NCBI GenBank assembly: GCA_000818095.1
Contig: CP009417.1
Span: forward strand, 1 to 64,000
Length of the DNA stretch: 64,000 bases
DNA from: Jeotgalibacillus malaysiensis
GTDB lineage: Bacteria > Bacillota > Bacilli > Bacillales > Jeotgalibacillaceae
Reading direction: 5' to 3'
Positions 1-64,000 of the stretch are shown in pieces (the stretch's first letter is position 1; each line of letters opens with the position of its first letter). The position numbers and the translations under genes were made by a program. A model generated the notes under the pieces. It did no database searches, was not told the DNA's origin, and was given only the letters and a program-made list of their open reading frames with translations.

Positions 1-19
1 AGGATTAAGCTTTGAAAGA

Positions 20-358
20 TTAAACGAAAGCCAATGGTTTTCGTTTTTTTCTTTTCATCTCAACATATTGTTGAACATCTTGTGTGCGATTCTTCTTATT
101 GTGGAGGTCACGCACGACGACGGACAACATTTTTGAGACGTCATTGTATCGGTCTGTATCTAATCCAGGAAGACGTTTGAACAGCTCTTGAGAAACCAGT
201 TCACGTTCCCAGAATAAATACGGGTTAAGCGTAGACTCTGCCACCATCAGGGCGAGCTCAGCTGTTTTTCTACGGTAGTTCGTTCCGCCATTCGAATGGT
301 ATTGAAGTTCTTTTGCTAACTCTTGTACATATTCACGATACGTTACTTGATTCGCCAT
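20..358 (-). CDS. Hypothetical protein, 112 aa
   Basis: Family not recognised. The protein is helical and charged with a basic Lys/Arg tail (MKRKKRKP), and I see no membrane segment or signal peptide. The start is the ATG eight bases after GGAGG; a nearer upstream ATG is out of frame. A TATAAT-like box lies about 45 bp upstream on the coding strand. It follows the nucleotidyltransferase-like gene on the same strand with a 43-bp gap, so the two may be co-transcribed. A basic tail would suit nucleic-acid binding, but that is only inference. Confidence 0.6.
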   Translation of the reverse strand: MANQVTYREYVQELAKELQYHSNGGTNYRRKTAELALMVAESTLNPYLFWERELVSQELFKRLPGLDTDRYNDVSKMLSVVVRDLHNKKNRTQDVQQYVEMKRKKRKPLAFV

Positions 359-401
359 TCATATCGCCTCCTTTACGTTAAGTATAAGTCTATATATACC
401 A

Positions 402-956
402 TTATATACCCCGAAGCTCGAAAAAGTGAAGCAATTCGTGCACATTTATTGCGGTATCATTGGGATTCAGCATATAGAGCTTATACTCTTCCACCATTTC
501 GATTAGTTTTTCTTTATCGCATCGGTTCAAAAGGTTCGATTGTGTCAAATCATCATAATCCTTTGACCTCTTGCTAAACAACTTTGTACAGGCAAGCATT
601 TCGATAGATGGTACATAAACTTCGATTGCTTCAAAATCGGAGTCAATGCGGTGAAGATTTTCTCCCACGATATAATCTTCTTGAGGCGGAAGCTCGCTTA
701 CTCCACCCACGATATCAATTCCATTTGAAATCAACATATTTCGGAATCCAACCAAATCAGAAGCAGAAAGGATGTTGACATCAATATCCCGAGTTGGTCG
801 AAATTCATCATTCATGGCTTCCATGAAAAGAAGAATGCCTGAACCGCCTAAAATGACAATCTTTCCGGTTAACTGTTTCTGGATGCAATGATAATCAAAT
901 TCCAACAGTTTATCCAGGATGGCGTCTGAGTCCTTGTACGTTACGTTTGAATACAT
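402..956 (-). CDS. Nucleotidyltransferase-fold protein (DUF6036-like)
   Basis: 184 aa. Residues 33-65 carry the nucleotidyltransferase core: a GGSG loop and, about 20 residues on, RPTRDIDV, whose two Asp residues would bind metal. A later basic segment (KLFSKRSKDYDDL) matches the Lys/Asp-rich helix of DUF6036/AbiEii-type proteins. Family members are found in toxin-antitoxin and abortive-infection modules as NMP-transferases; the substrate here is unknown. The second ATG was chosen because it sits seven bases after AAAGGGG. The leader (981-1003) belongs to the hairpin plus TTTATTTCAAAGGGG family. Confidence 0.7.
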   Translation of the reverse strand: MYSNVTYKDSDAILDKLLEFDYHCIQKQLTGKIVILGGSGILLFMEAMNDEFRPTRDIDVNILSASDLVGFRNMLISNGIDIVGGVSELPPQEDYIVGENLHRIDSDFEAIEVYVPSIEMLACTKLFSKRSKDYDDLTQSNLLNRCDKEKLIEMVEEYKLYMLNPNDTAINVHELLHFFELRGI

Positions 957-964
957 ATCCATTC

Positions 965-1003
965 CCCTTTGAAATAAATTCGAGACAAATACCTAATTTC
1001 TCG
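965..1003 (-). promoter_or_regulatory. Hairpin plus TTTATTTCAAAGG leader of the 956 gene
   Basis: On the minus strand CGAGA...TCTCG forms a 5-bp hairpin (981-1003). It is followed directly by AATTTATTTCAAAGGGG, the shared leader sequence of this window, then the start codon. Confidence 0.5.
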
Positions 1004-1040
1004 TTTATTGTATTGTAGTGGTGTAACCCGTGAAAAATAA

Positions 1041-1065
1041 AAGAAAGAAGGAATCTCCTTCTTTC
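1041..1065 (-). terminator. Terminator of the recombinase gene
   Basis: GAAAGAAGGA/TCCTTCTTTC forms a stem with a T-run on the minus strand, directly at the recombinase stop codon. Confidence 0.75.
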
Positions 1066-2143
1066 AATTCGTTCCACCATATTTAAATTCTCTCATCGAG
1101 CGTGCAACTCGTTCAGAATCAGGGTCAGCATAGAACTTACGAGTCGTTTCAGCAGAGGAATGTCCTAGCACTTGTGCGGTTAGATACATGTCCTGGAACT
1201 GATTATAATGATTGGTTCCAAATGTCCGGCGAAAGACGTGAGGCGTTATTTTAATGTCAATTCCACTACGTTGCTGGTATTTATCCAATAATTGACGAAC
1301 CGTTTTATCATGAATTCGTTTTTTCTGAAGAGAGAGGAAGAGAGCATCCTGATGTCGTTTGTCAGGCAACGCCATTAGACCCTTTCTAAATTCAATGTAT
1401 TTTTCGAGCTCGATTGCCACATGGTCGGGAAGAGGGATGACTTCTTCGTCTCCGCCTTTTCTGACGACTATTAAATAGTTCATATCTTTCCCTAAGTGAA
1501 CATCCTGAATATCCAATTGAACACATTCACTGATACGAATACCAGTAAAGGCGAGGACGAGCACGATAATGCTATCACGATATTTTACTTTCTCATGAAA
1601 AGCTTTCTCCATAGATGTAATCGTATTGATGTCTTCATTGATAACAGAAAAGAAGCGTTCGATTTGTTCGGAAGAGAGCCGGTTCTTTATTTTGGCTTTC
1701 TTATTCACCTTGATGTCTAAATGTTTAGAAGGGTCGAGTTGAATCATTTTGCGACGCTCCAAATCAGAAAAGAAGCGGTGAAGAGTAGCGAGCTTCCTGG
1801 AGCGACCAGAATCATTATTTCGATATTTTTTTGTTAGCAATTTACCTTTAGTCGATAGGTATGTTTTTTCATAAGACTTCAGATACTGCAAGAAGTCGAG
1901 GACATCACGTTCTGTGACCAACCCCAGCTGTTCAAGGGTAATAGAACCCGGAGAAGAAGAGGGGAAGCGGTCATGCTGATGAAGAAACTCCAAGAACAGT
2001 TGCAGGTCTTTGGTGTATTCAAAGAGTGTTTGCACTTCTTTGATGTTTTCTAAACGATAGATGTAATCGGCAACAAATTCGGGAAGGAGGGATAGACGTT
2101 TCCGTATTTTTTCTTCCAACGAATGAGCCATAAAGTCTTTCAT
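1064..2143 (-). CDS. Tyrosine recombinase (Xer/phage integrase family)
   Basis: 359 aa, a typical length for an XerS-like or integrase-type recombinase. The N-terminal half (about 15-140) is the SAM-like core-binding domain. The catalytic domain (about 160-350) has the full set of active-site residues: Arg in TGIRISE, Lys in VVRKGGDEE, His-x-x-Arg in TPHVFRRTF, His in LGHSS and the nucleophile Tyr in TRKFYAD. It should cut and rejoin DNA at a specific site, for example for dimer resolution or integration. A paralogue at 55.8 kb lacks most of these residues. The upstream 80 bp is AT-rich. I saw no inverted-repeat core site next to it. Confidence 0.9.
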   Translation of the reverse strand: MKDFMAHSLEEKIRKRLSLLPEFVADYIYRLENIKEVQTLFEYTKDLQLFLEFLHQHDRFPSSSPGSITLEQLGLVTERDVLDFLQYLKSYEKTYLSTKGKLLTKKYRNNDSGRSRKLATLHRFFSDLERRKMIQLDPSKHLDIKVNKKAKIKNRLSSEQIERFFSVINEDINTITSMEKAFHEKVKYRDSIIVLVLAFTGIRISECVQLDIQDVHLGKDMNYLIVVRKGGDEEVIPLPDHVAIELEKYIEFRKGLMALPDKRHQDALFLSLQKKRIHDKTVRQLLDKYQQRSGIDIKITPHVFRRTFGTNHYNQFQDMYLTAQVLGHSSAETTRKFYADPDSERVARSMREFKYGGTN

Positions 2144-2223
2144 ACAGATTCACCACTCATTCTAAAAGTTTACAAAATATTCCGAAAATGACGTTTTTCG
2201 ACATAATTATACTAGAATAATGA

Positions 2224-2928
2224 TTATGATTGCTCTCTCAACATTTTTTGCAGGGTGGATTCGCCACGACCATTCATACCGCTATTGGCGTAAGAAGGGT
2301 GGTTAGGCATTTTATCCATTAGTTCATTAAAGATTTTTCGCCCTTGCATAGGTGTTGTTTCTGTTCCGATGTAGAACGTGAAAGGGGCGACCTGACCAAA
2401 TGTGCGAATCTCTGAATTTGCCTTGTGTTCATGTTCTTTGTGTATTTGGATGAACAGCTGTCGCATTTCATCCATCGGAACCGGTTTATCACCGTATTCC
2501 ATTTGACGCTTCTGGGCTTCGATTAAATACAAATTATCGACCAACGATATTCCTGGGTCTATAACGTGTTTGTCTTTCCAAACCATCCAGCAATGATGAA
2601 CCGGTAAACCTCCGTTCACAATCCAACCGGTATACGTCTTAAAGTGATTCATGTTATGCTTTCGGAGAAGCTCAGCGAAGTTTTCTGTATTTTGATAGCA
2701 AAAACCGACTTTGAATTCTAATTGGTCGTAAAGATGGGCAAGTTTCGAGTCTCTATCTAATTGCTCGGTATCAGCATAACTAAAAAATCGTAGCGTCGGC
2801 TTGTTAGCGACGGGATATGTATTACTTGGTACGTGGTATTCTTGAGCTTGGGATGTAATAATGGCATGGTTTTTACGAATTTTGATAAAAGGGAGATTCT
2901 CTTTTAAAAAATCAGCTGTCTTTTTCAT
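2224..2928 (-). CDS. Possible papain/transglutaminase-like fold protein
   Basis: 234 aa, family not firmly recognised. The order Cys (GFCYQNTENF), His (PVHHCWMVW), Asp (HVIDPG) over residues 95-140 resembles the Cys-His-Asp triad of papain or transglutaminase-like folds, where a C-Y-x-N motif, a H-x-W motif and a DP motif recur. It could be a cysteine hydrolase, but that is inference. The start is the ATG eight bases after GAGG and overlaps the upstream gene by 17 bp, so it is translationally coupled as the last gene of the 3401-2224 operon. Confidence 0.6.
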   Translation of the reverse strand: MKKTADFLKENLPFIKIRKNHAIITSQAQEYHVPSNTYPVANKPTLRFFSYADTEQLDRDSKLAHLYDQLEFKVGFCYQNTENFAELLRKHNMNHFKTYTGWIVNGGLPVHHCWMVWKDKHVIDPGISLVDNLYLIEAQKRQMEYGDKPVPMDEMRQLFIQIHKEHEHKANSEIRTFGQVAPFTFYIGTETTPMQGRKIFNELMDKMPNHPSYANSGMNGRGESTLQKMLREQS

Positions 2929-3148
2929 GTGTTTCATCCTCATGATTCAAATCATCTAAAACCATTTGGCACAATTCATCAAAACGGTCAGCATCAATGG
3001 CTTCTTTTTGATAAACGATTTCTTTTCGATAGGCTCCAAACTCGGATAAAAAATCTCGTTCTGCATCTTCATCGCAGGCTTTTAGGATGTTTTTGATATC
3101 CGCAATTACCATGATTTCAACTAAATTTGGTTCTTTTACTTCAGTCAT
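2912..3148 (-). CDS. Hypothetical acidic protein, 78 aa
   Basis: Family not recognised. A short, acidic, probably all-helical protein (many Asp and Glu, two Cys). Its ATG overlaps the upstream stop codon (ATGACTGA), and its end overlaps the next start. It is therefore the middle gene of a tightly coupled three-gene unit with the genes at 3401 and 2928. Longer in-frame starts exist at 3166 and 3160, but they have no ribosome binding site. Confidence 0.55.
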   Translation of the reverse strand: MTEVKEPNLVEIMVIADIKNILKACDEDAERDFLSEFGAYRKEIVYQKEAIDADRFDELCQMVLDDLNHEDETHEKDS

Positions 3149-3401
3149 CACATTCACCATCTTCATTTAGTATTTCAATGAGTTCTTCGTTTCCGGTTTG
3201 TCTGATTAATTCATGTTCAATATCGTCTTTTAATTCTGTCACAGGCGAAAAATCAATTTGTTTTGCTTTTTCTTTTATGTGACTAGGCAAATCCTCAATG
3301 TCTTGGATGATTTCCACGGCATGCTCCAGGTTTCCACATGCTTGGTCTAAATGCTCCCAGGTCTTAAGAAGATTCCGCTCTGTGACATTTTTCTTTTTCA
3401 C
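3141..3401 (-). CDS. Hypothetical helical acidic protein, 86 aa
   Basis: Family not recognised. It is predicted helical, with runs such as LEHAVEIIQDIEDL, and acidic. It uses a GTG start nine bases after GGAG. It is the first gene of the three-gene overlapping unit that ends with the papain-like protein, which suggests a shared role or a complex. Confidence 0.55.
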   Translation of the reverse strand: MKKKNVTERNLLKTWEHLDQACGNLEHAVEIIQDIEDLPSHIKEKAKQIDFSPVTELKDDIEHELIRQTGNEELIEILNEDGECDD

Positions 3402-3652
3402 GATGTCAGCTCCGTTCTTTTATTCAGTTGTGTGTTGGTTTCAGGTATATTATACCACCTCTCTTATTCTCAGGTCAAACTATTCCGAAAAGTAACGATT
3501 TCTACATAGATTTCAATTCAGTTTTTAGGCATCCTATTTCCCACTTTTCATTTTTTAGATAATAAGCGACTTGATGAGGTTTATTCTATCGTAGAAACTG
3601 ATTTAAGTTTCAGCTAGAATCTGGCGAACGGAATCTAAAAACAAAAAGACCA
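3402..3652. other. Gene-free stretch, 251 bp
   Basis: No supported gene. It holds an AT-rich upstream region for the 3401 gene and a small inverted repeat (GAAACT...AGTTTC, near 3596-3613). The terminator of the 3653 gene lies at its end. Confidence 0.5.
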
Positions 3653-3664
3653 TTAAAGGTCTCC
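3637..3664 (-). terminator. Terminator of the 3653 gene
   Basis: GGAGACCTTTAATGGTCTTT on the minus strand, followed by a T-run. Confidence 0.7.
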
Positions 3665-3940
3665 TCTGTAAAATATATATGCCTCTACGACTAAAAAAAG
3701 ATAAAGTATTATCCAGAAGATGAGTGACATAACGAATGCTCCAACTATTTGGAGAATCGAAAGCCCACTAATGCAAACTGCTACTATCATCACCACAAGA
3801 TAAAACAATATCCACATAAGATGAGTTTCCCTCTTGATTGTTGGCGGAGTTGAAGGTAGACAACTCAGTCCGATAACCCTTCTATGAATCCGATTGGATG
3901 CAACAATAAACACAATGCTAAGTAAAATCATTTTTAACAC
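3653..3940 (-). CDS. Small membrane protein, 95 aa
   Basis: Three hydrophobic segments: about 3-15, 42-60 and 64-88. The basic loop RIHRRVIG suits a cytoplasmic position. It uses a GTG start eight bases after GGAGGGG. It is monocistronic with its own terminator. Function unknown. Confidence 0.6.
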   Translation of the reverse strand: MLKMILLSIVFIVASNRIHRRVIGLSCLPSTPPTIKRETHLMWILFYLVVMIVAVCISGLSILQIVGAFVMSLIFWIILYLFLVVEAYIFYRGDL

Positions 3941-4046
3941 GCTATCCCCTCCTTTTTTGTTTTAATTAGTATACGAAAAGGAAATACTTGTCATTACGTG
4001 AAGTTGTTTAACCATTGTCAATACGTGTCTTCATTCGTTTATTTAA

Positions 4047-4078
4047 AGCAAAAAAGACCCCATTTGAGGTCTCTTTTA
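4047..4078 (-). terminator. valS terminator
   Basis: AGACCTCAAATGGGGTCTTT stem followed by T6 on the minus strand, eight bases after the valS stop. Confidence 0.85.
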
Positions 4079-4085
4079 CTTTGAT

Positions 4086-6731
4086 TTATTTTAAAAGCTG
4101 GCGGATTTCCTGGATTCTCGTTTCTAAAGACGTTCGTTTTTCCGTGTAGTCATCCAGCTTCTTTTTATGCTCATCGACTATTTTTTGAGGTGCACGGGAC
4201 ACAAAGGATTCATTCGAAAGTTTGTTTTCCACGAATAGGACTTCCTTGTTCATCTTTTCCCACTCATTCTCCAGTCGTTTCAACTCATCTTTATAGTCAA
4301 CCAGTGAATCCATCGGGATAAAGAGCTCAGCCCCGCTGACAACCGCAGTCATCGTATCTTCTGGTTTATCCAATGAAGTTTCTACCACAACCTCATTAGC
4401 TCCTGCTAAAGATTTGACAACTTCCCTTCCCTTTTCAAAGGATGCTTTGAAACCGTCATTCTTCGCAAGTAGATACAGGGATATTTTCTTGCTCATCGGA
4501 GCATTTACTTCTGCCCGGATGTTACGTACTGCTGTAACCACTTCCACGAGACGTTGCATCTCTTCTTCCGCTTCTGCATCCTCAAAGCGTCCATCCACAG
4601 AACCCCATGGAGCGATGACAATGGATTCTTCAACGTGCGGGAGACTCTGCCATATCTCCTCTGTAATAAATGGCATAAATGGATGCAATAGCTTCAGCGA
4701 TTCCTTCAATACATGAAGTAAAATTTGCTTTGTGGTCTCTTTTTCTTCTTCGTTTTCACCGAAGAGCGTAATTTTGGACAGTTCTACATACCAATCGCAA
4801 AAGTCCTCCCAAATAAACTGATTGATACGTTTCCCCGCTTCCCCTAGCTCATACTTCTCCATCAAGGATGTAACGGATGTGATGGTTTGGTTGAGTCGGT
4901 GTAAAATCCATTTGTCCTGGATGTGATGAATGCTGTGAAGGTCTAATTCAGGGTTTTTCACGTCATGAATGTATGGCATCGCAAAGCGAGAAGCATTCCA
5001 TACCTTGTTCGCAAAGTTTCTGCTTGCAATCACTTTGTCCATGCTCAACTTTAAGTCATTCCCCGGTGATGTCCCGGTAGATAGCGTGTATCGGAGAGCA
5101 TCTGCCCCATATTCCGCAATGATATCCATTGGGTCAATGCCATTCCCTAATGATTTACTCATTTTCCTCCCCTGCTCATCCCGTACAAGTCCATGAATGA
5201 CAACGTTTTTAAACGGTGTTTTTTCCGTAAATTCCAATCCCTGAAAAATCATTCGAGAAACCCAGAAAAAGATGATATCGTACCCTGTTACAAGAACGCT
5301 ATTAGGGTAATAACGAAGATAATCAGGGTTTGTTTTATCAGGGAAACCTAACGTAGAGAATGCCCACAATGCGGAACTGAACCATGTATCAAGAACGTCC
5401 TCATCCTGTCTCCAGTTCTCCTTGTCGGATGGAGCAGATTCTCCTACATACACCTCTCCTGTTTCGATATGATACCAGGCAGGAATCTGATGTCCCCACC
5501 ATAATTGACGACTGATACACCAGTCACGAATGTTTTCCATCCAACGAAGATACGTGTTCTCAAATCGAGCAGGTGTGAATTCAACCTTATTCTCCGACTG
5601 CTGAGCGTCAACCGCCTTCGCCGCAAGAGAATCCATTTTAACAAACCATTGCTTCGAGAGATATGGTTCCACGATACTGCCATTTCGTTCTGAATGCCCT
5701 ACAGAATGAAGGTGCTCTTCGACCTTTACTAGTAATCCATCCCGCTCCAAGTCTTCTTTCAGCTTCTTACGGCATTCAAATCGGTCAAGCCCTTTATATT
5801 GACCAGCGTGTTGGTTCATCGTTCCATCTTCATTCATGACAATCAGTGGCGTAAGCTTATGACGCATCCCAACCTCAAAATCATTCGGGTCGTGTGCTGG
5901 TGTGATTTTGACTGCCCCTGAACCAAACTCTTTCTCTACATATTCATCTGCAATGACCGGGATTTTATAGTCCGTCATCGGAATCGTCACTTGCTTCCCG
6001 ATAAAGGAGGCATAGCGTTCATCTTCGGGATGGACAGCAATCGCTTTGTCCCCAAATAACGTTTCTGGTCGTGTTGTTGCGACCTCAATGAAGCCAGTTC
6101 CATCAGAAAGGGGATAACGAATGTGGTAGAGAGCTCCCTTCACTTCTTCATGGATGACTTCAATGTCAGAAAGTGCGGTCTTGGCAACGGTGTCCCAGTT
6201 GATGATGTACTCCCCACGATAAATCAACCCTTTTTCGTAAAGGTCAACAAATACTTTCCGAACGGCTTTCGAAAGTCCTTCATCCAGGGTGAACCGTTCC
6301 CTTGAGTAATCAAGTCCCAATCCCAACTTCGACCACTGTTCACGAATTTGTTTTTTATACTCTTCAGCCCATTTCCATGTCACTTTTAGAAAGGCTTCTC
6401 TGCCTAAATGATAACGGGAGACGCCCTCCTCTTTCAATTTACCTTCAACTTTCGTCTGTGTCGCAATTCCAGCATGGTCACTCCCGGGCAACCAAAGAAC
6501 ATCATAGCCCTGCATTCGCTTCATACGGGTCAAAATGTCTTGAATCGTCGTATCCCATGCATGTCCTAAGTGTAAGCGACCGGTTACATTGGGCGGGGGA
6601 ATCAAAATGGAGTAAGGCTCTTTTTCAGAGGTAGCGTCTGCTTTGAAGTATCCTTTCTCTACCCACCATTCATAACGTCCTTCTTGGATTAAATGCGGGT
6701 CATAGGTTGATGCCATTTCTTTCCTCGGCAT
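4086..6731 (-). CDS. valS: Valyl-tRNA synthetase (class I)
   Basis: 881 aa, the usual length of Bacillus ValRS. It charges tRNA-Val with valine in the cytosol. Visible in order: [15 protein letters not shown] with the HIGH-type motif at about residues 45-60; the editing (CP1) domain at about 190-400 with [10 protein letters not shown]; the signature KMSKSLGNG near 520; the anticodon-binding domain; and a C-terminal coiled coil from about 815. No key residue is missing, so it should be active. The ATG chosen follows AAAGGATGATAATT; an upstream ATG is too close to the Shine-Dalgarno. It is controlled by the T-box at 6745-7010. A full T-box-regulated valS on what looks like accessory DNA would be a second copy in the cell. 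Confidence 0.97.
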
Positions 6732-6744
6732 AATTATCATCCTT

Positions 6745-7010
6745 TCTTTTTAAATACAAAAAGCCCTCTCATCGAAAAGGACGAGAGGGCTTATCGTGGT
6801 ACCACCTTTATTTTCAACACCAAAGAAACCTGTTCTCAGGTGATGACTTCATTGGATAACGGAATCTCCGTTCATTCTTACTTACAAATGGTTCAGAATG
6901 AATGCTCCGAGGCGACATTCCGGATAGTATCACATAGAAAGACTCACACCATCGTCTTCCCTCTCTGAAATGTACACTTATCCGTACTCTTCCTCATCAA
7001 TGCATGCTTT
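6745..7010 (-). promoter_or_regulatory. T-box riboswitch leader of valS
   Basis: On the minus strand the conserved T-box sequence AAAGGTGGTACCACG sits just before a strong terminator hairpin (AAGCCCTCTCGTCC...GAGAGGGCTT plus T5). Further upstream are the Stem I hallmarks GAGGAAGAGTA and CAGAGAGGGAAGACG. A bulge reading GAATGTCGC could hold a GUC valine specifier. Uncharged tRNA-Val would bind, stabilise the antiterminator and turn valS on. Confidence 0.93.
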
Positions 7011-7021
7011 ATATAGGTCTT

Positions 7022-7049
7022 ATTATAAGGTAGATTTTCGATTGGTCAA
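7022..7049 (-). promoter_or_regulatory. valS promoter
   Basis: TTGACC, a 16-bp spacer, then TATAAT on the minus strand, directly upstream of the T-box Stem I. This is a standard sigma-A promoter without the palindromic operator seen elsewhere. Confidence 0.8.
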
Positions 7050-7073
7050 CCGATTTGAATGACAAAGATGAAA

Positions 7074-7100
7074 ACAAAAAAGACCCCTTTAGAGGTCTCT
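7074..7100 (-). terminator. Terminator of the 7102 gene
   Basis: AGACCTCTAAAGGGGTCTTT stem with T6 on the minus strand. Confidence 0.8.
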
Positions 7101-7101
7101 T

Positions 7102-7302
7102 TTATTTTTGCAGATTGAGTAGAGTTTGTAATTGGTCAGCTTTCAAGTAGACCTTTCCAACTTCATCATCCTGAACTTCTTCATTGAACTGAACAATCCA
7201 TCCATTGCCGTTGTCAAATACTTTGACCAGCGTATCCATAGATTCTTCATCCGTTGAATCCAGTGGTGTGTAACCCATTTTCAGATAATCCGCTTTTTTC
7301 AT
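7102..7302 (-). CDS. Hypothetical protein, 66 aa
   Basis: Family not recognised. A small, mixed alpha/beta, acidic protein. The start follows GGGAG. It lies 17 bp after the 7529 gene and both share one terminator, so they form a two-gene unit under the hairpin leader at 7541-7582. Confidence 0.55.
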   Translation of the reverse strand: MKKADYLKMGYTPLDSTDEESMDTLVKVFDNGNGWIVQFNEEVQDDEVGKVYLKADQLQTLLNLQK

Positions 7303-7319
7303 TGTGAATCGTCTCCCTT

Positions 7320-7529
7320 TTAGCGTTTTTTTACGACTTTATCCTTTTCCGTGATGTATCCAATCGGCATGCCGTCTTTTAAGACTAGTTTTGATGGACT
7401 GTTTAATCGTTTATCAAAACCGTAGTCTTTCACGGTAACGTTACCTAGTTCCGTCACACTCTGAATTTCACGAATCGTTTCCATACTTGCTTCAAATGAA
7501 CCTCGATGCTCTCTGAAATACATTGCCAT
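7320..7529 (-). CDS. Hypothetical protein, 69 aa
   Basis: Family not recognised. A small basic protein; the C-terminal half (LVLKDGMPIGYITEKDKVV) has the look of a small beta-barrel. The start is the ATG eleven bases after AAAGGAG; a second ATG two codons on is possible. It is the first gene of the 7529-7102 unit and has the window's conserved leader. Confidence 0.55.
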   Translation of the reverse strand: MAMYFREHRGSFEASMETIREIQSVTELGNVTVKDYGFDKRLNSPSKLVLKDGMPIGYITEKDKVVKKR

Positions 7530-7538
7530 GATAATCAA

Positions 7539-7582
7539 TCTCCTTTGAAATAAATTGGTTCAATACCTATTTTTAATTGACC
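7539..7582 (-). promoter_or_regulatory. Hairpin plus TTTATTTCAAAGGAG leader
   Basis: GGTCAAT...ATTGAACC (7557-7582) forms a hairpin with one bulge on the minus strand, followed directly by AATTTATTTCAAAGGAG and the 7529 start. Confidence 0.55.
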
Positions 7583-7633
7583 ATTTATTCTACTCGTTAA
7601 AGAGTATTCTTATCACATAGGCATGGCTTCTTT

Positions 7634-7900
7634 TCAGCTTAAAGTTCTCGACTTCTTGCTGAGGTGCTTCCAAAGCTTTTCCTTATCACGTTCAGGCTCA
7701 TGGAAGACCTCTTTTAGCTCTCCGTCTATCCATATCTCTACATATGGTGTATGCGTCATATAATGAAAATCGCCATTCTCAACGATTTTCGCATACATGC
7801 TTGCGACCGCTTTGACATCTATTGTAACTAAACGGTTTACACTGTGATTCTCCCCCGTTGATAGAATGAAAATAGGAGTCGATTTACATTTGTTGTTCAT
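7634..7900 (-). CDS. Hypothetical protein, 88 aa
   Basis: Family not recognised. Mixed alpha/beta with a Lys/Arg-rich C-terminus (LWKHLSKKSRTLS). The ATG chosen lies nine bases after GGAGG; the earlier in-frame GTG overlaps the Shine-Dalgarno itself. It stands alone between two leaders. Confidence 0.55.
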   Translation of the reverse strand: MNNKCKSTPIFILSTGENHSVNRLVTIDVKAVASMYAKIVENGDFHYMTHTPYVEIWIDGELKEVFHEPERDKEKLWKHLSKKSRTLS

Positions 7901-7993
7901 AGTGAACACCTCCGGTTGAAATTTGGATTTATTTTTGTGGTGAGTTATTGTTTTGTTAGAGAGTAGAGTTTGAAGGTATAGGAGGAAATTACT

Positions 7994-8290
7994 GTGGCGA
8001 AAGAAAACAATTTAGACCCTGAAACACGACGTTTATATGAATTAAGGGAAAAGCAAATTCGGGATGAGTTGACCCGAATGGGCGGAGCTAAAGAGGAAGG
8101 CGAATATCAAAAAGCAATGGATATTGCCAAGCGATTACTTGATAGAGGAATGTCTGCTGACGAAATCGCTGAAGTAACCGGTCTGAGCCAGGAAGATATT
8201 GAAAATGTGAAATGTTTTTTTATGCTGGCTATTGTTCCTAGTAGAAGATGGAAGTTCCAATATATTGGAGGAGATAATCATGATGGATAA
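7994..8290 (+). CDS. Stand-alone Rpn C-terminal-tail protein, copy 1
   Basis: 98 aa, GTG start after GGAGGAAA. Residues 8-70 (DPETRRLYELREKQIRDEL, then AMDIAKRLLDRGMSADEIA and VTGLSQEDI) match the C-terminal oligomerisation tail of Rpn/PD-(D/E)XK 'recombination-promoting nuclease' proteins. The whole N-terminal nuclease domain is absent. After LSQEDIENVK the sequence turns into an unrelated 25-residue end, as if the reading frame was lost. The gene overlaps copy 2 by 11 bp. Known Rpn genes make an internal short form that acts as antitoxin to the nuclease; this protein could do the same in trans. A dead fragment is the alternative. Confidence 0.7.
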   Translation: MAKENNLDPETRRLYELREKQIRDELTRMGGAKEEGEYQKAMDIAKRLLDRGMSADEIAEVTGLSQEDIENVKCFFMLAIVPSRRWKFQYIGGDNHDG

Positions 8291-8552
8291 CGTAATTAAA
8301 CAAGCAGATGAAAAATTGATTCGATTAAGCTCAGACCCTGAGACACGACGTTTATATGAATTAAGGGAAAAGCAAATTCGAGATGAGTTAAGCAATCATG
8401 AAGGTGCCAAACAAGAAGGTATGGAGATAAAGACCAGGGAGTTTGTTGAGACTCTTCTTTCAGATGGTCTTCCATTGGAAAAAGTGGCTGAGTATGCGAA
8501 GATTTCGATTGAAGAAGTAAAGAAAATCCAAAACAGTTTAAATGAAAACTAA
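8280..8552 (+). CDS. Stand-alone Rpn C-terminal-tail protein, copy 2
   Basis: 90 aa. It shares DPETRRLYELREKQIRDEL with copy 1, identical over 19 residues, and ends with a helical GLPLEKVAEYAKISIEEVKKI module typical of Rpn tails. It starts at ATGATG after GGAGGAGATAATC; the overlap with copy 1 suggests coupled translation. DNA identity between the copies over the shared motif is high, which points to a recent tandem duplication. It has a good terminator. No nuclease domain lies in either flank. Confidence 0.7.
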   Translation: MMDNVIKQADEKLIRLSSDPETRRLYELREKQIRDELSNHEGAKQEGMEIKTREFVETLLSDGLPLEKVAEYAKISIEEVKKIQNSLNEN

Positions 8553-8557
8553 ATGCT

Positions 8558-8592
8558 AGTAGAAAGAGACCTATTATAAAGGTCTCTTTTTA
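8558..8592. terminator. Bidirectional terminator between the Rpn-tail genes and doc
   Basis: AAAGAGACCTATTATAAAGGTCTCTTT hairpin with A- and T-runs on both sides, placed between convergent genes. Confidence 0.85.
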
Positions 8593-8985
8593 GTTTCCTA
8601 CATATACACTATTCTTTTTCAACAGCTCAACCACATCCGCAAACGACTTCTTCTTTGTGACAAAGTCTACGACGAGGTCTGCCGCTACATCTGCAGGTAG
8701 GACGCACTTCTGGTCGTTGATATACAAGAAATACATCACACAACCAAGAGCTGTCCGTTTATTCCCATTGAAAAAGACATGGTTCTTTGCAATCGACTCA
8801 AACAATGCCGTTGCCTTATCAAACACATTAGGATAGAGCGGGTCACCAAACATCGTCTGGAACGGGCGTTCAATGGCACTCTCTAACAATCCCATCTCTT
8901 TCACTCCGACCATTTCACCCGGTGAGTAATCGGCAATCATCCGTTGGTTAATCACAAAAGCGAGTTCTTTTGATAATTTCTTCAT
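8590..8985 (-). CDS. doc: Doc-family toxin (Fic fold)
   Basis: 131 aa, the usual Doc length. The motif HVFFNGNKRTA (about residues 68-78) is the Doc version of the Fic HxFx(D/N)(G/A)NKR motif; ATP-dependent phosphorylation of EF-Tu is known for P1 Doc. Supporting Doc features are the ESAIERPFQTMFGDPLYP segment and FDKATALFESIAKNH. All key residues are present, so it should be toxic unless neutralised. Its ATG overlaps the stop of the 37-codon gene upstream (ATGA). Confidence 0.93.
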   Translation of the reverse strand: MKKLSKELAFVINQRMIADYSPGEMVGVKEMGLLESAIERPFQTMFGDPLYPNVFDKATALFESIAKNHVFFNGNKRTALGCVMYFLYINDQKCVLPADVAADLVVDFVTKKKSFADVVELLKKNSVYVGN

Positions 8986-9095
8986 CGTTCTACCAGCTCC
9001 TTAAATGCGTCGTTGTATAATCCCTGAATGACCTTCCACTCTTCTTCTCTAAGTGTGTTTTCTGTTTCAATGATTTCTTCCTGGTTATTTTCCAT
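8982..9095 (-). CDS. 37-aa protein between phd and doc
   Basis: The reading frame runs ATG to TGA with 37 codons (begins MENNQEEIIETENTLREEEW, ends FKELVER), predicted as one acidic helix. It overlaps the antitoxin gene by 11 bp (ATGGAAAATAA) and doc by 4 bp (ATGA), so all three would be translationally coupled. Phd neutralises Doc through a C-terminal helix that binds the toxin. This peptide may be that helix encoded separately, or it may be reached by frameshift from phd. Confidence 0.6.
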   Translation of the reverse strand: MENNQEEIIETENTLREEEWKVIQGLYNDAFKELVER

Positions 9096-9486
9096 GTTGT
9101 GATTCCTCCTCTTTGTTAAATCCGTATGATGCAACGAGTTCTTCGGTTGTTAGTGTCTGTTCCACGCTTGGATTGCTCATACTGTGAGTGAAGTGTAATT
9201 TAAATTCGTCGGAACTTTTCATCTGGATATACGTCCTTGTCACAAGGTTCCCGTTCTCTTCCTCGACTAAGACTTTCACCTTGACACCATTTGTTAAGCT
9301 GAATACTTCTCCTGGTGATTTTCGACCGTCGAGTAAGTTCTCGTAATCGTCATACGACATCAACACCGCAACAGGCTCATTGTTCTTCACAACAATTTTT
9401 GTCACCTGTTTTTCAATCAGGCTTGAAAGTTCTTTTTTAAATTCACTTAAACTAATCATCACGTCTTTTAATTTCGGGAATTGCAT
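9085..9486 (-). CDS. phd: Phd/YefM-family antitoxin
   Basis: 133 aa. Residues 7-55 show the Phd/YefM fold (ISLSEFKKELSSLIEKQ, then KIVVKNNEPVAVLMSYDDYE), which binds DNA and represses its own operon. It is longer than classical Phd (about 73 aa); the extra 70 residues form a different, partly beta domain. The ATG after AAAGGATGATTGTA was chosen over an upstream ATG with no spacing. It is the first gene of the phd, 37-codon gene, doc operon. Confidence 0.85.
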   Translation of the reverse strand: MQFPKLKDVMISLSEFKKELSSLIEKQVTKIVVKNNEPVAVLMSYDDYENLLDGRKSPGEVFSLTNGVKVKVLVEEENGNLVTRTYIQMKSSDEFKLHFTHSMSNPSVEQTLTTEELVASYGFNKEEESQHGK

Positions 9487-9496
9487 TACAATCATC

Positions 9497-9530
9497 CTTT
9501 CGCTTACGTTGTATATCTATTATACCATGA
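9497..9530 (-). promoter_or_regulatory. phd/doc promoter and possible operator
   Basis: Extended -10 TGGTATAAT on the minus strand inside an imperfect inverted repeat TTGTATC...GATATACAA, a plausible Phd autoregulation site. Confidence 0.5.
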
Positions 9531-9588
9531 CAGATACAAGAATGGTATTAAATTTAGCTCTATATTTGATATTAAATTTATATATAAA

Positions 9589-9613
9589 TAAAAAGACCCT
9601 TTAAGGGTCTCTT
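9589..9613 (-). terminator. Terminator of the 9613 gene
   Basis: AGACCCTTAAAGGGTCTTT stem and T-run on the minus strand. Confidence 0.8.
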
Positions 9614-9957
9614 CATGCTTGTTCCTGTTTAATCATTTCTTCTACCTCATTGAGATAACAAAGTGTCATATCTCCTTGTCTCTCAATGTCACCCAAAAGG
9701 TCATGAAGTGCCTCCATGTTTTTTTGTTTAAACGAAAACGGTGTTTTGAGTTTATACGTGTGCAAAGCGTCCTCAATATATTCAAAGTCACCAAAACGGG
9801 CTTCAATCGTTTTGAAGTAGTCTAGGTTTTCCCGGAATCTCTCTCCTAGCTTCAGATAGGATTCTTTCTGTTCTCCCCTGCTCCATCGTGCTTTTCTTTC
9901 TGCCCATTTTACACCTTTGTTGCAAATCGCTTTGACTTCTTCCCTATGAAGTACCAT
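9613..9957 (-). CDS. Hypothetical helical protein, 114 aa
   Basis: Family not recognised. Mostly helical with a basic N-terminal half (KWAERKARWSRGEQKES) and an acidic end. The start is the ATG after AAAGGAGCGGGTACAA. It is monocistronic with the conserved hairpin leader (9970-9996), an AGCATAAGATAAG element upstream and its own terminator. Confidence 0.6.
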   Translation of the reverse strand: MVLHREEVKAICNKGVKWAERKARWSRGEQKESYLKLGERFRENLDYFKTIEARFGDFEYIEDALHTYKLKTPFSFKQKNMEALHDLLGDIERQGDMTLCYLNEVEEMIKQEQA

Positions 9958-9968
9958 TTGTACCCGCT

Positions 9969-9996
9969 CCTTTGAAATAAATGGTGATTGAATCAC
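9969..9996 (-). promoter_or_regulatory. Hairpin plus ATTTATTTCAAAGGAG leader
   Basis: GTGATTCAATCAC forms a 5-bp hairpin (9984-9996) directly before CATTTATTTCAAAGGAG on the minus strand. Confidence 0.6.
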
Positions 9997-10059
9997 TACA
10001 GTTTCTGTTTATCTCTTATCTTATGCTTTTCGGAAACCTGCATAACTCCAGAGATTTAC

Positions 10060-10088
10060 AAAGACCCTCCTGGTTAGGGGGTCTTTGT
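10060..10088 (-). terminator. Terminator of the alarmone-hydrolase operon
   Basis: AAAGACCCCCTAACCAGGAGGGTCTTT stem on the minus strand at the end of the 10074 gene. Confidence 0.75.
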
Positions 10089-10304
10089 ATAGTTGTCAGC
10101 AAATCTCTTGGCTAATGCCTTTTCTACAAAACGTTGTGTAATCCTGAATTCATCTTCCGGCAACATCTGAGGGTCTGCACCTAAAAACCGTTCCCTCACA
10201 ATCAATAGATTTTCATAGGACTCTTCCCGTTCTAGCTCCAAAAAAGCTTTCACAAGCAAGTCGTCCGGAAACTTTTCTTTATCTTCACTCACTAATTTAC
10301 GCAT
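10074..10304 (-). CDS. Hypothetical protein, 76 aa, third gene of the operon
   Basis: Family not recognised. Helical and charged. It starts at the ATG nine bases after AAAGGAG and overlaps the nuclease-like gene by 8 bp. It is the last of three overlapping genes (alarmone hydrolase-like, nuclease-like, this one), so it is probably a partner of that system. Confidence 0.6.
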   Translation of the reverse strand: MRKLVSEDKEKFPDDLLVKAFLELEREESYENLLIVRERFLGADPQMLPEDEFRITQRFVEKALAKRFADNYTKTP

Positions 10305-10953
10305 GCTTATCATCTCCTTTATAACGGAATTCGACCTTCCGACCAACTTTACGAGATTCCACCCAGTCTTCGTTCCATTTCTCCCGTAGTGTTGCCATTA
10401 CAGAAGGTCGTGGTGTTGCATAATGCGTCTCGCAGTTCTCCAGGATGTCCTCAATGGTTGTCCACCGTCCACGACGGCTGTAGCGAAGATAGGAGCGGAT
10501 GATATCAATGGTGTTGCTGTAATCGGTTTTTGATTCTCCTGACTTTACGCCCCCAACGAGTTCATGCTGAAACGGTCGAATGATTTTCCGTAGCGATAAA
10601 TGTCCCTTTTTCTTTGTCGCCAAATGATTAAACCGTGCCGGAACTTCCACAGTTACAACACCCTCTCGTACATAGAGAAGTCCAATCTTGTTTTGACGCA
10701 AAATCATATCAACAGAACGAGGTAATCCGCCTTTTCGGTACGGAACCGCAATGTATACATATTGTGCGGAATGCATGGCTCTGAGTGCCTGGTCAATGAC
10801 TTTGAAGTTCAAGGTCGTCTTCATTTCCACAATAATATTTACGGCTCCCTGAATGCCCAACACATCATATATCCCGACTTCCCCATAGACTTCCGAACAG
10901 CCTTTATCGAGTAGGAATTGCTTGACCGGTTCATAAAGTTCACTTTCCTTCAT
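10297..10953 (-). CDS. PD-(D/E)XK nuclease-like protein
   Basis: 218 aa. Residues 15-75 show a restriction-endonuclease-like core: GEVGIYDVLGI (Asp), then IIVEMKTT (Glu-x-Lys) and a helix with Gln (DQALRAMHSAQYVYIAVP). The C-terminal 80 residues, including RGRWTTIEDILENCE, look like a winged-helix DNA-binding region. It could cut or only bind DNA; no family name is certain. The start is the ATG after AAGGAGAATCAA, overlapping the upstream gene by 14 bp. Confidence 0.7.
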   Translation of the reverse strand: MKESELYEPVKQFLLDKGCSEVYGEVGIYDVLGIQGAVNIIVEMKTTLNFKVIDQALRAMHSAQYVYIAVPYRKGGLPRSVDMILRQNKIGLLYVREGVVTVEVPARFNHLATKKKGHLSLRKIIRPFQHELVGGVKSGESKTDYSNTIDIIRSYLRYSRRGRWTTIEDILENCETHYATPRPSVMATLREKWNEDWVESRKVGRKVEFRYKGDDKHA

Positions 10954-11539
10954 TTGATTCTCCTTGAATAAGTGCTTCAAAATTAGTAACGAGTGACTCA
11001 TACGTGTCAAAATAGAGCGGGAAATCACAGTGGTTCTTGTTGAAGAGATTATCTGCAGGGTTTCGCATCTTATTCGCTACTCCTTTAAAGTACCAGAGCT
11101 GTTCTTCTTTCCCTCGCTTAAAGTGAGTGAATAAGGTCTCCCCTTCCTGTTGATAGGCTTTTACCATTGAACGAAGATTGTCGAGTTTGTCTGCTACAAT
11201 CAGGGCACGTACTTCAATCGGTGCCTCCGCAATCCAGTCAATCGTATGTTGCTTTCGCTCTTCCCATGAATCGTCTTTATTTTCGGTGTTCCCGGCAACA
11301 ATTTCTGCTACCCGCTTCCCGAATAACTTTTCAATCTCTTCAAGTGTTGCGTCTGTATCTTCTACTGTGTCGTGGAGATACCCTGCCATAACGACTTCCT
11401 CATCAAACCCTGCATCCTTTAAGATACCAGCTACTCGAATCGGGTGATTGAACATGGGTGTACCATCGGTTTTCCGTGTTTGTCCTTCATGTTTTTCTTT
11501 TCCGTATTTCAGTGCTTGAGTCAATCTGGTGTTCGACAT
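10940..11539 (-). CDS. HD-domain hydrolase, small alarmone hydrolase-like
   Basis: 199 aa. Residues 8-135 match the hydrolase domain of RelA/SpoT and MESH1: HEGQTRKTDGTPMFNHP, then VVMAGYLHDTVEDTDAT (HD plus ED) and ADKLDNL. This domain removes pyrophosphate from (p)ppGpp. No synthetase, TGS or ACT domain follows, so it would be hydrolase only. Use of another nucleotide is possible. It is the first gene of a three-gene overlapping operon with a nuclease-like protein. The -35 box of its promoter is part of the TTGACTATTGTCAA palindrome at 11589. ATG chosen; an upstream GTG is too close to GGAG. Confidence 0.85.
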   Translation of the reverse strand: MSNTRLTQALKYGKEKHEGQTRKTDGTPMFNHPIRVAGILKDAGFDEEVVMAGYLHDTVEDTDATLEEIEKLFGKRVAEIVAGNTENKDDSWEERKQHTIDWIAEAPIEVRALIVADKLDNLRSMVKAYQQEGETLFTHFKRGKEEQLWYFKGVANKMRNPADNLFNKNHCDFPLYFDTYESLVTNFEALIQGESNEGK

Positions 11540-11588
11540 GTGTGTCACGCTCCTTTTTTCGTTCTATACTTATATTCTAAGATTAATA

Positions 11589-11602
11589 TTGACTATTGTC
11601 AA
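11589..11602. promoter_or_regulatory. Palindromic operator between divergent promoters
   Basis: TTGACTATTGTCAA serves as -35 in both directions. Minus: TTGACA, 17 bp, TAGAAT toward the alarmone hydrolase. Plus: TTGACT, 17 bp, TTAAAA toward the GRDP-like gene. Confidence 0.75.
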
Positions 11603-11652
11603 ATAATCGAGTTAAAATGGAAGTAGAAAGCAACCCGAAAAGGAGTGATAGT

Positions 11653-12702
11653 ATGTTTTTGTTAGAAATTTTCGTTATCGTCTGTATGTTATACACTCTC
11701 TTCCGACTCATCAAAGGAATGGTACGTTTCCTTCGTGGGGATAGTAAAATCCCTTATATCAAAGAAAAAACAGTGGTTCAAGCAACTGAATCTGATTATC
11801 TTCGACTGCGTGAAATGGAGGATGTTGACCTGGTAAGAGATACGAAACCCTTTGCAAAAATCATTGCAAAAGAACTGGAAGAATCTTTGCCACTGTCCTA
11901 TGAGGTAAATATTTTCAATCGCATGATGACAGAAGTAACACCGGATTATCGGGAAGTTATCAGGTTAATTCATGAACAGAAACGTTTTTTAATGATGACG
12001 AAAGTGATGAAGCAGGTTCCGATGTTTTCAAAAGATGTGGATGAAGTCTGGCATCAAATGCTCATGTTCACCCGTTCTTATGAATCCTTCTGCCAATCCT
12101 TCGCAGGGGAAATGATTCATCATGAACCGAACCTTTCGGGTGAAGATTCTCCAAATATCCGATTCCATTTTGATTTGATGTATACACTTTTATTTGAAGA
12201 AACGAAAAAACATAGTGAGAAAGTATGGGGACATCGATTTACAGAGAAACCAACACAAGACTACATTGATTCATTGAAAGAAATGAATCACCGAAGCATG
12301 TGGAAACTGTTCAACCTCAACTCTGAATCTTCTCAGGAAGTGGCGAAAGAATTAATGGAGCTCATTAAAGAACAGATTCGGGAGTCTGAATATAAATCAA
12401 ATGAGCCTTCTTTCATTGAGACAAGAGCTAAAATGCAACGCCTTCGAAAGATTCGTCGGAGTCAATCCACCGATGCCGCACTATTTGTGACACCTGCTTT
12501 TATCTTTTGGTCAGCGAGCGGAACGGATAGCGAATATCAATCGAATTTAGGCTATGCAAATTCAACTGCGAACTCAACAACATCTTCCGGATGCTCAAGT
12601 GTTCATTCCCATTCGTCAGATAGCGACAGCGGTGGAAGCTCATCTTGTAGTTCCGGAGGCTCTTCTTGTGGCGGAGGATGCGGTGGTGGATGTGGCAGTT
12701 AA
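11653..12702 (+). CDS. GRDP-like protein with Ser/Gly/Cys-rich tail
   Basis: 349 aa. An N-terminal membrane segment (about residues 2-22) precedes a soluble domain. Residues 125-190 (MFSKDVDEVWHQMLMFTRSY, then HHEPN) match the glycine-rich-domain-protein (GRDP) family signature D-x-x-W-H...H, whose biochemical role is unclear. The last 65 residues are Ser/Gly/Cys-rich (SSCGGGCGGGCGS), a low-complexity end found on some membrane-anchored bacterial proteins. The start is the ATG after AGGAGTGATAGT. It is expressed divergently from the alarmone hydrolase operon through the shared palindrome. Confidence 0.7.
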   Translation: MFLLEIFVIVCMLYTLFRLIKGMVRFLRGDSKIPYIKEKTVVQATESDYLRLREMEDVDLVRDTKPFAKIIAKELEESLPLSYEVNIFNRMMTEVTPDYREVIRLIHEQKRFLMMTKVMKQVPMFSKDVDEVWHQMLMFTRSYESFCQSFAGEMIHHEPNLSGEDSPNIRFHFDLMYTLLFEETKKHSEKVWGHRFTEKPTQDYIDSLKEMNHRSMWKLFNLNSESSQEVAKELMELIKEQIRESEYKSNEPSFIETRAKMQRLRKIRRSQSTDAALFVTPAFIFWSASGTDSEYQSNLGYANSTANSTTSSGCSSVHSHSSDSDSGGSSSCSSGGSSCGGGCGGGCGS

Positions 12703-12732
12703 TGGAGAGCTCATGAGCTCTCTTTTTTTATA
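12703..12732 (+). terminator. Terminator of the GRDP-like gene
   Basis: GGAGAGCTCATGAGCTCTC stem followed by T7. Confidence 0.85.
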
Positions 12733-12918
12733 AAAAACGTTATGACTATCCTCACGCTTATCTCAGATTTTTTATTTCGTCAGACCTTCCCACTGTCATT
12801 TCAAAATACTTTTTCGAAAGAATAATTCAATATTCAGACAACTATCATAGAGGGATAGATTTTCAAGGAAATCTCAACGAGCGAAACTGCTTGAACACAT
12901 GACAAAGGGGGAATGACC

Positions 12919-13788
12919 ATGAAATCATTTATTTTGGTCGAGGAAAGAAAGGTAATCAGTAAGATGGATACGCCGGAAGCGGCACAAGCCGTATTGGTGG
13001 ATAACATGACAGAGGATGTCAAACAAGAGATGGTGAGACGGTTCAATGAATATGGATTTGTCATCTTCGAGAATAAACAAGAACGCTCGCCGGACGAGCT
13101 TATCCTAGAGGTCGCAGAAGAATTGAATCTGGGTGGAACGTATGTCACGGGATATAACCGGAAAAAATTTGGAGACATGTTCCGGGGAAACAGCCTGAAC
13201 ACGATTACCAATGCAAAAAAGAGCAACCATGTCGTCTTTGACAACAGCAATGCTCAAGGACTCCACTCTGATGCGACATTTGAACCGATTGGAGCGGTAC
13301 CGGCAACCATTCTCTATTGTGTCCAGGAGGCAAAAGAAGATGGAGATACAATTCTCTTTGATTCAGTGAAAGCGTTCCAGCTCTTGCAGGACTTTAACCC
13401 GTTATGGGCAGAAGCACTCCTTCACCCGGAATCTTTGCGGAGACGTTCCATTTTGGGAGACGATGTGGAGGTCGTGGAGCCTGCATTTAAAATCTTAGAG
13501 AACGGCGACATCATCTCCCGCTTCACGGTCGATACAAGTGCCGATTGGGAGTATGGATTTGAACGTGTTCCGTACCTCAGAGAAGCGTTCGGATTTATGT
13601 GTGGACTCATTCCACGTGGGAACGGGTTCTCGACAATTCTAAAATTGAAATCGAACCAGGGTATCCTCTTTGCGAATGACAAGATTGCCCACGGTCGCAC
13701 AGCGTTCACAGATGATGAAGCGAAACCACGGAAGATGGTGCGTGGACTCTACAATGACCGTCCAATGGTAAATGAAAAGAGAGCCTAA
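12919..13788 (+). CDS. TauD/TfdA-family Fe(II)/2-oxoglutarate oxygenase
   Basis: 289 aa. The iron-binding facial triad is visible: GLHSDATF (His and Asp, about residues 113-117) and the distal His in KIAHGRTAF (about 255). The 2-oxoglutarate Arg is in PRKMVRGLY. A conserved Thr in PATILYC supports the family. Such enzymes hydroxylate small molecules or amino acids; the substrate is unknown and no biosynthetic neighbours exist. The start follows AAAGGGGG. It stands alone with a terminator at its stop. Confidence 0.88.
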   Translation: MKSFILVEERKVISKMDTPEAAQAVLVDNMTEDVKQEMVRRFNEYGFVIFENKQERSPDELILEVAEELNLGGTYVTGYNRKKFGDMFRGNSLNTITNAKKSNHVVFDNSNAQGLHSDATFEPIGAVPATILYCVQEAKEDGDTILFDSVKAFQLLQDFNPLWAEALLHPESLRRRSILGDDVEVVEPAFKILENGDIISRFTVDTSADWEYGFERVPYLREAFGFMCGLIPRGNGFSTILKLKSNQGILFANDKIAHGRTAFTDDEAKPRKMVRGLYNDRPMVNEKRA

Positions 13789-13804
13789 GAGCTCTCTTTT
13801 TGTT
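13774..13804 (+). terminator. Terminator of the oxygenase gene
   Basis: AGAGAGCCTAAGAGCTCTCT hairpin followed by T-rich DNA; overlaps the stop codon. Confidence 0.8.
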
Positions 13805-13850
13805 TTTTAGATTGGGCGATTATTTTCGCTATATACATTTCACGACCGAC

Positions 13851-13891
13851 CGTAACAAAAAGTTTTTCACCTTAACATCATGATTGTTACG
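13851..13891. repeat. 8-bp perfect inverted repeat in an intergenic region
   Basis: CGTAACAA and TTGTTACG, 25 bp apart, between two convergent terminators. It may be a protein site or a stem; no partner copy was noticed. Confidence 0.4.
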
Positions 13892-13893
13892 AT

Positions 13894-13922
13894 GCAAAAA
13901 AAAGAAGCCCGGGGGCTCCTTC
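13894..13922 (-). terminator. Terminator of the 13925 gene
   Basis: GGAGCCCCCGGGCTTC stem followed by T8 on the minus strand. Confidence 0.8.
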
Positions 13923-13924
13923 CA

Positions 13925-14551
13925 TTATTGATTTTTCAATTCTTCTAATTCTTTTTCCATCTGAGCAATTTTCGCCAAGCGTTCTTTTTCAGCCTTTTTC
14001 GCTTCCCGCTCCGCTTTTTTAATCGCACGCTCTTTCTTTCGTTCCTCTTTCAACCGTTTTTCTTCTTCGGCTTCTTTGAGCAATTTTTCCTTTTGGTTTT
14101 CTAGATATTTAATGAGGTTATTGATGCCTTCACGCTCATTTTGTAACATTTCTGTCAACATCTCTTTCGCCTGTGAGTGAGCAAAACGTAATTTTTCAAC
14201 TTTCACATCAATGATGTATCCGTACTGCTGTACAGCAAACATAGCGGATTTCAATGTGTTCAAATTCTGATTTTGAGAGAATTCCAACACTCGCTTTTCA
14301 TAGCTTGTTTTCCAAAATGCTGTAAACTCGTCGAAGCTGACCTGCACCTGAACTGTATCGACACTATGCTTCGAATTGCTACGTTGATATTCAGAAGCTG
14401 TAACTTCTTTGATGTGTGTCTTACCAGGAACCTCCCATCGGTCATTGTGGTTTCTTTCCGTGTAGCCACGCTCATACCATGATACATAGTATCGTTTCTC
14501 CGGTCGTGTAGCCTTACGCATTTGTTCTGCAGTTGTGAGTAGTTTTGCCAT
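13925..14551 (-). CDS. Hypothetical protein with charged coiled-coil tail
   Basis: 208 aa, family not recognised. Residues 1-125 form a mixed domain rich in Tyr and Trp (YYVSWYERGY). Residues 130-208 are a long Lys/Glu coiled coil (KKAEREAKKAEKERLAKI). It is preceded by the conserved hairpin leader (14571-14589) with AAAGGAG and is monocistronic. Confidence 0.65.
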   Translation of the reverse strand: MAKLLTTAEQMRKATRPEKRYYVSWYERGYTERNHNDRWEVPGKTHIKEVTASEYQRSNSKHSVDTVQVQVSFDEFTAFWKTSYEKRVLEFSQNQNLNTLKSAMFAVQQYGYIIDVKVEKLRFAHSQAKEMLTEMLQNEREGINNLIKYLENQKEKLLKEAEEEKRLKEERKKERAIKKAEREAKKAEKERLAKIAQMEKELEELKNQ

Positions 14552-14566
14552 GTTGATTATCTCCTT

Positions 14567-14589
14567 TGAAAATAAATTGTGAAATCACA
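14567..14589 (-). promoter_or_regulatory. Hairpin plus TTTATTTTCAAAGGAG leader
   Basis: TGTGATTTCACA is a perfect 5-bp hairpin (14578-14589), directly followed by ATTTATTTTCAAAGGAG on the minus strand. Confidence 0.65.
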
Positions 14590-14735
14590 CCTTTGTTTAA
14601 TACATCGTTATCTTATTCGAATTTATTAAAAATATAAAAAGAAACCCTGAGCCCGGTTTATCATGGCTTCCTGTGCTAAAGCATTCGTTTAGTAATCGTT
14701 TTCCATGATTTGAGTATAGTGAAATAAATTGAGAA

Positions 14736-14775
14736 TTGGACAGGATGTATGTCCAAAATATTATTTCAAAGGGGA
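14736..14775 (+). promoter_or_regulatory. Hairpin plus TTATTTCAAAGGGG leader
   Basis: TTGGACA (14736-14742) and TGTCCAA (14750-14756) form a perfect 7-bp hairpin, followed by AATATTATTTCAAAGGGG. The stem sequence differs fully from other leaders. Confidence 0.65.
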
Positions 14776-14783
14776 TGTTGAAT

Positions 14784-15065
14784 ATGGAAATGAAAATGAA
14801 AATGGATTTAAATTCATTGGTGAAAGTAAAATTGACGGATTATGGTGTTACAGTTTTAAAGGCGAGATATGAAAAACACAAATTATGGTGCTATAAAAAT
14901 GGTGTTAAATTTGATGAATTCGACTTGGAACTAGATAAAGATGGCTATTATACAAAGCCGATGTGGAGACTAATGGAAGTCTTTGGAGAACATCTACATC
15001 CTAAAGAAAAAACTGTATTCGAATCTGAACTGATTGTATTGGATGTAACTCCAGTATCTGAATAA
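14784..15065 (+). CDS. Hypothetical protein, 93 aa
   Basis: Small acidic protein. The pattern VKLTDYGVTVLK early, and GYYTKPMWRLMEVFGEHL later, recalls a conserved hypothetical protein of Gram-positive phages (a LT-x-x-G start and a W-x-LM-x-x-FG middle). This is recollection, not a search. The ATG after GGGGATGTTGAAT was chosen; the longer frame upstream would include the leader hairpin. Confidence 0.6.
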   Translation: MEMKMKMDLNSLVKVKLTDYGVTVLKARYEKHKLWCYKNGVKFDEFDLELDKDGYYTKPMWRLMEVFGEHLHPKEKTVFESELIVLDVTPVSE

Positions 15066-15078
15066 TGAAACTGATAAA

Positions 15079-15113
15079 ACACTCATTACGTAATGGGTGT
15101 TTTTTTTATTTTG
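15079..15113 (+). terminator. Terminator of the 14784 gene
   Basis: AAAACACTCATTACGTAATGGGTGTTTTTTTT: stem and T8. Confidence 0.85.
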
Positions 15114-15126
15114 CAAAATTTCTTGT

Positions 15127-15153
15127 AAAAAAAAGAAGCCTGTAGGCTCCTTA
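15127..15153 (-). terminator. Terminator of the 15151 gene
   Basis: AGGAGCCTACAGGCTTCT stem with T8 on the minus strand. Confidence 0.8.
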
Positions 15154-15534
15154 AACAGCAATTTCATCTGAATTATGGTATTTCGTCTTGATGACCCCTT
15201 GATAGTCATCTTGATAATAAATATCTGAATCCAATACCGTTTCTAACTCAACCACATTGACTGACCATCCATTGTTCTTATCGTGAATAGCTTCAATCAA
15301 CGCATCAATCTCCTGTTTGAAGGTCTCTAATCCTTTCCGAGTGAAATAACAGGCGGGAAAATGGGTAATACTGTTGCCGAAATTTCGAATCTGTGGAATC
15401 AATGGAAGCTCTTTGTTGAAACGTTCCAGCAATTCTTCTGATTCATCTTCGTTCATCTCCATATCATCCAATCCCATCATCATTCCAATATTTTGTGGTT
15501 CCCCTTCGAAATACAACTCGTAACGTGTATACAT
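15151..15534 (-). CDS. Hypothetical acidic protein, 127 aa
   Basis: Family not recognised. Mixed alpha/beta with Met/Glu-rich residues 17-35 and no membrane segment. The start is the ATG after ACAGGAGGCGTTATCT. It lies 44 bp downstream of the 15579 gene and may share its transcript. Confidence 0.6.
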   Translation of the reverse strand: MYTRYELYFEGEPQNIGMMMGLDDMEMNEDESEELLERFNKELPLIPQIRNFGNSITHFPACYFTRKGLETFKQEIDALIEAIHDKNNGWSVNVVELETVLDSDIYYQDDYQGVIKTKYHNSDEIAV

Positions 15535-15578
15535 AGATAACGCCTCCTGTTTAGTTGTGACGGGTCATTTTCTTATTT

Positions 15579-16214
15579 TTACTCTTCTTTCCCTGTCTCA
15601 GCTAATTGTTTTGTCAACACCCAATGCTTTTTCTCTGATTCGAAAATATTGTACGGGACATCAATCTGAGCTAAACCGTCCTCTTCGTCGTAGACGTTAT
15701 ATTCATCAAATTCAGGATGGGATTCATCGACCCATTCAATGTCCAACCACGGATTTCCAATCAGACTAATGCTCCAGGCAACTCCGATAATGTCGTCATC
15801 TTTTTGCATCTTTTCATAGATGTCTGCAAGCTCTAAAAGACTTGTCCCGTTTTCTTCCTGATAGAAGCTCCGATAGGCTTTAATCAAGTCTTCAAAATCC
15901 TCCTTCATGACAATGACATTGTCATAAGTGCTCCCTAGCACCCAACGTTCTACACTGTTGACTTTGTCCGTGCTGAAGAGATTCCAGACTTCTTTTAAGT
16001 CGTCAGGACCGTGTCGTTTTGGTTTGTATCCTAGATACTCTTCCACCTGCTCATCTTTAATGTAATTGGGAACGAAACGTGGACGAAGTACCGGCAAGTG
16101 CCGCTCTTCTAGCTCTCCCCATATCTGAGGTGACCATCTCCATGAATTCTTGTTCTCCTCATACAGACGAACGTCTCCATTCTTGTGAATGGCATAGATT
16201 TCCGTGTAACTCAT
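15579..16214 (-). CDS. Hypothetical protein, 211 aa
   Basis: No firm family. The N-terminus (YTEIYAIHKNGDVRLYEENK, then a W-x-PQIW segment) and the middle block (VLGSTYDNVIVMKEDFEDLI) recall a hypothetical protein common in Firmicutes phages and plasmids; this is recollection only. Two adjacent ATGs follow GGAG; the second has better spacing. Upstream lies a hairpin TGTG/CACA (16255-16267) with a TGCATACCATGAA element, a variant of the shared leader. Confidence 0.6.
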   Translation of the reverse strand: MSYTEIYAIHKNGDVRLYEENKNSWRWSPQIWGELEERHLPVLRPRFVPNYIKDEQVEEYLGYKPKRHGPDDLKEVWNLFSTDKVNSVERWVLGSTYDNVIVMKEDFEDLIKAYRSFYQEENGTSLLELADIYEKMQKDDDIIGVAWSISLIGNPWLDIEWVDESHPEFDEYNVYDEEDGLAQIDVPYNIFESEKKHWVLTKQLAETGKEE

Positions 16215-16254
16215 CATCAACACTCCTTTAATAATTTTATCTACCTAAACACAT

Positions 16255-16292
16255 TGTGAATAACACACCTTTATTGCTTTTATTCATGGTAT
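16255..16292 (-). promoter_or_regulatory. Variant leader: TGCATACCAT element and TGTG/CACA hairpin
   Basis: On the minus strand CATGCATACCATGAA is followed by TGTGTTATTCACA, the same order as in the other leaders, but the TTTATTTCAAAGG block is replaced. Confidence 0.45.
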
Positions 16293-16309
16293 GCATGGGA
16301 ACCGGTTGA

Positions 16310-16342
16310 AATAAAAAAAGACTCTGAATGGAGTCTTTCTAA
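16310..16342 (-). terminator. Terminator of the 16357 gene
   Basis: AAGACTCCATTCAGAGTCTT with T7 on the minus strand. Confidence 0.75.
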
Positions 16343-16356
16343 TTGGTCTCATGAAC

Positions 16357-16680
16357 TTATGAACGAATAGTTGGAATATCATCCTCATGCCAAGAGCAGT
16401 CAAATCCATGGGAGAAAAAGTCGCCAAGTCCAGAAGCATCAATCACTAATCGAGCTTTGAAATCTGGATGTTTTAACGTAACTTGAGTTCCGAGGTCTTC
16501 TTCAATCAAATCATCTGGAACATCAACAGATTCGAGAAAGTGTTGCATAGACTCATTGTTGTCCATACTCATTCCCTCTCCATAGTTCACGATTCGATAC
16601 GACATCTCTCCGTCATTTTGTTCGACTTCCTCAAACATTTCTTGAACTGTGCCTGGAATTTCATAGATTTCCATACTCAT
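16357..16680 (-). CDS. Hypothetical acidic protein, 107 aa
   Basis: Family not recognised. Very acidic, with a DCSWHEDD end. The ATG follows GGTGG; the second ATG two codons on is an alternative. It is monocistronic with a terminator. Confidence 0.55.
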   Translation of the reverse strand: MSMEIYEIPGTVQEMFEEVEQNDGEMSYRIVNYGEGMSMDNNESMQHFLESVDVPDDLIEEDLGTQVTLKHPDFKARLVIDASGLGDFFSHGFDCSWHEDDIPTIRS

Positions 16681-16794
16681 TTCTTCCACCCTTTCAAGTT
16701 TGATTGTTAAATGCCTGTTTATTAAGTTTCCTTATGTTATTTGCTTTCGTGGGCATTTATGCTCTATATTCAGGTGGCTTTGTCGTCATGTATT

Positions 16795-16983
16795 CTATGC
16801 TTCCGGGAGAAAAGGCTTTGAGTTCTCATTCAACTTAGCAAGACACGTCGGGCAGAGCACCAAAATGGACTGTCCTGAAGCGTTGCTATCGTCAAGCCCG
16901 ACGCTTATCCGCACTAGGTTCTCATCAGCGTAACAAGAATAGCATCTCTCCCATTTACCATGCTCTTCATTAATTTTCAACAT
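16795..16983 (-). CDS. Small zinc-ribbon protein, 62 aa
   Basis: Two cysteine pairs, CYSC near residue 15 and CPTC near residue 45, fit a single zinc ribbon. Function unknown; such proteins often bind nucleic acids or partner proteins. The start is the ATG after GGGAGATGGGAATC. It lies 22 bp after the PARG-like gene and is probably in the same operon. Confidence 0.65.
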   Translation of the reverse strand: MLKINEEHGKWERCYSCYADENLVRISVGLDDSNASGQSILVLCPTCLAKLNENSKPFLPEA

Positions 16984-17004
16984 GATTCCCATCTCCCTTC
17001 CTTG

Positions 17005-17844
17005 TTATGGATTGACGTTACCGAATAACTGGTCGAATGCCGGTTTGTTTTTCGGTTTTCCAGGCTCATAAATAGCAAAGACGACCTTCTTAAAGTGCCC
17101 CTTGTATCGTTCATCCTCAAGTGCTTCCTGGAAGAGTCGAGCCACTTCTGTCGAAGAGTTTCCGAATACCCCACAACCAAACGCACCTAAAACAATGACG
17201 TCATACTGGTTCGCACGGGCAACTGCCAATACCTTACGGATACGGGCACGCATCTTTTGCGAGATGACATTCCGCTGTGAAGGGTTCCCTTTCATCACGA
17301 CAGATGCATTGACCGCCGGTGAGGTAATCATGGAAACAAGATAAGGTGTCTCTTCAAAGGCACCACCGTCCTCACGAAAGACAGGAACGTCCGGTGAATA
17401 GACCATATAGTCGGAGTAGAATCCCCATTTTTTACGGTTAAAATCGTACATTTCTTTCATCTGAGCAATCGTTGGATACAAGCCTGAAGAACGGGCAAGC
17501 GTTTCTTCCTGGGCACGTGCACCAGACAAGAATCCACCTCCGGGATGTTTGGCTGACGCAAAGTTCAAACAAACGACCTTGTGACCTTCGTTAATAAGTC
17601 GCTTTGACGCCTCCAATGTTGTTTCCCCTGTCACTTCAAACACAGTTTCCTTTTGCTCTCGCACAGGTGTCATCTGCTCATCAATGCGTGTGACTTCCTT
17701 AGGTGTGTAGAGCTTGCTTGAAATCACGGAAGACTCAACCGCTTCTTTAATATTGACCTCTTTTCCGCTTGGAGCGGTATAGGTTCCTCGTTGGATAATG
17801 TCCAATGCTTCTTGTCCCCACTGGGCATAGGTTTGTCGATTCAT
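17005..17844 (-). CDS. PARG-like macrodomain protein (TIGR02452 family)
   Basis: 279 aa. The N-terminal region before about residue 85 is the family's helical part. The macrodomain carries the bacterial poly(ADP-ribose) glycohydrolase signature: NFASAKHPGGGFLSGARAQE followed by E (about residues 94-115), where GGG-x6-QEE holds the catalytic Glu pair. GAFGCGVFGN near 215 is the phosphate-binding loop. It should remove ADP-ribose from proteins or nucleic acids. The start follows GAGGCGATACC. Its promoter uses the palindrome at 17897. It may share a transcript with the zinc-ribbon gene. Confidence 0.88.
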   Translation of the reverse strand: MNRQTYAQWGQEALDIIQRGTYTAPSGKEVNIKEAVESSVISSKLYTPKEVTRIDEQMTPVREQKETVFEVTGETTLEASKRLINEGHKVVCLNFASAKHPGGGFLSGARAQEETLARSSGLYPTIAQMKEMYDFNRKKWGFYSDYMVYSPDVPVFREDGGAFEETPYLVSMITSPAVNASVVMKGNPSQRNVISQKMRARIRKVLAVARANQYDVIVLGAFGCGVFGNSSTEVARLFQEALEDERYKGHFKKVVFAIYEPGKPKNKPAFDQLFGNVNP

Positions 17845-17896
17845 GGTATCGCCTCATTTCATAATGTTAATCCTTACCTCTAGTCTAAACTAAAAA

Positions 17897-17910
17897 TAGA
17901 CTATTGTCAA
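17897..17910 (-). promoter_or_regulatory. Palindromic operator/-35 of the PARG-like gene
   Basis: TAGACTATTGTCAA. The minus strand reads TTGACA, 17 bp, TAGACT. Confidence 0.7.
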
Positions 17911-17929
17911 AATAAAAAAGAGACTGAAA

Positions 17930-18127
17930 TTAATCAGTCCCGCTCAGTAACGTGCTTTTATCAATTGTTTCAAATGCCATTTCTTTCCCCTCTTCAATGA
18001 GTCGAGGTACGGAATTTAGACAACGTTTGTGTCCAGAATAGATATGAAGGGTGTTCTCATCTACATGATGAAAGAAGCAATACGAACTTTTTGCTACTTC
18101 ATCGCATACACAGCAAATTGATTCCAT
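17930..18127 (-). CDS. Small Cys-rich protein, 65 aa
   Basis: CCVC near the start plus CFFHH and a later Cys suggest a zinc site. It starts directly at the end of the 18128 gene (abutting), after GGGAGGAATGTAA. It is the third gene of the 18917-17930 unit. Function unknown. The terminator is a weak GACTGA/TCAGTC hairpin at 17915-17940. Confidence 0.6.
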   Translation of the reverse strand: MESICCVCDEVAKSSYCFFHHVDENTLHIYSGHKRCLNSVPRLIEEGKEMAFETIDKSTLLSGTD

Positions 18128-18346
18128 TTACATTCCTCCCTTCTTTCGAATGATGAAGGCGACCTTCCAAACAAAGAGTGCATAAACACCCTCACGGACT
18201 TTTGACCACCAGATAGGTGTTCGTTTCTTTTTCTCTCCATCATGCCATTTTGTCTCGGAAATCGAGACAAGGAACGTATGACTCGGAAGATTGAATCCGT
18301 AGCTCATAATTTTGCCTTCATTGCCCTGATGTTCTTTCTTAATCAT
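18128..18346 (-). CDS. Hypothetical basic protein, 72 aa
   Basis: Family not recognised. Basic and rich in Trp, Lys and Arg, with one hydrophobic segment near the end (VYALFVWKVAFII). The ATG overlaps the stop of the upstream gene (ATGATTAA). It is the middle gene of a coupled three-gene unit. Confidence 0.5.
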   Translation of the reverse strand: MIKKEHQGNEGKIMSYGFNLPSHTFLVSISETKWHDGEKKKRTPIWWSKVREGVYALFVWKVAFIIRKKGGM

Positions 18347-18917
18347 GGGTGTTCGTCTCCTCTTTGAGGAAGTAACCAAAAGTAAGTTCGTTCATCTCGA
18401 CTTCCATTTCTGTTCCATCTGGTAATTGGACGATTACTCGGTTTCCTAAACCGTAAGGCTCCGGAACGGGCTTCATTACTTCCACCGGCGTTTCGTTTAA
18501 TGATACATTTTTAAAACGATTGATGTCTCCATAGTAATGAATCTTGAAGCCATTCCCGATTTCTTCCTCCAGGTTCGCAATTTTAATCCGAAATGAATCT
18601 TCGTTTTCTTTAATAAGTGAAATGATGTAGGAACGAACTTCTTTAACCACCGCTTGGCTCAACCAATAGAAAATTTCATCAGACTTTCTTCCTGTCTGTG
18701 TGGATATCGCTACAGGTTTCTGGTCAAGGTAGTAGACTTTATAACCTACTGTCTCATCTGTAGATGTCCAGCTCCCGAAGTAATAGCTGGACAGTCGTTC
18801 AGGAGAACCGTAATCCCCATATCCTAGACCCAACTCTTCAGCCACTTCATTTACATCTACCCAACTCTCAGTTTGCTCAGATTTTTCTACTTGCTCAATA
18901 ATTTCCCGAATTTTCAT
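18339..18917 (-). CDS. Hypothetical protein, 192 aa
   Basis: Family not recognised. Mixed alpha/beta. Residues 30-80 (ELGLGYGDYGSPERLSSYYF, then TVGYKVYYLDQKPVAIS) form a beta-rich block. The C-terminal 50 residues carry a beta-type PDGTEMEVEMNEL segment. The ATG follows AAAGGAATGGTGAACAAG; the earlier in-frame ATG is too near the Shine-Dalgarno. First gene of the 18917-17930 unit. Confidence 0.6.
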   Translation of the reverse strand: MKIREIIEQVEKSEQTESWVDVNEVAEELGLGYGDYGSPERLSSYYFGSWTSTDETVGYKVYYLDQKPVAISTQTGRKSDEIFYWLSQAVVKEVRSYIISLIKENEDSFRIKIANLEEEIGNGFKIHYYGDINRFKNVSLNETPVEVMKPVPEPYGLGNRVIVQLPDGTEMEVEMNELTFGYFLKEETNTHD

Positions 18918-18966
18918 CTTGTTCACCATTCCTTTTCATTAGTTGATTAAAGCCATTGTGTTAGAA

Positions 18967-19000
18967 AAAAAGGATTGCTGTGTAAAGCAACCCTTTGACT
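18967..19000 (-). terminator. Terminator of the 19005 gene
   Basis: AAGGGTTGCTTTACACAGCAATCCTTTTTT stem and T-run on the minus strand. Confidence 0.8.
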
Positions 19001-19004
19001 TGTC

Positions 19005-19265
19005 TTATCTTTTTTCCACTTCTACTCCCATTGTGAGCAAGAGAAGCTGTTCTGCCGTTACGCCGTCATGGTACTTCAAGTACTCAATGATAACTCGCAT
19101 ACGACGAACTTTTTCTTCGAGTCTCGCTTCCAATTCTTTTTGATTCTGCTCATCCAAATAAAACCATTGTGGGTTCTCTTTTCGAAGAACCAGATTCGGA
19201 ATCTCCTGCTTGAGTTCAAGATATTCATTAAAATATTCGATACCTGCATTTGTTTTAATTATCAT
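19005..19265 (-). CDS. Hypothetical helical protein, 86 aa
   Basis: Family not recognised. A helical, charged protein; the segment RLEEKVRRMRVIIEYLKYHD is probably one long helix. The start follows AACAGGAGGAGTATCAC. Monocistronic. Confidence 0.55.
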   Translation of the reverse strand: MIIKTNAGIEYFNEYLELKQEIPNLVLRKENPQWFYLDEQNQKELEARLEEKVRRMRVIIEYLKYHDGVTAEQLLLLTMGVEVEKR

Positions 19266-19311
19266 GTGATACTCCTCCTGTTAAATAAAATGTGATAGTC
19301 ACTGCCAAATC

Positions 19312-19548
19312 TTAAACCGTAGTAACGTCTTGTTTCCCCCATGGAATTAATCGCTCTGCGAAAATCCCTAGAGCAAGACATAACGCATCATGCCATAAGT
19401 TTACTGACACACTCCCACTAATCGCCTCTGCCATCATCCAAACGGAACCGATGACGAGTGTGCAGACAAGAATGCGGTGAATCCGATTTTTTGAAATCCG
19501 GTTGAAAAATTCTGACCGGAGAAAGCGTAAGGATTGAATGGCTTTCAT
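19312..19548 (-). CDS. Small membrane protein, 78 aa
   Basis: Two hydrophobic segments (about residues 25-45 and 52-68) follow a basic N-terminus (positive-inside). The start follows TTTCAAAGGAGATGTAAACC, so part of the shared leader block is present, but I see no clear hairpin. Function unknown. Confidence 0.6.
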   Translation of the reverse strand: MKAIQSLRFLRSEFFNRISKNRIHRILVCTLVIGSVWMMAEAISGSVSVNLWHDALCLALGIFAERLIPWGKQDVTTV

Positions 19549-19587
19549 GGTTTACATCTCCTTTGAAAGTGCTGAATTCGTATCCAA

Positions 19588-19776
19588 TTAGATACAGTGT
19601 GTTTCACAGTCATCAATTAACCAATACTCATACTCCTTGAATCCATAGTTGTCATGAATCCATTCCTCAAGAGTCTCACTTACACTCAAATTATTTGGTC
19701 GATTGATATCGTCTTTCACTGATACGACTACAGGGTCTTCACCTGTAACCGATACGAAGAATTTAACTTCTTTCAT
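19588..19776 (-). CDS. Hypothetical acidic protein, 62 aa
   Basis: Family not recognised. Beta-rich N-terminus (KEVKFFVSVTGEDPVVVSV), then an acidic tail with two Cys. The ATG follows AAAAGGAGATGGAACGAAAG. A TTGCATAGCATATAAGG element lies at about 19833-19849 upstream. Confidence 0.55.
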   Translation of the reverse strand: MKEVKFFVSVTGEDPVVVSVKDDINRPNNLSVSETLEEWIHDNYGFKEYEYWLIDDCETHCI

Positions 19777-19963
19777 CTTTCGTTCCATCTCCTTTTAATG
19801 GGCATGTATATATGCACCTTTAGTAAATAACCTTATATGCTATGCAATGACAAAGTTCGTCATTACATAGCCGTCTCATATAGGATGTTCATTTCGAATA
19901 GTTTCCTAACTTTCTCCCACACATCAGATAAAAGTTAAGTTTCACACCGAGTAAATCATAATT

Positions 19964-20221
19964 TCACTGGTCTAACTTCCAGTTTGGTACAATGTAATGA
20001 TACCCTCGTCCATAACCCAATCCGTCAACTCGTTTTGCTTCAAAGTCATTACTTCCATTTTTTAAATTGACAACTTCCATTTTCAAACCGCTATCCAAAT
20101 CAATGATTTTGGCTCCAATAAAAATATCCGATTTGTTTTTCTTGTAAATTTCCAATATTTTTTTCGTTTCTTCTAATTCGTTGGTAAGCTTTTGGATTTT
20201 ATCTTCGTAGTGTTTTTCCAT
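19964..20221 (-). CDS. Hypothetical coiled-coil protein, 85 aa
   Basis: Family not recognised. Residues 1-32 form a coiled coil (YEDKIQKLTNELEETKKI); the rest is a small beta-rich domain ending GYHYIVPNWKLDQ. The ATG after AAAGGGTGTATGCAAA was chosen; the longer frame upstream overlaps another gene and has no ribosome site. Confidence 0.55.
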   Translation of the reverse strand: MEKHYEDKIQKLTNELEETKKILEIYKKNKSDIFIGAKIIDLDSGLKMEVVNLKNGSNDFEAKRVDGLGYGRGYHYIVPNWKLDQ

Positions 20222-20286
20222 TTTGCATACACCCTTTCGTTTCTCGTTTTTGGTTTCTGTACCGTTTAAACTACCCGAGCAATCCC

Positions 20287-20448
20287 TCATGAATGGTCTT
20301 TTACAGTAATTGAAGTAACATTAATTTCACTGCATGTGGACTCCGCTCCACTCAATAGAACGACTTCAATTGCGTTTGATTTCTCTTCGTCATTCAACGT
20401 GTCAAACCCATCAAAATCAAAATCCATCTCAACAATCACTTTAGCCAT
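20287..20448 (-). CDS. Hypothetical acidic protein, 53 aa
   Basis: A complete ATG-to-TGA frame (begins MAKVIVEMDFDFDGFDTLND, ends VTSITVKDHS) directly after CGGAGGTGGATGGC, a strong ribosome binding site. Beta strand, acidic helix, beta strand. It fills the gap between the genes at 20221 and 20471 on the same strand. No family recognised. Confidence 0.6.
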   Translation of the reverse strand: MAKVIVEMDFDFDGFDTLNDEEKSNAIEVVLLSGAESTCSEINVTSITVKDHS

Positions 20449-20470
20449 GCCATCCACCTCCGATTCATTT

Positions 20471-20650
20471 TTAAAAGCCAGCTACTTCAACGCTTTCCCC
20501 ACACTCTCCGCAATCCAGATATACAGAGCCACTGTCATCTCCTCCGAAAGTGGTACCGTCCGGGAATCGAATGGAATTAGACTTATTGCGTTCTTCCGCC
20601 ACGACGTTGTTCCCACACTCACATTCGAAAATCAATTTTGTCTTTTTCAT
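20471..20650 (-). CDS. Small zinc-ribbon protein, 59 aa
   Basis: CEC near residue 10 and CGEC near residue 50 fit a zinc ribbon (C-x-C...C-x-x-C). The start follows AGAGGTGGCGTGT. It lies 22 bp upstream of the 53-aa gene and is probably co-transcribed with it. Function unknown. Confidence 0.6.
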   Translation of the reverse strand: MKKTKLIFECECGNNVVAEERNKSNSIRFPDGTTFGGDDSGSVYLDCGECGESVEVAGF

Positions 20651-20696
20651 ACACGCCACCTCTTTTCTATTTTTTGATGTCCATTTTAATCTGATT

Positions 20697-20999
20697 TTAG
20701 ATATTATTCGAAATTTTATCTTTAACTACTTTCAATGTCTCTAAATAGTTATCCAACCAATAAGCATCAAAGCAAGTATCCTCTTCTTTTCGCCAAAAGA
20801 TATGACCGTCATCCTCTCCCATTAAATGAATTAAAGGGCTGTAGCCCTCTCGCTCTTCAACCCAGACAGCCATGATGCCACCTTCTAGGTATAAAACTTT
20901 GTGTTTTTCCCACAATTCTTTTAAATCTGCTTCTGTAAATTCTTGATAATCTCCCAGAATACTAATATGGGTTTCTGTTTTGGTGATTCGATAACTCAT
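20697..20999 (-). CDS. Hypothetical protein, 100 aa
   Basis: Family not recognised. The alternation of beta (ETHISILGDYQ), helix (FTEADLKELWEKHK) and Trp/Tyr-rich segments suggests a small globular protein. The start follows TTAGGAGGTTATCACG. No clear terminator directly after it. Confidence 0.6.
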   Translation of the reverse strand: MSYRITKTETHISILGDYQEFTEADLKELWEKHKVLYLEGGIMAVWVEEREGYSPLIHLMGEDDGHIFWRKEEDTCFDAYWLDNYLETLKVVKDKISNNI

Positions 21000-21066
21000 C
21001 GTGATAACCTCCTAAGTGATACTGTTTTATTTAATAGATTCATCAATTCATCTAATGCCATTTCGA

Positions 21067-21294
21067 TTAGTATCCACCTTCATTAACGGACAACCATTGT
21101 TTCAATGCAACTTGAGCTTGTGCAAAGGCTAATTCCATGTCACAGCTTTGAATGTTAATGATTTGGTCTCCGTAATTTTCAGATGTGTTCTTATAGCCAA
21201 TGGTGATGCTCCAATCAACAATGCTTGAATGATAGATAGTCAAATTCCAATCAGGCTTACAAATCCGGTCGTAAAATTTAAGGAAATCACTCAT
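21067..21294 (-). CDS. Hypothetical protein, 75 aa
   Basis: Family not recognised. Beta-rich middle (NLTIYHSSIVDWSITIGYKN) and a helical end (ELAFAQAQVALKQWL). The ATG follows AAAAGGAGTGGATAGT. Monocistronic or leading into the 20999 gene. Confidence 0.55.
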   Translation of the reverse strand: MSDFLKFYDRICKPDWNLTIYHSSIVDWSITIGYKNTSENYGDQIINIQSCDMELAFAQAQVALKQWLSVNEGGY

Positions 21295-21345
21295 ACTATC
21301 CACTCCTTTTTCTTTTTAAATTTTTTATAATGTCATAAAGTGCTA

Positions 21346-21663
21346 TCACATAGCGAAAAAGGGCTTCATCATCGACCGAACAATCAACACTTGTTCTTGC
21401 TGTGGCAGATATGAAACCGTATCCTTAATCGAATGCCATAGCTCGCCAGGTAATTCGGTCATTGAATGAGCATTAATGTCCTCCAGGTGACAACCTGTAA
21501 TTTCAATCATCATCTCAATGTCTGTCAATTCCTCAAATGTCTGAACCGTCATGAATGTGTCGTGGTATTCACAGATTCTATCAGATTCGCTTATCTCCCC
21601 CGTTAAACATCTATATTCCGTGACATCACATTTTTCGCAGTGAGCCGTATACCAATTGCTCAT
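21346..21663 (-). CDS. Hypothetical Cys-containing protein, 105 aa
   Basis: CEKC near residue 9 with further Cys and His (YRC, CEYHD) suggests a zinc site in the first 35 residues; the rest is helical and acidic. The start follows AAAGGGGCGATGAG. Its promoter carries the palindrome at 21714. Confidence 0.6.
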   Translation of the reverse strand: MSNWYTAHCEKCDVTEYRCLTGEISESDRICEYHDTFMTVQTFEELTDIEMMIEITGCHLEDINAHSMTELPGELWHSIKDTVSYLPQQEQVLIVRSMMKPFFAM

Positions 21664-21713
21664 CTCATCGCCCCTTTCGCATCCTTTTATATACTCTAAT
21701 TTTACTTCATATT

Positions 21714-21727
21714 TTGACTATTGTCAA
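21714..21727 (-). promoter_or_regulatory. Palindromic operator/-35 of the 21663 gene
   Basis: TTGACTATTGTCAA. The minus strand reads TTGACA, 17 bp, TAAAAT. Confidence 0.75.
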
Positions 21728-21841
21728 TAATGGGTATTGAGGTATTGTTGATTTCACGTATAGATTACACCTATTCATTATTTTCATTTATTCTGTTAAT
21801 CGTAGATTCATTTTCATCGGAATCTATGCAACACATGATTT

Positions 21842-21937
21842 CACTTTTCCCTCCATTTTCGCCACCTATACTTTCACTTTTTCCAGTAATTTTGCAAAGT
21901 ATACTTAACACTTTTCCGGTTATTTTGTAAAGTATGA
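21842..21937. repeat. Three tandem 33-34-bp degenerate repeats beside the integrase
   Basis: CACTTTTCC-N4-ATTTT starts at 21842, 21875 (with one extra T) and 21909, so spacing is 33 then 34 bp, three helical turns. Copies 2 and 3 also share AAAGTAT after the core. This is iteron-like and lies between an operator and the 3' end of the integrase gene. Confidence 0.6.
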
Positions 21938-21943
21938 GTACCA

Positions 21944-21973
21944 AACAAAAGAGACCCGAATCGGGTCTCTCAT
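21944..21973 (-). terminator. Terminator of the integrase gene
   Basis: GAGACCCGATTCGGGTCTC perfect stem, T-run on the minus strand. Confidence 0.85.
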
Positions 21974-21980
21974 CATGTCT

Positions 21981-22700
21981 TCAAATAAAGAAATCGTCCA
22001 TGGCGTCATCAATCTCATCTTGTGCGATGCCAATATAAATCTTTGTGACCCGCTCCGATGAATGGTTGAAGATATCCTGGAGCATGGCAATGTCTTTGTT
22101 CTTTTGATAGAAATGGTAGCCGAAACTCTTTCGTAGGGAATGCGTTCCAACATTCTCCATTCCCAGTACTTCTCCTGCTTCTTTCATGATGCGGTAAGCT
22201 TGAACACGGCTAATCGGCTCCTTCGTCTTTTTCGATGGGAATAAATAGTCAGATTCAGTCATCCCGTATGTATAGTCTTCAATAATGTTCCGGAGCATGA
22301 TATTTAATCGAAAACGCTTGGTCTTCCCTGTCTTTTCCTCCCGAATGGCAAGGTACTCCTTATTGCGTACATGACGAACCTGCAGTTTTAACAAATCCCC
22401 AATCCGGACACCTACATTAATGCCCATAACAAAAAGGAAATAATCACGTTTAGAGCGGCTTTCAAAGTAAGAGCGAATATCTTCGAGTCCTTCTTTTGAC
22501 CGTATTGGTTGTACCTTTTGCTGATTCCCGACTTTCATGAGAGATTGATAGTCACTTCCCTCACGGAGCGGGAGTGTTCCTTTCTTTCGCTTCTCGTTCA
22601 ACATTTTAATTTTTTGTTTTACGCCAGGCTTGCCAAATCGTTCAATAAGTTTTCCCAGCTCTTCTTCTGTTAGTTTGACGTGCTCTGCAACTTGTCTCAT
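21981..22700 (-). CDS. Short tyrosine recombinase/integrase
   Basis: 239 aa. The catalytic domain (about 70-235) is complete: Arg in VGVRIGDLL, Lys in REEKTGKTKR, His-x-x-Arg in THSLRKSFG, His in FNHSSERV and Tyr in KIYIGI. Instead of the usual core-binding domain it has only about 65 residues with a helix-turn-helix look (MRQVAEHVKLTEEELGKLIE). The start is the ATG seven bases after AAGGGGG; the longer frame has no ribosome site. Three 33-bp repeats lie beyond its 3' end. Confidence 0.88.
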   Translation of the reverse strand: MRQVAEHVKLTEEELGKLIERFGKPGVKQKIKMLNEKRKKGTLPLREGSDYQSLMKVGNQQKVQPIRSKEGLEDIRSYFESRSKRDYFLFVMGINVGVRIGDLLKLQVRHVRNKEYLAIREEKTGKTKRFRLNIMLRNIIEDYTYGMTESDYLFPSKKTKEPISRVQAYRIMKEAGEVLGMENVGTHSLRKSFGYHFYQKNKDIAMLQDIFNHSSERVTKIYIGIAQDEIDDAMDDFFI

Positions 22701-22791
22701 GTCTGCCCCCTTATGAAACAAATGATATGTTTTGATACATAACCCCATTATACATGAATCAGGAAACAGCTGACCATTTGTTTCTATGGTT

Positions 22792-22820
22792 GTCAGTGCT
22801 GTTCTTTCCACGTAGAATAA
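22792..22820 (+). promoter_or_regulatory. Promoter of the 22849 gene
   Basis: TTGTCA, 17-bp spacer, TAGAAT; the start codon follows 30 bp later. Confidence 0.55.
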
Positions 22821-22848
22821 AGATATTGTAGAAAATAGGGGTGCGAGC

Positions 22849-23232
22849 ATGTACACACAATACTTAATATCGAACAGAAAAAGCAAGGTTGAAAAAGAAT
22901 TTGAACTGATGTCGGCTGTTTTAAAAGATTCTCCAATGATGGAATCATTTGCTGAAAAGGCGAAAGGAATGGAAAATCAGCGTATCTACCGATTTCCAAA
23001 TGGACGTGGTGCTTCCATTGTTAAAGGATTCTTTAGTTTCGACCGGTGGGAAATTGCAGAGATTCAATTTGAGGGAAAGGCTCCTCGACGTAAAATGCCG
23101 AAGAAAAAACGTTTGAGAAAGAAATGGGAAAAGAATTACCTTCGCTATGACCTGGTGGATGGCATCTACCGTGTTGATACAGAAGAAGAGATTCGAAGAG
23201 AACTTGTTAGAATCATGAACCGCTCTGTGTGA
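22849..23232 (+). CDS. Hypothetical basic protein, 127 aa
   Basis: Family not recognised. Residues 80-97 are very basic (KAPRRKMPKKKRLRKKWEK), which suits RNA or DNA binding. The N-terminal part is mixed alpha/beta. The start follows GGGGTGCGAGC. It is divergent from the integrase and has its own terminator. Confidence 0.6.
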   Translation: MYTQYLISNRKSKVEKEFELMSAVLKDSPMMESFAEKAKGMENQRIYRFPNGRGASIVKGFFSFDRWEIAEIQFEGKAPRRKMPKKKRLRKKWEKNYLRYDLVDGIYRVDTEEEIRRELVRIMNRSV

Positions 23233-23247
23233 GTGGTTCTTTTTTAT
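23216..23247 (+). terminator. Terminator of the 22849 gene
   Basis: GAACCGCTCTGTGTGAGTGGTTC stem and T6. Confidence 0.8.
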
Positions 23248-23280
23248 GCTCTCACTATGAAGATATGACTCTCCCCTCTA

Positions 23281-23360
23281 TTGCATAGGATAAGACACAT
23301 CGAATCAATGCAGTTGTGTAATGAAATGTATACGTGTACATGACACATTTTATTTTAAGG
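23281..23360 (+). promoter_or_regulatory. TGCATAGGATAAG element and hairpin leader
   Basis: TTGCATAGGATAAGA (23281-23295), then GTGTACATGACAC hairpin (23334-23346), then TTTTATTTTAAGGAG. Confidence 0.6.
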
Positions 23361-23371
23361 AGTGCTTTAAT

Positions 23372-24190
23372 ATGAAGAAGTTTGAATTGACAGAGGAAAC
23401 GAAATATTACTTTGGACGAACCTTTTTCCGAATCGTTGCTCTTGTTGACATCCCGGACTTAAGTGTCGTGAGAGGTCATAAAGGCGGATGGGTGGAGTCG
23501 GAATCTTGCCTTTCCCATCAAGGTGATTGTTGGGTCAAAAACGATGCTATGATTGAAGATGGTTCTACCGTAAGCGGAGATGCCGTTATCACAGGAAGTG
23601 CGTATGTCGGGAATAATAGTAGTGTTTCTGGATATGCAATTGTAGATGGTGACGCACGGGTTTTAACCTCCAGAATTTATGAACAAGCATTAATTGATGA
23701 TTCCGCACGAGTAGAGAATTCTTCGATACTCGGTCGTGCAACAATTAAAGGAAACGCCATTGTGAAAGATTCTAGAATTGCCACAGAAGTAATCATTGAT
23801 GAGAATGCCTCAGTTCAGTGTTCAGAGCTTCTTGGATTGGAACGTTCTGCGATATCAGGTCAAGGAAAGGTAGAAAATCTGACCATAACATCAGGTAATC
23901 CTGTAAAAGACCTATATATCACAGGAAATTCAGAAGTTCATGACGTCACTATATCCGGACTTCGTATTGAAATTAAAGACGATGCGAGCATTTCAAATTC
24001 AACGATTGAAGGAAAAGATATTCGTCTATATGGATTTTCACGTATTGAAAAAGGTGTTGCTTTATATGATAACTGCAACATCGGTGGATTTACCACTATA
24101 ACATTAGATGGCTGGGGCAATGAGTTAGATAACATTACGCTAGATACGGACATGAAAATCACAATGGAAAATTATCATTTATTACGATAA
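23372..24190 (+). CDS. Hexapeptide-repeat beta-helix protein, copy 1
   Basis: 272 aa. The first 60 residues are a lead-in (KFELTEETK, then RIVALVDIPDL and GGWVE). After that comes a regular series of short repeats of the type D-A-x-I-x-G-x-A-x-V (DAVITGSAYV, SSVSGYAIVDGDARV), a left-handed parallel beta-helix as in hexapeptide acyltransferases and E. coli YdcK. No catalytic His of the acetyltransferases stands out, so it may be a structural or binding protein. First of three tandem paralogues. Confidence 0.75.
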   Translation: MKKFELTEETKYYFGRTFFRIVALVDIPDLSVVRGHKGGWVESESCLSHQGDCWVKNDAMIEDGSTVSGDAVITGSAYVGNNSSVSGYAIVDGDARVLTSRIYEQALIDDSARVENSSILGRATIKGNAIVKDSRIATEVIIDENASVQCSELLGLERSAISGQGKVENLTITSGNPVKDLYITGNSEVHDVTISGLRIEIKDDASISNSTIEGKDIRLYGFSRIEKGVALYDNCNIGGFTTITLDGWGNELDNITLDTDMKITMENYHLLR

Positions 24191-24206
24191 AAAGGGGCTA
24201 ATCAAC

Positions 24207-25073
24207 ATGAACAAGCGTTATGAATTGACCAATATGAAAGTCGTGACTAATAACTATGGCACAGCTTATCATTTGACTCAAATACGTGCGTTGGTCGATA
24301 TGCCGACACACAACGTCAAAGCGGGAGATTTAGGTGGACTTATAGAAAAGGAAGAGAATCTCCCAATGAATGAAAATGGTTGGGTAAGCCTAGGGGCAAC
24401 CGTGTGTGGCGATGCCATACTCGGAGACTCTAGTCGAGCCGAGAAAGCGGCGTTCATTACGGGGAATGCTCAAATCACGGGGACATCGGTCATTAGTGGA
24501 CGAGCCTTGATTGGTGGCTCCACCTTGATTTTTAACTCTACTATTAAAACAGATGTGGAAATTTCAGGAGAGGCTATCGTTCGAGACAGCAAGATTGGTG
24601 GAAACACTAGAATCAACAAGAAAGCCTTCATCGAAAATTCACATATTGTTGCCACAGATGTTCTCATTTCTGGCAACGTGTATATCAAAGATTCGAAAAT
24701 CCGTCTGGCAGATTCTCGTATTGATGATAACGCCAAGGTGATTGAATCGACCATTGGTTCAGGGCAACGGTATGACAAGAAGTTAACCATTTGTGGGAAT
24801 GCTATTGTTCGAAACGCTTCTGTTCATTCGACTCGTGACGTGTGGATTGGAGAAAATGCTCAAGTTCTTGACCACGCAAAAGTTTCAGGTTTTGAAATCA
24901 CCATTAAAGGCATGGCAGTTATAAAGGGATATGCCCGAGTTGGACTTAAAACAACCATAGATGAGTTTGCTGTTCTGGATGGTGGAGTGAATAAGAGCCC
25001 CAAATACAATCACTCTTTCTTCGGGAAGAATTTGACTGGTGAAGACGTTTATATTTTTGGAAAGACCCCGTAA
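24207..25073 (+). CDS. Hexapeptide-repeat beta-helix protein, copy 2
   Basis: 288 aa. Same plan as copy 1: lead-in (RYELTNMKV, then TQIRALVDMPTHNVKAGDLG), then repeats such as DAILGDSSRA and ISGRALIGGSTLI. It lies 16 bp after copy 1 with its own AAAAGGGG site and shares the copy 1 transcript. It is about as long as copy 1 but clearly diverged, so the duplication is old. It ends in a strong terminator. Confidence 0.75.
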   Translation: MNKRYELTNMKVVTNNYGTAYHLTQIRALVDMPTHNVKAGDLGGLIEKEENLPMNENGWVSLGATVCGDAILGDSSRAEKAAFITGNAQITGTSVISGRALIGGSTLIFNSTIKTDVEISGEAIVRDSKIGGNTRINKKAFIENSHIVATDVLISGNVYIKDSKIRLADSRIDDNAKVIESTIGSGQRYDKKLTICGNAIVRNASVHSTRDVWIGENAQVLDHAKVSGFEITIKGMAVIKGYARVGLKTTIDEFAVLDGGVNKSPKYNHSFFGKNLTGEDVYIFGKTP

Positions 25074-25091
25074 TTTGGGGTCTTTTTTATA
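25057..25091 (+). terminator. Terminator of the copy 1-2 operon
   Basis: AAAGACCCCGTAATTTGGGGTCTTTTTT overlapping the stop codon. Confidence 0.88.
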
Positions 25092-25105
25092 TCCCCCATT
25101 CCCCT

Positions 25106-25162
25106 CGCATACCATATGCTATCAAGACAATACTGTTGTGTATCAACACTTTATTTTAAAGG
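25106..25162 (+). promoter_or_regulatory. CGCATACCATATG element and hairpin leader
   Basis: TGTTGTGTATCAACA hairpin (25134-25148) then CTTTATTTTAAAGGAG before copy 3. Confidence 0.6.
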
Positions 25163-25173
25163 AGCGAACCATC

Positions 25174-26262
25174 ATGAGTGAGCAGAAAAAGTATGAAATA
25201 TTAAAAGACCAATCGAAGACTCTTACGTTTAAAGGTAAAGAGTATACCTTATATCGAATCCGGGCGTTGAAGGACAATCTTCTTCATAGCGTGAAAAAAG
25301 GTACATTGGGTGGTTGGGTTGAACATGAGAACATTCTTTCCCATGAAGGGAATGCTTGGATTGCAAATGAATCATGCGTAGGAGGAAAGACGATTGTACA
25401 AGACGACGCTTGTATTTCGGGGAATGCCATGGTGTTTGGAGAGTCTGAGATTAAGGGAAGTGCTTGGGTTGGCGGTTCTTCAACGGTGTACAATACGCAC
25501 ATCCACGGGAACGCAATCGTCTCTGGGCGTGCAACGTTGCTCGCTGTCCGGTTAAATGGTTCGAGTTTTTATCATCCACTTCAAATTGGTGGAGATGTAC
25601 ACATTCAAGCATCGATTATCGGTGGTTCCAACATTGTTATTGAGGGAAATATTCATGTAACAGAATCGGTTCTTTATTTGTCACACACAAAGATTCTGAA
25701 TGACGCCAAGTTGTTTAAATGCCGAATGGGGTTGAATGTCATCCCTTTAGAAAAAGTTGTAATTCGTGACAAAGCAGATTTAAATCATGTGGTAGTGGAT
25801 AGCATCTTAGAGAACTTTTCTATTTCTGACCAAGTTGTGTTGACAAACCTGAAGCTTAACGGAGCAAATGGCACTATTTCTGGTCACGCAAACGTGTCTG
25901 GTGCAGTCGATATCTACAATAGTGAGATTGGTGAGTTTGCTAGAGTATCTCTTCATGAGGGATATCTTAATCTTTCAGGAGAACGATTGGCTGGAGATAT
26001 GGTTTTATATGATGAAGATATTTCAAGATGGAGATGTTTTTTAGTAAATGAAACTGATTATGTCTATGCAAGAACGAAGGCTGAGGCAATTAAGACTCTT
26101 CAAGAAGAAATTGGTGAAGAAGAAGATTGTGAGTACGAATTAGAAGAAATTGACCGAGACGCTGTCGTTGGGTTTGGGTGTGCCGGTTCACATTATGAAA
26201 TCTACCTTTCTGAATTCATTATGTTTGAAGATAAAGCACACGTTATAGATGTTGAACTATAA
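25174..26262 (+). CDS. Hexapeptide-repeat beta-helix protein, copy 3
   Basis: 362 aa. The same lead-in (YRIRALKDNLLHSVKKGTLG, then GWVEHENIL) and repeats as copies 1 and 2 (NAMVFGESEIKGSAWVGGSS). After the helix it has an extra C-terminal domain of about 85 residues (from about residue 285, including EAIKTLQEEIGEEEDCEYEL) that the others lack. It is expressed from its own leader. Confidence 0.75.
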   Translation: MSEQKKYEILKDQSKTLTFKGKEYTLYRIRALKDNLLHSVKKGTLGGWVEHENILSHEGNAWIANESCVGGKTIVQDDACISGNAMVFGESEIKGSAWVGGSSTVYNTHIHGNAIVSGRATLLAVRLNGSSFYHPLQIGGDVHIQASIIGGSNIVIEGNIHVTESVLYLSHTKILNDAKLFKCRMGLNVIPLEKVVIRDKADLNHVVVDSILENFSISDQVVLTNLKLNGANGTISGHANVSGAVDIYNSEIGEFARVSLHEGYLNLSGERLAGDMVLYDEDISRWRCFLVNETDYVYARTKAEAIKTLQEEIGEEEDCEYELEEIDRDAVVGFGCAGSHYEIYLSEFIMFEDKAHVIDVEL

Positions 26263-26269
26263 TCTGTAC

Positions 26270-26307
26270 AAAAAAGGAGAAGCAAAAAGCTTCTCTTTTT
26301 CTTTCTG
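26270..26307 (+). terminator. Terminator of copy 3
   Basis: AGGAGAAGCAAAAAGCTTCTCTTTTTC stem and T5. Confidence 0.8.
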
Positions 26308-26338
26308 AAAAAACAGTCTCCCTCATGAATTCATTTGA

Positions 26339-26400
26339 TTTGCATAGCATAAGGAATCAAGACAATACAGTTGTGTATCAGCACTTTATTTTTAAAGGAG
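26339..26400 (+). promoter_or_regulatory. TTGCATAGCATAAGG element and hairpin leader, fourth unit
   Basis: Near-copy of the 25106 leader: GTTGTGTATCAGC hairpin (26370-26382; one A-to-G change in the stem leaves a T-G pair), then CTTTATTTTTAAAGGAG. Confidence 0.6.
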
Positions 26401-26407
26401 AATCAAC

Positions 26408-26443
26408 ATGGAAAAGAAATTTGCATTACAGATGAAAATGTAA
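26408..26443 (+). pseudogene. Relic of a fourth beta-helix gene, or 11-aa leader peptide
   Basis: After a complete leader and AAAGGAGAATCAAC there is ATG with 11 codons (MEKKFALQMKM) and a stop. The start resembles the beginnings of copies 1 and 2 (MKKFEL, MNKRYEL). The rest of the gene is gone and the GNAT gene follows 30 bp later, probably using this promoter. Confidence 0.5.
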
Positions 26444-26472
26444 AAGAATTCTCAGTATAGGGAGTGTGTCAT

Positions 26473-26886
26473 ATGAAAAACACTAGATTTATAGGAATCG
26501 ATGAGCGAGAACGATACCGCACAGACAAAATGGATGATTCTCATGACTGGTTAGGACTTGTTGTGGAAGATGAGTTGGTAGGATTCGTTGAATTTCATGA
26601 TGATGGAGACAATGAGCTGTTTATCGACATGATTAAAGTGGAGCCAATCCATCAGAAAAAAGGATACTCTATACTATTATTGAATGAGTTGAAGAGTCTA
26701 TATCCGGGAACGCTCGCCTTTACTGGGGAATCCACTCCAAAAGCTGTACCTTATTGGACAGCAAAAGATGTTCTTTTCGAACCAATGAGCTTCAAAGAAT
26801 TTGACGAGGAGAAAGACATGGAAGGAGTGGTCTTCCCGTTCGCCCTCCCTATTTCAACCGAATATCGTCCATATTGGACAAAATAA
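26473..26886 (+). CDS. GNAT-family acetyltransferase
   Basis: 137 aa. Residues 20-75 show the GNAT core: beta strands (LGLVVEDELVGFVEFHDD), then the acetyl-CoA loop region IDMIKVEPIHQKKGYSILLL (V-x-P-x-x-Q-x-x-G). Substrate unknown. The start follows GGGAGTGTGTCAT. It sits behind the relic of the fourth beta-helix gene. Confidence 0.75.
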   Translation: MKNTRFIGIDERERYRTDKMDDSHDWLGLVVEDELVGFVEFHDDGDNELFIDMIKVEPIHQKKGYSILLLNELKSLYPGTLAFTGESTPKAVPYWTAKDVLFEPMSFKEFDEEKDMEGVVFPFALPISTEYRPYWTK

Positions 26887-26914
26887 AAAGAAGCCTAATG
26901 GCTTCTTTTTTAGT
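26885..26914. terminator. Bidirectional terminator between GNAT and KAS III-like genes
   Basis: AAAAAGAAGCCTAATGGCTTCTTTTTT, A- and T-runs on both sides. Confidence 0.85.
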
Positions 26915-27899
26915 ATCTGAATAACATAGCGATAAATTGATGTCCCGCTCCAACCGTCCAGAATAGCACCAGGTCTCCCCTTTGTACTTTCCCACTTTTT
27001 ACACCTTCGTATAAGGCGATAAACGGGCTTGTCGTACCAGTATACCCGTATTGGTCACCGATGTAGAGGATTTTATTCATATCAATTTGGAAGCGTTCCT
27101 GCAGGCGTGTGGAATCACTGTACGCTAATTGTGAAAAGCAGAACGCATTGATGTCGGAAATTTTCAAATGGTTACGTGATAACAGGTCTTCAATCATTCG
27201 GTCTGTAATGGGTGCTCCGAATGATGTGTCAAATGGAAGGAATCGCAGGAATTTTCCATCGCCTTTCCCTTGAAGTACCCCACTTGTTCCTTCGATTGGA
27301 TACAGGATTTTATCGGTGTTGGCTGAATACGTGTGGTATTCTGCGTCAATGAATCCCGTGTTCTCAGTAGTCTTCTCTAAGATGACCGCACAAGCGGCAT
27401 CGGCAAGTGTCGCATAAGAGATTTCCTCTTCTGGATTTGACAACATCGACAGTTGTTCCGAACCAATAACCAGGGCACGTTTCATATGAGGATTTGCCCT
27501 CATATACATCGATGCTTGTTCAATCGCTACCGTCATCCCGGCACAACTTGCATTCAAGTCCATCACACGAGTATTGCTCTTCCCTTTGAATTCCTCATGA
27601 ATCATCATCGCATTCGTTGGAATAGAGTATTCAGGGGCTTGAGTCGAAAACAGAATCATATCGATGTCTTTCATCGTAAGTTCCGTGTTCTCAAATGATT
27701 TCCTTACGGCTTTGATTGCCATGGTCAGACCGGTCTCTTCTCCCTCTTTAATGATGTATCGTTTTTTCTTCCCCATGTGTTGCAAGAAATCTTCCACGTC
27801 TTTCCCTTGCTTCTTGAAATGGTCGATGTAAAACGCATTGTCTACCGTGTTTTGAGGGTGATACACTTCGATATTTCTAATCTTTATATGATGATACAT
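26910..27899 (-). CDS. KAS III (FabH)-like thiolase-fold protein
   Basis: 329 aa, the usual KAS III length. The nucleophile Cys is present in DLNASCAGM (about residue 117), and VIGSEQLS and the C-terminal TVGAGHQF fit the fold. At the catalytic His position, where FabH has H-Q-A-N, it reads CFSQLAYSD. At the Asn position, where FabH has G-N-T, it reads YGYTGTTSP. So the Cys-His-Asn triad looks incomplete. It may transfer acyl groups between non-CoA substrates or have another role. No other fatty-acid gene is near. The start follows a weak GGAG 12 bp upstream. Confidence 0.82.
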   Translation of the reverse strand: MYHHIKIRNIEVYHPQNTVDNAFYIDHFKKQGKDVEDFLQHMGKKKRYIIKEGEETGLTMAIKAVRKSFENTELTMKDIDMILFSTQAPEYSIPTNAMMIHEEFKGKSNTRVMDLNASCAGMTVAIEQASMYMRANPHMKRALVIGSEQLSMLSNPEEEISYATLADAACAVILEKTTENTGFIDAEYHTYSANTDKILYPIEGTSGVLQGKGDGKFLRFLPFDTSFGAPITDRMIEDLLSRNHLKISDINAFCFSQLAYSDSTRLQERFQIDMNKILYIGDQYGYTGTTSPFIALYEGVKSGKVQRGDLVLFWTVGAGHQFIAMLFRY

Positions 27900-28014
27900 T
27901 GATTTTAGTCTCCTCTATATTAAGGTGTGATTTTGCCATTAGTGCAGGTCTTTCTTCACTTTGACTAGCTTATCACAACGATGTTTTTTCTTTCCATACT
28001 CAAAAAAATGAGTA

Positions 28015-28045
28015 TAGAAAAAAGAAGGGAGTTGACTCCCTTCTT
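28015..28045 (-). terminator. Terminator of the STAS-like gene
   Basis: AAAGAAGGGAGTCAACTCCCTTCTTT stem on the minus strand. Confidence 0.85.
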
Positions 28046-28446
28046 TACGGACGATTGACCACATGGCGTTCGATTTTTCTCTCAAGCTCTTCAGGCAAGA
28101 TATAGGTAACCTCTGAGATATCAGCAATCCCAGAGAAACGAATCAATTTTAACACCTGTTGTCTGATTTGTTCATTCAAGATAATAAAGCAGATTTCTTT
28201 AAAATTGGATTTTCGATAGAGGGCAAACGATACTTGCAATTTCGGGAGCATATCCCGGTCGATGACATCCATCCCTTGTGAATCCAGGATAAGAAGATAT
28301 GTATTCGTTTCAAGTGGATAAACGGTCTTTAAGTAGTCAGCGTGAAATTCTGATGCTTTTGCTTCATCAAATGTACCTCGAACTTTAATCGTCACCAATC
28401 GCCTATACGTATCCACCTCAATGCTATATGTTCCAATTTCACTCAT
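28045..28446 (-). CDS. STAS-domain-like protein
   Basis: 133 aa. The order of beta and alpha segments fits STAS proteins (anti-sigma-factor antagonists): VTIKVRGTFDEAKASEF, then NTYLLILDSQGMDVIDRDML and ICFIILN. The Asp-Ser-x-Gly motif (LDSQGMD) is at the place where SpoIIAA-type proteins have the phosphorylated Ser. Identification is moderate. The ATG after GAGAGGGCTTATT was chosen. Confidence 0.6.
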   Translation of the reverse strand: MSEIGTYSIEVDTYRRLVTIKVRGTFDEAKASEFHADYLKTVYPLETNTYLLILDSQGMDVIDRDMLPKLQVSFALYRKSNFKEICFIILNEQIRQQVLKLIRFSGIADISEVTYILPEELERKIERHVVNRP

Positions 28447-28634
28447 AATAAGCCCTCTCTTTTCGCACTCAATAATGTAAGGATATTTTACCATTTATTT
28501 TTCCTAGTTTATGTCAAATTATCTACGTTATGTACCTAAATGTATTATAGGTTTTGGTCTCTTGTTTTTCAATCCCTAATATGCCATTGGTTGTCCAATT
28601 TTGCCATAGCTATCGATGAATATTATAACGCATC

Positions 28635-28696
28635 TGCATAAGATAAGATATACTGTAAAAATTGAGTATGATTTCATACATTTTATTTCAAAGGAG
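28635..28696 (+). promoter_or_regulatory. TGCATAAGATAAG element and hairpin leader
   Basis: TGCATAAGATAAG (28635-28647), GTATGATTTCATAC perfect 6-bp hairpin (28666-28679), then ATTTTATTTCAAAGGAG. Confidence 0.65.
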
Positions 28697-28705
28697 ACGA
28701 TTTTG

Positions 28706-29893
28706 ATGAATTATCCATTCAAATTTCGCACAGAAGAAACATTACACCCATCATTTTATGGGAAACAGGTAAAAGATTTAAAAACTCCACCTGGATGGAG
28801 TCTTACGAGTCATTCGATTGAATTGGCGTCCTTCTATAATGAGGACATTGAATTTTACTTGCGTGTGGTGCCAGAAGGGAAACCCGGGAAAAACTACCGG
28901 GAAGGATATGAATTTGTCGGAGTAAAAAGTTCGAAACAATTCGTGGCTTTTAAAACAGAGAAGGTAAATATCCTAATGAACTCCGATACGAAAAATGAAC
29001 TCATGGTGAACCTTTCAAAAGTAACAAGAGGTTTTAAAGAGATGGAACCACACCTGAATCACGTATTGGAGCGGGTTTCTATTTTCTATCCTTTTGCTGG
29101 AAAGGTATTGCAGAAGAAAATCATCGAGCATATCCTCCCGAAGATGGAACACAAGATTCAGCGATTTGACAATTCGATTGTCTTTTCGATTCATGCTGAA
29201 CCGTATAAACATGGAGTCGAATTCATCCTTCATGCTGAATGGAATCAATTTCAACGTTCAAATATCGAGACAGAGTTTCGCAGACACATTCGTAGATTTG
29301 AAAGTGACATGAGGCAGGAAATCTCTTTATTGACACTTGAACATCGACGCAAAAAAGGATTGGTTGATGAAACCATTCACTGGTCAATTAGCCAATCGTT
29401 CTTCAATCAAGTGTGGACGTCATTTCTTGCTCCATATAAGAAAGAAGAGATTGTAGAAATCACATCGAAAGGAATCAGTGTCGGCATTGAAGTAAGCCGA
29501 ATTTCTGATAAATACGTCTATGACCTTTATGTGAAGGAAAATGGGAAGAACAAGAAAACCATTCGACGCATTTCCTATATTAATGGTGAACTTCAAAAGA
29601 TGTTGATTCCCATTCAAGGGATGTTTAGAGGGGAGTTTGCTGATGCACTAGAATCTTTTTACGTGACCAATAAAACATCTCGTGAATACTCTGATACCTT
29701 ATCCGAATGGTATGAGAAAAACATGTTGCGAGTCGTGGATGCAGTAGGCGATGCGATTGGATTCAATTTGTATGCCGAAAAAGGAAGTGGCTCAGATAGT
29801 GTACCCCAAAAGCATTACCTCTGGATAATTACAACGGATAAAAGATTGACAGAGAGTGAGAAAATGCAGGAAGCCATCTTAAACTGTTTATGA
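28706..29893 (+). CDS. Hypothetical protein, 395 aa
   Basis: Family not recognised. A soluble mixed protein; the middle part is basic and helical (IETEFRRHIRRFESDMRQEI). No signal peptide or membrane segment. The ATG after AAAGGAGACGATTTTG was chosen; the upstream frame would run through the leader hairpin. Monocistronic with a terminator. Confidence 0.65.
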   Translation: MNYPFKFRTEETLHPSFYGKQVKDLKTPPGWSLTSHSIELASFYNEDIEFYLRVVPEGKPGKNYREGYEFVGVKSSKQFVAFKTEKVNILMNSDTKNELMVNLSKVTRGFKEMEPHLNHVLERVSIFYPFAGKVLQKKIIEHILPKMEHKIQRFDNSIVFSIHAEPYKHGVEFILHAEWNQFQRSNIETEFRRHIRRFESDMRQEISLLTLEHRRKKGLVDETIHWSISQSFFNQVWTSFLAPYKKEEIVEITSKGISVGIEVSRISDKYVYDLYVKENGKNKKTIRRISYINGELQKMLIPIQGMFRGEFADALESFYVTNKTSREYSDTLSEWYEKNMLRVVDAVGDAIGFNLYAEKGSGSDSVPQKHYLWIITTDKRLTESEKMQEAILNCL

Positions 29894-29926
29894 AGAAAGA
29901 AGAGAGAAATCTCTTCTTTTTTTGTA
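29893..29926 (+). terminator. Terminator of the 28706 gene
   Basis: AAGAAAGAAGAGAGAAATCTCTTCTTTTTTT stem and T7. Confidence 0.8.
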
Positions 29927-29957
29927 TAGAAAAAGAGCCCTGGATTAGGACTCTTGA
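29927..29957 (-). terminator. Terminator of the 29979 gene
   Basis: AAGAGTCCTAATCCAGGGCTCTT stem with T5 on the minus strand. Confidence 0.75.
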
Positions 29958-29978
29958 ATGATTGTTTACATAATGTTA

Positions 29979-30809
29979 TTACGGCAACTCATTTAAGATG
30001 GTGGTTACCCAATCAGGGAATAACCCTTCTTTTTGTTCCTTACGACTATACCGTTTTCCATCAACCGTTAGGGTATATCGTACTTCCCCATTCTCTTTCT
30101 GAATGATATCCAGAATTTCTTCACCGTGTTTGAACGAATAGACCGTTACGACTTCTCGTTTCTTCTTTTGTTCATCTTGTTTCTGACAGTAAGGCGAAGA
30201 TGTCAAAAACCTATGTTGCGTTTCTTTCTTTTCTTGCAACGTCTCCTCAAGCTCCTTGATAAGAACTTCTCGACTCTTCAAATAGTCATCGGCATCGCCA
30301 ACATACAATCCTGGCAAGGACTTCGTGAAGGATAACCACGCTTCAGCACTTCCCGCTTTTGGAACCCAGAATTCCTTTTCTTCACTGAATAACTGTTGTT
30401 CTCCTGTGATGATTTCATTCTTATAAAGACGTAGGACATATCTCGTCTTATCCGTAGAAAAAGGAACTCCCTCATATCTTTCAAATAGCTTGTCCAAGTG
30501 GTTCTCCATATAGTGATAGTACTTATAGAGAAACTCTAGCTGATATAGCTGTTCATCCGTGTATTGTAGACCTTTCACGATTTGCTCTCCGTTTAGGAGG
30601 TTCAAAATTAACAGCTCTTGCATTTCTTCTGAATCAAAGCTGACTAACGCATGAAAAGCCTCCGGGTCAAGAAGCTGTTTTCCATACTTCTCAATGTATT
30701 TCGCACATGACTCCGCATGCTCTTCTTCTGCTTCCCGGCGAAATGCTTGTCCGATTGCTTCAATAACCTCTTCCATTGTTTCTGGTGTTACATTCAACCC
30801 TTTTTCCAT
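29979..30809 (-). CDS. Hypothetical protein, paralogue A of a 277-aa pair
   Basis: 276 aa from the second of two adjacent ATGs. It shares its whole layout with the next gene: FRREAEEEHAESCAKYIEKY (helix with Glu, His, Cys), STDKTRYVLRLYK, SAEAWLSFTKS and the ending GKRYSRKEQKEGLFPDWV. The E-x-x-HAE-x-CAKYI pattern could bind metal. The protein is cytoplasmic and mostly helical with a beta end. Function not known. It has the shared hairpin leader. Confidence 0.65.
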   Translation of the reverse strand: MEKGLNVTPETMEEVIEAIGQAFRREAEEEHAESCAKYIEKYGKQLLDPEAFHALVSFDSEEMQELLILNLLNGEQIVKGLQYTDEQLYQLEFLYKYYHYMENHLDKLFERYEGVPFSTDKTRYVLRLYKNEIITGEQQLFSEEKEFWVPKAGSAEAWLSFTKSLPGLYVGDADDYLKSREVLIKELEETLQEKKETQHRFLTSSPYCQKQDEQKKKREVVTVYSFKHGEEILDIIQKENGEVRYTLTVDGKRYSRKEQKEGLFPDWVTTILNELP

Positions 30810-30823
30810 CATCCCATCTCCTT

Positions 30824-30876
30824 AAAATAAATTGTGATAAACACACCTTATTGCTGTACTTGATTCATTGTATGCA
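30824..30876 (-). promoter_or_regulatory. TTGCATACAATGAAT element and hairpin leader
   Basis: TTTTGCATACAATGAATC, then TGTGTTTATCACA hairpin (30833-30845), then ATTTATTTTAAGGAG on the minus strand. Confidence 0.6.
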
Positions 30877-30905
30877 AAAAGAGAGCCCTGATTCAGGACT
30901 CTCCA
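30877..30905 (-). terminator. Terminator of the 30926 gene
   Basis: GGAGAGTCCTGAATCAGGGCTCTC stem with T-run on the minus strand. Confidence 0.7.
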
Positions 30906-30925
30906 ATGTTGTTTACTAGATAAAG

Positions 30926-31759
30926 TTATCGTAATGATTCAAAGAGATTCAATACCCATTGCGGGAATAATCCTTCGTCTTTCTCTTTGTATCCATAGCG
31001 TTTGCCATCAACAAGTAAAATGTAGCCCCATTCACCATTCTCTTTTTGATGAATTGTGAGCAATTCTTTTTCGTTCGCAAATGCGTAAACCTGTTCAACT
31101 TTATCGAACTGATTCGTTTTTTGCTCATTACCTAAATAGTAAGGGCTGTTTGTCATAGCTTCATGTTGCTTTTCCTTCATGTCACTTACTTCTTTTTCAA
31201 GCTGAGCGACCAAAATAGCACGTTTCTCAAAATAATCATCGACATATCCGGAGAGGAAAGAAGGAACTGACTTTGTAAAATCAAGCCATGCCTCACTGGT
31301 TCCCATTTCAGGCGTCCAATACCCTTTATGGTCTTCAAACGTTGGGTATTTTCCTGTGATAATCGACTGTCGATACATCCGGAGAATATGACGAGTCTTA
31401 TCAGTTGAGCAACCATGTCCTTCATATTTAAGAATAAGTGTTTTGAGCTGTGCCTCAATCGTTTTATAGTTGAGGTAGAGCGACTCTAACGCATACATCT
31501 GCTCTTTTGTGTAGCCGACCTCTTTCGCAAGCTGTTCAGTACGAAGCAGATTTGAAATTAGCACTTCTTGCATTTGTTCTGAATCATATGTGACAAATAA
31601 ATGGAAGTGCTCCGGATTCAACAGTGTCTCTCCGTGCTCCTCGATGTATTTCGCACATGTTTCTGCATGCTCCATTTCTGCTTCCCGGCGAAATGCATCA
31701 GCTAAACCTCCAATGACTTCCGCTAATTGTTCCCGTGTTACTTTCACATTTTCTGACAT
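30926..31759 (-). CDS. Hypothetical protein, paralogue B of a 277-aa pair
   Basis: 277 aa. Tandem paralogue of the 29979 gene, similar along the full length: FRREAEMEHAETCAKYIEEH, then STDKTRHILRMYR, SEAWLDFTKSVP and GKRYGYKEKDEGLFPQWV. The HAE-x-CAKYI motif is kept. Each copy has its own leader and terminator, so they can be expressed separately. Function not known. Confidence 0.65.
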   Translation of the reverse strand: MSENVKVTREQLAEVIGGLADAFRREAEMEHAETCAKYIEEHGETLLNPEHFHLFVTYDSEQMQEVLISNLLRTEQLAKEVGYTKEQMYALESLYLNYKTIEAQLKTLILKYEGHGCSTDKTRHILRMYRQSIITGKYPTFEDHKGYWTPEMGTSEAWLDFTKSVPSFLSGYVDDYFEKRAILVAQLEKEVSDMKEKQHEAMTNSPYYLGNEQKTNQFDKVEQVYAFANEKELLTIHQKENGEWGYILLVDGKRYGYKEKDEGLFPQWVLNLFESLR

Positions 31760-31768
31760 ACTGTCATC

Positions 31769-31792
31769 CCCTTTGAAATAAATTGTTTGATA
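31769..31792 (-). promoter_or_regulatory. TTTATTTCAAAGGGG leader, weak hairpin
   Basis: AACAATTTATTTCAAAGGGG on the minus strand. The upstream hairpin is not convincing here. Confidence 0.4.
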
Positions 31793-31812
31793 GTTTTACC
31801 TTTTTAACTGTA

Positions 31813-32082
31813 TTAGACTCGAACTCGTTTCATTCCTAACTTGCTTGAGAGTTCAGCCCGTCGCCCAATCAAGAACGGCTTTGTCTTTGTCGAGAGACGT
31901 ATGCTCATCTCTGAAATGGAAACCGTCTGCTCTGTACGCAATCCCGGCAGTCCATCGTATTCAGAATAAGCCGGCTGAAACGTTTCGACCGTCGTTTCAT
32001 GCTGGTCGATATCATCTATTAATAGCTGTCTCACTCTATCAAGAACAACAATTTCACTATCTCCAATGCCTACAATAATCAT
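31813..32082 (-). CDS. Hypothetical protein, 89 aa
   Basis: Family not recognised. Mixed alpha/beta with an acidic first half and a basic end (KLGMKRVRV). The start follows GAAGGGGATATAAATC. It lies 14 bp after the 32097 gene, so the two form an operon. Confidence 0.55.
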   Translation of the reverse strand: MIIVGIGDSEIVVLDRVRQLLIDDIDQHETTVETFQPAYSEYDGLPGLRTEQTVSISEMSIRLSTKTKPFLIGRRAELSSKLGMKRVRV

Positions 32083-32096
32083 GATTTATATCCCCT

Positions 32097-32594
32097 TCAC
32101 TCCCATAGGTTTGGAAGTTCAATTTTTTCAGGTTCAGGTGTTTTTACGAATTCTTTATCATAGAATTCCTCGTATTCACCGATGAACTCATTTAAGCGTT
32201 CTTTTTCGGATTCCATCCATTTCTGATGCTCATCATCCATTTCATGACCATCCTTGCTGTCATAAAGACCAGCAATCATCTGCAGGTTTTGGAGATAACC
32301 TTTCTCATGATTTTCTTGCAAGACCTGGAATGACTCAATCTCAAGCCAGTCCTCAAAATCATCCACTTCCATTCCTTTTTCGCTATGATAGCTGAAGAAC
32401 ACCATCAGTAAAACATCCTTTTGATTCTCCGGTGTCAACATTTCTGCGATTTCTTCATCATTGCTACCACCCAACACCTCAGACCATTCATAATGAAAGT
32501 CTAAGTAGTTCAACGCCTTTTGCCCCTCGTTTAAGTCATAAAACTTCCCTTTGCCTTCGTGATTGATTGAAATTAACGCATAACCATGAATCAT
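32097..32594 (-). CDS. Hypothetical very acidic protein, 165 aa
   Basis: Family not recognised. Very acidic and probably mostly helical; it has no Lys/Arg-rich patch and would suit a DNA mimic or a protein-binding role, though nothing proves that. The start follows AAAGGGGAAATGAATC. First gene of the unit with the 31813 gene. Confidence 0.6.
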   Translation of the reverse strand: MIHGYALISINHEGKGKFYDLNEGQKALNYLDFHYEWSEVLGGSNDEEIAEMLTPENQKDVLLMVFFSYHSEKGMEVDDFEDWLEIESFQVLQENHEKGYLQNLQMIAGLYDSKDGHEMDDEHQKWMESEKERLNEFIGEYEEFYDKEFVKTPEPEKIELPNLWE

Positions 32595-32655
32595 GATTCA
32601 TTTCCCCTTTTCATTGTTTAGTAGAGAATAAGGTGCCCACTTGGACACCTCGTTC

Positions 32656-33045
32656 TTATGAAAGTGTGTAGAAGAGATAATCAGCTTTACTTGCCAACAT
32701 CTGTTCAATAGCCTCTTTATCACTATTCACCTGTAAAACCTGTACTTCTTTAACTGCATCAACTAGCCAAAAATCAAGCGTATGATTGATGGCATCAAGA
32801 CGTGTCTTGACATCATGAGTATACAATTCACTTTTAGATAAGACGCTATCCAATGCTTCGAAGCTTTCAAAATCTTCAGGGTTAAATCGTCCTTGATACT
32901 GACTCACCCGATAAGGAGTTTTTTCATCCTCTGACAAGGAAACCAAACCATATCCGATTTCCCCGTCTGGCAAATTAAAAATCACCTGGATTTCTTCGTC
33001 TTCCGATACCTGTTCCAACTGAACGATTTGTTGTGTTGTGTTCAT
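32656..33045 (-). CDS. Hypothetical acidic protein, 129 aa
   Basis: Family not recognised. Beta-rich start (IQVIFNLPDGEIGYGLVSL) and helical end. The ATG after AAAGGAGACTGCAC was chosen. It is preceded by the shared hairpin leader. Confidence 0.6.
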   Translation of the reverse strand: MNTTQQIVQLEQVSEDEEIQVIFNLPDGEIGYGLVSLSEDEKTPYRVSQYQGRFNPEDFESFEALDSVLSKSELYTHDVKTRLDAINHTLDFWLVDAVKEVQVLQVNSDKEAIEQMLASKADYLFYTLS

Positions 33046-33054
33046 GTGCAGTCT

Positions 33055-33095
33055 CCTTTGAAATAAAATCAAATGTTATTCTCTAAATGAGAATA
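33055..33095 (-). promoter_or_regulatory. Hairpin plus TTTTATTTCAAAGGAG leader
   Basis: TATTCTC (minus-strand 5' arm) and GAGAATA form a perfect 7-bp hairpin (33077-33095) upstream of GATTTTATTTCAAAGGAG. Confidence 0.6.
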
Positions 33096-33187
33096 CCTTT
33101 TGTTTGTGTACGCTCTATTCTATTCAACATGAAGCTTCTTCATAAGAGGGCTTGCACCTTTACTTACCATAAAAATATTATGGTAAA

Positions 33188-33224
33188 CAAAAAAAGACAG
33201 TCTCCGTTTTTGGAAGACCGTCTT
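33188..33224 (-). terminator. Strong minus-strand terminator with no gene upstream
   Basis: AAGACGGTCTTCC/GGAGACTGTCTT 12-bp stem and T7 on the minus strand. No protein gene on this strand ends before it, so it probably ends a non-coding transcript. Confidence 0.75.
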
Positions 33225-33246
33225 CACTCTTTTTCTATATTTGCGT

Positions 33247-33404
33247 ATAAAAAAATACTCGAAACAACAGAACAAATGGCGTTAGGATAGGGGTTGAACT
33301 ATCACAGATTGGTCGTCGTTCGTTTCGTCAATCGAGTATCTTCTATGAGTCTATCTCTGTTTGGCGTACCACTGCGAGATAAATATTACCGTATCGTAAT
33401 TATA
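33247..33404 (-). ncRNA. Candidate small RNA B
   Basis: A TATAAT box (33399-33404) precedes about 145 nt without a reading frame. ATACTCGA (33332-33339) pairs with TCGAGTAT (33255-33262) and is followed by T7, like a long terminator-closed hairpin; GATAG/CTATC (33286-33303) is the inner stem. Confidence 0.5.
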
Positions 33405-33429
33405 TCAAAGTTCGACATACTTTTCCAGA

Positions 33430-33560
33430 TAAAAACACTCAAATCAACTAGGAACAATGTCATTAGGGTTGCTCTTCCCTAACACGCCAATCATTGTTTT
33501 TCATTGAATGAGTGCTTTCTATTGATTATCTAGTCTATTATCTGATGTAACTATAGTATA
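33430..33560 (-). ncRNA. Candidate small RNA C, nested hairpin
   Basis: An extended -10 TGGTATACT lies at 33555-33562. Nested stems: GCACTCA/TGAGTGT (33509-33515 with 33435-33441), AACAATG/CATTGTT (33492-33498 with 33453-33459) and TTAGGG/CCCTAA (33477-33482 with 33463-33468). The outer arm runs into T5. Confidence 0.55.
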
Positions 33561-33609
33561 CCATACAAACGACTTGAAATACACCCATCAAACTCTCTAT
33601 TGAACTACA

Positions 33610-33760
33610 AAAAAAGAAGGCGTGTCCGTATGCAAGACCACACCTTCTCCGAAACATCTTGTTTCTTTCCAGTAATAACGCTGTCAATTCATTGCAACGT
33701 GAGTTTCCGCTCACGAAATCATGCAATACGAAAACTGACAACTTTATTTTATCATGTTCT
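33610..33760 (-). ncRNA. Candidate small RNA D with terminator
   Basis: A TAAAAT box lies at 33746-33751. Nested stems: GTTGTCA/TGACAGC (33736-33742 with 33680-33686), ATTGCA/TGCAAT (33722-33727 with 33691-33696) and GTGAG/CTCAC (33710-33714 with 33699-33703). A separate 10-bp terminator stem AGAAGGTGTG/CACGCCTTCT with T7 ends it at 33610-33648. Confidence 0.6.
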
Positions 33761-33802
33761 TCGCAATTTTCCATTAAAAACACTCATCATTAACAAGCAG
33801 AA

Positions 33803-34012
33803 TCAACCATAGTTATAATGCTTCCATGCTTTTTCATCAACATCTTTACCAAGATTTACATCCGATACATCGAATAGTAACCATTCACCGCCATATTGAA
33901 CAATAACCTGATTAGCTCCACCAAAGATAACGATTTCTCCTTCGTCCAACATGTCATTATGCCAGAAGTAAACCGTGTCTCCTACTGCCATTTCACCATT
34001 TTTTCGTTCCAT
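33803..34012 (-). CDS. Hypothetical small beta-rich protein, 69 aa
   Basis: Family not recognised. Its strands (DTVYFWHNDMLDEGEIVIFG, then QVIVQYGGEWLLFDVSDV) look like an SH3-type small barrel. The start follows AGAGGAGGAACTTTC. A GTATGCTATTGCG element is at about 34083-34095 upstream. Confidence 0.6.
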   Translation of the reverse strand: MERKNGEMAVGDTVYFWHNDMLDEGEIVIFGGANQVIVQYGGEWLLFDVSDVNLGKDVDEKAWKHYNYG

Positions 34013-34109
34013 GAAAGTTCCTCCTCTAAATTAACGGGCATCAAATGCTCCTGGTTTTGAATTCTGCTTATGTTACTGGAAAGATTTGCTCTCTATTCAT
34101 CGCAATAGC

Positions 34110-34140
34110 ATACAAAAAGACCCTCCAATCAGGGTCTTGT
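34110..34140 (-). terminator. Terminator of the 34140 gene
   Basis: AAGACCCTGATTGGAGGGTCTTT stem on the minus strand. Confidence 0.75.
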
Positions 34141-34493
34141 TATGATTCATTCGGTTTTACGAGACGGCTGGATACTTTCTTTTCTTCTATATAAACATCA
34201 TAATAGATGCCTTCTTTCTTTTTTGACATAGATGCCGTAACATAAAGGCTGAAAACAAAAGAATCACCTAAATGAATGTCTTTTTCTTTCTTTAATTCTT
34301 GAAACATGTTGTCTGCTTCTTGAAGACCATTATGAATGGACTCTTGTCGATGGCTGTCTTCCTCAATCTTTTTGAGGCTCACATCTCTCTCCATCATGAA
34401 TTTCTGAATTTTCATATTGTAAAATCCTTTAAATATTGCTTCAGTGGACAGGAGTCCCATGAAGACAAGTAAAATAATCGCCCAAGTTGGCAT
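34140..34493 (-). CDS. Membrane-anchored protein, 117 aa
   Basis: One N-terminal membrane segment (about residues 3-18), then a charged helical region (KIEEDSHRQESIHNGLQEAD) and a beta-rich end. Probably anchored with the bulk in the cytoplasm. Function unknown. The start follows AAGGGATGTGGGGGT. It lies 16 bp after the 34510 gene, so they share an operon. Confidence 0.6.
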   Translation of the reverse strand: MPTWAIILLVFMGLLSTEAIFKGFYNMKIQKFMMERDVSLKKIEEDSHRQESIHNGLQEADNMFQELKKEKDIHLGDSFVFSLYVTASMSKKKEGIYYDVYIEEKKVSSRLVKPNES

Positions 34494-34509
34494 ACCCCCA
34501 CATCCCTTC

Positions 34510-34800
34510 CTACAATTCTGTTCGGACGAGCTTCAGCTCAAATGTATAGCCGGTACCGGTAATCAAGATTTCGTCTTCCTGACCATTTTCCATTGAGATG
34601 GTAAAACTCCAATCCCACCCATTTGTTTCAAAGTCTTTTTCCTGATATCCTTTTTCAGATAAAAATTCTTTCAATGCGTAAGGGCTGACTCCAGTCCCAC
34701 TTAAATTAATTTCATCTTCACTCTTATTTTTTAAGAACTCACTTACTTTTTCTACCATTTCTTTCGATGTTTCCAATTCTAATCCCCAAAAACTCATCAT
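34510..34800 (-). CDS. Hypothetical protein, 96 aa
   Basis: Family not recognised. An N-terminal acidic helix (TSKEMVEKVSEFLKNKSEDE), then a beta-rich C-terminal half. Two adjacent ATGs follow AAAAGGAGAGGGT; the longer frame has no ribosome binding site. First gene of the unit with the 34140 membrane protein. Confidence 0.55.
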   Translation of the reverse strand: MMSFWGLELETSKEMVEKVSEFLKNKSEDEINLSGTGVSPYALKEFLSEKGYQEKDFETNGWDWSFTISMENGQEDEILITGTGYTFELKLVRTEL

Positions 34801-34860
34801 ACCCTCTCCTTTTGACACTTTTTCGCCTGTTTTTTTATTATTTTTATGAAACAAATACAT

Positions 34861-35171
34861 TCAAAACGTTACATTAAGACTGTATCAAGGATTGTACCTA
34901 AAAAGCCAGAAAACCTTGTTCTATCAAGGTTCTAGAGGTATTTTAATCCGTCTTTGATAAGCCCTTCTCATGTAACAAAATTACTACAATTGATACATTA
35001 GAAGGTTTAAAACGAAATGCTCTCAGACGCAATTAGGTGACCTACCACCCGTAAAACGCATTCTAAATCGCTTAGAATCGCAATTTGAAATATAGACAAT
35101 AGAGTATTTTTATTTTGCACATAAAGAAAAAGTGCAATCCGTTAGAATCACACTTTGTTTGCTGATTTCTT
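34861..35171. other. Gene-free stretch, about 310 bp
   Basis: No supported gene. AACCTTG/CAAGGTT hairpin (about 34913-34932) and several TTAGAATC words near 35070-35150. A partial operator-like TAGACAATAG lies near 35093. The ATP-grasp terminator (AAAGTG...CACTTT) is at 35128-35155. Confidence 0.5.
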
Positions 35172-35981
35172 TTAGCGACAAATGCAATCATTCAGAGCAG
35201 TCACAATCGTCATCTCGTCGCACCGATAAAGCCCCGCTGTGTTCAGGTTGTTATACTCGACAACCCTTAACCCCTGCTTCGTCTCTGCCACGTCAATGAC
35301 AAAAGCATCTGCCAAAGCAAATCGCTCGACCATCCGTTGTGCATACGACACGACGGCATCAGATGGAATGACATTCGTGTTCAACTGTCCGTCCACTTTA
35401 TAGCTTGAACCCGTGATGACCCGACCATCCACAACAAAGAACCGGTATTCTGCTTCAATCTCTTTTAGCTCAGATATCATCAAGAACTGTCCTTGATATG
35501 AACTCTCCTGGTGACGCTCCCGCTCTTGCCACTCATGGAACTCTTCCTTTGTAACAACCATTCCGCCAAAGAGCTTCGTGTTCCCGGTTGGACGAATGAA
35601 GAATGCATCCCATTCTGGTTCAAGCTCATGAAGTTCGCCTATCAAGAAATCTGAGTTCAATAGTTCTTCGCCCATCTCCTCCCGAATTACTGTCATATCA
35701 AAGTTCTCATTTGTGAAGGAGCCGGGTTTCACCTGCAGACGTTGCAACACCTTATCAAATCGCTTGGAACCGTACCAGGTGATGTGACCATCTGAGAAAA
35801 AATCATCTAGGATAATATCGGAGTCATCCAGCGGCAAGCGTGACTCTGCATCCAATACCGTTAGGGAGTCATCTCTATTGAGCCTGACCAACAGACTTTC
35901 CTGGTCTCTACGAATGACCGCTTTTCTCATCCGCTCGACACTTTCATTGTGATTTAAAAATTCTTGAATCACCCATTTCAT
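35172..35981 (-). CDS. ATP-grasp family protein (DUF4343-like)
   Basis: 269 aa. The ATP-grasp C-terminal pattern is visible: FFIRPTGNTKLFGGMVV (about 125-140), EAEYRFFVVDGRVITGSSYK (about 177-196) and the metal-binding end VIDVAETKQGLRVVEYNN (about 228-246), where Asp, Glu and Asn bind ATP-magnesium. It would ligate a carboxylate to an amine; the substrate is unknown. The start follows AGAGGGTGAGAGG. It is controlled by the palindrome at 36027. Confidence 0.8.
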   Translation of the reverse strand: MKWVIQEFLNHNESVERMRKAVIRRDQESLLVRLNRDDSLTVLDAESRLPLDDSDIILDDFFSDGHITWYGSKRFDKVLQRLQVKPGSFTNENFDMTVIREEMGEELLNSDFLIGELHELEPEWDAFFIRPTGNTKLFGGMVVTKEEFHEWQERERHQESSYQGQFLMISELKEIEAEYRFFVVDGRVITGSSYKVDGQLNTNVIPSDAVVSYAQRMVERFALADAFVIDVAETKQGLRVVEYNNLNTAGLYRCDEMTIVTALNDCICR

Positions 35982-36026
35982 CCTCTCACCCTCTTTCTTT
36001 TCTAGAATAAATTGTAATTCATTATA

Positions 36027-36040
36027 TTGACTTTTGTCAA
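36027..36040 (-). promoter_or_regulatory. Palindromic operator/-35 of the ATP-grasp gene
   Basis: TTGACTTTTGTCAA. The minus strand reads TTGACA with a poorly matched -10 (TTACAA) 17 bp on. Confidence 0.6.
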
Positions 36041-36042
36041 AA

Positions 36043-36071
36043 TAAAAAAGCCTGAATTCAGGCTTTTTGTT
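36043..36071 (-). terminator. Terminator of the 36076 gene
   Basis: AAAAAGCCTGAATTCAGGCTTTTTT perfect stem on the minus strand. Confidence 0.88.
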
Positions 36072-36075
36072 AACA

Positions 36076-36402
36076 TTATAATTTAATTAAGTTCTTCATG
36101 TATTCTTCTTTCATTACATATTTTTTTCCAGCAAAGGTTACCGTATACATGCCGGATTTGTACCCAATAAGGTTAACAATTTGACCAGTTTTAACCACTT
36201 TCGCATTAAAGGGATTTCCATTCACAGTTAATCGAACTGAAGATGCCAATCCACTTTTTACTTTATATTTTCCAAGTTTCACTGTAGCGGCTTCGGCTGT
36301 TTGCACAACTGGCTCCTGAAGAGCACCTCCACCGATAACAACGCTTGCTCCCATTAATACCGCCATCCCTGCTAGTCCTGCTTTTTTTGTTACTTTCTTC
36401 AT
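36076..36402 (-). CDS. Small secreted protein with SH3-like domain
   Basis: 108 aa. A signal peptide (MKKVTKKAGLAGMAVLMG, likely cleavage after AEA near residue 39) precedes about 70 residues of short beta strands (KLGKYKVKSGLASSVRLTVN) resembling a bacterial SH3 domain that binds cell wall. The ATG after AAAAGGACGTGGTCAA was chosen. It lies among surface-protein genes. Confidence 0.65.
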   Translation of the reverse strand: MKKVTKKAGLAGMAVLMGASVVIGGGALQEPVVQTAEAATVKLGKYKVKSGLASSVRLTVNGNPFNAKVVKTGQIVNLIGYKSGMYTVTFAGKKYVMKEEYMKNLIKL

Positions 36403-36486
36403 TTGACCACGTCCTTTTCCAATCATTTAGCCCTTTGAGCTTTCTATATGATAGTCAAATGATATTCTGAAAATTCTATTTTGAAA

Positions 36487-36520
36487 TAAAAAAGAACCCT
36501 AAAATTGGGATTCTCACTTT
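36487..36520 (-). terminator. Terminator of the 36534 gene
   Basis: GAGAATCCCAATTTTAGGGTTC with T6 on the minus strand. Confidence 0.65.
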
Positions 36521-36533
36521 ATTCCGTTACCCA

Positions 36534-36824
36534 TCATGATTCGAGATGAAAGACATTCAGTATCTCATCAATCTCTTTCACTTGTTCGAGCAATTCTTTT
36601 TTCTTTTCTTCTAAAAACGCAACGTTCTCATTGTTTTTCTGAACCACTGTAAGCTTCTGAAAGTCCTTCCCAATTTGCAGATATAGTGTCGGGAATTCTG
36701 GTTTCATTTCCTGATAGAGTCGCTCTGAAAGTGACTTGTTTGAGCAATGAAAATATCCTTTCGTCCGAAGTTCTTCTTTGAAGTCCTTATACACACTATC
36801 TTTTACCTCTGCTAATTGATTCAT
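36534..36824 (-). CDS. Hypothetical helical protein, 96 aa
   Basis: Family not recognised. The C-terminal 35 residues form a coiled coil (EEKKKELLEQVKEIDEILNV). The ATG after AAGGAGGAACAAAAA was chosen. Monocistronic. Confidence 0.55.
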   Translation of the reverse strand: MNQLAEVKDSVYKDFKEELRTKGYFHCSNKSLSERLYQEMKPEFPTLYLQIGKDFQKLTVVQKNNENVAFLEEKKKELLEQVKEIDEILNVFHLES

Positions 36825-36954
36825 TTTTTGTTCCTCCTTGAATGGATGCACACTAGTGCAACTGGGATGCCTTATCAATTTATCTTACTTGCTGTAGTGA
36901 AGCTTATAACATTCTTGATAGAAGCTCGGATGTTATATGCGTCATGGAATAGTA

Positions 36955-36988
36955 GCAAAAGACCCTCATATAAAGGGTCTTTTTATTT
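36955..36988 (-). terminator. Terminator of the LPXTG gene
   Basis: AAAGACCCTTTATATGAGGGTCTTTT on the minus strand. Confidence 0.8.
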
Positions 36989-39890
36989 ATTTCGATTTCT
37001 TTCTCTTCATAAAGAACATCATTCCTGCCAAAATCGAAAGGATTCCCACACCTGTTGAAACAGGGTTGATTGGGTCACCTGTTTGTGGCAACGAATCAAC
37101 CTCTTCCGCAGTATTCGATTCTGAATCATCATCCGCTACTACAGGCTTCTGCTCTTTCAAGATTGGTTTTTCATAGGTCACTTCAATGGAAGGTTCCTCT
37201 TTTGAAGTTTCAGTAGATGGCTTTTCAATTACTGGATTTGTGATAACATCTGTATCCGTTTCATCATCCAAAATTGGCTCTGTTGGAACCTCTACGACTG
37301 GTTCTTCTGGAGTCTCATCAATAGGCGTTTCGTCTACTGGTTCTTCCGGTTGAGGAGTCGGGATGACTGGCTCTTCTGGAATAGTTGGAGTTGGCGGAAC
37401 ATCTGGTTCTGGTGTCACAACTGGAGGTTCAACAGGTTCTTCTGGTGTTGGCACCACAGGTGTTTCCGGCTCTGGGTCAGGTTCCACCACCGGGGGCTGA
37501 GGTGGTGTTACAACAGGAGGTTCTGGGTCTGTAGGGGGTGTCACTGGTGGTGTCACAACAGGAGGTTCTGTTGGAGGAGTTACAACTGGGTCAGGGTCGG
37601 GAGTTGGTGTAGGAGCTGGTGGCTCTGGAACCGCAATAATGGTATTGGCGGCAATTGGGTTCGCAAGGTAGGCAACATTGTAAAAACCGCCGGATGGTGC
37701 CCATGGCGTCTTGTTGATATATGACATCATTCCACTTTTACTGTAGAAAGCGACAGCCCTTCCGTTAATTGTTCTTATCGAAGATACATCTGTACCAATC
37801 AGTTCTCCAGGAGACGCTTCATCAAAAGAATTATCTTTATAGTAAAGTTCATCGTTGTTATTGATATAAAAAATTTCGTCAGAATAAGCACCATATCCGA
37901 CCGAAATTTGCTTCGCATTGACAACTCCTAAACTTCTTGTTGAGTACGTCGGGATATCCTCGTAGTGGTCGTATTCAAGTTTATAAACCTCCCCATTTTC
38001 GAGAAGCATTACGTGATTTTGATAATCCACTACATTTTTTACTGCCAATTCTTGATAGCTAAGGTTATTATTATGAGCATTATGATGAATAGCATGAACT
38101 GTTCCATCCTGTAAAACAACAATGTCAGTATTATTGAAAATGTCATTTACATCATTAAACACCGCTTTAACGTCAGATGCCAGATAAGGTGTTTTAACAG
38201 CTCTTTCTGTTTCTACATCTCCGTGCAAGCGATGGGCGTCCGGAAAAATATTATAAAGATAACCATCTGAACCAGTTAATTTCATGAACATTTGCCCATA
38301 TCGTCCCACCGTTTTCCAATATAAAAAGTCTGATGTGAAACGCATATCGGAAATTTTATTTGCAATGGTGCTGTACTGTTCTTCTACGGTCATCTCCTCA
38401 TGCACATTGATGTTTGATGTGTAAGGCAATTCAAAGAGTTCACCATTTTCCTTAAGAACAACAATCATTTCATCCCAATAACCCTCAGCATTCAGTTTCT
38501 GTCCAAAGGTAAAATCTTTAACATTTCTTGCGAAGAGAACGACATTCTCTGTACCGGGAGTTGAGTTTGAACTATCATCAATTAAAAACAGGTTCCCATC
38601 TCCATCAGTGAATGCAATAATCCCTTCCATCATATCTACATGCCGAACCCCATTCTTTGCTTCTTTAATTTCAACTGCGTACATGTCTTTTGTTTTTTCG
38701 TCGTAAAAGTATTCTGAATTGTAAAATACCTGATTATTGTCTTTAACATAAAGAGCTAAACCATAAGCGTTGTACCAGGCATCTACCACCTTATGTTCAA
38801 GCTCCAAGTTATTTAGTTCTTTGGGTTTAATTTTCACTTTAAATGGAGCGAGTTTAGATTGAACAGTAGCGTACATGATTTTAGCAGGTTGAGTTCCTAA
38901 GTCAGTCAATGTCCAATTGTTTGCACCGTTGTCCACCAATTCATAAGCAGAGTTTGCTTCCGCTTCCAAAACAACTTGAACATTCAATTTAGACAGTTGT
39001 GCTTGCATCTCTTCAGGGGTTAGCTCCGTTTCAGGGAATTGTCTAAATAGATTCTCAATGGAAAAACTTACTTCAGAGCTATTTGATGGGAAAGAGAGCG
39101 TATTATCTAAATCTGAAAAATTAGAGGGCTCAATTGCCGCAAAAATCATATTATACTTGAATGGGTCTGTCGTGAAGTTGCCTTTGAGACTCGTTAAATT
39201 GAAAGAGTAATCGTAGGGACTTGCATCGAGCAATAAGTTGAAAGAGGCATCCACATTGGCTGTTTTTGCTTGAATAGGCGACAAGTCTGTAATGAGGTTG
39301 TCAGAAATATCTAAAGTCGTGAGATTCACCAAATGTTCAAATCCATTTAAGTGCTCGATTCCCTGACCTGAAACATCTAATGATGTAATTTGTGCAAGGT
39401 TTTCAGGGGTGAAATCATCAGCTGTGACTGATGGTACACTCAATGCTGTAGCCAATTCACTTTCTACAAGTGGGAGAGCAGAAGAATCAAAGGAATTATA
39501 AATTGCTTGTGCTTCGGTACCTTCTTCCACTGTTTCCGCACCTTCCTCTGGAGCAGGTTCAGATTCAACGGGTGGCTCTGCCGGGTCAGTTGGTTCAGTC
39601 GGTGTTGCCTCTACGGGTTCAGCTGGTTCAGTTGGTGGTTCCACAGGAGTTTCTGGTGCTGGCTCTGGCTCCGTTGGCACCGGTTCTGCTGGTTCTGCTG
39701 GACTTGGCTCAGTTGGCTCTTCGACAGGAGTTGGTTCAGTCGGCGTTTCCTCTACTGGAGCAGTCTCTGGTTCTGGTGAGGTAACGACTGGCTCTCCCTC
39801 AGCATGACCAATCATAGGCTGAAACATGGAACTAGCAACAATCCCTAAAGCACTTCCGGCAACGAGCGTCTTTTTAACCTGTTTTCTCAT
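36987..39890 (-). CDS. LPXTG-anchored surface protein with LRR and proline-rich regions
   Basis: 967 aa. In order: signal peptide (1-31, ends GHAEG); Pro/Glu/Thr-rich stalk (32-125); short internalin-like leucine-rich repeats (about 165-215, LTTLDISDNLITDLSPI); a large beta-rich region (about 320-740) with repeats such as VVLQDGTVHAIHH and VMLLENGEVYKLEYD, suggestive of a beta-propeller; a second Pro-rich stalk (about 755-925); then the sorting signal LPQTGDP, a hydrophobic stretch and KRKKSK. It should be exported and linked to peptidoglycan by sortase, most likely the one encoded divergently. Adhesion is the likely role. Confidence 0.92.
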   Translation of the reverse strand: MRKQVKKTLVAGSALGIVASSMFQPMIGHAEGEPVVTSPEPETAPVEETPTEPTPVEEPTEPSPAEPAEPVPTEPEPAPETPVEPPTEPAEPVEATPTEPTDPAEPPVESEPAPEEGAETVEEGTEAQAIYNSFDSSALPLVESELATALSVPSVTADDFTPENLAQITSLDVSGQGIEHLNGFEHLVNLTTLDISDNLITDLSPIQAKTANVDASFNLLLDASPYDYSFNLTSLKGNFTTDPFKYNMIFAAIEPSNFSDLDNTLSFPSNSSEVSFSIENLFRQFPETELTPEEMQAQLSKLNVQVVLEAEANSAYELVDNGANNWTLTDLGTQPAKIMYATVQSKLAPFKVKIKPKELNNLELEHKVVDAWYNAYGLALYVKDNNQVFYNSEYFYDEKTKDMYAVEIKEAKNGVRHVDMMEGIIAFTDGDGNLFLIDDSSNSTPGTENVVLFARNVKDFTFGQKLNAEGYWDEMIVVLKENGELFELPYTSNINVHEEMTVEEQYSTIANKISDMRFTSDFLYWKTVGRYGQMFMKLTGSDGYLYNIFPDAHRLHGDVETERAVKTPYLASDVKAVFNDVNDIFNNTDIVVLQDGTVHAIHHNAHNNNLSYQELAVKNVVDYQNHVMLLENGEVYKLEYDHYEDIPTYSTRSLGVVNAKQISVGYGAYSDEIFYINNNDELYYKDNSFDEASPGELIGTDVSSIRTINGRAVAFYSKSGMMSYINKTPWAPSGGFYNVAYLANPIAANTIIAVPEPPAPTPTPDPDPVVTPPTEPPVVTPPVTPPTDPEPPVVTPPQPPVVEPDPEPETPVVPTPEEPVEPPVVTPEPDVPPTPTIPEEPVIPTPQPEEPVDETPIDETPEEPVVEVPTEPILDDETDTDVITNPVIEKPSTETSKEEPSIEVTYEKPILKEQKPVVADDDSESNTAEEVDSLPQTGDPINPVSTGVGILSILAGMMFFMKRKKSK

Positions 39891-39951
39891 AAAATAATCC
39901 TCTCCTTTTTGTTTGCGTTTACATTTTCTAACAATACTATACCATTAAATT

Positions 39952-39965
39952 TTGACTATTGTCAA
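39952..39965. promoter_or_regulatory. Palindromic operator between adhesin and sortase promoters
   Basis: TTGACTATTGTCAA is the -35 for both genes. Plus: TTGACT, 16 bp, TATAAT. Minus: TTGACA, 18 bp, TATAGT. Confidence 0.82.
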
Positions 39966-40023
39966 CAAATGTGTATAATTAAAATATACGGAAAATGTAC
40001 ACAATGTAAAGGAAGTGATGACG

Positions 40024-40605
40024 ATGAAAAAGTGGATAGGTGTTGCCTTTATCTTGCTTGGATGCGTTTTGCTATTGTTACCAGTAGTCGAGCGTGAACA
40101 ACAAGAAAGAAAGATTGAAGTGATTCAAGATGCCATGGCAAAAATTGAGAATGGAAATGAGAAAGATGTGCCGCCTGAGATAAAAAAAGAAATGAATCAT
40201 GCTCTCATTCTAACTATCCCTGCTATTGATTTAAAACAGGTTGTACTTGAAACCACGACGAAAGGGAATTTGGATAAAGCTCTGACGCAAATCAAAGAGA
40301 ACCAACGATTAGGCGAAGGGAATTTTGCGATAGCTGGACATCGAAGCCGTGTTCATGGAAGGCATTTTAATCGTCTCGACGAACTGAAATCCGGAGACGA
40401 AATCGTTTTGGAAAATAAGGACTATCGTTACACGTACAATGTCGTAGGAAAAACAACGGTATTGCCTTCTCAAGTGGAAGTATTGGATGATAAACCAGGA
40501 AAATCGCTCGTTTCTCTGGTGACCTGCACGCCGATAAATACGGCAACTCATCGTTTAATCGTGACTGGGAAACTGGTTGATAAACAGAAAAAAGACCCGT
40601 CCTAA
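40024..40605 (+). CDS. Sortase (class A/D type)
   Basis: 193 aa. An N-terminal membrane anchor (about 3-20) precedes the sortase barrel: His in AIAGHRS (about residue 104), Cys in SLVTCTP (about 165) and Arg in THRLIVTG (about 175), the full catalytic set. It cleaves the LPQTG signal and joins the protein to the wall. It is divergent from the LPXTG gene and controlled by the same palindrome. An ATG two codons earlier is an alternative start. Confidence 0.93.
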   Translation: MKKWIGVAFILLGCVLLLLPVVEREQQERKIEVIQDAMAKIENGNEKDVPPEIKKEMNHALILTIPAIDLKQVVLETTTKGNLDKALTQIKENQRLGEGNFAIAGHRSRVHGRHFNRLDELKSGDEIVLENKDYRYTYNVVGKTTVLPSQVEVLDDKPGKSLVSLVTCTPINTATHRLIVTGKLVDKQKKDPS

Positions 40606-40625
40606 AATCGGATAGGTCTTTTTTA
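40586..40625. terminator. Bidirectional terminator after sortase
   Basis: AAAAGACCCGTCCTAAAATCGGATAGGTCTTTT, with A- and T-runs on both sides. Confidence 0.82.
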
Positions 40626-40774
40626 GTTGGTTTTTCTGTTGCCTGCCAACCTCATTGGTTATGAGTCAAACGCATGATTTTTCCGTTGCATGCACAACAA
40701 CCCGACGCCCGTAGTTCGGGATGACTTTCAGGTTCATTATCAGGTGCCAACACACCTTTTATCTTCTTATTATA
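40626..40774 (-). ncRNA. Candidate structured RNA downstream of the Thg1 unit
   Basis: A TATAAT box (40769-40774) is followed by a chain of hairpins on the minus strand: GGTG/CACC (40743-40756), CCCG/CGGG (40708-40720), GCATG/CATGC (40672-40693), CTCAT/ATGAG (40651-40665) and GTTGG/CCAAC (40626-40650), then the terminator. It could be a 3' UTR of the thg1 unit instead. Confidence 0.4.
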
Positions 40775-40793
40775 TGAGATGATACGACTCTAA

Positions 40794-41039
40794 TCATTCC
40801 TTAGACGGTTCGAGCTCAATCAAATGCTTCCCATCAAAATACAACACTGGCTTTTGAAAAGCCTTCTGAATCTCTGTGTTTACCCATTCCAAGTCTTCTA
40901 GGGAATCTCCAGATAACACCTGTTTGCCTGGTGCAAATGAATGAGGAACACCATTTTCATCATAATAAACTTCTGATACGTCAAAACTCTCCTCGTTGCT
41001 TGGATACACTTGTTTGACAATCCGATAGTTCCACGTCAT
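40794..41039 (-). CDS. Small conserved hypothetical protein, 81 aa
   Basis: The pattern W-N-Y-R-I-V, then SEVYYDENGVPHSF and a later EDLEWVNTEIQKAFQKPVLY, recalls a small bacterial and phage protein of unknown role (recollection only). It overlaps the thg1 stop by 4 bp (ATGA) and follows GGAGG, so it is translationally coupled to thg1. Confidence 0.65.
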   Translation of the reverse strand: MTWNYRIVKQVYPSNEESFDVSEVYYDENGVPHSFAPGKQVLSGDSLEDLEWVNTEIQKAFQKPVLYFDGKHLIELEPSKE

Positions 41040-41812
41040 GCCTTCACCTCCAGCTTTTCATCCAAATAGACAAATTGATTGATGTAGTCCCAGTCTTCAC
41101 TGAACACAGGAATATCATGGTCAACCGCCCAGCGTCTACGAGTGGCTTCCATTTTTCCCACATGGTCACTTTCAATGATGGCAGGATACGTTTCTTTCTT
41201 CACTACAACGCCTTGCCGTTTCCATGTTGGAAGAGCCATGTAGTCTACACCCTTTTCAGCGGACAACTTTTCACGCATTTGCTTCCCATTTAGCCCTTGA
41301 AGGGATTTATGAGAGAAATGATGTTGAGCAATCATCGACACGCTGTTCTTCATCGCATCTCGCTCACGCCAGAGGAAATAGTTGTTTACGTCTTCCTTAG
41401 GCACGACATAAGCACGGGCGTCAAACGTAGCAAGTTCTTTATTCGGGTATACTTTCCGCATCTCTTCGTTGAATTTTGCTGTCGCAAGAGAAGCACTGAC
41501 GGACACAATCTTCTGCAAGTTATTGTCAAACCAGCTCTGCGTACCCTCTTTATCATAGTTTGTAATGAGAATGCTGATTTCATCCGACTGATGATAGGCG
41601 AGCTTTGCTCCTGAAATGTTCTCTAGAAGGTATTTACATGTCTCCCAGAATGCATTCGCTAATTTCTCATCAAATGGCTTCTCCAGCCCTTTTGTGTATG
41701 TGTGGAAATGCGACCCGTCAATACGGATGATGACCGGCATACGCCCGGGCAAGTAATGACGAAATGCGTTCTCATATCGTTTCATTCGGTCTCCAAATGT
41801 ATCTTTGCTCAT
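41036..41812 (-). CDS. Thg1-family tRNA(His) guanylyltransferase-like protein
   Basis: 258 aa. The N-terminal polymerase-like palm has the two metal-binding motifs: VIIRIDGSHFHTYTK (Asp, about residues 25-39) and AYHQSDEISILI (Asp and Glu, about 72-83). FDARAYVVP and the later NGKQMREKL are further family marks. Thg1 adds G to the 5' end of tRNA(His); bacterial and phage Thg1-like proteins instead repair truncated tRNA 5' ends in the 3'-to-5' direction. The ATG after AAGGGGTTCAAT was chosen. The promoter -35 is the palindrome at 41877. Confidence 0.9.
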   Translation of the reverse strand: MSKDTFGDRMKRYENAFRHYLPGRMPVIIRIDGSHFHTYTKGLEKPFDEKLANAFWETCKYLLENISGAKLAYHQSDEISILITNYDKEGTQSWFDNNLQKIVSVSASLATAKFNEEMRKVYPNKELATFDARAYVVPKEDVNNYFLWRERDAMKNSVSMIAQHHFSHKSLQGLNGKQMREKLSAEKGVDYMALPTWKRQGVVVKKETYPAIIESDHVGKMEATRRRWAVDHDIPVFSEDWDYINQFVYLDEKLEVKA

Positions 41813-41876
41813 ATTGAACCCCTTCTTTCGTTTCGTTATTTGTATATGTATCATAGCACATTAGTGAATATAAAGA

Positions 41877-41890
41877 TAGACTATTGTCAA
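41877..41890 (-). promoter_or_regulatory. Palindromic operator upstream of thg1
   Basis: TAGACTATTGTCAA. The minus strand reads TTGACA, but the -10 at 17 bp (TCACTA) is poor, so the promoter is less clear than at other sites. Confidence 0.55.
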
Positions 41891-42019
41891 AATAATAGAG
41901 AGATGATGAAATTATAAAGGGGCAATCAGGTTAGTATAATAACGATATTGAATAAATGGTGTGCTATTGCACCTTGTCGTCCCGTCGCTCTTGTTTTTTA
42001 GTTAACGGAGGAAAGAATT

Positions 42020-42832
42020 ATGGTAAAAGGAATGGAACATCTCCATCGCATGAATGAATTAATGAAGGAATTTAAAAAGGAAATGGAGGCTTTGCAAAAA
42101 GTCGATATGGAACATCGTGAACGCTATCATGTCGTTGAAGACATGTTAGTTGACCTTGACCACGTGCCAGAGATTCTCTCTCTGAATGGGTCCGAATCAG
42201 CGAAAACCATCTCGCTTTATCGTAAGACATTACTTGAACGCAACGACCTGCAAGATTATTTCTCTTTCATCAATACACATGGGAAAGAATTAGAATTCTT
42301 GCGAGGAACAGTTGAAAGTGTCGTCCCACGTTTCGAGAAGTTCTTTAACAATTACGAATCGGACATGTACCGATTCCGAACAGAAGAAGGATATGATTTC
42401 TTCAATCAGTTTAAAGAAGTCGATAAGCGAACGGCAAAAAAATATGTGATGCCATCCGGAAAGGTTGTCGGAACGGATAACGTGGTGGAAGGAAATCCTG
42501 TGGAGACTGAGGCGACTAAGCCAAATGAAGCAGAATCGACGAACATTACACACGTTGAAAAGGTTCAACCAGTGAGTAAAACACGTTGCAAAGTTTCAAC
42601 AGCTGGGAACCAGTGGTACATCCGTGAAGACAGTGAAGATATCTTGAATACGGTAAACATCGTCGAAGTCGTGGAGTACATCCTTGATAACTCGGATAAA
42701 GAGTTTGTCATGAACCCTGCTGAGAAAAAACGTTTATTGCATTTCATCAAGATGGTGAAAAAGAAGCCGAAAGGAAAATCACTCTTCTTCATTGATGGCG
42801 TGAAGCGTTTGGAAGCAGAATGGACAGCATAA
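42020..42832 (+). CDS. Hypothetical coiled-coil protein, 270 aa
   Basis: Family not recognised. Residues 1-45 form a charged coiled coil (RMNELMKEFKKEMEALQKVD), the middle is helical, and the C-terminal 80 residues (CKVSTAGNQWYIREDSEDIL onward) are a small alpha/beta domain with a basic end. The start follows GGAGGAAAGAATT. It forms an operon with the similar-looking 42861 gene. Confidence 0.65.
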   Translation: MVKGMEHLHRMNELMKEFKKEMEALQKVDMEHRERYHVVEDMLVDLDHVPEILSLNGSESAKTISLYRKTLLERNDLQDYFSFINTHGKELEFLRGTVESVVPRFEKFFNNYESDMYRFRTEEGYDFFNQFKEVDKRTAKKYVMPSGKVVGTDNVVEGNPVETEATKPNEAESTNITHVEKVQPVSKTRCKVSTAGNQWYIREDSEDILNTVNIVEVVEYILDNSDKEFVMNPAEKKRLLHFIKMVKKKPKGKSLFFIDGVKRLEAEWTA

Positions 42833-42860
42833 ATCGACATTTTATTTTAAAAGGAGAATC

Positions 42861-43616
42861 ATGATGAAGACATCAGAGACACGCTTAGAGAATATTTTAA
42901 AACTATCCGAAAGTTTGGGTGCAGAAATGTCTGCACTCACAAAGGATATTGATTCTGCAAAGGAAGATTTGCGACAGATTGAAATGGAGCTACGAGATGT
43001 GAAGCAGGCAATTACCCTGCTCAAGACGAACGCTTCAGAGTCTTCCAAGTTTGCCAAAAAACTCGAATCCTTGCGTAAGGAGCGTCGAAAAGCGAAAAAG
43101 TTGATTCAAGTATATGAAGAAATGGAGAGCCTTTTCACACATACGATGAGCCATACGAACAAGCTCAAGAAAGAATTGGCATATTCCTTGAACCACAAAC
43201 CAAGCTACGTCTATCGTTCAGCTGAAGTACAGGCATTCATGGATTCCATCCATAATGCGAAAGAACGAGCAGATGTTAAACTTCTTCCATTCGATAAAAC
43301 GAGAAATCGAAACGAGGAAATCGTTCAGCCGAACATCTTCTCTTTCCCAGTCGTCAAATATCGTATTTCCTTACAGAAAGGAAGTGCGAATGGCACATGG
43401 AAGATGGAGAATTTATTCACCGGTGTGACGGTATTTGAAGGGTCTCAATTCAAGAACCTTGTCAAAGCCATTGACGATTACCAGTGTAAACGATTGGAAT
43501 TTGTGTCGAATGCAAAGAATGAGTTTTTAGCAAAAATCAATAGTGCAAAACACAATAAAACAGCACAGACAGACTTCTTGGAATGTCTAAAACGTGTAGA
43601 GAAACTCGCAAACTAA
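42861..43616 (+). CDS. Hypothetical coiled-coil protein, 251 aa
   Basis: Residues 1-110 are a long coiled coil (SAEMxALTKDI-type heptads, then RKERRKAKKLIQVYEEME). The C-terminal part is a small alpha/beta domain in the same position as in the 42020 protein, so the two may be distant paralogues. ATGATG follows TTTTATTTTAAAAGGAGAATC. It is 28 bp downstream of the 42020 gene. Function unknown. Confidence 0.65.
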   Translation: MMKTSETRLENILKLSESLGAEMSALTKDIDSAKEDLRQIEMELRDVKQAITLLKTNASESSKFAKKLESLRKERRKAKKLIQVYEEMESLFTHTMSHTNKLKKELAYSLNHKPSYVYRSAEVQAFMDSIHNAKERADVKLLPFDKTRNRNEEIVQPNIFSFPVVKYRISLQKGSANGTWKMENLFTGVTVFEGSQFKNLVKAIDDYQCKRLEFVSNAKNEFLAKINSAKHNKTAQTDFLECLKRVEKLAN

Positions 43617-43642
43617 AAAAGACCCTTAAAGGGTCTTTTCTT
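43612..43642. terminator. Bidirectional terminator
   Basis: AAAAAAGACCCTTAAAGGGTCTTTTC between convergent genes. Confidence 0.88.
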
Positions 43643-43646
43643 TGTT

Positions 43647-43970
43647 TTACGCATATACGTCTTCTGGTGTCACAACGCCAAATAGCGTATAGACTTGTTC
43701 CCAGAACATGATGCGTTCTTCTTCCTCATCCTCATTCCACTCTGGCTCATCTACCCATACACGCCCTTCTGCATCAAGTGCAATCGCAATGCTGTGTCGG
43801 TAGTTGCCACCATCACGGTAATCCATTTCAATAATCAAGACGTCCTCTTCCTTTACAACCGGATTTTCTCCATAATCCATTTCCTCTGAGAATGACGTGA
43901 CCTTTTGTTTAAAGTCCTCAGCAGTAACTCCTGTGATATGTGTGCGGCTGTACAAGTTGATTAATTCCAT
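43647..43970 (-). CDS. Hypothetical acidic protein, 107 aa
   Basis: Family not recognised. Beta-rich middle (EEDVLIIEMDYRDGGNYRHS) and an acidic EWNEDEEEE run. The start follows AAGGGAGCGATTACGC. A TGAATAGCATAAAGG element is upstream (about 44026-44040). Confidence 0.6.
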   Translation of the reverse strand: MELINLYSRTHITGVTAEDFKQKVTSFSEEMDYGENPVVKEEDVLIIEMDYRDGGNYRHSIAIALDAEGRVWVDEPEWNEDEEEERIMFWEQVYTLFGVVTPEDVYA

Positions 43971-44076
43971 GCGTAATCGCTCCCTTTGCTAGTTGATTCA
44001 CCGAATACCTTCTTCGTGTGTTACCTTTATGCTATTCAGTGACACGATTGAATATAAAAGCCAGATATCAACAAAC

Positions 44077-45093
44077 TCAATTCAACATCTGTTTGGCAAC
44101 ATGCAAACTCACCTCAGCATTGTTCACAAGCTCATCTTCTTTTTTCTTTTCCACCTCTTGAAAATACGCCTCGACAGACCGTCTAGCTTCGCTTCGAAGT
44201 CGTTCAGGAAGTCTTTCATCCTTTGCAATGCCTTCCATTACATCGATGGCATAAGGCATTGGAGAAGATTCTTGCAGTGTTACGGCTTTATCCATCACGC
44301 TTGAAATAGGTGAATGGGAGTCTCCGAAAATTACATAAGGATTCTGTTTCAAAATGTGTGCGGTTGTTTCAGGGATTTCATTCGTAATTAACGCTTTGAT
44401 TTCTTCTGTTAACGATTCCACTTCTTTTTCTTTTGCAAGACGCTCTTTCGACAACTTCTTCAGTTTCTTTTCAAACTTTACAATCTTTGAAACGTCTCCT
44501 TCTTCTTTCGATTGGTCAAGTTTTGCCTGTTTTTTCGCCATTTTCTCTAAATACTCTCGCTCTGAATCTTCCAGAGCTTTTACCAGGTTATCTAACTTTT
44601 TCGTCTTACGTAAGAATAATTCAGGTTCTGTGACGAATCGCCCTGACTCTGCAAAATTGCCTGTAGGATGAAGGGGGATGGTTTTGGCAATCTGTTTAAA
44701 ACGCTCTTCTTCTTCTTTAGAAAGTTTCGAAGAACACGAAAGAGCGACGAGAATTAGAAGAAAATGAGGGATAATTAAGAAAGAGGTGCCAAAAAGGTAA
44801 GAAGCAACCATCCCAGGCACATAGAATACCATTCCTACGAACACGAGTAATGCTAGAAACAACAAGGGAGCATTTTTATAAAGTTTCGATTGACTATAAT
44901 CTTTATAAACGGAAGAAAATGCTTCCATGTCCTGATGACGAAGTACGTACCCGTCTCCCGTCACATATTCTTTCTTTCTATCACGATACCAATTGATAAG
45001 AAATACGACCGTTCCAAATAGGGCTCCTACAAACGTATATAGAAGGTAACTTACCTCAAATGTCCCATTTGTAGCCAATAAAATATCTACCAT
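44077..45093 (-). CDS. Membrane protein with coiled coil, 338 aa (paralogue of 45108)
   Basis: Membrane segments at about 13-35, 76-97 and 100-120, then a long cytoplasmic coiled coil (about 160-250; KKLKKLSKERLAKEKEVESL) and a helical end (ERLPERLRSEARRSVEAYFQ). The next gene upstream has the same layout, including the ERxPExxRxxA motif in the tail. No known family. The third gene of an operon driven by the palindrome at 46708. Confidence 0.7.
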   Translation of the reverse strand: MVDILLATNGTFEVSYLLYTFVGALFGTVVFLINWYRDRKKEYVTGDGYVLRHQDMEAFSSVYKDYSQSKLYKNAPLLFLALLVFVGMVFYVPGMVASYLFGTSFLIIPHFLLILVALSCSSKLSKEEEERFKQIAKTIPLHPTGNFAESGRFVTEPELFLRKTKKLDNLVKALEDSEREYLEKMAKKQAKLDQSKEEGDVSKIVKFEKKLKKLSKERLAKEKEVESLTEEIKALITNEIPETTAHILKQNPYVIFGDSHSPISSVMDKAVTLQESSPMPYAIDVMEGIAKDERLPERLRSEARRSVEAYFQEVEKKKEDELVNNAEVSLHVAKQMLN

Positions 45094-45107
45094 ACCATCA
45101 TCTCCTT

Positions 45108-46022
45108 TTAGATAAATTTCTTCGCCGTATCAAGCTCAATCTGAGCATCTTGAAGACGAGCTTGTTCTTCAGTTTTAGATTCTTCCTGCCATTGGGCTTC
45201 AAGCGTAATTTGGGCATCCTCACGCATACTCTCTGGAAGGCTAGTGTCATTCGCAATCCGTTGGAGCACTTGAATGTGATGCGGAACAGCAGTTCTTTTT
45301 AGGGTTTGTCCTTTTTGTTTGACGATGTCAGCAGTCAAAACGGGAATGTCATCGGAGAGAAGTTGTTGAAGGCGTTTGTTATGAAGGATAACCTGATTTG
45401 AATTTTCTCGAATTCCGCTCGTGGCTCTATCCATTCTTAATTGCTCCCACTCAAGATTCTCCTTGCCCTTATCAACCGCTTGTCCGTATTCAATTTCTGC
45501 AAGCTCAAACGCATGCGTTGCATCTTTTAGTCTTTTTTCCGCTTGCATCAGCTTCTCTTCAACTTCCAAGTACTTTTCAGGGTTGGAAATATACTGAACA
45601 ACACCCGTAGTTGGATTTTTAATTTCAAAGAGAACACTCTTTGAGAATTCTTCCGTCTCCCGGTCAAACTCCTCCATTCCCTTTTTGATGACGGCAATCG
45701 TAATAAGCATCACAATTGCAATTAATGAGGATGATAACCATGACACGGAAAGCGGTATTTCTAATCCAGCTAGAGCCATGTACATGAAGATAAATAGAAA
45801 AATGAGTAATCCAGGCATCACCCCACCGAATCCCCCATAAACACTTTCTTTAATCTTCGTTTTATAACTAGGGAAAAGCTCGCTCAATTGTTTAGGGGTC
45901 ACTTTATACCCATCTTTTGATGTATACCCGCTTCTCAATAATTTCTTTTCAGCTTTTAATAAGTACTGCCATGTTGCTACAAGAAAAACAACATAGATGA
46001 GTAGTTCAATTTTCGATGACAT
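45108..46022 (-). CDS. Membrane protein with coiled coil, 304 aa (paralogue of 44077)
   Basis: Membrane segments at about 5-20, 65-85 and 93-112; a coiled coil at about 150-220; then a tail with SLPESMREDAQITLEAQWQE, matching the tail of the 44077 protein. Both have the PVLTADIVKQ / PETTAHILKQNP turn before the tail. Tandem duplication with divergence. Function unknown; a scaffold at the membrane is possible. Confidence 0.7.
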   Translation of the reverse strand: MSSKIELLIYVVFLVATWQYLLKAEKKLLRSGYTSKDGYKVTPKQLSELFPSYKTKIKESVYGGFGGVMPGLLIFLFIFMYMALAGLEIPLSVSWLSSSLIAIVMLITIAVIKKGMEEFDRETEEFSKSVLFEIKNPTTGVVQYISNPEKYLEVEEKLMQAEKRLKDATHAFELAEIEYGQAVDKGKENLEWEQLRMDRATSGIRENSNQVILHNKRLQQLLSDDIPVLTADIVKQKGQTLKRTAVPHHIQVLQRIANDTSLPESMREDAQITLEAQWQEESKTEEQARLQDAQIELDTAKKFI

Positions 46023-46039
46023 GTTTCATCACACTCCTT

Positions 46040-46654
46040 TTATTGATTGAAAAAGCTTTTCAATTTAGTATCAAATCTCTTCAAATCCTGTTCGAACTCT
46101 TTGATTTCCCGATTACTTTCAGTATCATACGGTTCATATTTTAGCTCTTTTAAAATGGTGTCAATTCGCACAACTACCGCATTCTCTTTCTTCTCTAAAA
46201 AGGTGATGGAGGCGTACTCTCTCTTGTTCAACTGAACTCTTTCTAGCGGCTGAATAGGTTCTTGCGGGGTCACCGTAACATACATGTTTTGAGTTGGGTC
46301 TTGAGACCCCTTCCTCCCGATAACAAGTTGAATAACCCCATTTTTCGTTTCTGGACTGCCCAGGTAAACGTGACTCAGAATAGGTGACTCATTCTTTGAG
46401 TTATACAAAGGGAAAGTGTCTCCCACGTAAACGGTATGAACATCACTTGAGATGATTTTTTCTGTTTCTATATATTCTCCGTTTGGCTCTGCCGTTAATA
46501 AAAAGTAAGCAAGAAAGACAAGAGTTGCAAAAAAGAACGACCCGAAAATAATATGCATATACTTTACAATAGTTGTATGGGGAAGTTTTTGAAGGAATTC
46601 CGCTTTAACATAGGACACTAAAACAGCAATCAATCCAACAAGACTTTTTATCAC
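46040..46654 (-). CDS. Membrane-anchored protein, 204 aa
   Basis: Membrane segments at about 2-18 and 35-55, followed by an outside beta-rich domain (VHTVYVGDTFPLYNSKNESP onward) and a helical end. The GTG start, 12 bases after GGAGGTG, is the best available choice, but the first GTG or a non-standard start is possible. First gene of the three-gene membrane operon. Confidence 0.6.
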   Translation of the reverse strand: MIKSLVGLIAVLVSYVKAEFLQKLPHTTIVKYMHIIFGSFFFATLVFLAYFLLTAEPNGEYIETEKIISSDVHTVYVGDTFPLYNSKNESPILSHVYLGSPETKNGVIQLVIGRKGSQDPTQNMYVTVTPQEPIQPLERVQLNKREYASITFLEKKENAVVVRIDTILKELKYEPYDTESNREIKEFEQDLKRFDTKLKSFFNQ

Positions 46655-46707
46655 GCTAATATGAATCACCTCCGAACACGTGTCTTACTATTATTATCCT
46701 TCTTATT

Positions 46708-46721
46708 TTGACTATTGTCAA
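46708..46721 (-). promoter_or_regulatory. Palindromic operator/-35 of the membrane operon
   Basis: TTGACTATTGTCAA. The minus strand reads TTGACA, 17 bp, GATAAT. Confidence 0.78.
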
Positions 46722-46761
46722 TATTTATATTAAGACAAAAAAACGAATAGAGCGGATTGCC

Positions 46762-48315
46762 CTATTCGTAGATTCCTTTATATAGCATACCGATGACACG
46801 TTCTTCGTTGGTTGCTCCCTGGATATAGACAAGCTTCACCTCATGCCGTGACAGTTCATTCATCAACTTTTCATAAAAACCGTGATTAAAATGGTCAGTA
46901 TTAATGCAGACGACATCGTAATTTTTAATGAAAGACAGCTTTCGATTAATGTCTTCTACTTCCAGGAACCGTGCCTCCGGGAACAAATCCTTTGTCTTTT
47001 GAATCCAGTTCGGATGTCCACCGAAAAATACGATTCGTTCTGTATCGAGTTTCTCACGCTTCTCTGCAAGTGTTAACTCATTTGTTTTAGGTTTTTCCGT
47101 GGCATGGTAGAGCATTGAGCGAACACCCGCCACTTCTTTTTGGAGCGGCTTTAGGTCACGCACTTCTTTATCAAGCAAGCGGTTCTGACGTTCCAGTTCT
47201 TTAACCTGCTGTTCCGCTTCTTTTGCTCGCTTCTTCAACGCTTCCTCTCTCTTATGGAGTTTCTCTTCTAACCGTATTAGCTCATCCTCTTTTTTCTTAA
47301 TGGCATTATGCTTTTCTAAGACGACAACATATTTCTCTTCCTCAGAAGTGTCGAGTAACGCCTTCTTTGCTTCATTGTACATCTTGGCAAGCTGACGGAT
47401 ATAGAAGACTGCAGGAAACGTCTGATTAAACTGAAGTTGACTCGCAGGGTATTCATCCACAACACGTGTATATTCAATCAGGATAGAGCGGAACTCTTCT
47501 TCTGACAGATTGACGGTCTGGACTTCTATGGGGTCTATCCCCGCCGATTCAAGTACATCCCCAAAGAAGATAAGTGTGCTCATCCTCTGATTCACTTGCT
47601 CGGGGAAGTTTGACTCGTCCTGTTTTCCTTCTTTAAACATTTCCTCAACCTTCGCCATTTCTTTTGCATGCATTTCCCAAACCGATTCTCCAGATTTGAA
47701 CGTATTCAAATGATGCATTTCTTTTAGGACGGATATTTTTTCTTTTATATTGTTCTCATTCTGCTCCCACATCTTTTGTCGTTGCTCTGGCGTATTCGGC
47801 GTCTGGATGACACCCATCATCACCGATGCGGTTTCCAGTCCTAATCCAAAGTTTTTTCTGAAATTAAAACATAAAAACACTGCCACGAACATGGAGTGGA
47901 CATACCCTCTTGTATTCAGCATTCCACCCTTTGTCCTTCTTGTGAAAAATCGTTGATACTCTTCTTCATCGAACATTTGCTTTTGTTCAACGAATCGGTA
48001 CAGGTCACGATAAGCGAATTTTGTAATCGCTAAAAGGACATCATAATTGTTAGTCGCTTCCGCTTCTTCATAGATTCCGATAGCCATCTTGATAGCTTTC
48101 TCCATTTTAACCGGATAACATTGAAGCAAGGAATGCGTTCGGAAATCGCTCTTTTGATAATGAGCGAAATACTCCCATTTCTTTTTTCGATATTTCTCTT
48201 CAATATACGCTCGACTTCTTTCATCGGCACTAAGAGCGACGAAAAAGTAAGGTCGAATATCTATCCATTCTCCACCAAAATCTAATATGTACTTCGCCGG
48301 GCTTCCACCAATCAT
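46762..48315 (-). CDS. Large protein with coiled coil and DUF2325 domain
   Basis: 517 aa. Residues 1-320 are helical and unrecognised. Residues 320-405 are a coiled coil (KKKEDELIRLEEKLHKREEA). The last 90 residues (IVFFGGHPNWIQKTKDLFPE, then YDVVCINTDHFNHGFYEKL and KLVYIQGATNEERVI) match DUF2325, a Rossmann-like domain of unknown role. The promoter uses the palindrome-like site at 48359. It shares the coiled-coil theme with its neighbours. Confidence 0.75.
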   Translation of the reverse strand: MIGGSPAKYILDFGGEWIDIRPYFFVALSADERSRAYIEEKYRKKKWEYFAHYQKSDFRTHSLLQCYPVKMEKAIKMAIGIYEEAEATNNYDVLLAITKFAYRDLYRFVEQKQMFDEEEYQRFFTRRTKGGMLNTRGYVHSMFVAVFLCFNFRKNFGLGLETASVMMGVIQTPNTPEQRQKMWEQNENNIKEKISVLKEMHHLNTFKSGESVWEMHAKEMAKVEEMFKEGKQDESNFPEQVNQRMSTLIFFGDVLESAGIDPIEVQTVNLSEEEFRSILIEYTRVVDEYPASQLQFNQTFPAVFYIRQLAKMYNEAKKALLDTSEEEKYVVVLEKHNAIKKKEDELIRLEEKLHKREEALKKRAKEAEQQVKELERQNRLLDKEVRDLKPLQKEVAGVRSMLYHATEKPKTNELTLAEKREKLDTERIVFFGGHPNWIQKTKDLFPEARFLEVEDINRKLSFIKNYDVVCINTDHFNHGFYEKLMNELSRHEVKLVYIQGATNEERVIGMLYKGIYE

Positions 48316-48358
48316 ATCAGCACCACCATTTTCTTTTTCCTATATAATACATTAAATA

Positions 48359-48372
48359 TCATCTATTGTCAA
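48359..48372 (-). promoter_or_regulatory. Half-palindrome -35 of the DUF2325 gene
   Basis: TCATCTATTGTCAA. The minus strand reads TTGACA, 17 bp, TATTAT; only one arm of the palindrome is kept. Confidence 0.7.
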
Positions 48373-48380
48373 TTTATGTA

Positions 48381-48411
48381 ACAAAAAAGACCTGCTTTTG
48401 CAAGGTCTTTT
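48381..48411 (-). terminator. Terminator of the small 48417 frame
   Basis: AAAGACCTTGCAAAAGCAGGTCTTTT stem on the minus strand. Confidence 0.8.
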
Positions 48412-48416
48412 TCATC

Positions 48417-48476
48417 TTATTTGGTCTTACGCTCTGCAAGTCCTTTTGCAATGACGAGTTTTGCTAATTCACTCAT
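48417..48476 (-). CDS. Very small protein, 19 aa
   Basis: MSELAKLVIAKGLAERKTK, nine bases after AAAGGAGAGAATGAAC and directly before a strong terminator. It would be an amphipathic basic helix. A good ribosome site plus a dedicated terminator, with nothing else in the transcript, argues that it is real. It could be a small toxin-like or regulatory peptide, or the end of a decayed gene. Confidence 0.4.
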   Translation of the reverse strand: MSELAKLVIAKGLAERKTK

Positions 48477-48557
48477 GTTCATTCTCTCCTTTAGAAAGTA
48501 ACCATATACTTTACCAGTTTTTTAGTTTCACATTATCGTAATCAATCTTCACCGAAA

Positions 48558-49031
48558 TTATTCATCACCATTGTCCTCACGGTAATAGACATAATACTCA
48601 TCATTTCGAATGAATGGGACAAGATAGGGGTGTTCAGCAGGGTTGTATCTACTGTAGACGCCCACATAAGAAGGCGTCTTCTCACCAACTTTCTTTATCT
48701 CCCGGATATTTGATTTATTTACAAAAATGTATTCTTCTTCTTTACCTTCAAAGAAGTAGAGGTGCACTCCCTTATCCTCTGTAATGATTCGTGAGAAATT
48801 TTCCTCGTCATCTTTTGCAATGGCAATTCGTTTTGTTTCATATTCAAAGTGGTATTTATTCATGTCACCCCATTTTTCTACAGCTTCTCCGATTGGCGTG
48901 ACAAATAATAGCCCAAATACCATACTTAAAAACACACGTTCTTTCCATTTTCTCATTCCACTCAACATGAAGTACATGCTTCCACCAAAGATGGCTGTAA
49001 TGAATAGAATGCCTAATAAGCTTATTGTCAT
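48558..49031 (-). CDS. Membrane protein, 157 aa
   Basis: Two membrane segments at about 3-23 and 31-48, then a soluble beta-rich domain (about 55-157). Function unknown. The ATG after GGAGGGATTTC was chosen over an upstream frame without a ribosome site. Divergent from the 49151 gene. Confidence 0.6.
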   Translation of the reverse strand: MTISLLGILFITAIFGGSMYFMLSGMRKWKERVFLSMVFGLLFVTPIGEAVEKWGDMNKYHFEYETKRIAIAKDDEENFSRIITEDKGVHLYFFEGKEEEYIFVNKSNIREIKKVGEKTPSYVGVYSRYNPAEHPYLVPFIRNDEYYVYYREDNGDE

Positions 49032-49082
49032 GAAATCCCTCCTTTTTCCTTTGCCTAAAGTCAACATTTATATCTTACTATT

Positions 49083-49112
49083 GACCAAACTAGAATAAAA
49101 CGAATATACTAA
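49083..49112 (+). promoter_or_regulatory. Promoter of the 49151 gene
   Basis: TTGACC, 18 bp, TATACT. The TTACTATTGACCAA context resembles a degraded operator. Confidence 0.55.
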
Positions 49113-49150
49113 AAGTACCAATACCTGGTACGAAAGAAGGGGGAAATCAT

Positions 49151-49693
49151 TTGGCAAAAATACTAGACTTTGAGATTAAGGGATTGAAAACCTCTCGCAC
49201 GGATAATGGAGAGGTCTTATTGAGCGGGAACCTTTATTATTGCGGGAAAAAAGTTGGAGATGTTCAGGAAATGCCAGACATGGAACCTCCTATGTTTACG
49301 TTGCCATTAGAGCTCGAAGCGAAATGGAGAGAGGCTCTTGACCTATTTAGAAAGAAGAGATTGAATGCGATTGAGATGAATACCCCTCTGCCAAAGTCAT
49401 TCATTGAGTGCGAACTATTCTATTATGTAATCGCTGTCAAAGAGTGGGAGAGGCTCTTAAAAAGAGAATCCAAAAAGCAAAAAATGACCCTTGTGGTATT
49501 TGAACAGTTCGACCAAGAACTTTCATGTCGAACGGGTGGGTACAAAGTGTATGTCACGAGCGAGCCAGAAACATTTGCTGGCATGTTAGAAACCTTATCC
49601 AAATCGGGGGAAGACAATGAGGAAATCACGTGGGTCATGAGCACCTTTACCGATTTAGAAGAATTTGATATCAAAAAAGAGACCTCTGAATAG
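49151..49693 (+). CDS. Hypothetical protein, 180 aa
   Basis: Family not recognised. TTG start seven bases after AAGGGGG. Beta-rich first 50 residues (GEVLLSGNLYYCGKKVGDVQ), then helical, ending in an acidic region. No membrane segment. Monocistronic. Confidence 0.6.
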   Translation: MAKILDFEIKGLKTSRTDNGEVLLSGNLYYCGKKVGDVQEMPDMEPPMFTLPLELEAKWREALDLFRKKRLNAIEMNTPLPKSFIECELFYYVIAVKEWERLLKRESKKQKMTLVVFEQFDQELSCRTGGYKVYVTSEPETFAGMLETLSKSGEDNEEITWVMSTFTDLEEFDIKKETSE

Positions 49694-49704
49694 GTCTCTT
49701 TTAA
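49674..49704. terminator. Bidirectional terminator
   Basis: AAAAGAGACCTCTGAATAGGTCTCTTTT between convergent genes. Confidence 0.85.
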
Positions 49705-50309
49705 TTTGCTTTTTTGTACGAAAAATCAAAGGGTTCTTCGATGAAACTAGCTTCAAACAGGTATTTAAAGAATGCATCCAAATAAATTGGGTTAAATCTT
49801 GTTCCACGATAACGCATCATCTCTTCAAAGATTTCTGCATTGTTCCATGATTTTTTGTAACTCCTTGCATACTTTAGTGCATCGTATACATCTACAATAG
49901 TCAACATCTGAGCGAACGGATGAATTTCAGCTCCTTTCAAACCTAATGGATACCCACTTCCATCAAGGTATTCATGGTGTTGTTCTTTCATAGCCAAGGC
50001 TTCCGGTTCAAATCCCTCAATATGCCCCATAATAGGATGCTTTTTTATCAATGCGAACTCTGTATTGGTTAATTTTCGACTGGCATAGAGTGTTTCTCCA
50101 CATACTTCAAATTTCCCGATATCATGAAGAAGTGCACCTTTTTCCAGTAATGAAATATCTAGTTCATCATATCCTAGATATGACCCAAATCCTTTTATCA
50201 TTTTGGCACAACGCAATGTATGATAAATCGTTTCTTGATGTTCCTGGTGATGCGTAAAAAACATCATCCCCAGTTTAACCATTGCCTTATTATGAAGAGC
50301 CGTTTCCAT
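49701..50309 (-). CDS. HD-GYP-type phosphodiesterase-like protein
   Basis: 202 aa. HD-GYP signatures: [13 protein letters not shown] (HD), then [24 protein letters not shown] (HHE and GYP) and VDVYDAL. HD-GYP proteins degrade cyclic di-GMP or related dinucleotides. There is no receiver or sensor domain, so the catalytic domain stands alone. All motif residues appear intact. The start follows CGAGGTGAGCAACG. A TTTGCATAGCATATAGC element lies at 50338-50354. Confidence 0.85.
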
Positions 50310-50445
50310 CGTTGCTCACCTCGTTTCATGTTTTGCTATATGCTATGCAAACATAATTCCGTTATCACGTATTCGAACACTGATAACCAAAAGTGTACCA
50401 AACTTAATCTGGGTATCAATAGCTTTACTCACCTAAATGTATTGA

Positions 50446-52896
50446 TTAATTGTCTTTGACTTTAATAGTAACGAATGTTGAATCCTCATGATTTCCATTG
50501 TGTTCCATGGTAATGATAGGAACCTTTTTATCAAAATTCGTTACCTTTACGGTATAATCTGACATGTTACCAATCTTATCAAAAGCCCTAAATGTGTAAT
50601 CTCCATTTTCAGATACTGTATATTCAGCATCTGATTGATGAATAACACGACTGTCTGGCAATTCGATGTGTGAGACACCCGATTCGTTATCCTGTGCTTT
50701 CACGGTTAATCGGTATGGTTCATTTGTCCATCCTGTCTCTGATAAAATGGCTTGAATCGATGGATTCACCTCATCGAAATTGGAGATGACAACCTGTTTT
50801 GAAAAACGGTTTCCAGCATTATCTAGAACACTAAAGGTATACGTTCCGTTTTGCGTGACTCGATACGAAAATTCCGTCCCTTTATGAACTTGTCCATTCG
50901 GAAGTAAAATTTCTTTCACACCACTTAATGAATCCAATCCCTTGATTTCAATCCATTCTTCATTTCCTATCCATCCTCCATGTCTGAGGGTATGGGAAAG
51001 GGATGGCGGAGTTTTATCAATCTTCACGTTAATGGTCTTCTGTGTGACTTTTCCACGGTTATCTAACACTTGGTATAGATAATCTCCGTCCTTTGTAAGA
51101 ATATCTTGATAGGACTCTTGATAGATTTCCTTCCCGTCAGGCAAGATGATTTTTTCAATGCCGAAGTCATCATTGTCTAAAAGTTCATAAGACAAATCTT
51201 CAAACCGGACAGTATAGTCACGAATGTTGCTATTTACCGCAATTTGACTCCACGCTTGTAAGTTTTCAAAGTAATCACCAGGAATCGTAAACGTTGTATC
51301 TATCGTGGTCTTTCCATTTTGATTTAGCTCTGCTAGAGTAGAGCGGACAGGCTGTAACCATCGGTTGTTTAGGAAATAATCATCTCCCCTCTTAATCGAA
51401 GAACGATAATAAAATCCTGTTCCGGTTGTAATGGTTCCAAGCTCCGCCTTTGCATCAATGAGCTCGTAACTGCCCGTCATTCGAATTCTTTTGCCCGTAT
51501 AAGACGTGAAGTTGGGATAGACATATGGAGTGTAGTCCCGACTATTAAACTGATACGTCTTATTTTTAAAGCCAACCTGATTGCTTGCAGAAATGGAGAC
51601 AACAACATCCTTATTCGTCCACCCAGTAGAAGAAGACGAGATAAGCACGGTTGAATCCGGATTAATGTTGGAGACTGGTACCGTAAAGACCTTTAGATTC
51701 CCAGCATTATCCTTTGCTTTGAACACATACTCCTGATTTTGACTCACTGTGTAAGAAAATCGTTCACTGTTTACTCTCGTTCCATTTGGCAATTCTACAT
51801 AGTTAAGACCACTTTCCGCATCCTTTGCTTCAATATCTAGCGTGAACGAAGAATTGCTCCTCGAAAAGAGCTGGTCATCATTTAAAACCTTTACGATAGG
51901 TTCCTTCGTATCGATTTGATTTGAAAAAGGGGCATAAACATCGGTGCTCTTCATTGGAACATCGTGGTCTTGAAAATGAATGTGATTCGATTCTGAGAGG
52001 CTGAACTTATCTCCGCTCCCATCATAGGCTTTAATATCCAGAACCTTTTCACTTAATAATAGCGGGTAACCATCACTGCTTTTGTTGATGACACGCCATT
52101 CAATCTTTCTCCCCATGTAAGAACCATATGTGACAATTTCTCCAATCGTTAAGTCCATCGCTCGTTTCCCGTTTACACTCGTTAATGGTTTTAAGTTTAT
52201 CGCCGGCACAAACCCCAAAGCGTTTTTCGGCTGACTTGTTGCAATCATGTCATTTTTATTTACAGATACATACTGATTTAAATCATTTCCAATGTTTGAA
52301 CTGGGAGCGTTCATCCACCACGACATCGCTGTATCTGTGCGATTATGCTTACTTTTGGCTTCTGGCGTTAAATGTTTGATTAATGGGAAATCTCGCTTTT
52401 CAACAAACTGTTGTAGCTGATATGAATTCAATAAAAAGACCTTATCGTTTACTCGTTGATAAAATCGGTCATGGTAATAATCAACGGATGGAAGATTGAA
52501 CCGAACGGATTCCCCTCTATATTCATTCGAATCAATTTGATTCGCACCCCCGTGTCCCACATGCTTGGCATCATCACTAGACAGATATACACGATGTTCC
52601 GTTACCGCAATCCCCATTTTTTCCTCTGGCAGGAAAGAGGATAAGAAACCCTTCTCTTTATCATAGGATGGATTTACATAAGTGGACGACGGCGGTAAGT
52701 TTGTATACATCACCGTCTCCGCCTCACTGTTTGCCCACTCTCGCAGATTTGATGTCTTCCAATAGTTTGAACCGTAAAAATCCCGATTCCCTGCTCCTTG
52801 AAGTTCGATGCCGTCCGCTACGACACGTTCAATCATCATGCTGTGTCCTGCCATCAACACCAACATAGATATGAAAAATTTTCGTTTAGCACCCAA
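50446..52896 (-). CDS. Exported protein with Ig-like repeats, C-terminally truncated
   Basis: 816 aa, TTG start after GGGGTGATGG. A signal peptide (about 1-28) is followed by a globular domain with FYGSNYWKTSNLREWAN and GEIVTYGSYMGRKIEWRVIN (about 30-320), seen in Gram-positive surface proteins (DUF6273-like). Then come Ig-like repeats with the recurring pattern GWTN...V-x-A-x-D-x-x-SG-x-x-x-I-x-LP-x-G...Y-x-V-x-x-N-G-x-Y-x-F. The last repeat stops after about 20 residues (TFVTIKVKDN), so the protein looks cut short. No LPXTG or wall-binding domain remains; it would be released. Confidence 0.78.
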   Translation of the reverse strand: MGAKRKFFISMLVLMAGHSMMIERVVADGIELQGAGNRDFYGSNYWKTSNLREWANSEAETVMYTNLPPSSTYVNPSYDKEKGFLSSFLPEEKMGIAVTEHRVYLSSDDAKHVGHGGANQIDSNEYRGESVRFNLPSVDYYHDRFYQRVNDKVFLLNSYQLQQFVEKRDFPLIKHLTPEAKSKHNRTDTAMSWWMNAPSSNIGNDLNQYVSVNKNDMIATSQPKNALGFVPAINLKPLTSVNGKRAMDLTIGEIVTYGSYMGRKIEWRVINKSSDGYPLLLSEKVLDIKAYDGSGDKFSLSESNHIHFQDHDVPMKSTDVYAPFSNQIDTKEPIVKVLNDDQLFSRSNSSFTLDIEAKDAESGLNYVELPNGTRVNSERFSYTVSQNQEYVFKAKDNAGNLKVFTVPVSNINPDSTVLISSSSTGWTNKDVVVSISASNQVGFKNKTYQFNSRDYTPYVYPNFTSYTGKRIRMTGSYELIDAKAELGTITTGTGFYYRSSIKRGDDYFLNNRWLQPVRSTLAELNQNGKTTIDTTFTIPGDYFENLQAWSQIAVNSNIRDYTVRFEDLSYELLDNDDFGIEKIILPDGKEIYQESYQDILTKDGDYLYQVLDNRGKVTQKTINVKIDKTPPSLSHTLRHGGWIGNEEWIEIKGLDSLSGVKEILLPNGQVHKGTEFSYRVTQNGTYTFSVLDNAGNRFSKQVVISNFDEVNPSIQAILSETGWTNEPYRLTVKAQDNESGVSHIELPDSRVIHQSDAEYTVSENGDYTFRAFDKIGNMSDYTVKVTNFDKKVPIITMEHNGNHEDSTFVTIKVKDN

Positions 52897-52965
52897 ACCA
52901 TCACCCCATTTACCATTTTTTTCTTATTGTACGATAAGTATGGTAAAGGTATTAGAAGCTCCGCA

Positions 52966-52998
52966 ATGAAAAAAGACACCTCTGATGAGGTGTCTAAG
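52966..52998 (-). terminator. ftsH terminator
   Basis: AGACACCTCATCAGAGGTGTCTTTTTT stem on the minus strand. Confidence 0.85.
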
Positions 52999-53016
52999 TG
53001 TTCAAGTGTTTAATCA

Positions 53017-54900
53017 TCAGAAGGTTTCTTCTGTGTCTTCTGCTGTCACGGTTTTCTTTGTTGAAGCAACGTCTGATTCAACAGTGTTCAATAATTCCGT
53101 TGTTACAATGTCTGCAACTTCTTCTTTTTGAACTTCTGCTTGAATCGATTCTTCCACTGTCTCAGGGTCTTTCATTAACTCATCGAGTTCATCTTCCATG
53201 ATAGTCTCTTTTTCAAGAAGGGCTTCTGCCACTCGGACTACCTTGTCCCAATGTTCCTTCATGAGTTCTTCTGTCTCGTTGTAAAGACGAGCTGAAAGTT
53301 CAGAAGCATGTTTAACCATGACCTCTTTATCGACTCCAAGGATTTCAAGATTCAACATCCCGATTTCCTTTGTCATACCGTAAGTTGAAATCATTTGGCG
53401 AATCGTTTGCGTTGCCTGTTCAATATCACCGCTTGCCCCAGTCGTAACGAGCTTTTCATTTCCGAACAAGAGAAGTTCAGCAATTCGACCGGCATACGAT
53501 ACCTTGACATTGTTTTCCATTTCTTCAATGGTGTGGAGTCCCATCTTCTTAGGAGAGAAGAATGTGATACCTCCTGCACCTGTAGTCGAAGCAAGAATCG
53601 TCACTCGGTCTACATCCATTCCAGTCTCAAGTAATTTCCCGATAACAGCGTGACCGGCTTCGTGATATGCCACAAGCTTGAGAACATCTTCATCACGGTC
53701 TTTCTGTGAGTCTTTCTTGAAGTGCCCTTTCAAAATCTTGCGGTCATACGCTTCGGTGAAACATTCCATATCAATTTTCTCTTTTCCAGAGTCAACGGAT
53801 AAGATTGCCGCACTGTTCACGATACTCTCAATATCCGCACCACTGAATCCAATCCATTGTTTTGCAAGAGCCATGAAGTCCACATCGTCCGCAAACGACT
53901 TGTTCTTCGTGTGAACCTTGATGATTTCAAGGCGTTCCTCTGCTGTGTAAGGAATCGGTACTTTAACCTGCATATCGAAACGTCCTGGACGAATCAACGC
54001 TTTGTCAAGCATCTCCAAACGGTTCGTTGTTGCAATCACCAAAACTCCAGTATCTTCGGCAAACCCGTCCATTTGAGTAAGAAGGGCGTTGATTGTCTGT
54101 GTCGCTTCACTGTTTGTTTCGTTTCCACGTTGACCACCAATTGCATCAATTTCATCAATAAAGATGATACACGGAGCATTCTTTTTCGCTTCTTCAAACA
54201 AAGTACGGATACGTTGTGCTCCAACACCGACGAATTTCTCGATGAAGTCACTACCACTAGCTGAGTAGAACGGTACACCCGCCTCTCCTGCAATGGCTTT
54301 CGCAATCAATGTTTTACCTGTTCCTGGCTCACCATAAAGAATCATCCCTTTTGGCATGCGTGCACCACGTTCCAGATAACGCTTTGGTTCTTTCAAGAAC
54401 GAAACCACATTCTCAACTTCTTCTTTAACTTCTGCATAACCTGCAACGTCAGAGAACTTCACTTTTGGCTTTTTAATGACTTCTCCAGCCTTCGCATTCC
54501 CAACATTCCCTTTCATCATCTTCATATTCATATAGAAGTAGTAGATAACAAAAATGATTAACGCAAGTTGCAAGATTGGTAGAATTGAAGATAAGATGCC
54601 ACCTGATGATGAAGCAGATGTGACCTTCACATCATTTTCAAGAAGTTCTTTCTTGAAGTCATCGTATTCAGGGTGTGTTGTCACAAATTTATCACCGGAT
54701 TTGGTTTCATAAGCGACAATCCCTTGCCCCCGGTCAAGATAAGCAGATTCCACTTTGTCTTTTTGAACTTGTTCCATAAAGGTACTGTACGATTCTTTTT
54801 TAGGTGGTTCGGCATTCGAATACGACATGATGCCGATGAAGAGGATTGCCGGGATAGTAAACGGTGCTGTCTTCTTCAAAAAATGTAAGATTTTTTTCAT
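53017..54900 (-). CDS. ftsH: FtsH-family membrane AAA+ protease
   Basis: 627 aa. Two membrane segments (about 12-28 and 102-120) flank a short outside domain. The AAA+ domain has Walker A GEPGTGKT, Walker [11 protein letters not shown] and the SRH with ALIRPGRFD. The zinc protease domain has AYHEAGHAV (HEXXH). All catalytic residues are intact, so it should degrade membrane and regulatory proteins. As accessory DNA this would be a second FtsH, perhaps forming mixed hexamers with the host one. The ATG was chosen despite a long spacing from AAGGGG; an upstream TTG has no ribosome site. A structured leader precedes it. Confidence 0.93.
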
Positions 54901-54955
54901 AGGATGAACAAAACCCCTTCCGTCAAGTAATATTGTCAATCTGTTGTTTGCTGTT

Positions 54956-55165
54956 GAAAGAAGCGGGGACCAGCCGCTTCTTGTGCCCGAAGAAAATTAT
55001 GGGCTTTGAGGGTCTCAGAATCGAGACGTTTAGGCAGGAGTTTCCTGGAGGGTTCCATCGGGGAGATGTCCTCTATCCATTACAACCCTGACATATCAAT
55101 TCACCAGATGTGCTTGATATGATAGATGATTTCAGCTGTTCTTTGTAGATGAACAACTTGATAAC
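54956..55165 (-). ncRNA. Structured leader RNA of ftsH, seven hairpins
   Basis: A GC-richer stretch with no reading frame folds as a chain on the minus strand: GTTGTTC/GAACAGC (55135-55157), CATATCAA/TTGATATG (55092-55121), AGGGTT/AACCCT (55049-55089), CAGGA/TCCTG (55035-55047), GTCTC/GAGAC (55012-55027), GCCC/GGGC (54985-55004) and AAGAAGCGG/CCGCTTCTT (54958-54982). It begins right after a clear promoter. It is either a cis-acting leader or a separate small RNA. Confidence 0.6.
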
Positions 55166-55167
55166 CT

Positions 55168-55197
55168 TAGTATAGTCCTATAATTGACTATAGTCAA
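55168..55197 (-). promoter_or_regulatory. Palindromic operator and promoter of ftsH
   Basis: TTGACTATAGTCAA (55184-55197) is a perfect palindrome. The minus strand reads TTGACT, 17 bp, TATACT. Confidence 0.82.
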
Positions 55198-55233
55198 TAA
55201 ATAAATACTCTATTTTTTAATATTTTTACAAAA

Positions 55234-55264
55234 ATAAAAAGAGAGACGATTTTCATCACCTCTC
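55234..55264 (-). terminator. Terminator of the 55273 gene
   Basis: GGAGAGGTGATGAAAATCGTCTCTC stem with T5 on the minus strand. Confidence 0.7.
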
Positions 55265-55272
55265 CCCCTAAA

Positions 55273-55563
55273 TTAGAACCAATATTCAACTGTAATCTCA
55301 TACCAGCCCTTGAACAAGTCGCCAATCGCTCCTGCAATTCGATTACCAGAACCTTCTCCGATTAAGATGTCAAAAACCGACGCCCAACCGTCTTCTGTCG
55401 GATTCATAATCACTTCAGACCCTCCAAAAAGGTATCCCAATACTAAAATCACTGCCGCAATCATAATCAATGGTGTAATCATGTTTACAATGAATCGCCA
55501 AATATTTGCGAGCACCCCTACTAAGACCATTACAATAACACTACCTACTAAAATTGTTTCCAT
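55273..55563 (-). CDS. Small membrane protein, 96 aa
   Basis: Two long hydrophobic stretches (about 4-20 and 25-48), then a soluble amphipathic end rich in Gly and Trp (GEGSGNRIAGAIGDLFKGWY). The start follows AAAGGAGTGATTCAAC. Function unknown. Confidence 0.6.
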   Translation of the reverse strand: METILVGSVIVMVLVGVLANIWRFIVNMITPLIMIAAVILVLGYLFGGSEVIMNPTEDGWASVFDILIGEGSGNRIAGAIGDLFKGWYEITVEYWF

Positions 55564-55829
55564 GTTGAATCACTCCTTTGTTTTTATCTCCCTCTCTTCC
55601 GAAGATTGAGCATTTATATTTGATTGTGTATTTTTTAAATTCGTTTATAAGAAAAGGAACTCTTGTTGTTTTCTGGATGAAATATCTAAGTTGTTTTCTA
55701 ATGATGTTATGTTCCTCATCTTATTACTTATAGTATAATCCAATGTGGTTATGTTGTCAACTATATTTTACTAAATAACTTCAGAAAAAACAAACTATTT
55801 GATATAATAAGAGAAAGGCGGTGGAAGAA

Positions 55830-56849
55830 ATGGAAAAAGTGGAAGCATTGACGGTAAAACACCGGACTCAAACGAGGATTGCTCAACTTCCGGATATGAT
55901 TAAGGAATATGCTCAGTGGCTGGAAAAGACAAAGAAGCCTCAAACCGTATTGGAGTATGTGAAAGACATCGGCTTATTCTCTGATTATCTAAAGGAAAGA
56001 CAGAGGGAAGAGAAAGAACCATTTGACGAATCAACGTTTAGAGAATTAAAGCGGGATGATATAGAAGAATTCCTCTTTTCCTATCTTTCGAAACATGAGA
56101 AGGTCTACAAGCGACTCAACGGAAAAGAAGTACAGCAAACATTTCAAAATAAAGAGAAAAGCCAAAGAAGAAAGCTTTCATCCCTCCGTTCATTCAGCAA
56201 GTATTTGTTTATGGAAGCCAAGCTCCTTCAAGAAGACATTACACATGGAATTGAAATCGGGAGCGTAGAATCCCGCACACTACCTTATCTTAAGAAGACA
56301 ACTCAAACAGCTATTCTGGATGCCATGGAAGTCTACAGTGAAGATGAGTTTCAAAAGGTGAGAAATCAATTCATGACCTTTCTCTTCTTAAAAGTAGGTA
56401 TCAAAACGGGGGAACTCCTTGCTCTGGATATCAAAGATGTTAAAGTCCATGAGAAAAAACTTCGAATTGAGCGGGAAGGTCAAGAAGAACCGGAAATGCT
56501 CGATATCAGCAAAGTGCCCGGCGGAATCATTCACAAATACCTGGAGCTTCGTGCAGAACGAAAGATTCCAATTGGCTGGCACCAGGATGCTCTCTTTGTT
56601 TCCATTCGCAACAAACGATTGAACCGACGGACGATTCATTACATCTTTCAGCGGTATGAACGATTCGTTGAACTTGACCAGCGACTCACACCCCAGCTCC
56701 TACGCAATACGTTTGTCATGGAAACCCCATTGAAAAATGAAAGCGACCTGGCAGTATCCAAGCAACTCGGTGTGAAAGATATGTATGCGATGAAAAGGAC
56801 GTATCCCATCATAAAACAGAAAAAACAAACAAAAAAGAACGCCACTTGA
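55830..56849 (+). CDS. Tyrosine recombinase paralogue lacking catalytic residues
   Basis: 339 aa. It aligns with the recombinase at 1064-2143 along its length (for example HQDALF-V/L-S followed by the same helix), but the active site is lost. Arg is Lys in VGIKTGELL, the beta-strand Lys is Glu in IEREGQEEP, His of HxxR is Gln in TPQLLRNTF, and the last His is Val in QLGVKD. Only the second Arg and perhaps a Tyr remain. It cannot be a normal recombinase, but both domains are full length and the frame is open, so selection seems to keep it, perhaps as a DNA-binding or partner protein. Confidence 0.82.
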   Translation: MEKVEALTVKHRTQTRIAQLPDMIKEYAQWLEKTKKPQTVLEYVKDIGLFSDYLKERQREEKEPFDESTFRELKRDDIEEFLFSYLSKHEKVYKRLNGKEVQQTFQNKEKSQRRKLSSLRSFSKYLFMEAKLLQEDITHGIEIGSVESRTLPYLKKTTQTAILDAMEVYSEDEFQKVRNQFMTFLFLKVGIKTGELLALDIKDVKVHEKKLRIEREGQEEPEMLDISKVPGGIIHKYLELRAERKIPIGWHQDALFVSIRNKRLNRRTIHYIFQRYERFVELDQRLTPQLLRNTFVMETPLKNESDLAVSKQLGVKDMYAMKRTYPIIKQKKQTKKNAT

Positions 56850-56867
56850 TTGTGACGTTCTTTTCTT
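56833..56867 (+). terminator. Terminator of the inactive recombinase
   Basis: AAGAACGCCACTTGATTGTGACGTTCTTTTC stem and T-run, overlapping the stop. Confidence 0.75.
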
Positions 56868-56868
56868 A

Positions 56869-57102
56869 TTATCCTTTTGTAAGCTGTAAAAATTCAGTAA
56901 CCGATAAATCTGCCAACTTCACCTTGCTCAGAGGGATTTCAGTTGATGACTGGATTTTAGAGTAAGAGCATCCTACTTCGAAATCACGTGTTGATTTTTC
57001 TTCCAATGCTTTTTCGATGTATTCCTCATTCTCAACCAATACAATCTCCTGTCCTCCACTAAACCCTGCCCCACTATATCTTACTTTGAATGCTTTCATC
57101 AT
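56869..57102 (-). CDS. Hypothetical protein, 77 aa
   Basis: Family not recognised. Short beta strands (AFKVRYSGAGFSGGQEIVLV) followed by an acidic helix. The start follows AAAGGAGAGTGTGT. It is close behind the 57119 gene (about 16 bp), so it is in the same unit. Confidence 0.55.
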   Translation of the reverse strand: MMKAFKVRYSGAGFSGGQEIVLVENEEYIEKALEEKSTRDFEVGCSYSKIQSSTEIPLSKVKLADLSVTEFLQLTKG

Positions 57103-57118
57103 ACACACTCTCCTTTAG

Positions 57119-57322
57119 TCATTTTTTCCAACCTAAGTCATACGCTCCGCTGTTGTAGTTGTCCCAACAACCTTTCCGGATACCTTCTAGAAACGCTTCA
57201 TATTCTTCGACAGTTCGCTCAATCTTTTTACTCTTGTGGGGCTTTCCTTCCCACATGAATGCCTGAATACTCATCGCAATCTCCTGGTGTCCTTCCACCA
57301 TATCTCGTGCGGTGCTACTCAT
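57119..57322 (-). CDS. Hypothetical protein, 67 aa
   Basis: Family not recognised. Helical start, then KPHKSKKIERTVEEYEAFLE and an aromatic end. The ATG after AAAAGGAGTGGACGTT was chosen. In the same unit as the 57881 and 57102 genes. Confidence 0.55.
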   Translation of the reverse strand: MSSTARDMVEGHQEIAMSIQAFMWEGKPHKSKKIERTVEEYEAFLEGIRKGCWDNYNSGAYDLGWKK

Positions 57323-57356
57323 AACGTCCACTCCTTTTGATATTTTTTTCTTGGAA

Positions 57357-57881
57357 TCAATCAGGTTTCGCCATCAAGAATCTCAGCAACCACGGCTTTG
57401 TCCCTTCTGGCACAACGCCATGTTCATCGCACGTCGCACAAGGCACATAGTCTTCGATGTCGTAACAGACATCTCCGCCACGTCCGTTGCAATCCGGGCA
57501 TTTTACAAATTCCGGTTCATGTCGAAAATCAGAAATCTTAAATTCGCCTGCATCAAACAGTTTCATCAGATTGTGCCCCTGGCGAAGTACACGTTGGGTA
57601 CAGTTCGTCAATTTCAACACCTGTTCCCCATCTGTGAGGTAGACTTGACTCAGCAAGATTTTTGTATGAACAAAGCTTAGTAAGCGACTATCCGCTGTCA
57701 CAATAACCGTATTGTCAGGTTCTTTTTGCAACAAGGTTTTGATGCCTTCCCTTGTTTCTCCGTCATAATCAGCGGAACTTAACGTCAGTCGGCTCTCACC
57801 TGTCTTTTCCTTCACTTTAGATACTGCTTTTGCTTTTCCTTCTGCATTCATCTTTTTTGTCGTCATAACGAGAATCTTCAT
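57357..57881 (-). CDS. Protein with DnaJ-type zinc finger, 174 aa
   Basis: Residues 1-100 form an alpha/beta domain (MKILVMTTKK, then TLLQKEPDNTVIVTADSRLL), perhaps Rossmann-like. Residues 127-156 carry CPDCNGRGG and CATCDEHG, two CxxC knuckles of the DnaJ zinc-finger type. Role unknown; zinc knuckles like these often hold partner proteins. The start follows AAGGAGTGAATCAC. Confidence 0.65.
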   Translation of the reverse strand: MKILVMTTKKMNAEGKAKAVSKVKEKTGESRLTLSSADYDGETREGIKTLLQKEPDNTVIVTADSRLLSFVHTKILLSQVYLTDGEQVLKLTNCTQRVLRQGHNLMKLFDAGEFKISDFRHEPEFVKCPDCNGRGGDVCYDIEDYVPCATCDEHGVVPEGTKPWLLRFLMAKPD

Positions 57882-57939
57882 GTGATTCACTCCTTGTATT
57901 TTCGTTGATAGCTGATTTACGCTAATCCCTTAAACCTAC

Positions 57940-58254
57940 TTAATGGTCTCCAACACACATTGCATCGTACATAGCTGATGAAAGTATCTCCAGCTGTTCA
58001 CGATAGTCTTTCGTATGACGTGAGATGAATTGACTGGCTTCCATGGTTGTCTTTCCATTGAAAGCAATGCCTAACATCTTCTCCATCTCCCGAATCAATC
58101 CTCGTTGTTTCGGAGTCGGAACCCCTATTTTCCGAAACTCAGGAAGATGCGTTGTGATGAAGAGACTCGCCTCCTCAATCGTTTTCCCTTCGTAAGAAAC
58201 CGTCAGAGCATCCTCAATCCGTTCAATCAATGCTCTTTGTTTTGGTGTTGCCAT
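57940..58254 (-). CDS. Protein of two tandem 47-aa repeats
   Basis: 104 aa made of two copies of one helical motif: ATPKQRALIERIEDAL with GKTIEEASLFI, and PTPKQRGLIREMEKML with GKTTMEASQFI. The TPKQ...L...L motif is seen at the ends of some helicase- or DNA-associated proteins, so DNA binding is possible. It overlaps the 58223 gene by 32 bp. Confidence 0.65.
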   Translation of the reverse strand: MATPKQRALIERIEDALTVSYEGKTIEEASLFITTHLPEFRKIGVPTPKQRGLIREMEKMLGIAFNGKTTMEASQFISRHTKDYREQLEILSSAMYDAMCVGDH

Positions 58255-58561
58255 AAGCAAGCACTCCCTTTACCAATTGTTTCACTTCTTGTTTCACAGA
58301 GAGATTGTATTTCCGGTAAAACTCAAAGTAACGGTCAGAAATAGCATAGTGAATCGGCATTGGATAGCCATCTTCTGCGATGATAGCAGGCTTCCCTTTA
58401 TGAGAGATGACCTGATATACTTTCCCTTCTCTTGTCCAAACGGTTTCCCGGATACAGAGAGCAATGCCACCGATACGGGCATTGTTTCGAGCAATATAAC
58501 GCTGTCCCATATGCGAAATCCCCATTTTTGTTCTCCATTGTTTCATCCATTTCTTGTTCAT
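58223..58561 (-). CDS. Hypothetical basic protein, 112 aa
   Basis: Family not recognised. Basic; beta-rich middle (GKVYQVISHKGKPAIIAEDG). The start follows AAAGGAGCGAATAGCTA. It has the shared hairpin leader. Its 3' end overlaps the two-repeat gene, an unusually long overlap for this window. Confidence 0.6.
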   Translation of the reverse strand: MNKKWMKQWRTKMGISHMGQRYIARNNARIGGIALCIRETVWTREGKVYQVISHKGKPAIIAEDGYPMPIHYAISDRYFEFYRKYNLSVKQEVKQLVKGVLAYGNTKTKSID

Positions 58562-58570
58562 TAGCTATTC

Positions 58571-58609
58571 GCTCCTTTGAAATAAAGTGTCTTTTAAAAA
58601 GACAGACAC
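58571..58609 (-). promoter_or_regulatory. Hairpin plus TTTATTTCAAAGGAG leader
   Basis: GTGTCT/AGACAC (58587-58609) on the minus strand, then TTTATTTCAAAGGAG. Confidence 0.6.
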
Positions 58610-58660
58610 ACATAATTTGTGAGTTCTCTTCATTCTACTGAGAGCACGAAAGACTGATAA

Positions 58661-58930
58661 CTAGAAGGGAAACAGGATTTGAAAAGGAAGTTTCTCAATC
58701 AATTCATTCCCGATGTCTTCTACGTTCGCAGATAGGACATTTGCTGTTTCCACACCTTCTCTACCCTCTACGATTAGCCGCACTTCATTCGGTTCTTCAG
58801 TAAAAATGAGTTCAATGATGACGCCCTGTTCGCACAATTCAGGTCTCTCTGCTACCCAGCCCTGCAAAAAGAGTTCCATTCCGACGGTGTCGGTTAAAGG
58901 ATGTATTGCTTGTCGATGTTCAAATTTCAT
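58661..58930 (-). CDS. Hypothetical acidic protein, 89 aa
   Basis: Family not recognised. Mixed alpha/beta (VIIELIFTEEPNEVRLIVEG). The ATG after AGGGGTTGAACCAA was chosen. Controlled by the palindrome at 58969. Confidence 0.55.
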   Translation of the reverse strand: MKFEHRQAIHPLTDTVGMELFLQGWVAERPELCEQGVIIELIFTEEPNEVRLIVEGREGVETANVLSANVEDIGNELIEKLPFQILFPF

Positions 58931-58968
58931 TTGGTTCAACCCCTTTTTCTTTTATTATCACCCCTAAA

Positions 58969-58982
58969 TTGACAATAGTCAA
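58969..58982 (-). promoter_or_regulatory. Palindromic operator/-35 of the 58930 gene
   Basis: TTGACAATAGTCAA. The minus strand reads TTGACT, 17 bp, GATAAT. Confidence 0.75.
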
Positions 58983-59009
58983 TAAAAAACACCCCTTTTC
59001 AGGAGTGTC
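58983..59009 (-). terminator. Terminator of the 58999 gene
   Basis: GACACTCCTGAAAAGGGGTGTTTTTT stem with T6 on the minus strand. Confidence 0.75.
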
Positions 59010-59769
59010 GATTGAATTCGTTTTGTTGAGCATGATAATCCATCAATACGTCAACAAGGAAATTCGTCATATTTTTCTTTGGTCTTTTTTCAAAATACGG
59101 AATTCGCAAGAGCGGAATTCCCTTTGCTTTTGCAAAGTCATTTTTGATACGGTCATTCCGTACTCGACGTTGGTAATCTTCTTCTCCGCCAAACGCTTTG
59201 ACTGGACGATAATGTTGTTCTCCATCAAACTCTATCAGGGCAATCAATTCACCATCGGGTGTATAGATGCCAAAATCGAACGGTAGACGTTGAACGTGTG
59301 TGCAGTCTTTAAAGGTTTGTTGTGGCTGATAATGAAGCTTAAAATGTTCAAGTACCTTTCCTACTAAGGTTTCTCCTTTAGACATTCGGCATTTTGGGCA
59401 ACGACGACCATCTAAAAAGTGAGCGGGACGTATCGTGAAGTGATGACCACAGGATACATGTTTCATGAAAATATGTGTCTTGTTGTTCATGTATTCGCCC
59501 GTTACTTCATATTCATCGCCGACTTGCTCCCGAACCTTTTCTTGATACCAGGCTGTGTCTTTTTTGTTGTTTGCATAACAATGTGGACACCGTCTTTTCA
59601 TTGAAACACGTCGTGGCTGAACGTCATACTCGTTTCCACATACTAGATGTTTCATTCGAATGCTCGTTCGATAATTGACGTATTCGCTTGCGATTACATA
59701 TTCTTGTCCTAATTGTGCCTCTATATATAATTGAAACGTTTCCGTTGTATACTTTTGTTGCTTACTCAT
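58999..59769 (-). CDS. Homing-endonuclease-like nuclease with zinc repeats
   Basis: 256 aa. Two zinc-finger-type repeats of the DUF723 kind: YVIASEYVNYRTSIRMKHLV with later CPHC (about 30-75), and YEVTGEYMNNKTHIFMKHVS with CPKC (about 90-132). The C-terminal part has LPFDFGIY...LIALIEFDGEQHY and a charged helix (RVRNDRIKNDFAKAKGIPLL), fitting a PD-(D/E)XK-like nuclease. Proteins of this build are often free-standing homing endonucleases of Gram-positive phages. A TGCATAGAATAG element lies upstream (59818-59829). Confidence 0.75.
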   Translation of the reverse strand: MSKQQKYTTETFQLYIEAQLGQEYVIASEYVNYRTSIRMKHLVCGNEYDVQPRRVSMKRRCPHCYANNKKDTAWYQEKVREQVGDEYEVTGEYMNNKTHIFMKHVSCGHHFTIRPAHFLDGRRCPKCRMSKGETLVGKVLEHFKLHYQPQQTFKDCTHVQRLPFDFGIYTPDGELIALIEFDGEQHYRPVKAFGGEEDYQRRVRNDRIKNDFAKAKGIPLLRIPYFEKRPKKNMTNFLVDVLMDYHAQQNEFNRHS

Positions 59770-59948
59770 TGTTCTATCCTTTCTATTCAAACCAGTGCAG
59801 TTACCAAATTCTCATTACGGGTCTATTCTATGCACTTGAGGATGCCTTTATCATCTTATTGTCCAAAGCAATTTTTCCCCTTAATATAGGTTTATGTTTC
59901 GGGAAAGTTGCGTATGGGCAACTTTTAATTAAAAAGTAAAGCGAGTGC

Positions 59949-60428
59949 TTACTCAGCTCCCGCTTGTTGGCGTTCCTTCTTGGATAAATGATTGATTAAC
60001 ACCAGGTACCAAGACATTCCCGCTCCAGTCATTAATCCAAAGTAAAAGAATCCTTGTACATACTCATACAGTTGATTTCCTCTTAAGGTAAGAGAGAAGG
60101 CTTCTGCTACGAGTGACAATGATAACAACAACCCAAAGAAAATGGCTCCACTAAAGGCACGAATCAGCTCATTCTCTTCTACTTGATTGCTTCCTGACTG
60201 AATCCCGTTATAACCAACTTTCACAGCGATTGCACCTAATCCTAAGAAAACACCAACCATAATCAGTTTAAAAATAAGGTAAGAAAATTCGATTTTATCG
60301 CTTCCCATTTGCCAAAAGATAGTATAGTAGGCAAACAATACGCTAAACACGCCAGCAAAAACGAACCATCCGACAAGTTCCGCTTTGGTCACTTCTCCCC
60401 ACGCTTCTTTCAGTTTCTCTCCATTCAT
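59949..60428 (-). CDS. Membrane protein with four segments, 159 aa
   Basis: Hydrophobic segments at about 18-38, 50-70, 88-108 and 122-142. Short cytoplasmic ends. No known family. The start follows AGGAGTGTGAACAAC. Controlled by the palindrome at 60479. Confidence 0.65.
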   Translation of the reverse strand: MNGEKLKEAWGEVTKAELVGWFVFAGVFSVLFAYYTIFWQMGSDKIEFSYLIFKLIMVGVFLGLGAIAVKVGYNGIQSGSNQVEENELIRAFSGAIFFGLLLSLSLVAEAFSLTLRGNQLYEYVQGFFYFGLMTGAGMSWYLVLINHLSKKERQQAGAE

Positions 60429-60478
60429 GTTGTTCACACTCCTTCTAGTTAACATTCCCCTATATTTTATAAATTAAG

Positions 60479-60492
60479 TTGACAATAGTCAA
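60479..60492 (-). promoter_or_regulatory. Palindromic operator/-35 of the 60428 gene
   Basis: TTGACAATAGTCAA. The minus strand reads TTGACT, 17 bp, TAAAAT. Confidence 0.78.
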
Positions 60493-60509
60493 TTTAAAGG
60501 AGTTTGAGA

Positions 60510-60536
60510 CATAAAAAAGAGGCATGACGCCTCTTA
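60510..60536 (-). terminator. Terminator of the 60534 gene
   Basis: AGAGGCGTCATGCCTCTTTTTT stem on the minus strand. Confidence 0.85.
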
Positions 60537-61205
60537 TGAAACCTGATTGCCTAGTGGCACTAATTCTTTTTGTATCAATTCTCTTACGTGAGGGAATCGA
60601 CTTGCATAACCGACTGACAACCACTTGTTCCCATGATTATCCTTTTCGCTCACTACATGTAAATCGTTCGTATACATGAGGATATCTTCTGTTTTCATCA
60701 AGAACTCTTCCAACATGTTATATCCTGTTGTATTGCGAACATTTGAATAGAGTTCCATTTGGATACTTTCACGAGGTGCAGACTGTAAGAAATTCATTTC
60801 TTCTTCACCGGTCAAACCCTCATGATTCAACTCTTTTACCCAAACTCGCATCAATTCATCCATGAAAGACTCCATCGAAAGGTTTGATGGTAAGAAATCC
60901 ATCCCTAACGGATTGCAATCATTTCGTCCATCTCGTCCTTCAAACAAGAAAAAGTATTCTGGACTTCGCCGGACTTCCAATTTCTTCGACTCTTTCCCGA
61001 TTAACTTCCGGACTTCATCTGTTAGTTCATGTTCTTCATAGAAGACCCTATCTTTATAAATGATTTTCGCTTTTCCTCGAACAACGAGTCGAATTTTTGT
61101 CTCTCCAACTTCTAAGCATGCAAGCTCATCATCCTGTTCACATGTCATATATTCGAGTGCGTATTTTCCTGTGTGGTAATAATCTTGGATTTCTGCTTTA
61201 TACAT
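60534..61205 (-). CDS. Hypothetical protein, 223 aa (similar to 62058)
   Basis: Family not recognised. Its layout resembles the 62058 protein: a beta-rich first third ending in a helix (HELTDEVRKLIGKE against DDLTDDIVELLRKG), an aromatic EYFFLFEG / WFEFFSTD segment, a NLSMESFMDELMRVW / KALLIDQMIDEM helix, and a similar end. Probably distant paralogues. Operon with the 61220 gene. Confidence 0.6.
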   Translation of the reverse strand: MYKAEIQDYYHTGKYALEYMTCEQDDELACLEVGETKIRLVVRGKAKIIYKDRVFYEEHELTDEVRKLIGKESKKLEVRRSPEYFFLFEGRDGRNDCNPLGMDFLPSNLSMESFMDELMRVWVKELNHEGLTGEEEMNFLQSAPRESIQMELYSNVRNTTGYNMLEEFLMKTEDILMYTNDLHVVSEKDNHGNKWLSVGYASRFPHVRELIQKELVPLGNQVS

Positions 61206-61219
61206 GGTCAATCTCCTTT

Positions 61220-61942
61220 TTATAGCAGTTTTTGATACTTTTTAGGCAACTCCTGTTTTAACCAGTTGCTTATACTTGGCACATTCGTCTGCCAGATTAG
61301 TGTACACATCCCTTTTTCCGCATGACACTCCAAGTACGGAATGTAATTGATGAAATCATCTTGTTGTGCGATGGAATGTTGAATCGAATAGACGAACTCT
61401 TCTTCTGTATAAAGTTTTGAGACCGGAATAGAAAAGCCATCCATCGTTTCAAACGCCTTAAACTGTGCTTTTTCTTCATCCGTCATCTTTTCTTTCTCCC
61501 ACTCTTCCAAACCTGCCCCGATTTTTTTCACGGCTTCAATCGTCTTTAATTTCATCCAGAGTTCAGAACCGACAAATCCTGTGATTTCTAAATCTTCCAA
61601 TCGTTCAAACGTCGTTTCGTCAAGATAGCTAAACACAGGAATGAGATATGGCGTCTCCTGCCACTCATAATGTGAGACGTCGCTCAAAGCTACGCCTTTT
61701 TCTTCACTCTCTTCAATGGCGTCCAGAACACTAGGATTCATTTGCATCGCCTCGTATGTGAGAATTCCGAGTGTTTCAGTGTCTTGAACTTCTCCGTCAT
61801 GTACAACGTCCCAATAAAGCTTCAAACGTCCCATTTCAAGTGTTGATACACACTCTCCATCCATTCCTAGATAGAGAGCCGCCCACTCGTGAGCTTTAAA
61901 ATCATTTACTGTTCGAAAGTCCATTTCTTTCCCTAAACACAT
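61220..61942 (-). CDS. Hypothetical protein, 240 aa
   Basis: Family not recognised. An acidic soluble protein, about the same size as its neighbours at 60534 and 62058 and perhaps a more distant member of the group. The start follows GGAGGAAAAGAT. A TGCATAGGATAGG element lies upstream (62000-62012). Confidence 0.6.
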   Translation of the reverse strand: MCLGKEMDFRTVNDFKAHEWAALYLGMDGECVSTLEMGRLKLYWDVVHDGEVQDTETLGILTYEAMQMNPSVLDAIEESEEKGVALSDVSHYEWQETPYLIPVFSYLDETTFERLEDLEITGFVGSELWMKLKTIEAVKKIGAGLEEWEKEKMTDEEKAQFKAFETMDGFSIPVSKLYTEEEFVYSIQHSIAQQDDFINYIPYLECHAEKGMCTLIWQTNVPSISNWLKQELPKKYQKLL

Positions 61943-62024
61943 ATCTTTTCCTCCTCTTAAGTAAAAAGGTACTTGCGTACACCTGTAGTTCGTTACACTC
62001 CTATCCTATGCAGTTGACAAGCAA

Positions 62025-62058
62025 ATAAAAAGAGAAGGTATTATCCTTCTCACGTTCT
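62025..62058 (-). terminator. Terminator of the 62058 gene
   Basis: GTGAGAAGGATAATACCTTCTC with T5 on the minus strand. Confidence 0.75.
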
Positions 62059-62747
62059 CACTTGGTCAATTCCGTGTAGTCAATCGCATTGAACTGCTTG
62101 GCAATATAATCCTTCGTGTTCTCGCCTGTTGTGTAGAACAAGACACCAACGTGAACAAATCCATATTTATCTTGGACATATTCCGGCTCCCACAAATGAA
62201 TCACATTAAAGATATCCTCATGGTGATAGATTTCATTGACTCGTTTCTTGAATAGGTCTTCATCGATGTTTAATTCATCCCCTTTAAAGGTTTTGCCGAC
62301 ATAATAGAATCCTTTTAATTGCGTCATGCTGGACTCGAAGACCGGGTCTCCGTCATTCTCCATTTCATCAATCATTTGGTCAATCAACAACGCTTTCATT
62401 TCATTTTTAGTCGGAAGCGTGTCAATCCCAGCGACATCAAAGCTGTCCGTTGAGAAAAATTCAAACCAGTTGTTGTTATCCAGTTCAATTTCGCCTTTTC
62501 GAAGAAGCTCAACAATATCATCTGTCAAATCATCTTCATACCGGTACGTTGCATCCTCATGGTCAAAACGAACATCGCCGTTCACCGTTATTTCTACTGC
62601 ATATCCCCCGTATGAAAAAGAAGCGAGCGTGAATGCGTTTTGGGTCATATATTCCACATCTTTTTTGCCAACCTCGTACTCATCCGAAATTTCCATTCCA
62701 TCTTTAAAAATAGCGACAACCTTTTTTGCTTCCTTTGTGCTCAACAT
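62058..62747 (-). CDS. Hypothetical acidic protein, 229 aa (similar to 60534)
   Basis: Family not recognised. Acidic alpha/beta protein with the layout described for 60534. The ATG after AAAGGAGGATGCACAT was chosen. The leader has TTTACTTCAAAGGAG, a variant of the shared block. Confidence 0.6.
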   Translation of the reverse strand: MLSTKEAKKVVAIFKDGMEISDEYEVGKKDVEYMTQNAFTLASFSYGGYAVEITVNGDVRFDHEDATYRYEDDLTDDIVELLRKGEIELDNNNWFEFFSTDSFDVAGIDTLPTKNEMKALLIDQMIDEMENDGDPVFESSMTQLKGFYYVGKTFKGDELNIDEDLFKKRVNEIYHHEDIFNVIHLWEPEYVQDKYGFVHVGVLFYTTGENTKDYIAKQFNAIDYTELTK

Positions 62748-62866
62748 ATGTGCATCCTCCTTTGAAGTAAATAGATAGACTATGCCTACCGTTTGTTTAT
62801 TTCTCATTCTATCGATTTCGAGTAGTGCATATTCACTTTCAATAGATTTGACTTCCTAACATCAAT

Positions 62867-62896
62867 AGAAAAAAGCCACTTACATGAAGTGACTTA
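62867..62896 (-). terminator. Terminator of the 62907 gene
   Basis: AAGTCACTTCATGTAAGTGGCTTTTTT on the minus strand. Confidence 0.75.
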
Positions 62897-62906
62897 CATG
62901 ACTTAC

Positions 62907-63425
62907 TTATGACGGCATTCGTTTATATCGTAGACTTTCTACTCTCGCTACCGTTGCTGAACTCCTTTTGTCAAGGTTTGTCATCAATTCTCCGATGGAC
63001 TTCCCCTCTGTTAAAGCTTCTTCCAACATCTCAACGGTGATGAAAGGAGCATCCTCGATGACGACCTCCTTGATTTGAATCAAATAGGAGCGGGAAGGCT
63101 TGATGGATTGGTTCATAATCCAATGTTCGCCTGTAACCCATGCGTCAGGTACTAGTTGTCTTAAAAATAATTCAGGTGCACGCACCACGTTTTCTTTTTG
63201 TATAGTTTCTTCATCAAATTCATAGATTCGAATTAATAATGGGCAATTTCCTTCTAGCTGATATCCGCCTTCAGGGAACCCGGTCAAGCAATCTTCAATA
63301 CTTTTAGCGACACAAATACGTGGAATATTTCTGTCTTCACCTTCAATACGACTTTGTTCATTCGGAACACGAGGGGTAAATTCTTCTACGATGCTTGATG
63401 TGTCTAATGATACATGATAGAACAT
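62907..63425 (-). CDS. Hypothetical protein, 172 aa
   Basis: The order FYHVSLD, FTPRVPNEQ, EDRNIPRICVAKSIEDCLTG, IRIYEFDEETI, LVPDAWVTGEHWIMNQS recalls a conserved phage and plasmid protein of unknown role (recollection only). The ATG after AAAGGGGAGATGCCCG was chosen; the 70 extra upstream codons run across a terminator. A CATAGGATAAG element lies upstream (about 63457-63467). Confidence 0.65.
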   Translation of the reverse strand: MFYHVSLDTSSIVEEFTPRVPNEQSRIEGEDRNIPRICVAKSIEDCLTGFPEGGYQLEGNCPLLIRIYEFDEETIQKENVVRAPELFLRQLVPDAWVTGEHWIMNQSIKPSRSYLIQIKEVVIEDAPFITVEMLEEALTEGKSIGELMTNLDKRSSATVARVESLRYKRMPS

Positions 63426-63520
63426 CGGGCATCTCCCCTTTCGTTTTTCGATTTTCCTTATCCTATGTTGTGCATAGGTAAACATAGACAAATGGGAGTC
63501 GTATGTGGTCGGAGGGGATG

Positions 63521-63556
63521 AGAAAAACACCTTCCCGGAGGAAAAGTGTTTAATCT
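63521..63556 (-). terminator. Terminator of the 63589 gene
   Basis: AAACACTTTTCCTCCGGGAAGGTGTTTTTC stem on the minus strand. Confidence 0.75.
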
Positions 63557-63588
63557 GAGAGTCTTTTATATTTAGTTCAACACGACTT

Positions 63589-63816
63589 TTATTCGCTAAA
63601 TTCCACACAACGCCACGCTTCAACAATAGAGTCATCTTCCTGAAACCTGTATGCTACCTTATCCGGGAAAACGGAGTGTTTCGTAATTGACTCAATAGTA
63701 TTTACTTTCAATCCTGATTTGAATGGTTTGCCAGATGACTTCACGACTTTTGAACCCGGTGACAACAACGCTTCGTCGGTCATCTTTTCGTGAGTTAATT
63801 CTGCAGTGTTTTTCAT
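63589..63816 (-). CDS. Hypothetical protein, 75 aa
   Basis: Family not recognised. The C-terminal half looks like a small beta barrel (VNTIESITKHSVFPDKVAYR, then a short beta end). The start follows AGAAGGAGAATGACT. It lies 17 bp after the partial gene at the window edge, so they share a transcript. Confidence 0.6.
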   Translation of the reverse strand: MKNTAELTHEKMTDEALLSPGSKVVKSSGKPFKSGLKVNTIESITKHSVFPDKVAYRFQEDDSIVEAWRCVEFSE

Positions 63817-63833
63817 AGTCATTCTCCTTCTAG

Positions 63834-64000
63834 TTATTCGTAAGGGATTTCAACGTCTCCATCAAGATGTCGTTTAAACTCAGCACTAAGTTCGTCACCT
63901 TCATCATCTTGATAGAGTTCTGCTTTCCAGCCTGCCTGTTTCATTTCCTCTACATGCTCGTCACGCTCTTTCATCGTGTCGTATGAGTAGTTTACCTGTT
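63834..64000 (-). CDS. Partial hypothetical protein at the window edge
   Basis: An open frame of 55 codons up to the window end (its start is outside). It reads VNYSYDTMKERDEHVEEMKQ...LSAEFKRHLDGDVEIPYE and stops 17 bp before the next start. Small acidic helical protein; family not recognised. Confidence 0.6.
   Translation of the reverse strand, partial: QVNYSYDTMKERDEHVEEMKQAGWKAELYQDDEGDELSAEFKRHLDGDVEIPYE

Follow-up and report, generated by a model that had tools for sequence, protein, structure and literature searches.

Rpn is a DNA-cutting defence protein. In E. coli and C. difficile, an internal translation start yields the antitoxin RpnS from the C-terminal part of the gene for the full-length Rpn (RpnL) (Zhong et al. 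2023, PMC10327210). In E. coli, RpnS blocks only its cognate RpnL; the same paper describes rpnS as a gene of its own and rpn genes arranged in tandem (PMC10327210). Here we analyse two overlapping genes (copy 1 and copy 2) from Jeotgalibacillus malaysiensis that encode the tail of Rpn and lack its nuclease part; they lie in a stretch of 64,000 nucleotides, referred to as the window, that forms the start of a 603-kb contig (CP009417.1). Our analysis indicates that the pair probably represents two orphan rpnS genes, left over when two or more rpn genes of one Bacillales subfamily lost their nuclease parts, and that both would still be translatable.

Anatomy of the two reading frames

The NCBIfam profile TIGR01784 comprises 273 positions, of which copy 1 matches only 200-272 (E 3.3e-8, 33.7 bits) and copy 2 only 190-273 (E 6.4e-10, 39.3 bits): both scores lie below the full-length cut-off of this profile (52.1 bits) and the N-terminal nuclease part is unmatched, so that neither gene classifies as an Rpn nuclease. 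An Rpn HMM built here matched the copies at positions 221-299 (copy 1) and 182-300 (copy 2), and a Pfam scan of both returned nothing over the curated cut-off. These matches bear out an earlier note on this DNA, which had described two overlapping genes for Rpn tails without a nuclease, and the 19 identical residues and the overlap of 11 bp (8280-8290) reported there were likewise recovered.

Both reading frames (Table 1) are preceded by a ribosome-binding site, with TAGGAGGA directly before GTG 7994 of copy 1 and TTGGAGGAGATAATC directly before ATG 8280 of copy 2. An alternative copy 2 frame is called mechanically from TTG 8232, which is the less likely start because no site like TTGGAGGAGATAATC is present there. 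The identical residues (DPETRRLYELREKQIRDEL) are encoded by a 57-nt block common to both copies, in which 3 of the 19 codons differ, each synonymously (P about 0.01 to 0.06). Judged by its letters, the likeness of this block between the copies is far beyond chance, and the synonymous-only change may be older than the loss of the nuclease parts. As the two tails diverge 3′ of the block, they point to two different rpn genes as sources and not to a simple recent duplication; no orthologous pair of copy 1 and copy 2 was found elsewhere.

Table 1. Features of the rpnS pair and its direct neighbours, with positions given for the window.
Feature	Position	Strand	Remarks
Divergent small hypothetical gene	7634-7909	-	upstream neighbour of the pair
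Copy 1 Shine-Dalgarno AGGAGGA	7980..7986	+	followed by GTG 7994; assigned from sequence
Copy 1, orphan rpnS-like ORF, 98 aa	7994..8290	+	GTG start; residues 8-73 are the Rpn C-terminal module
Block common to copy 2, 57 nt	8014..8070	+	96% identity
Putative deletion junction	8213..8222	+	Rpn homology of copy 1 stops (..IENVK) and that of copy 2 begins (CWLLFL..); from alignment to L025-L027
Leftover in-frame Rpn segment CWLLFLVEDGSSNILEEII 5′ of the copy 2 start	8223..8279	+	includes the internal Shine-Dalgarno GGAGGA
Copy 2, orphan rpnS, 90 aa	8280..8552	+	ATG coincides with the internal start conserved among full-length rpn relatives
Block common to copy 1, 57 nt	8333..8389	+	96% identity
phd-doc toxin-antitoxin pair	8590-9495	-	directly downstream of the rpnS pair

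A conserved internal start and a deletion junction

The closest full-length relatives are found in Neobacillus drentensis (L025), Pontibacillus marinus (L026), Bacillus sp. (L027), Peribacillus (L028) and Metabacillus (L029 and L030), and all six carry GGAGG about 8 nt before an ATG or TTG that falls exactly at the position of ATG 8280 in copy 2. In an alignment of 36 different full-length rpn genes, almost all of them from Bacillales, the ribosome-binding site ahead of this internal start was scored against 300 shuffles in which synonymous codons were exchanged whilst protein and codon usage were kept. A strong Shine-Dalgarno was present in 31 of the 36 genes (86%) as compared with 23% of the shuffles, and anti-SD pairing energies averaged -8.6 in the genes and -3.5 in the shuffles (lowest of the 300 shuffle means: -5.0), values to be read with the shared ancestry of these genes in mind, which makes them fewer than 36 independent tests. 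Judging from this comparison, the ribosome-binding signal at the internal start is not dictated by the protein that the gene encodes; the sequence signature of the RpnS start, for which the experiments were done in E. coli and C. difficile, is now extended to many rpn genes of the Bacillales. The start of copy 2 coincides exactly with this internal start, and that of copy 1 lies at the corresponding site, with a gap of 11 residues. Both are hence rpnS genes, i.e. the antitoxin half of Rpn, and the tie to the short Rpn forms of E. coli proposed earlier proved right at the level of sequence.

In the AlphaFold model of copy 2 (pLDDT 73), a long helix (residues 20-61) is predicted together with two short ones (66-73 and 77-89), which is the arrangement expected for RpnS, and the model of copy 1 is similar with a disordered end. 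Comparison of copy 2 with RpnA-S (PDB ID: 7TH0) gave E 0.61 by sequence, and 7TH0 was not among the fold matches listed for this moderate model: the fold searches returned generic helix-turn-helix matches only, the best being TrpR-like and resolvase domains with Z up to 6.6, which is below the tool's meaningful level for helical bundles. Such matches, along with the HHpred likeness of RpnS to helix-turn-helix motifs mentioned in PMC10327210, could be taken to mean that the tails have turned into small DNA-binding regulators that use their helix-turn-helix-like C-terminal helices; we regard this as very improbable, given the low Z values, the same resemblance in ordinary RpnS and the failure to identify an operator-like site. 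Going by its homology with RpnS of E. coli, each protein would be expected to dimerise via its long first helix and to block a cognate full-length Rpn.

The Rpn homology of copy 1 stops at about 8212, and its last ~25 residues (CFFMLAIVPSRRWKFQYIGGDNHDG), thought earlier to be an unrelated tail, are in fact CWLLFLVEDGSSNILEEIIM.. read out of frame; this Rpn segment lies 5′ of copy 2 and, in full-length genes, ahead of the internal start. Read in the frame of copy 2, the segment CWLLFLVEDGSSNILEEII before ATG 8280 aligns to (H)CWLLFLKDDVPDYILREVLR of L027 (HCWLLFLKDD..) and also to L025 and L026, and the match to our own profile begins at position 182, about 25 positions 5′ of the internal start. 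Since the end of copy 1 is an out-of-frame version of the Rpn segment that precedes copy 2, a deletion junction can be placed between the two homologies (Table 1). The simplest reading of the sequence is that a deletion fused one rpn tail, at its end, to the interior of a second rpn gene, the nuclease part of which was lost; copy 1 runs straight into the interior of the former gene of copy 2. Upstream of copy 1, no Rpn sequence was found beyond its ribosome-binding site. Given that copy 1 lacks ~11 residues after its start and carries a foreign end of ~25 residues, its folding or binding may be abnormal.

Each ORF retains only the C-terminal module, together with a ribosome-binding site and a start at or next to the natural internal start, and ribosomes presumably still produce both small proteins. 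Translation of copy 2 may be coupled to that of copy 1, because the stop codon of copy 1 ends only 10 nt past the first base of the copy 2 ATG. The same stretch could be plain debris, that is, two untranslated gene fragments that are still open since the deletion is recent: the junction is visible, a foreign frame ends copy 1, RpnL is absent (see below), N-terminal-only and broken rpn fragments are frequent in the order, and a promoter scan around the pair found promoter-like sites no commoner than in shuffles. We judge this quite unlikely in view of the strong ribosome-binding sites at both starts, the match of the copy 2 start to the natural internal one, the ~73 + 90 Rpn codons free of stops and frameshifts, and the synonymous nature of the codon differences in the shared block. 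The decay that the earlier note had named as a rival view gains weight: it explains the junction and the end of copy 1 better, and broken relatives (L070 and L076, see below) speak for it, but it does not account for the good starts kept by both copies.

Search for a cognate nuclease

It had also been proposed that a mobile element carries the free tails as an anti-defence measure against a host Rpn, and that a full-length Rpn should be sought in the host. Searches of the 4.12-Mb host genome (tblastn with copy 2 as query, the TIGR01784 profile and an alignment that represents a second Rpn type) returned no full-length Rpn of either major type but only the two tails, so that no cognate RpnL accompanies them in the same cell. 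A hidden divergent RpnL was rejected as a candidate, as the second Rpn type (alignment A4) likewise finds only the tails, and a weak third TIGR01784 match in the host (L005) turned out to be an unrelated PD-(D/E)XK-like sequence that is not Rpn-like. None of 11 genomes of the same genus gave any Rpn match (0/11), nor did any match the DNA of 6900-12800 (0/11). Copy 2 matched none of 50,697 phage records, and searching IMG/VR contigs with the alignment revealed no relative; the phage matches of copy 1 were very weak or marginal, for example to a YhgA-like transposase and to short PHROGs of unknown function, and plasmid matches were mostly to full-length Rpn. A phage-borne anti-defence origin was rejected on these grounds, and with no full-length Rpn found in the host the earlier proposal is unsupported and stands as a minority view. 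As the genome contains no RpnL, both proteins would be idle today, save for a cognate RpnL brought in by some other element.

A rival reading is that free RpnS is kept under selection as trans-acting immunity, an anti-addiction or anti-defence antitoxin neutralising the RpnL of incoming plasmids, integrative elements or neighbours. A selected anti-Rpn role of this kind is possible: both copies have retained an open frame, a good ribosome-binding site and a natural start, intact orphans that lack the nuclease and begin just 5′ of the internal start are also known from genomes G244, G340 and G183 (see below), and a phd-doc toxin-antitoxin pair adjoins the copies. The cognate-only blocking by E. 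coli RpnS (PMC10327210) can be read for and against this role: two different tails would cover two RpnLs, and the protective value therefore hinges on meeting the same RpnL. We nevertheless consider such immunity unlikely, as the tails are absent from all 11 congeners, copy 2 is without a match in phages or IMG/VR and copy 1 has only very weak ones in phages, the end of copy 1 is foreign, and like orphan tails of the same subfamily are broken by a frame break (L070) or an in-frame stop (L076). Rather unlikely, too, is its more specific form, in which an Rpn-free genome keeps two free RpnS as standing immunity, a transferable anti-Rpn antitoxin made by nuclease stripping at the internal start of captured rpn genes. 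Should orphan RpnS be active, these genes would represent ready-made inhibitors of Rpn defence.

The surroundings of the pair hold further features. Within the phd-doc pair, a small ORF (8982-9134) lies between antitoxin and toxin, and similar terminator-like repeats (AAAGAGACC...GGTCTCTTT) stand between genes at 4045-4082, 7071-7108, 8562-8591 and 9588-9616, the copies at 4045 and 7071 being 89% identical over 38 nt. A complete valyl-tRNA synthetase gene (valS, 4086-6740, minus strand) has a counterpart on the other contig of the genome (G000:C1:2161095) that is 74% identical to it over the N-terminal 200 residues compared, and a valS search of the 11 congeners gave one match each. Given this second valS, the contig of the window (603 kb) could represent a second replicon; a plasmid search with the ValRS of the window found no related replicon. 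The region from valS to 55 kb is rich in genes lacking a Pfam match and may be an island. The window also contains two tyrosine recombinases (21981-22886 and 55821-56849), a protein with a microbial-type PARG (ADP-ribose glycohydrolase) domain (17005-17844, minus strand) and an FtsH-type AAA protease (53017-54939, minus strand) with otherwise unannotated neighbours.

Free tails in the Bacillales and comparison with known systems

An Rpn match was present in 121 of 397 genomes of the order, among which short tails score low, and nuclease-less tails appear to be common in the Bacillales on the evidence of these sequences, either as a dedicated rpnS after rpnL or as orphans, intact or broken. Among the matches listed, the first setting comprises a full-length rpn with a separate tail gene directly 3′ of it (L068, L105, L106, L107 and L108). 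In L106 (G025:C15, about 43877-45362) two tandem overlapping tails follow the full-length Rpn: these are 87-aa rpnS-like ORFs that begin inside the out-of-frame end of the tail before them, an arrangement very similar to that of the pair in the window. The second setting, again among the matches listed, comprises tails that have no nuclease of their own and are either intact or broken, and it is here that the window pair belongs. Intact orphans among these matches start just 5′ of the internal start in L098 (G244), L103 (G340) and L114 (G183); G244 is without any other Rpn match, and G340 and G183 carry other rpn genes. Broken orphan tails are represented by L070, which has a frame break and stems from a Peribacillus-type genome that carries other rpn genes (G091), and by L076, which has an in-frame stop and lies on an Aneurinibacillus plasmid. 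These cases indicate that the antitoxin half of Rpn repeatedly outlives the loss of the nuclease half in the Bacillales.

Comparison with E. coli RpnS (PMC10327210; RpnA-S 7TH0) reveals that the window pair shares the C-terminal Rpn module, with a start that is internal in full-length genes and has a ribosome-binding site of its own; going by the moderate models, it may also share the long first helix with two short helices. It differs in that the start lies further upstream, giving an RpnS of ~90 residues against 49, and in that the genes stand alone in tandem in a genome without RpnL. Separate rpnS genes that follow rpnL, such as E. coli ypaA, which is a second RpnE-S (PMC10327210), or those of the first Bacillales setting, are equally nuclease-less tail genes with their own start, but they follow an intact rpnL, which the window pair does not. 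The full-length Rpn of L026 (53% over the RpnS part), L025 and L027 belong to the same subfamily and have the internal start and ribosome-binding site at the position of copy 2, whilst retaining the whole PD-(D/E)XK nuclease domain. The pair can also be compared with the orphan or broken tails L098, L114, L103, L070 and L076, which likewise consist of the tail only and start just upstream of the internal start; in contrast to the window pair, these are single copies, two of them broken, and three of their genomes hold other rpn genes. The pair probably belongs to a kind of gene already known, here in an unusual setting, and not to a new system.
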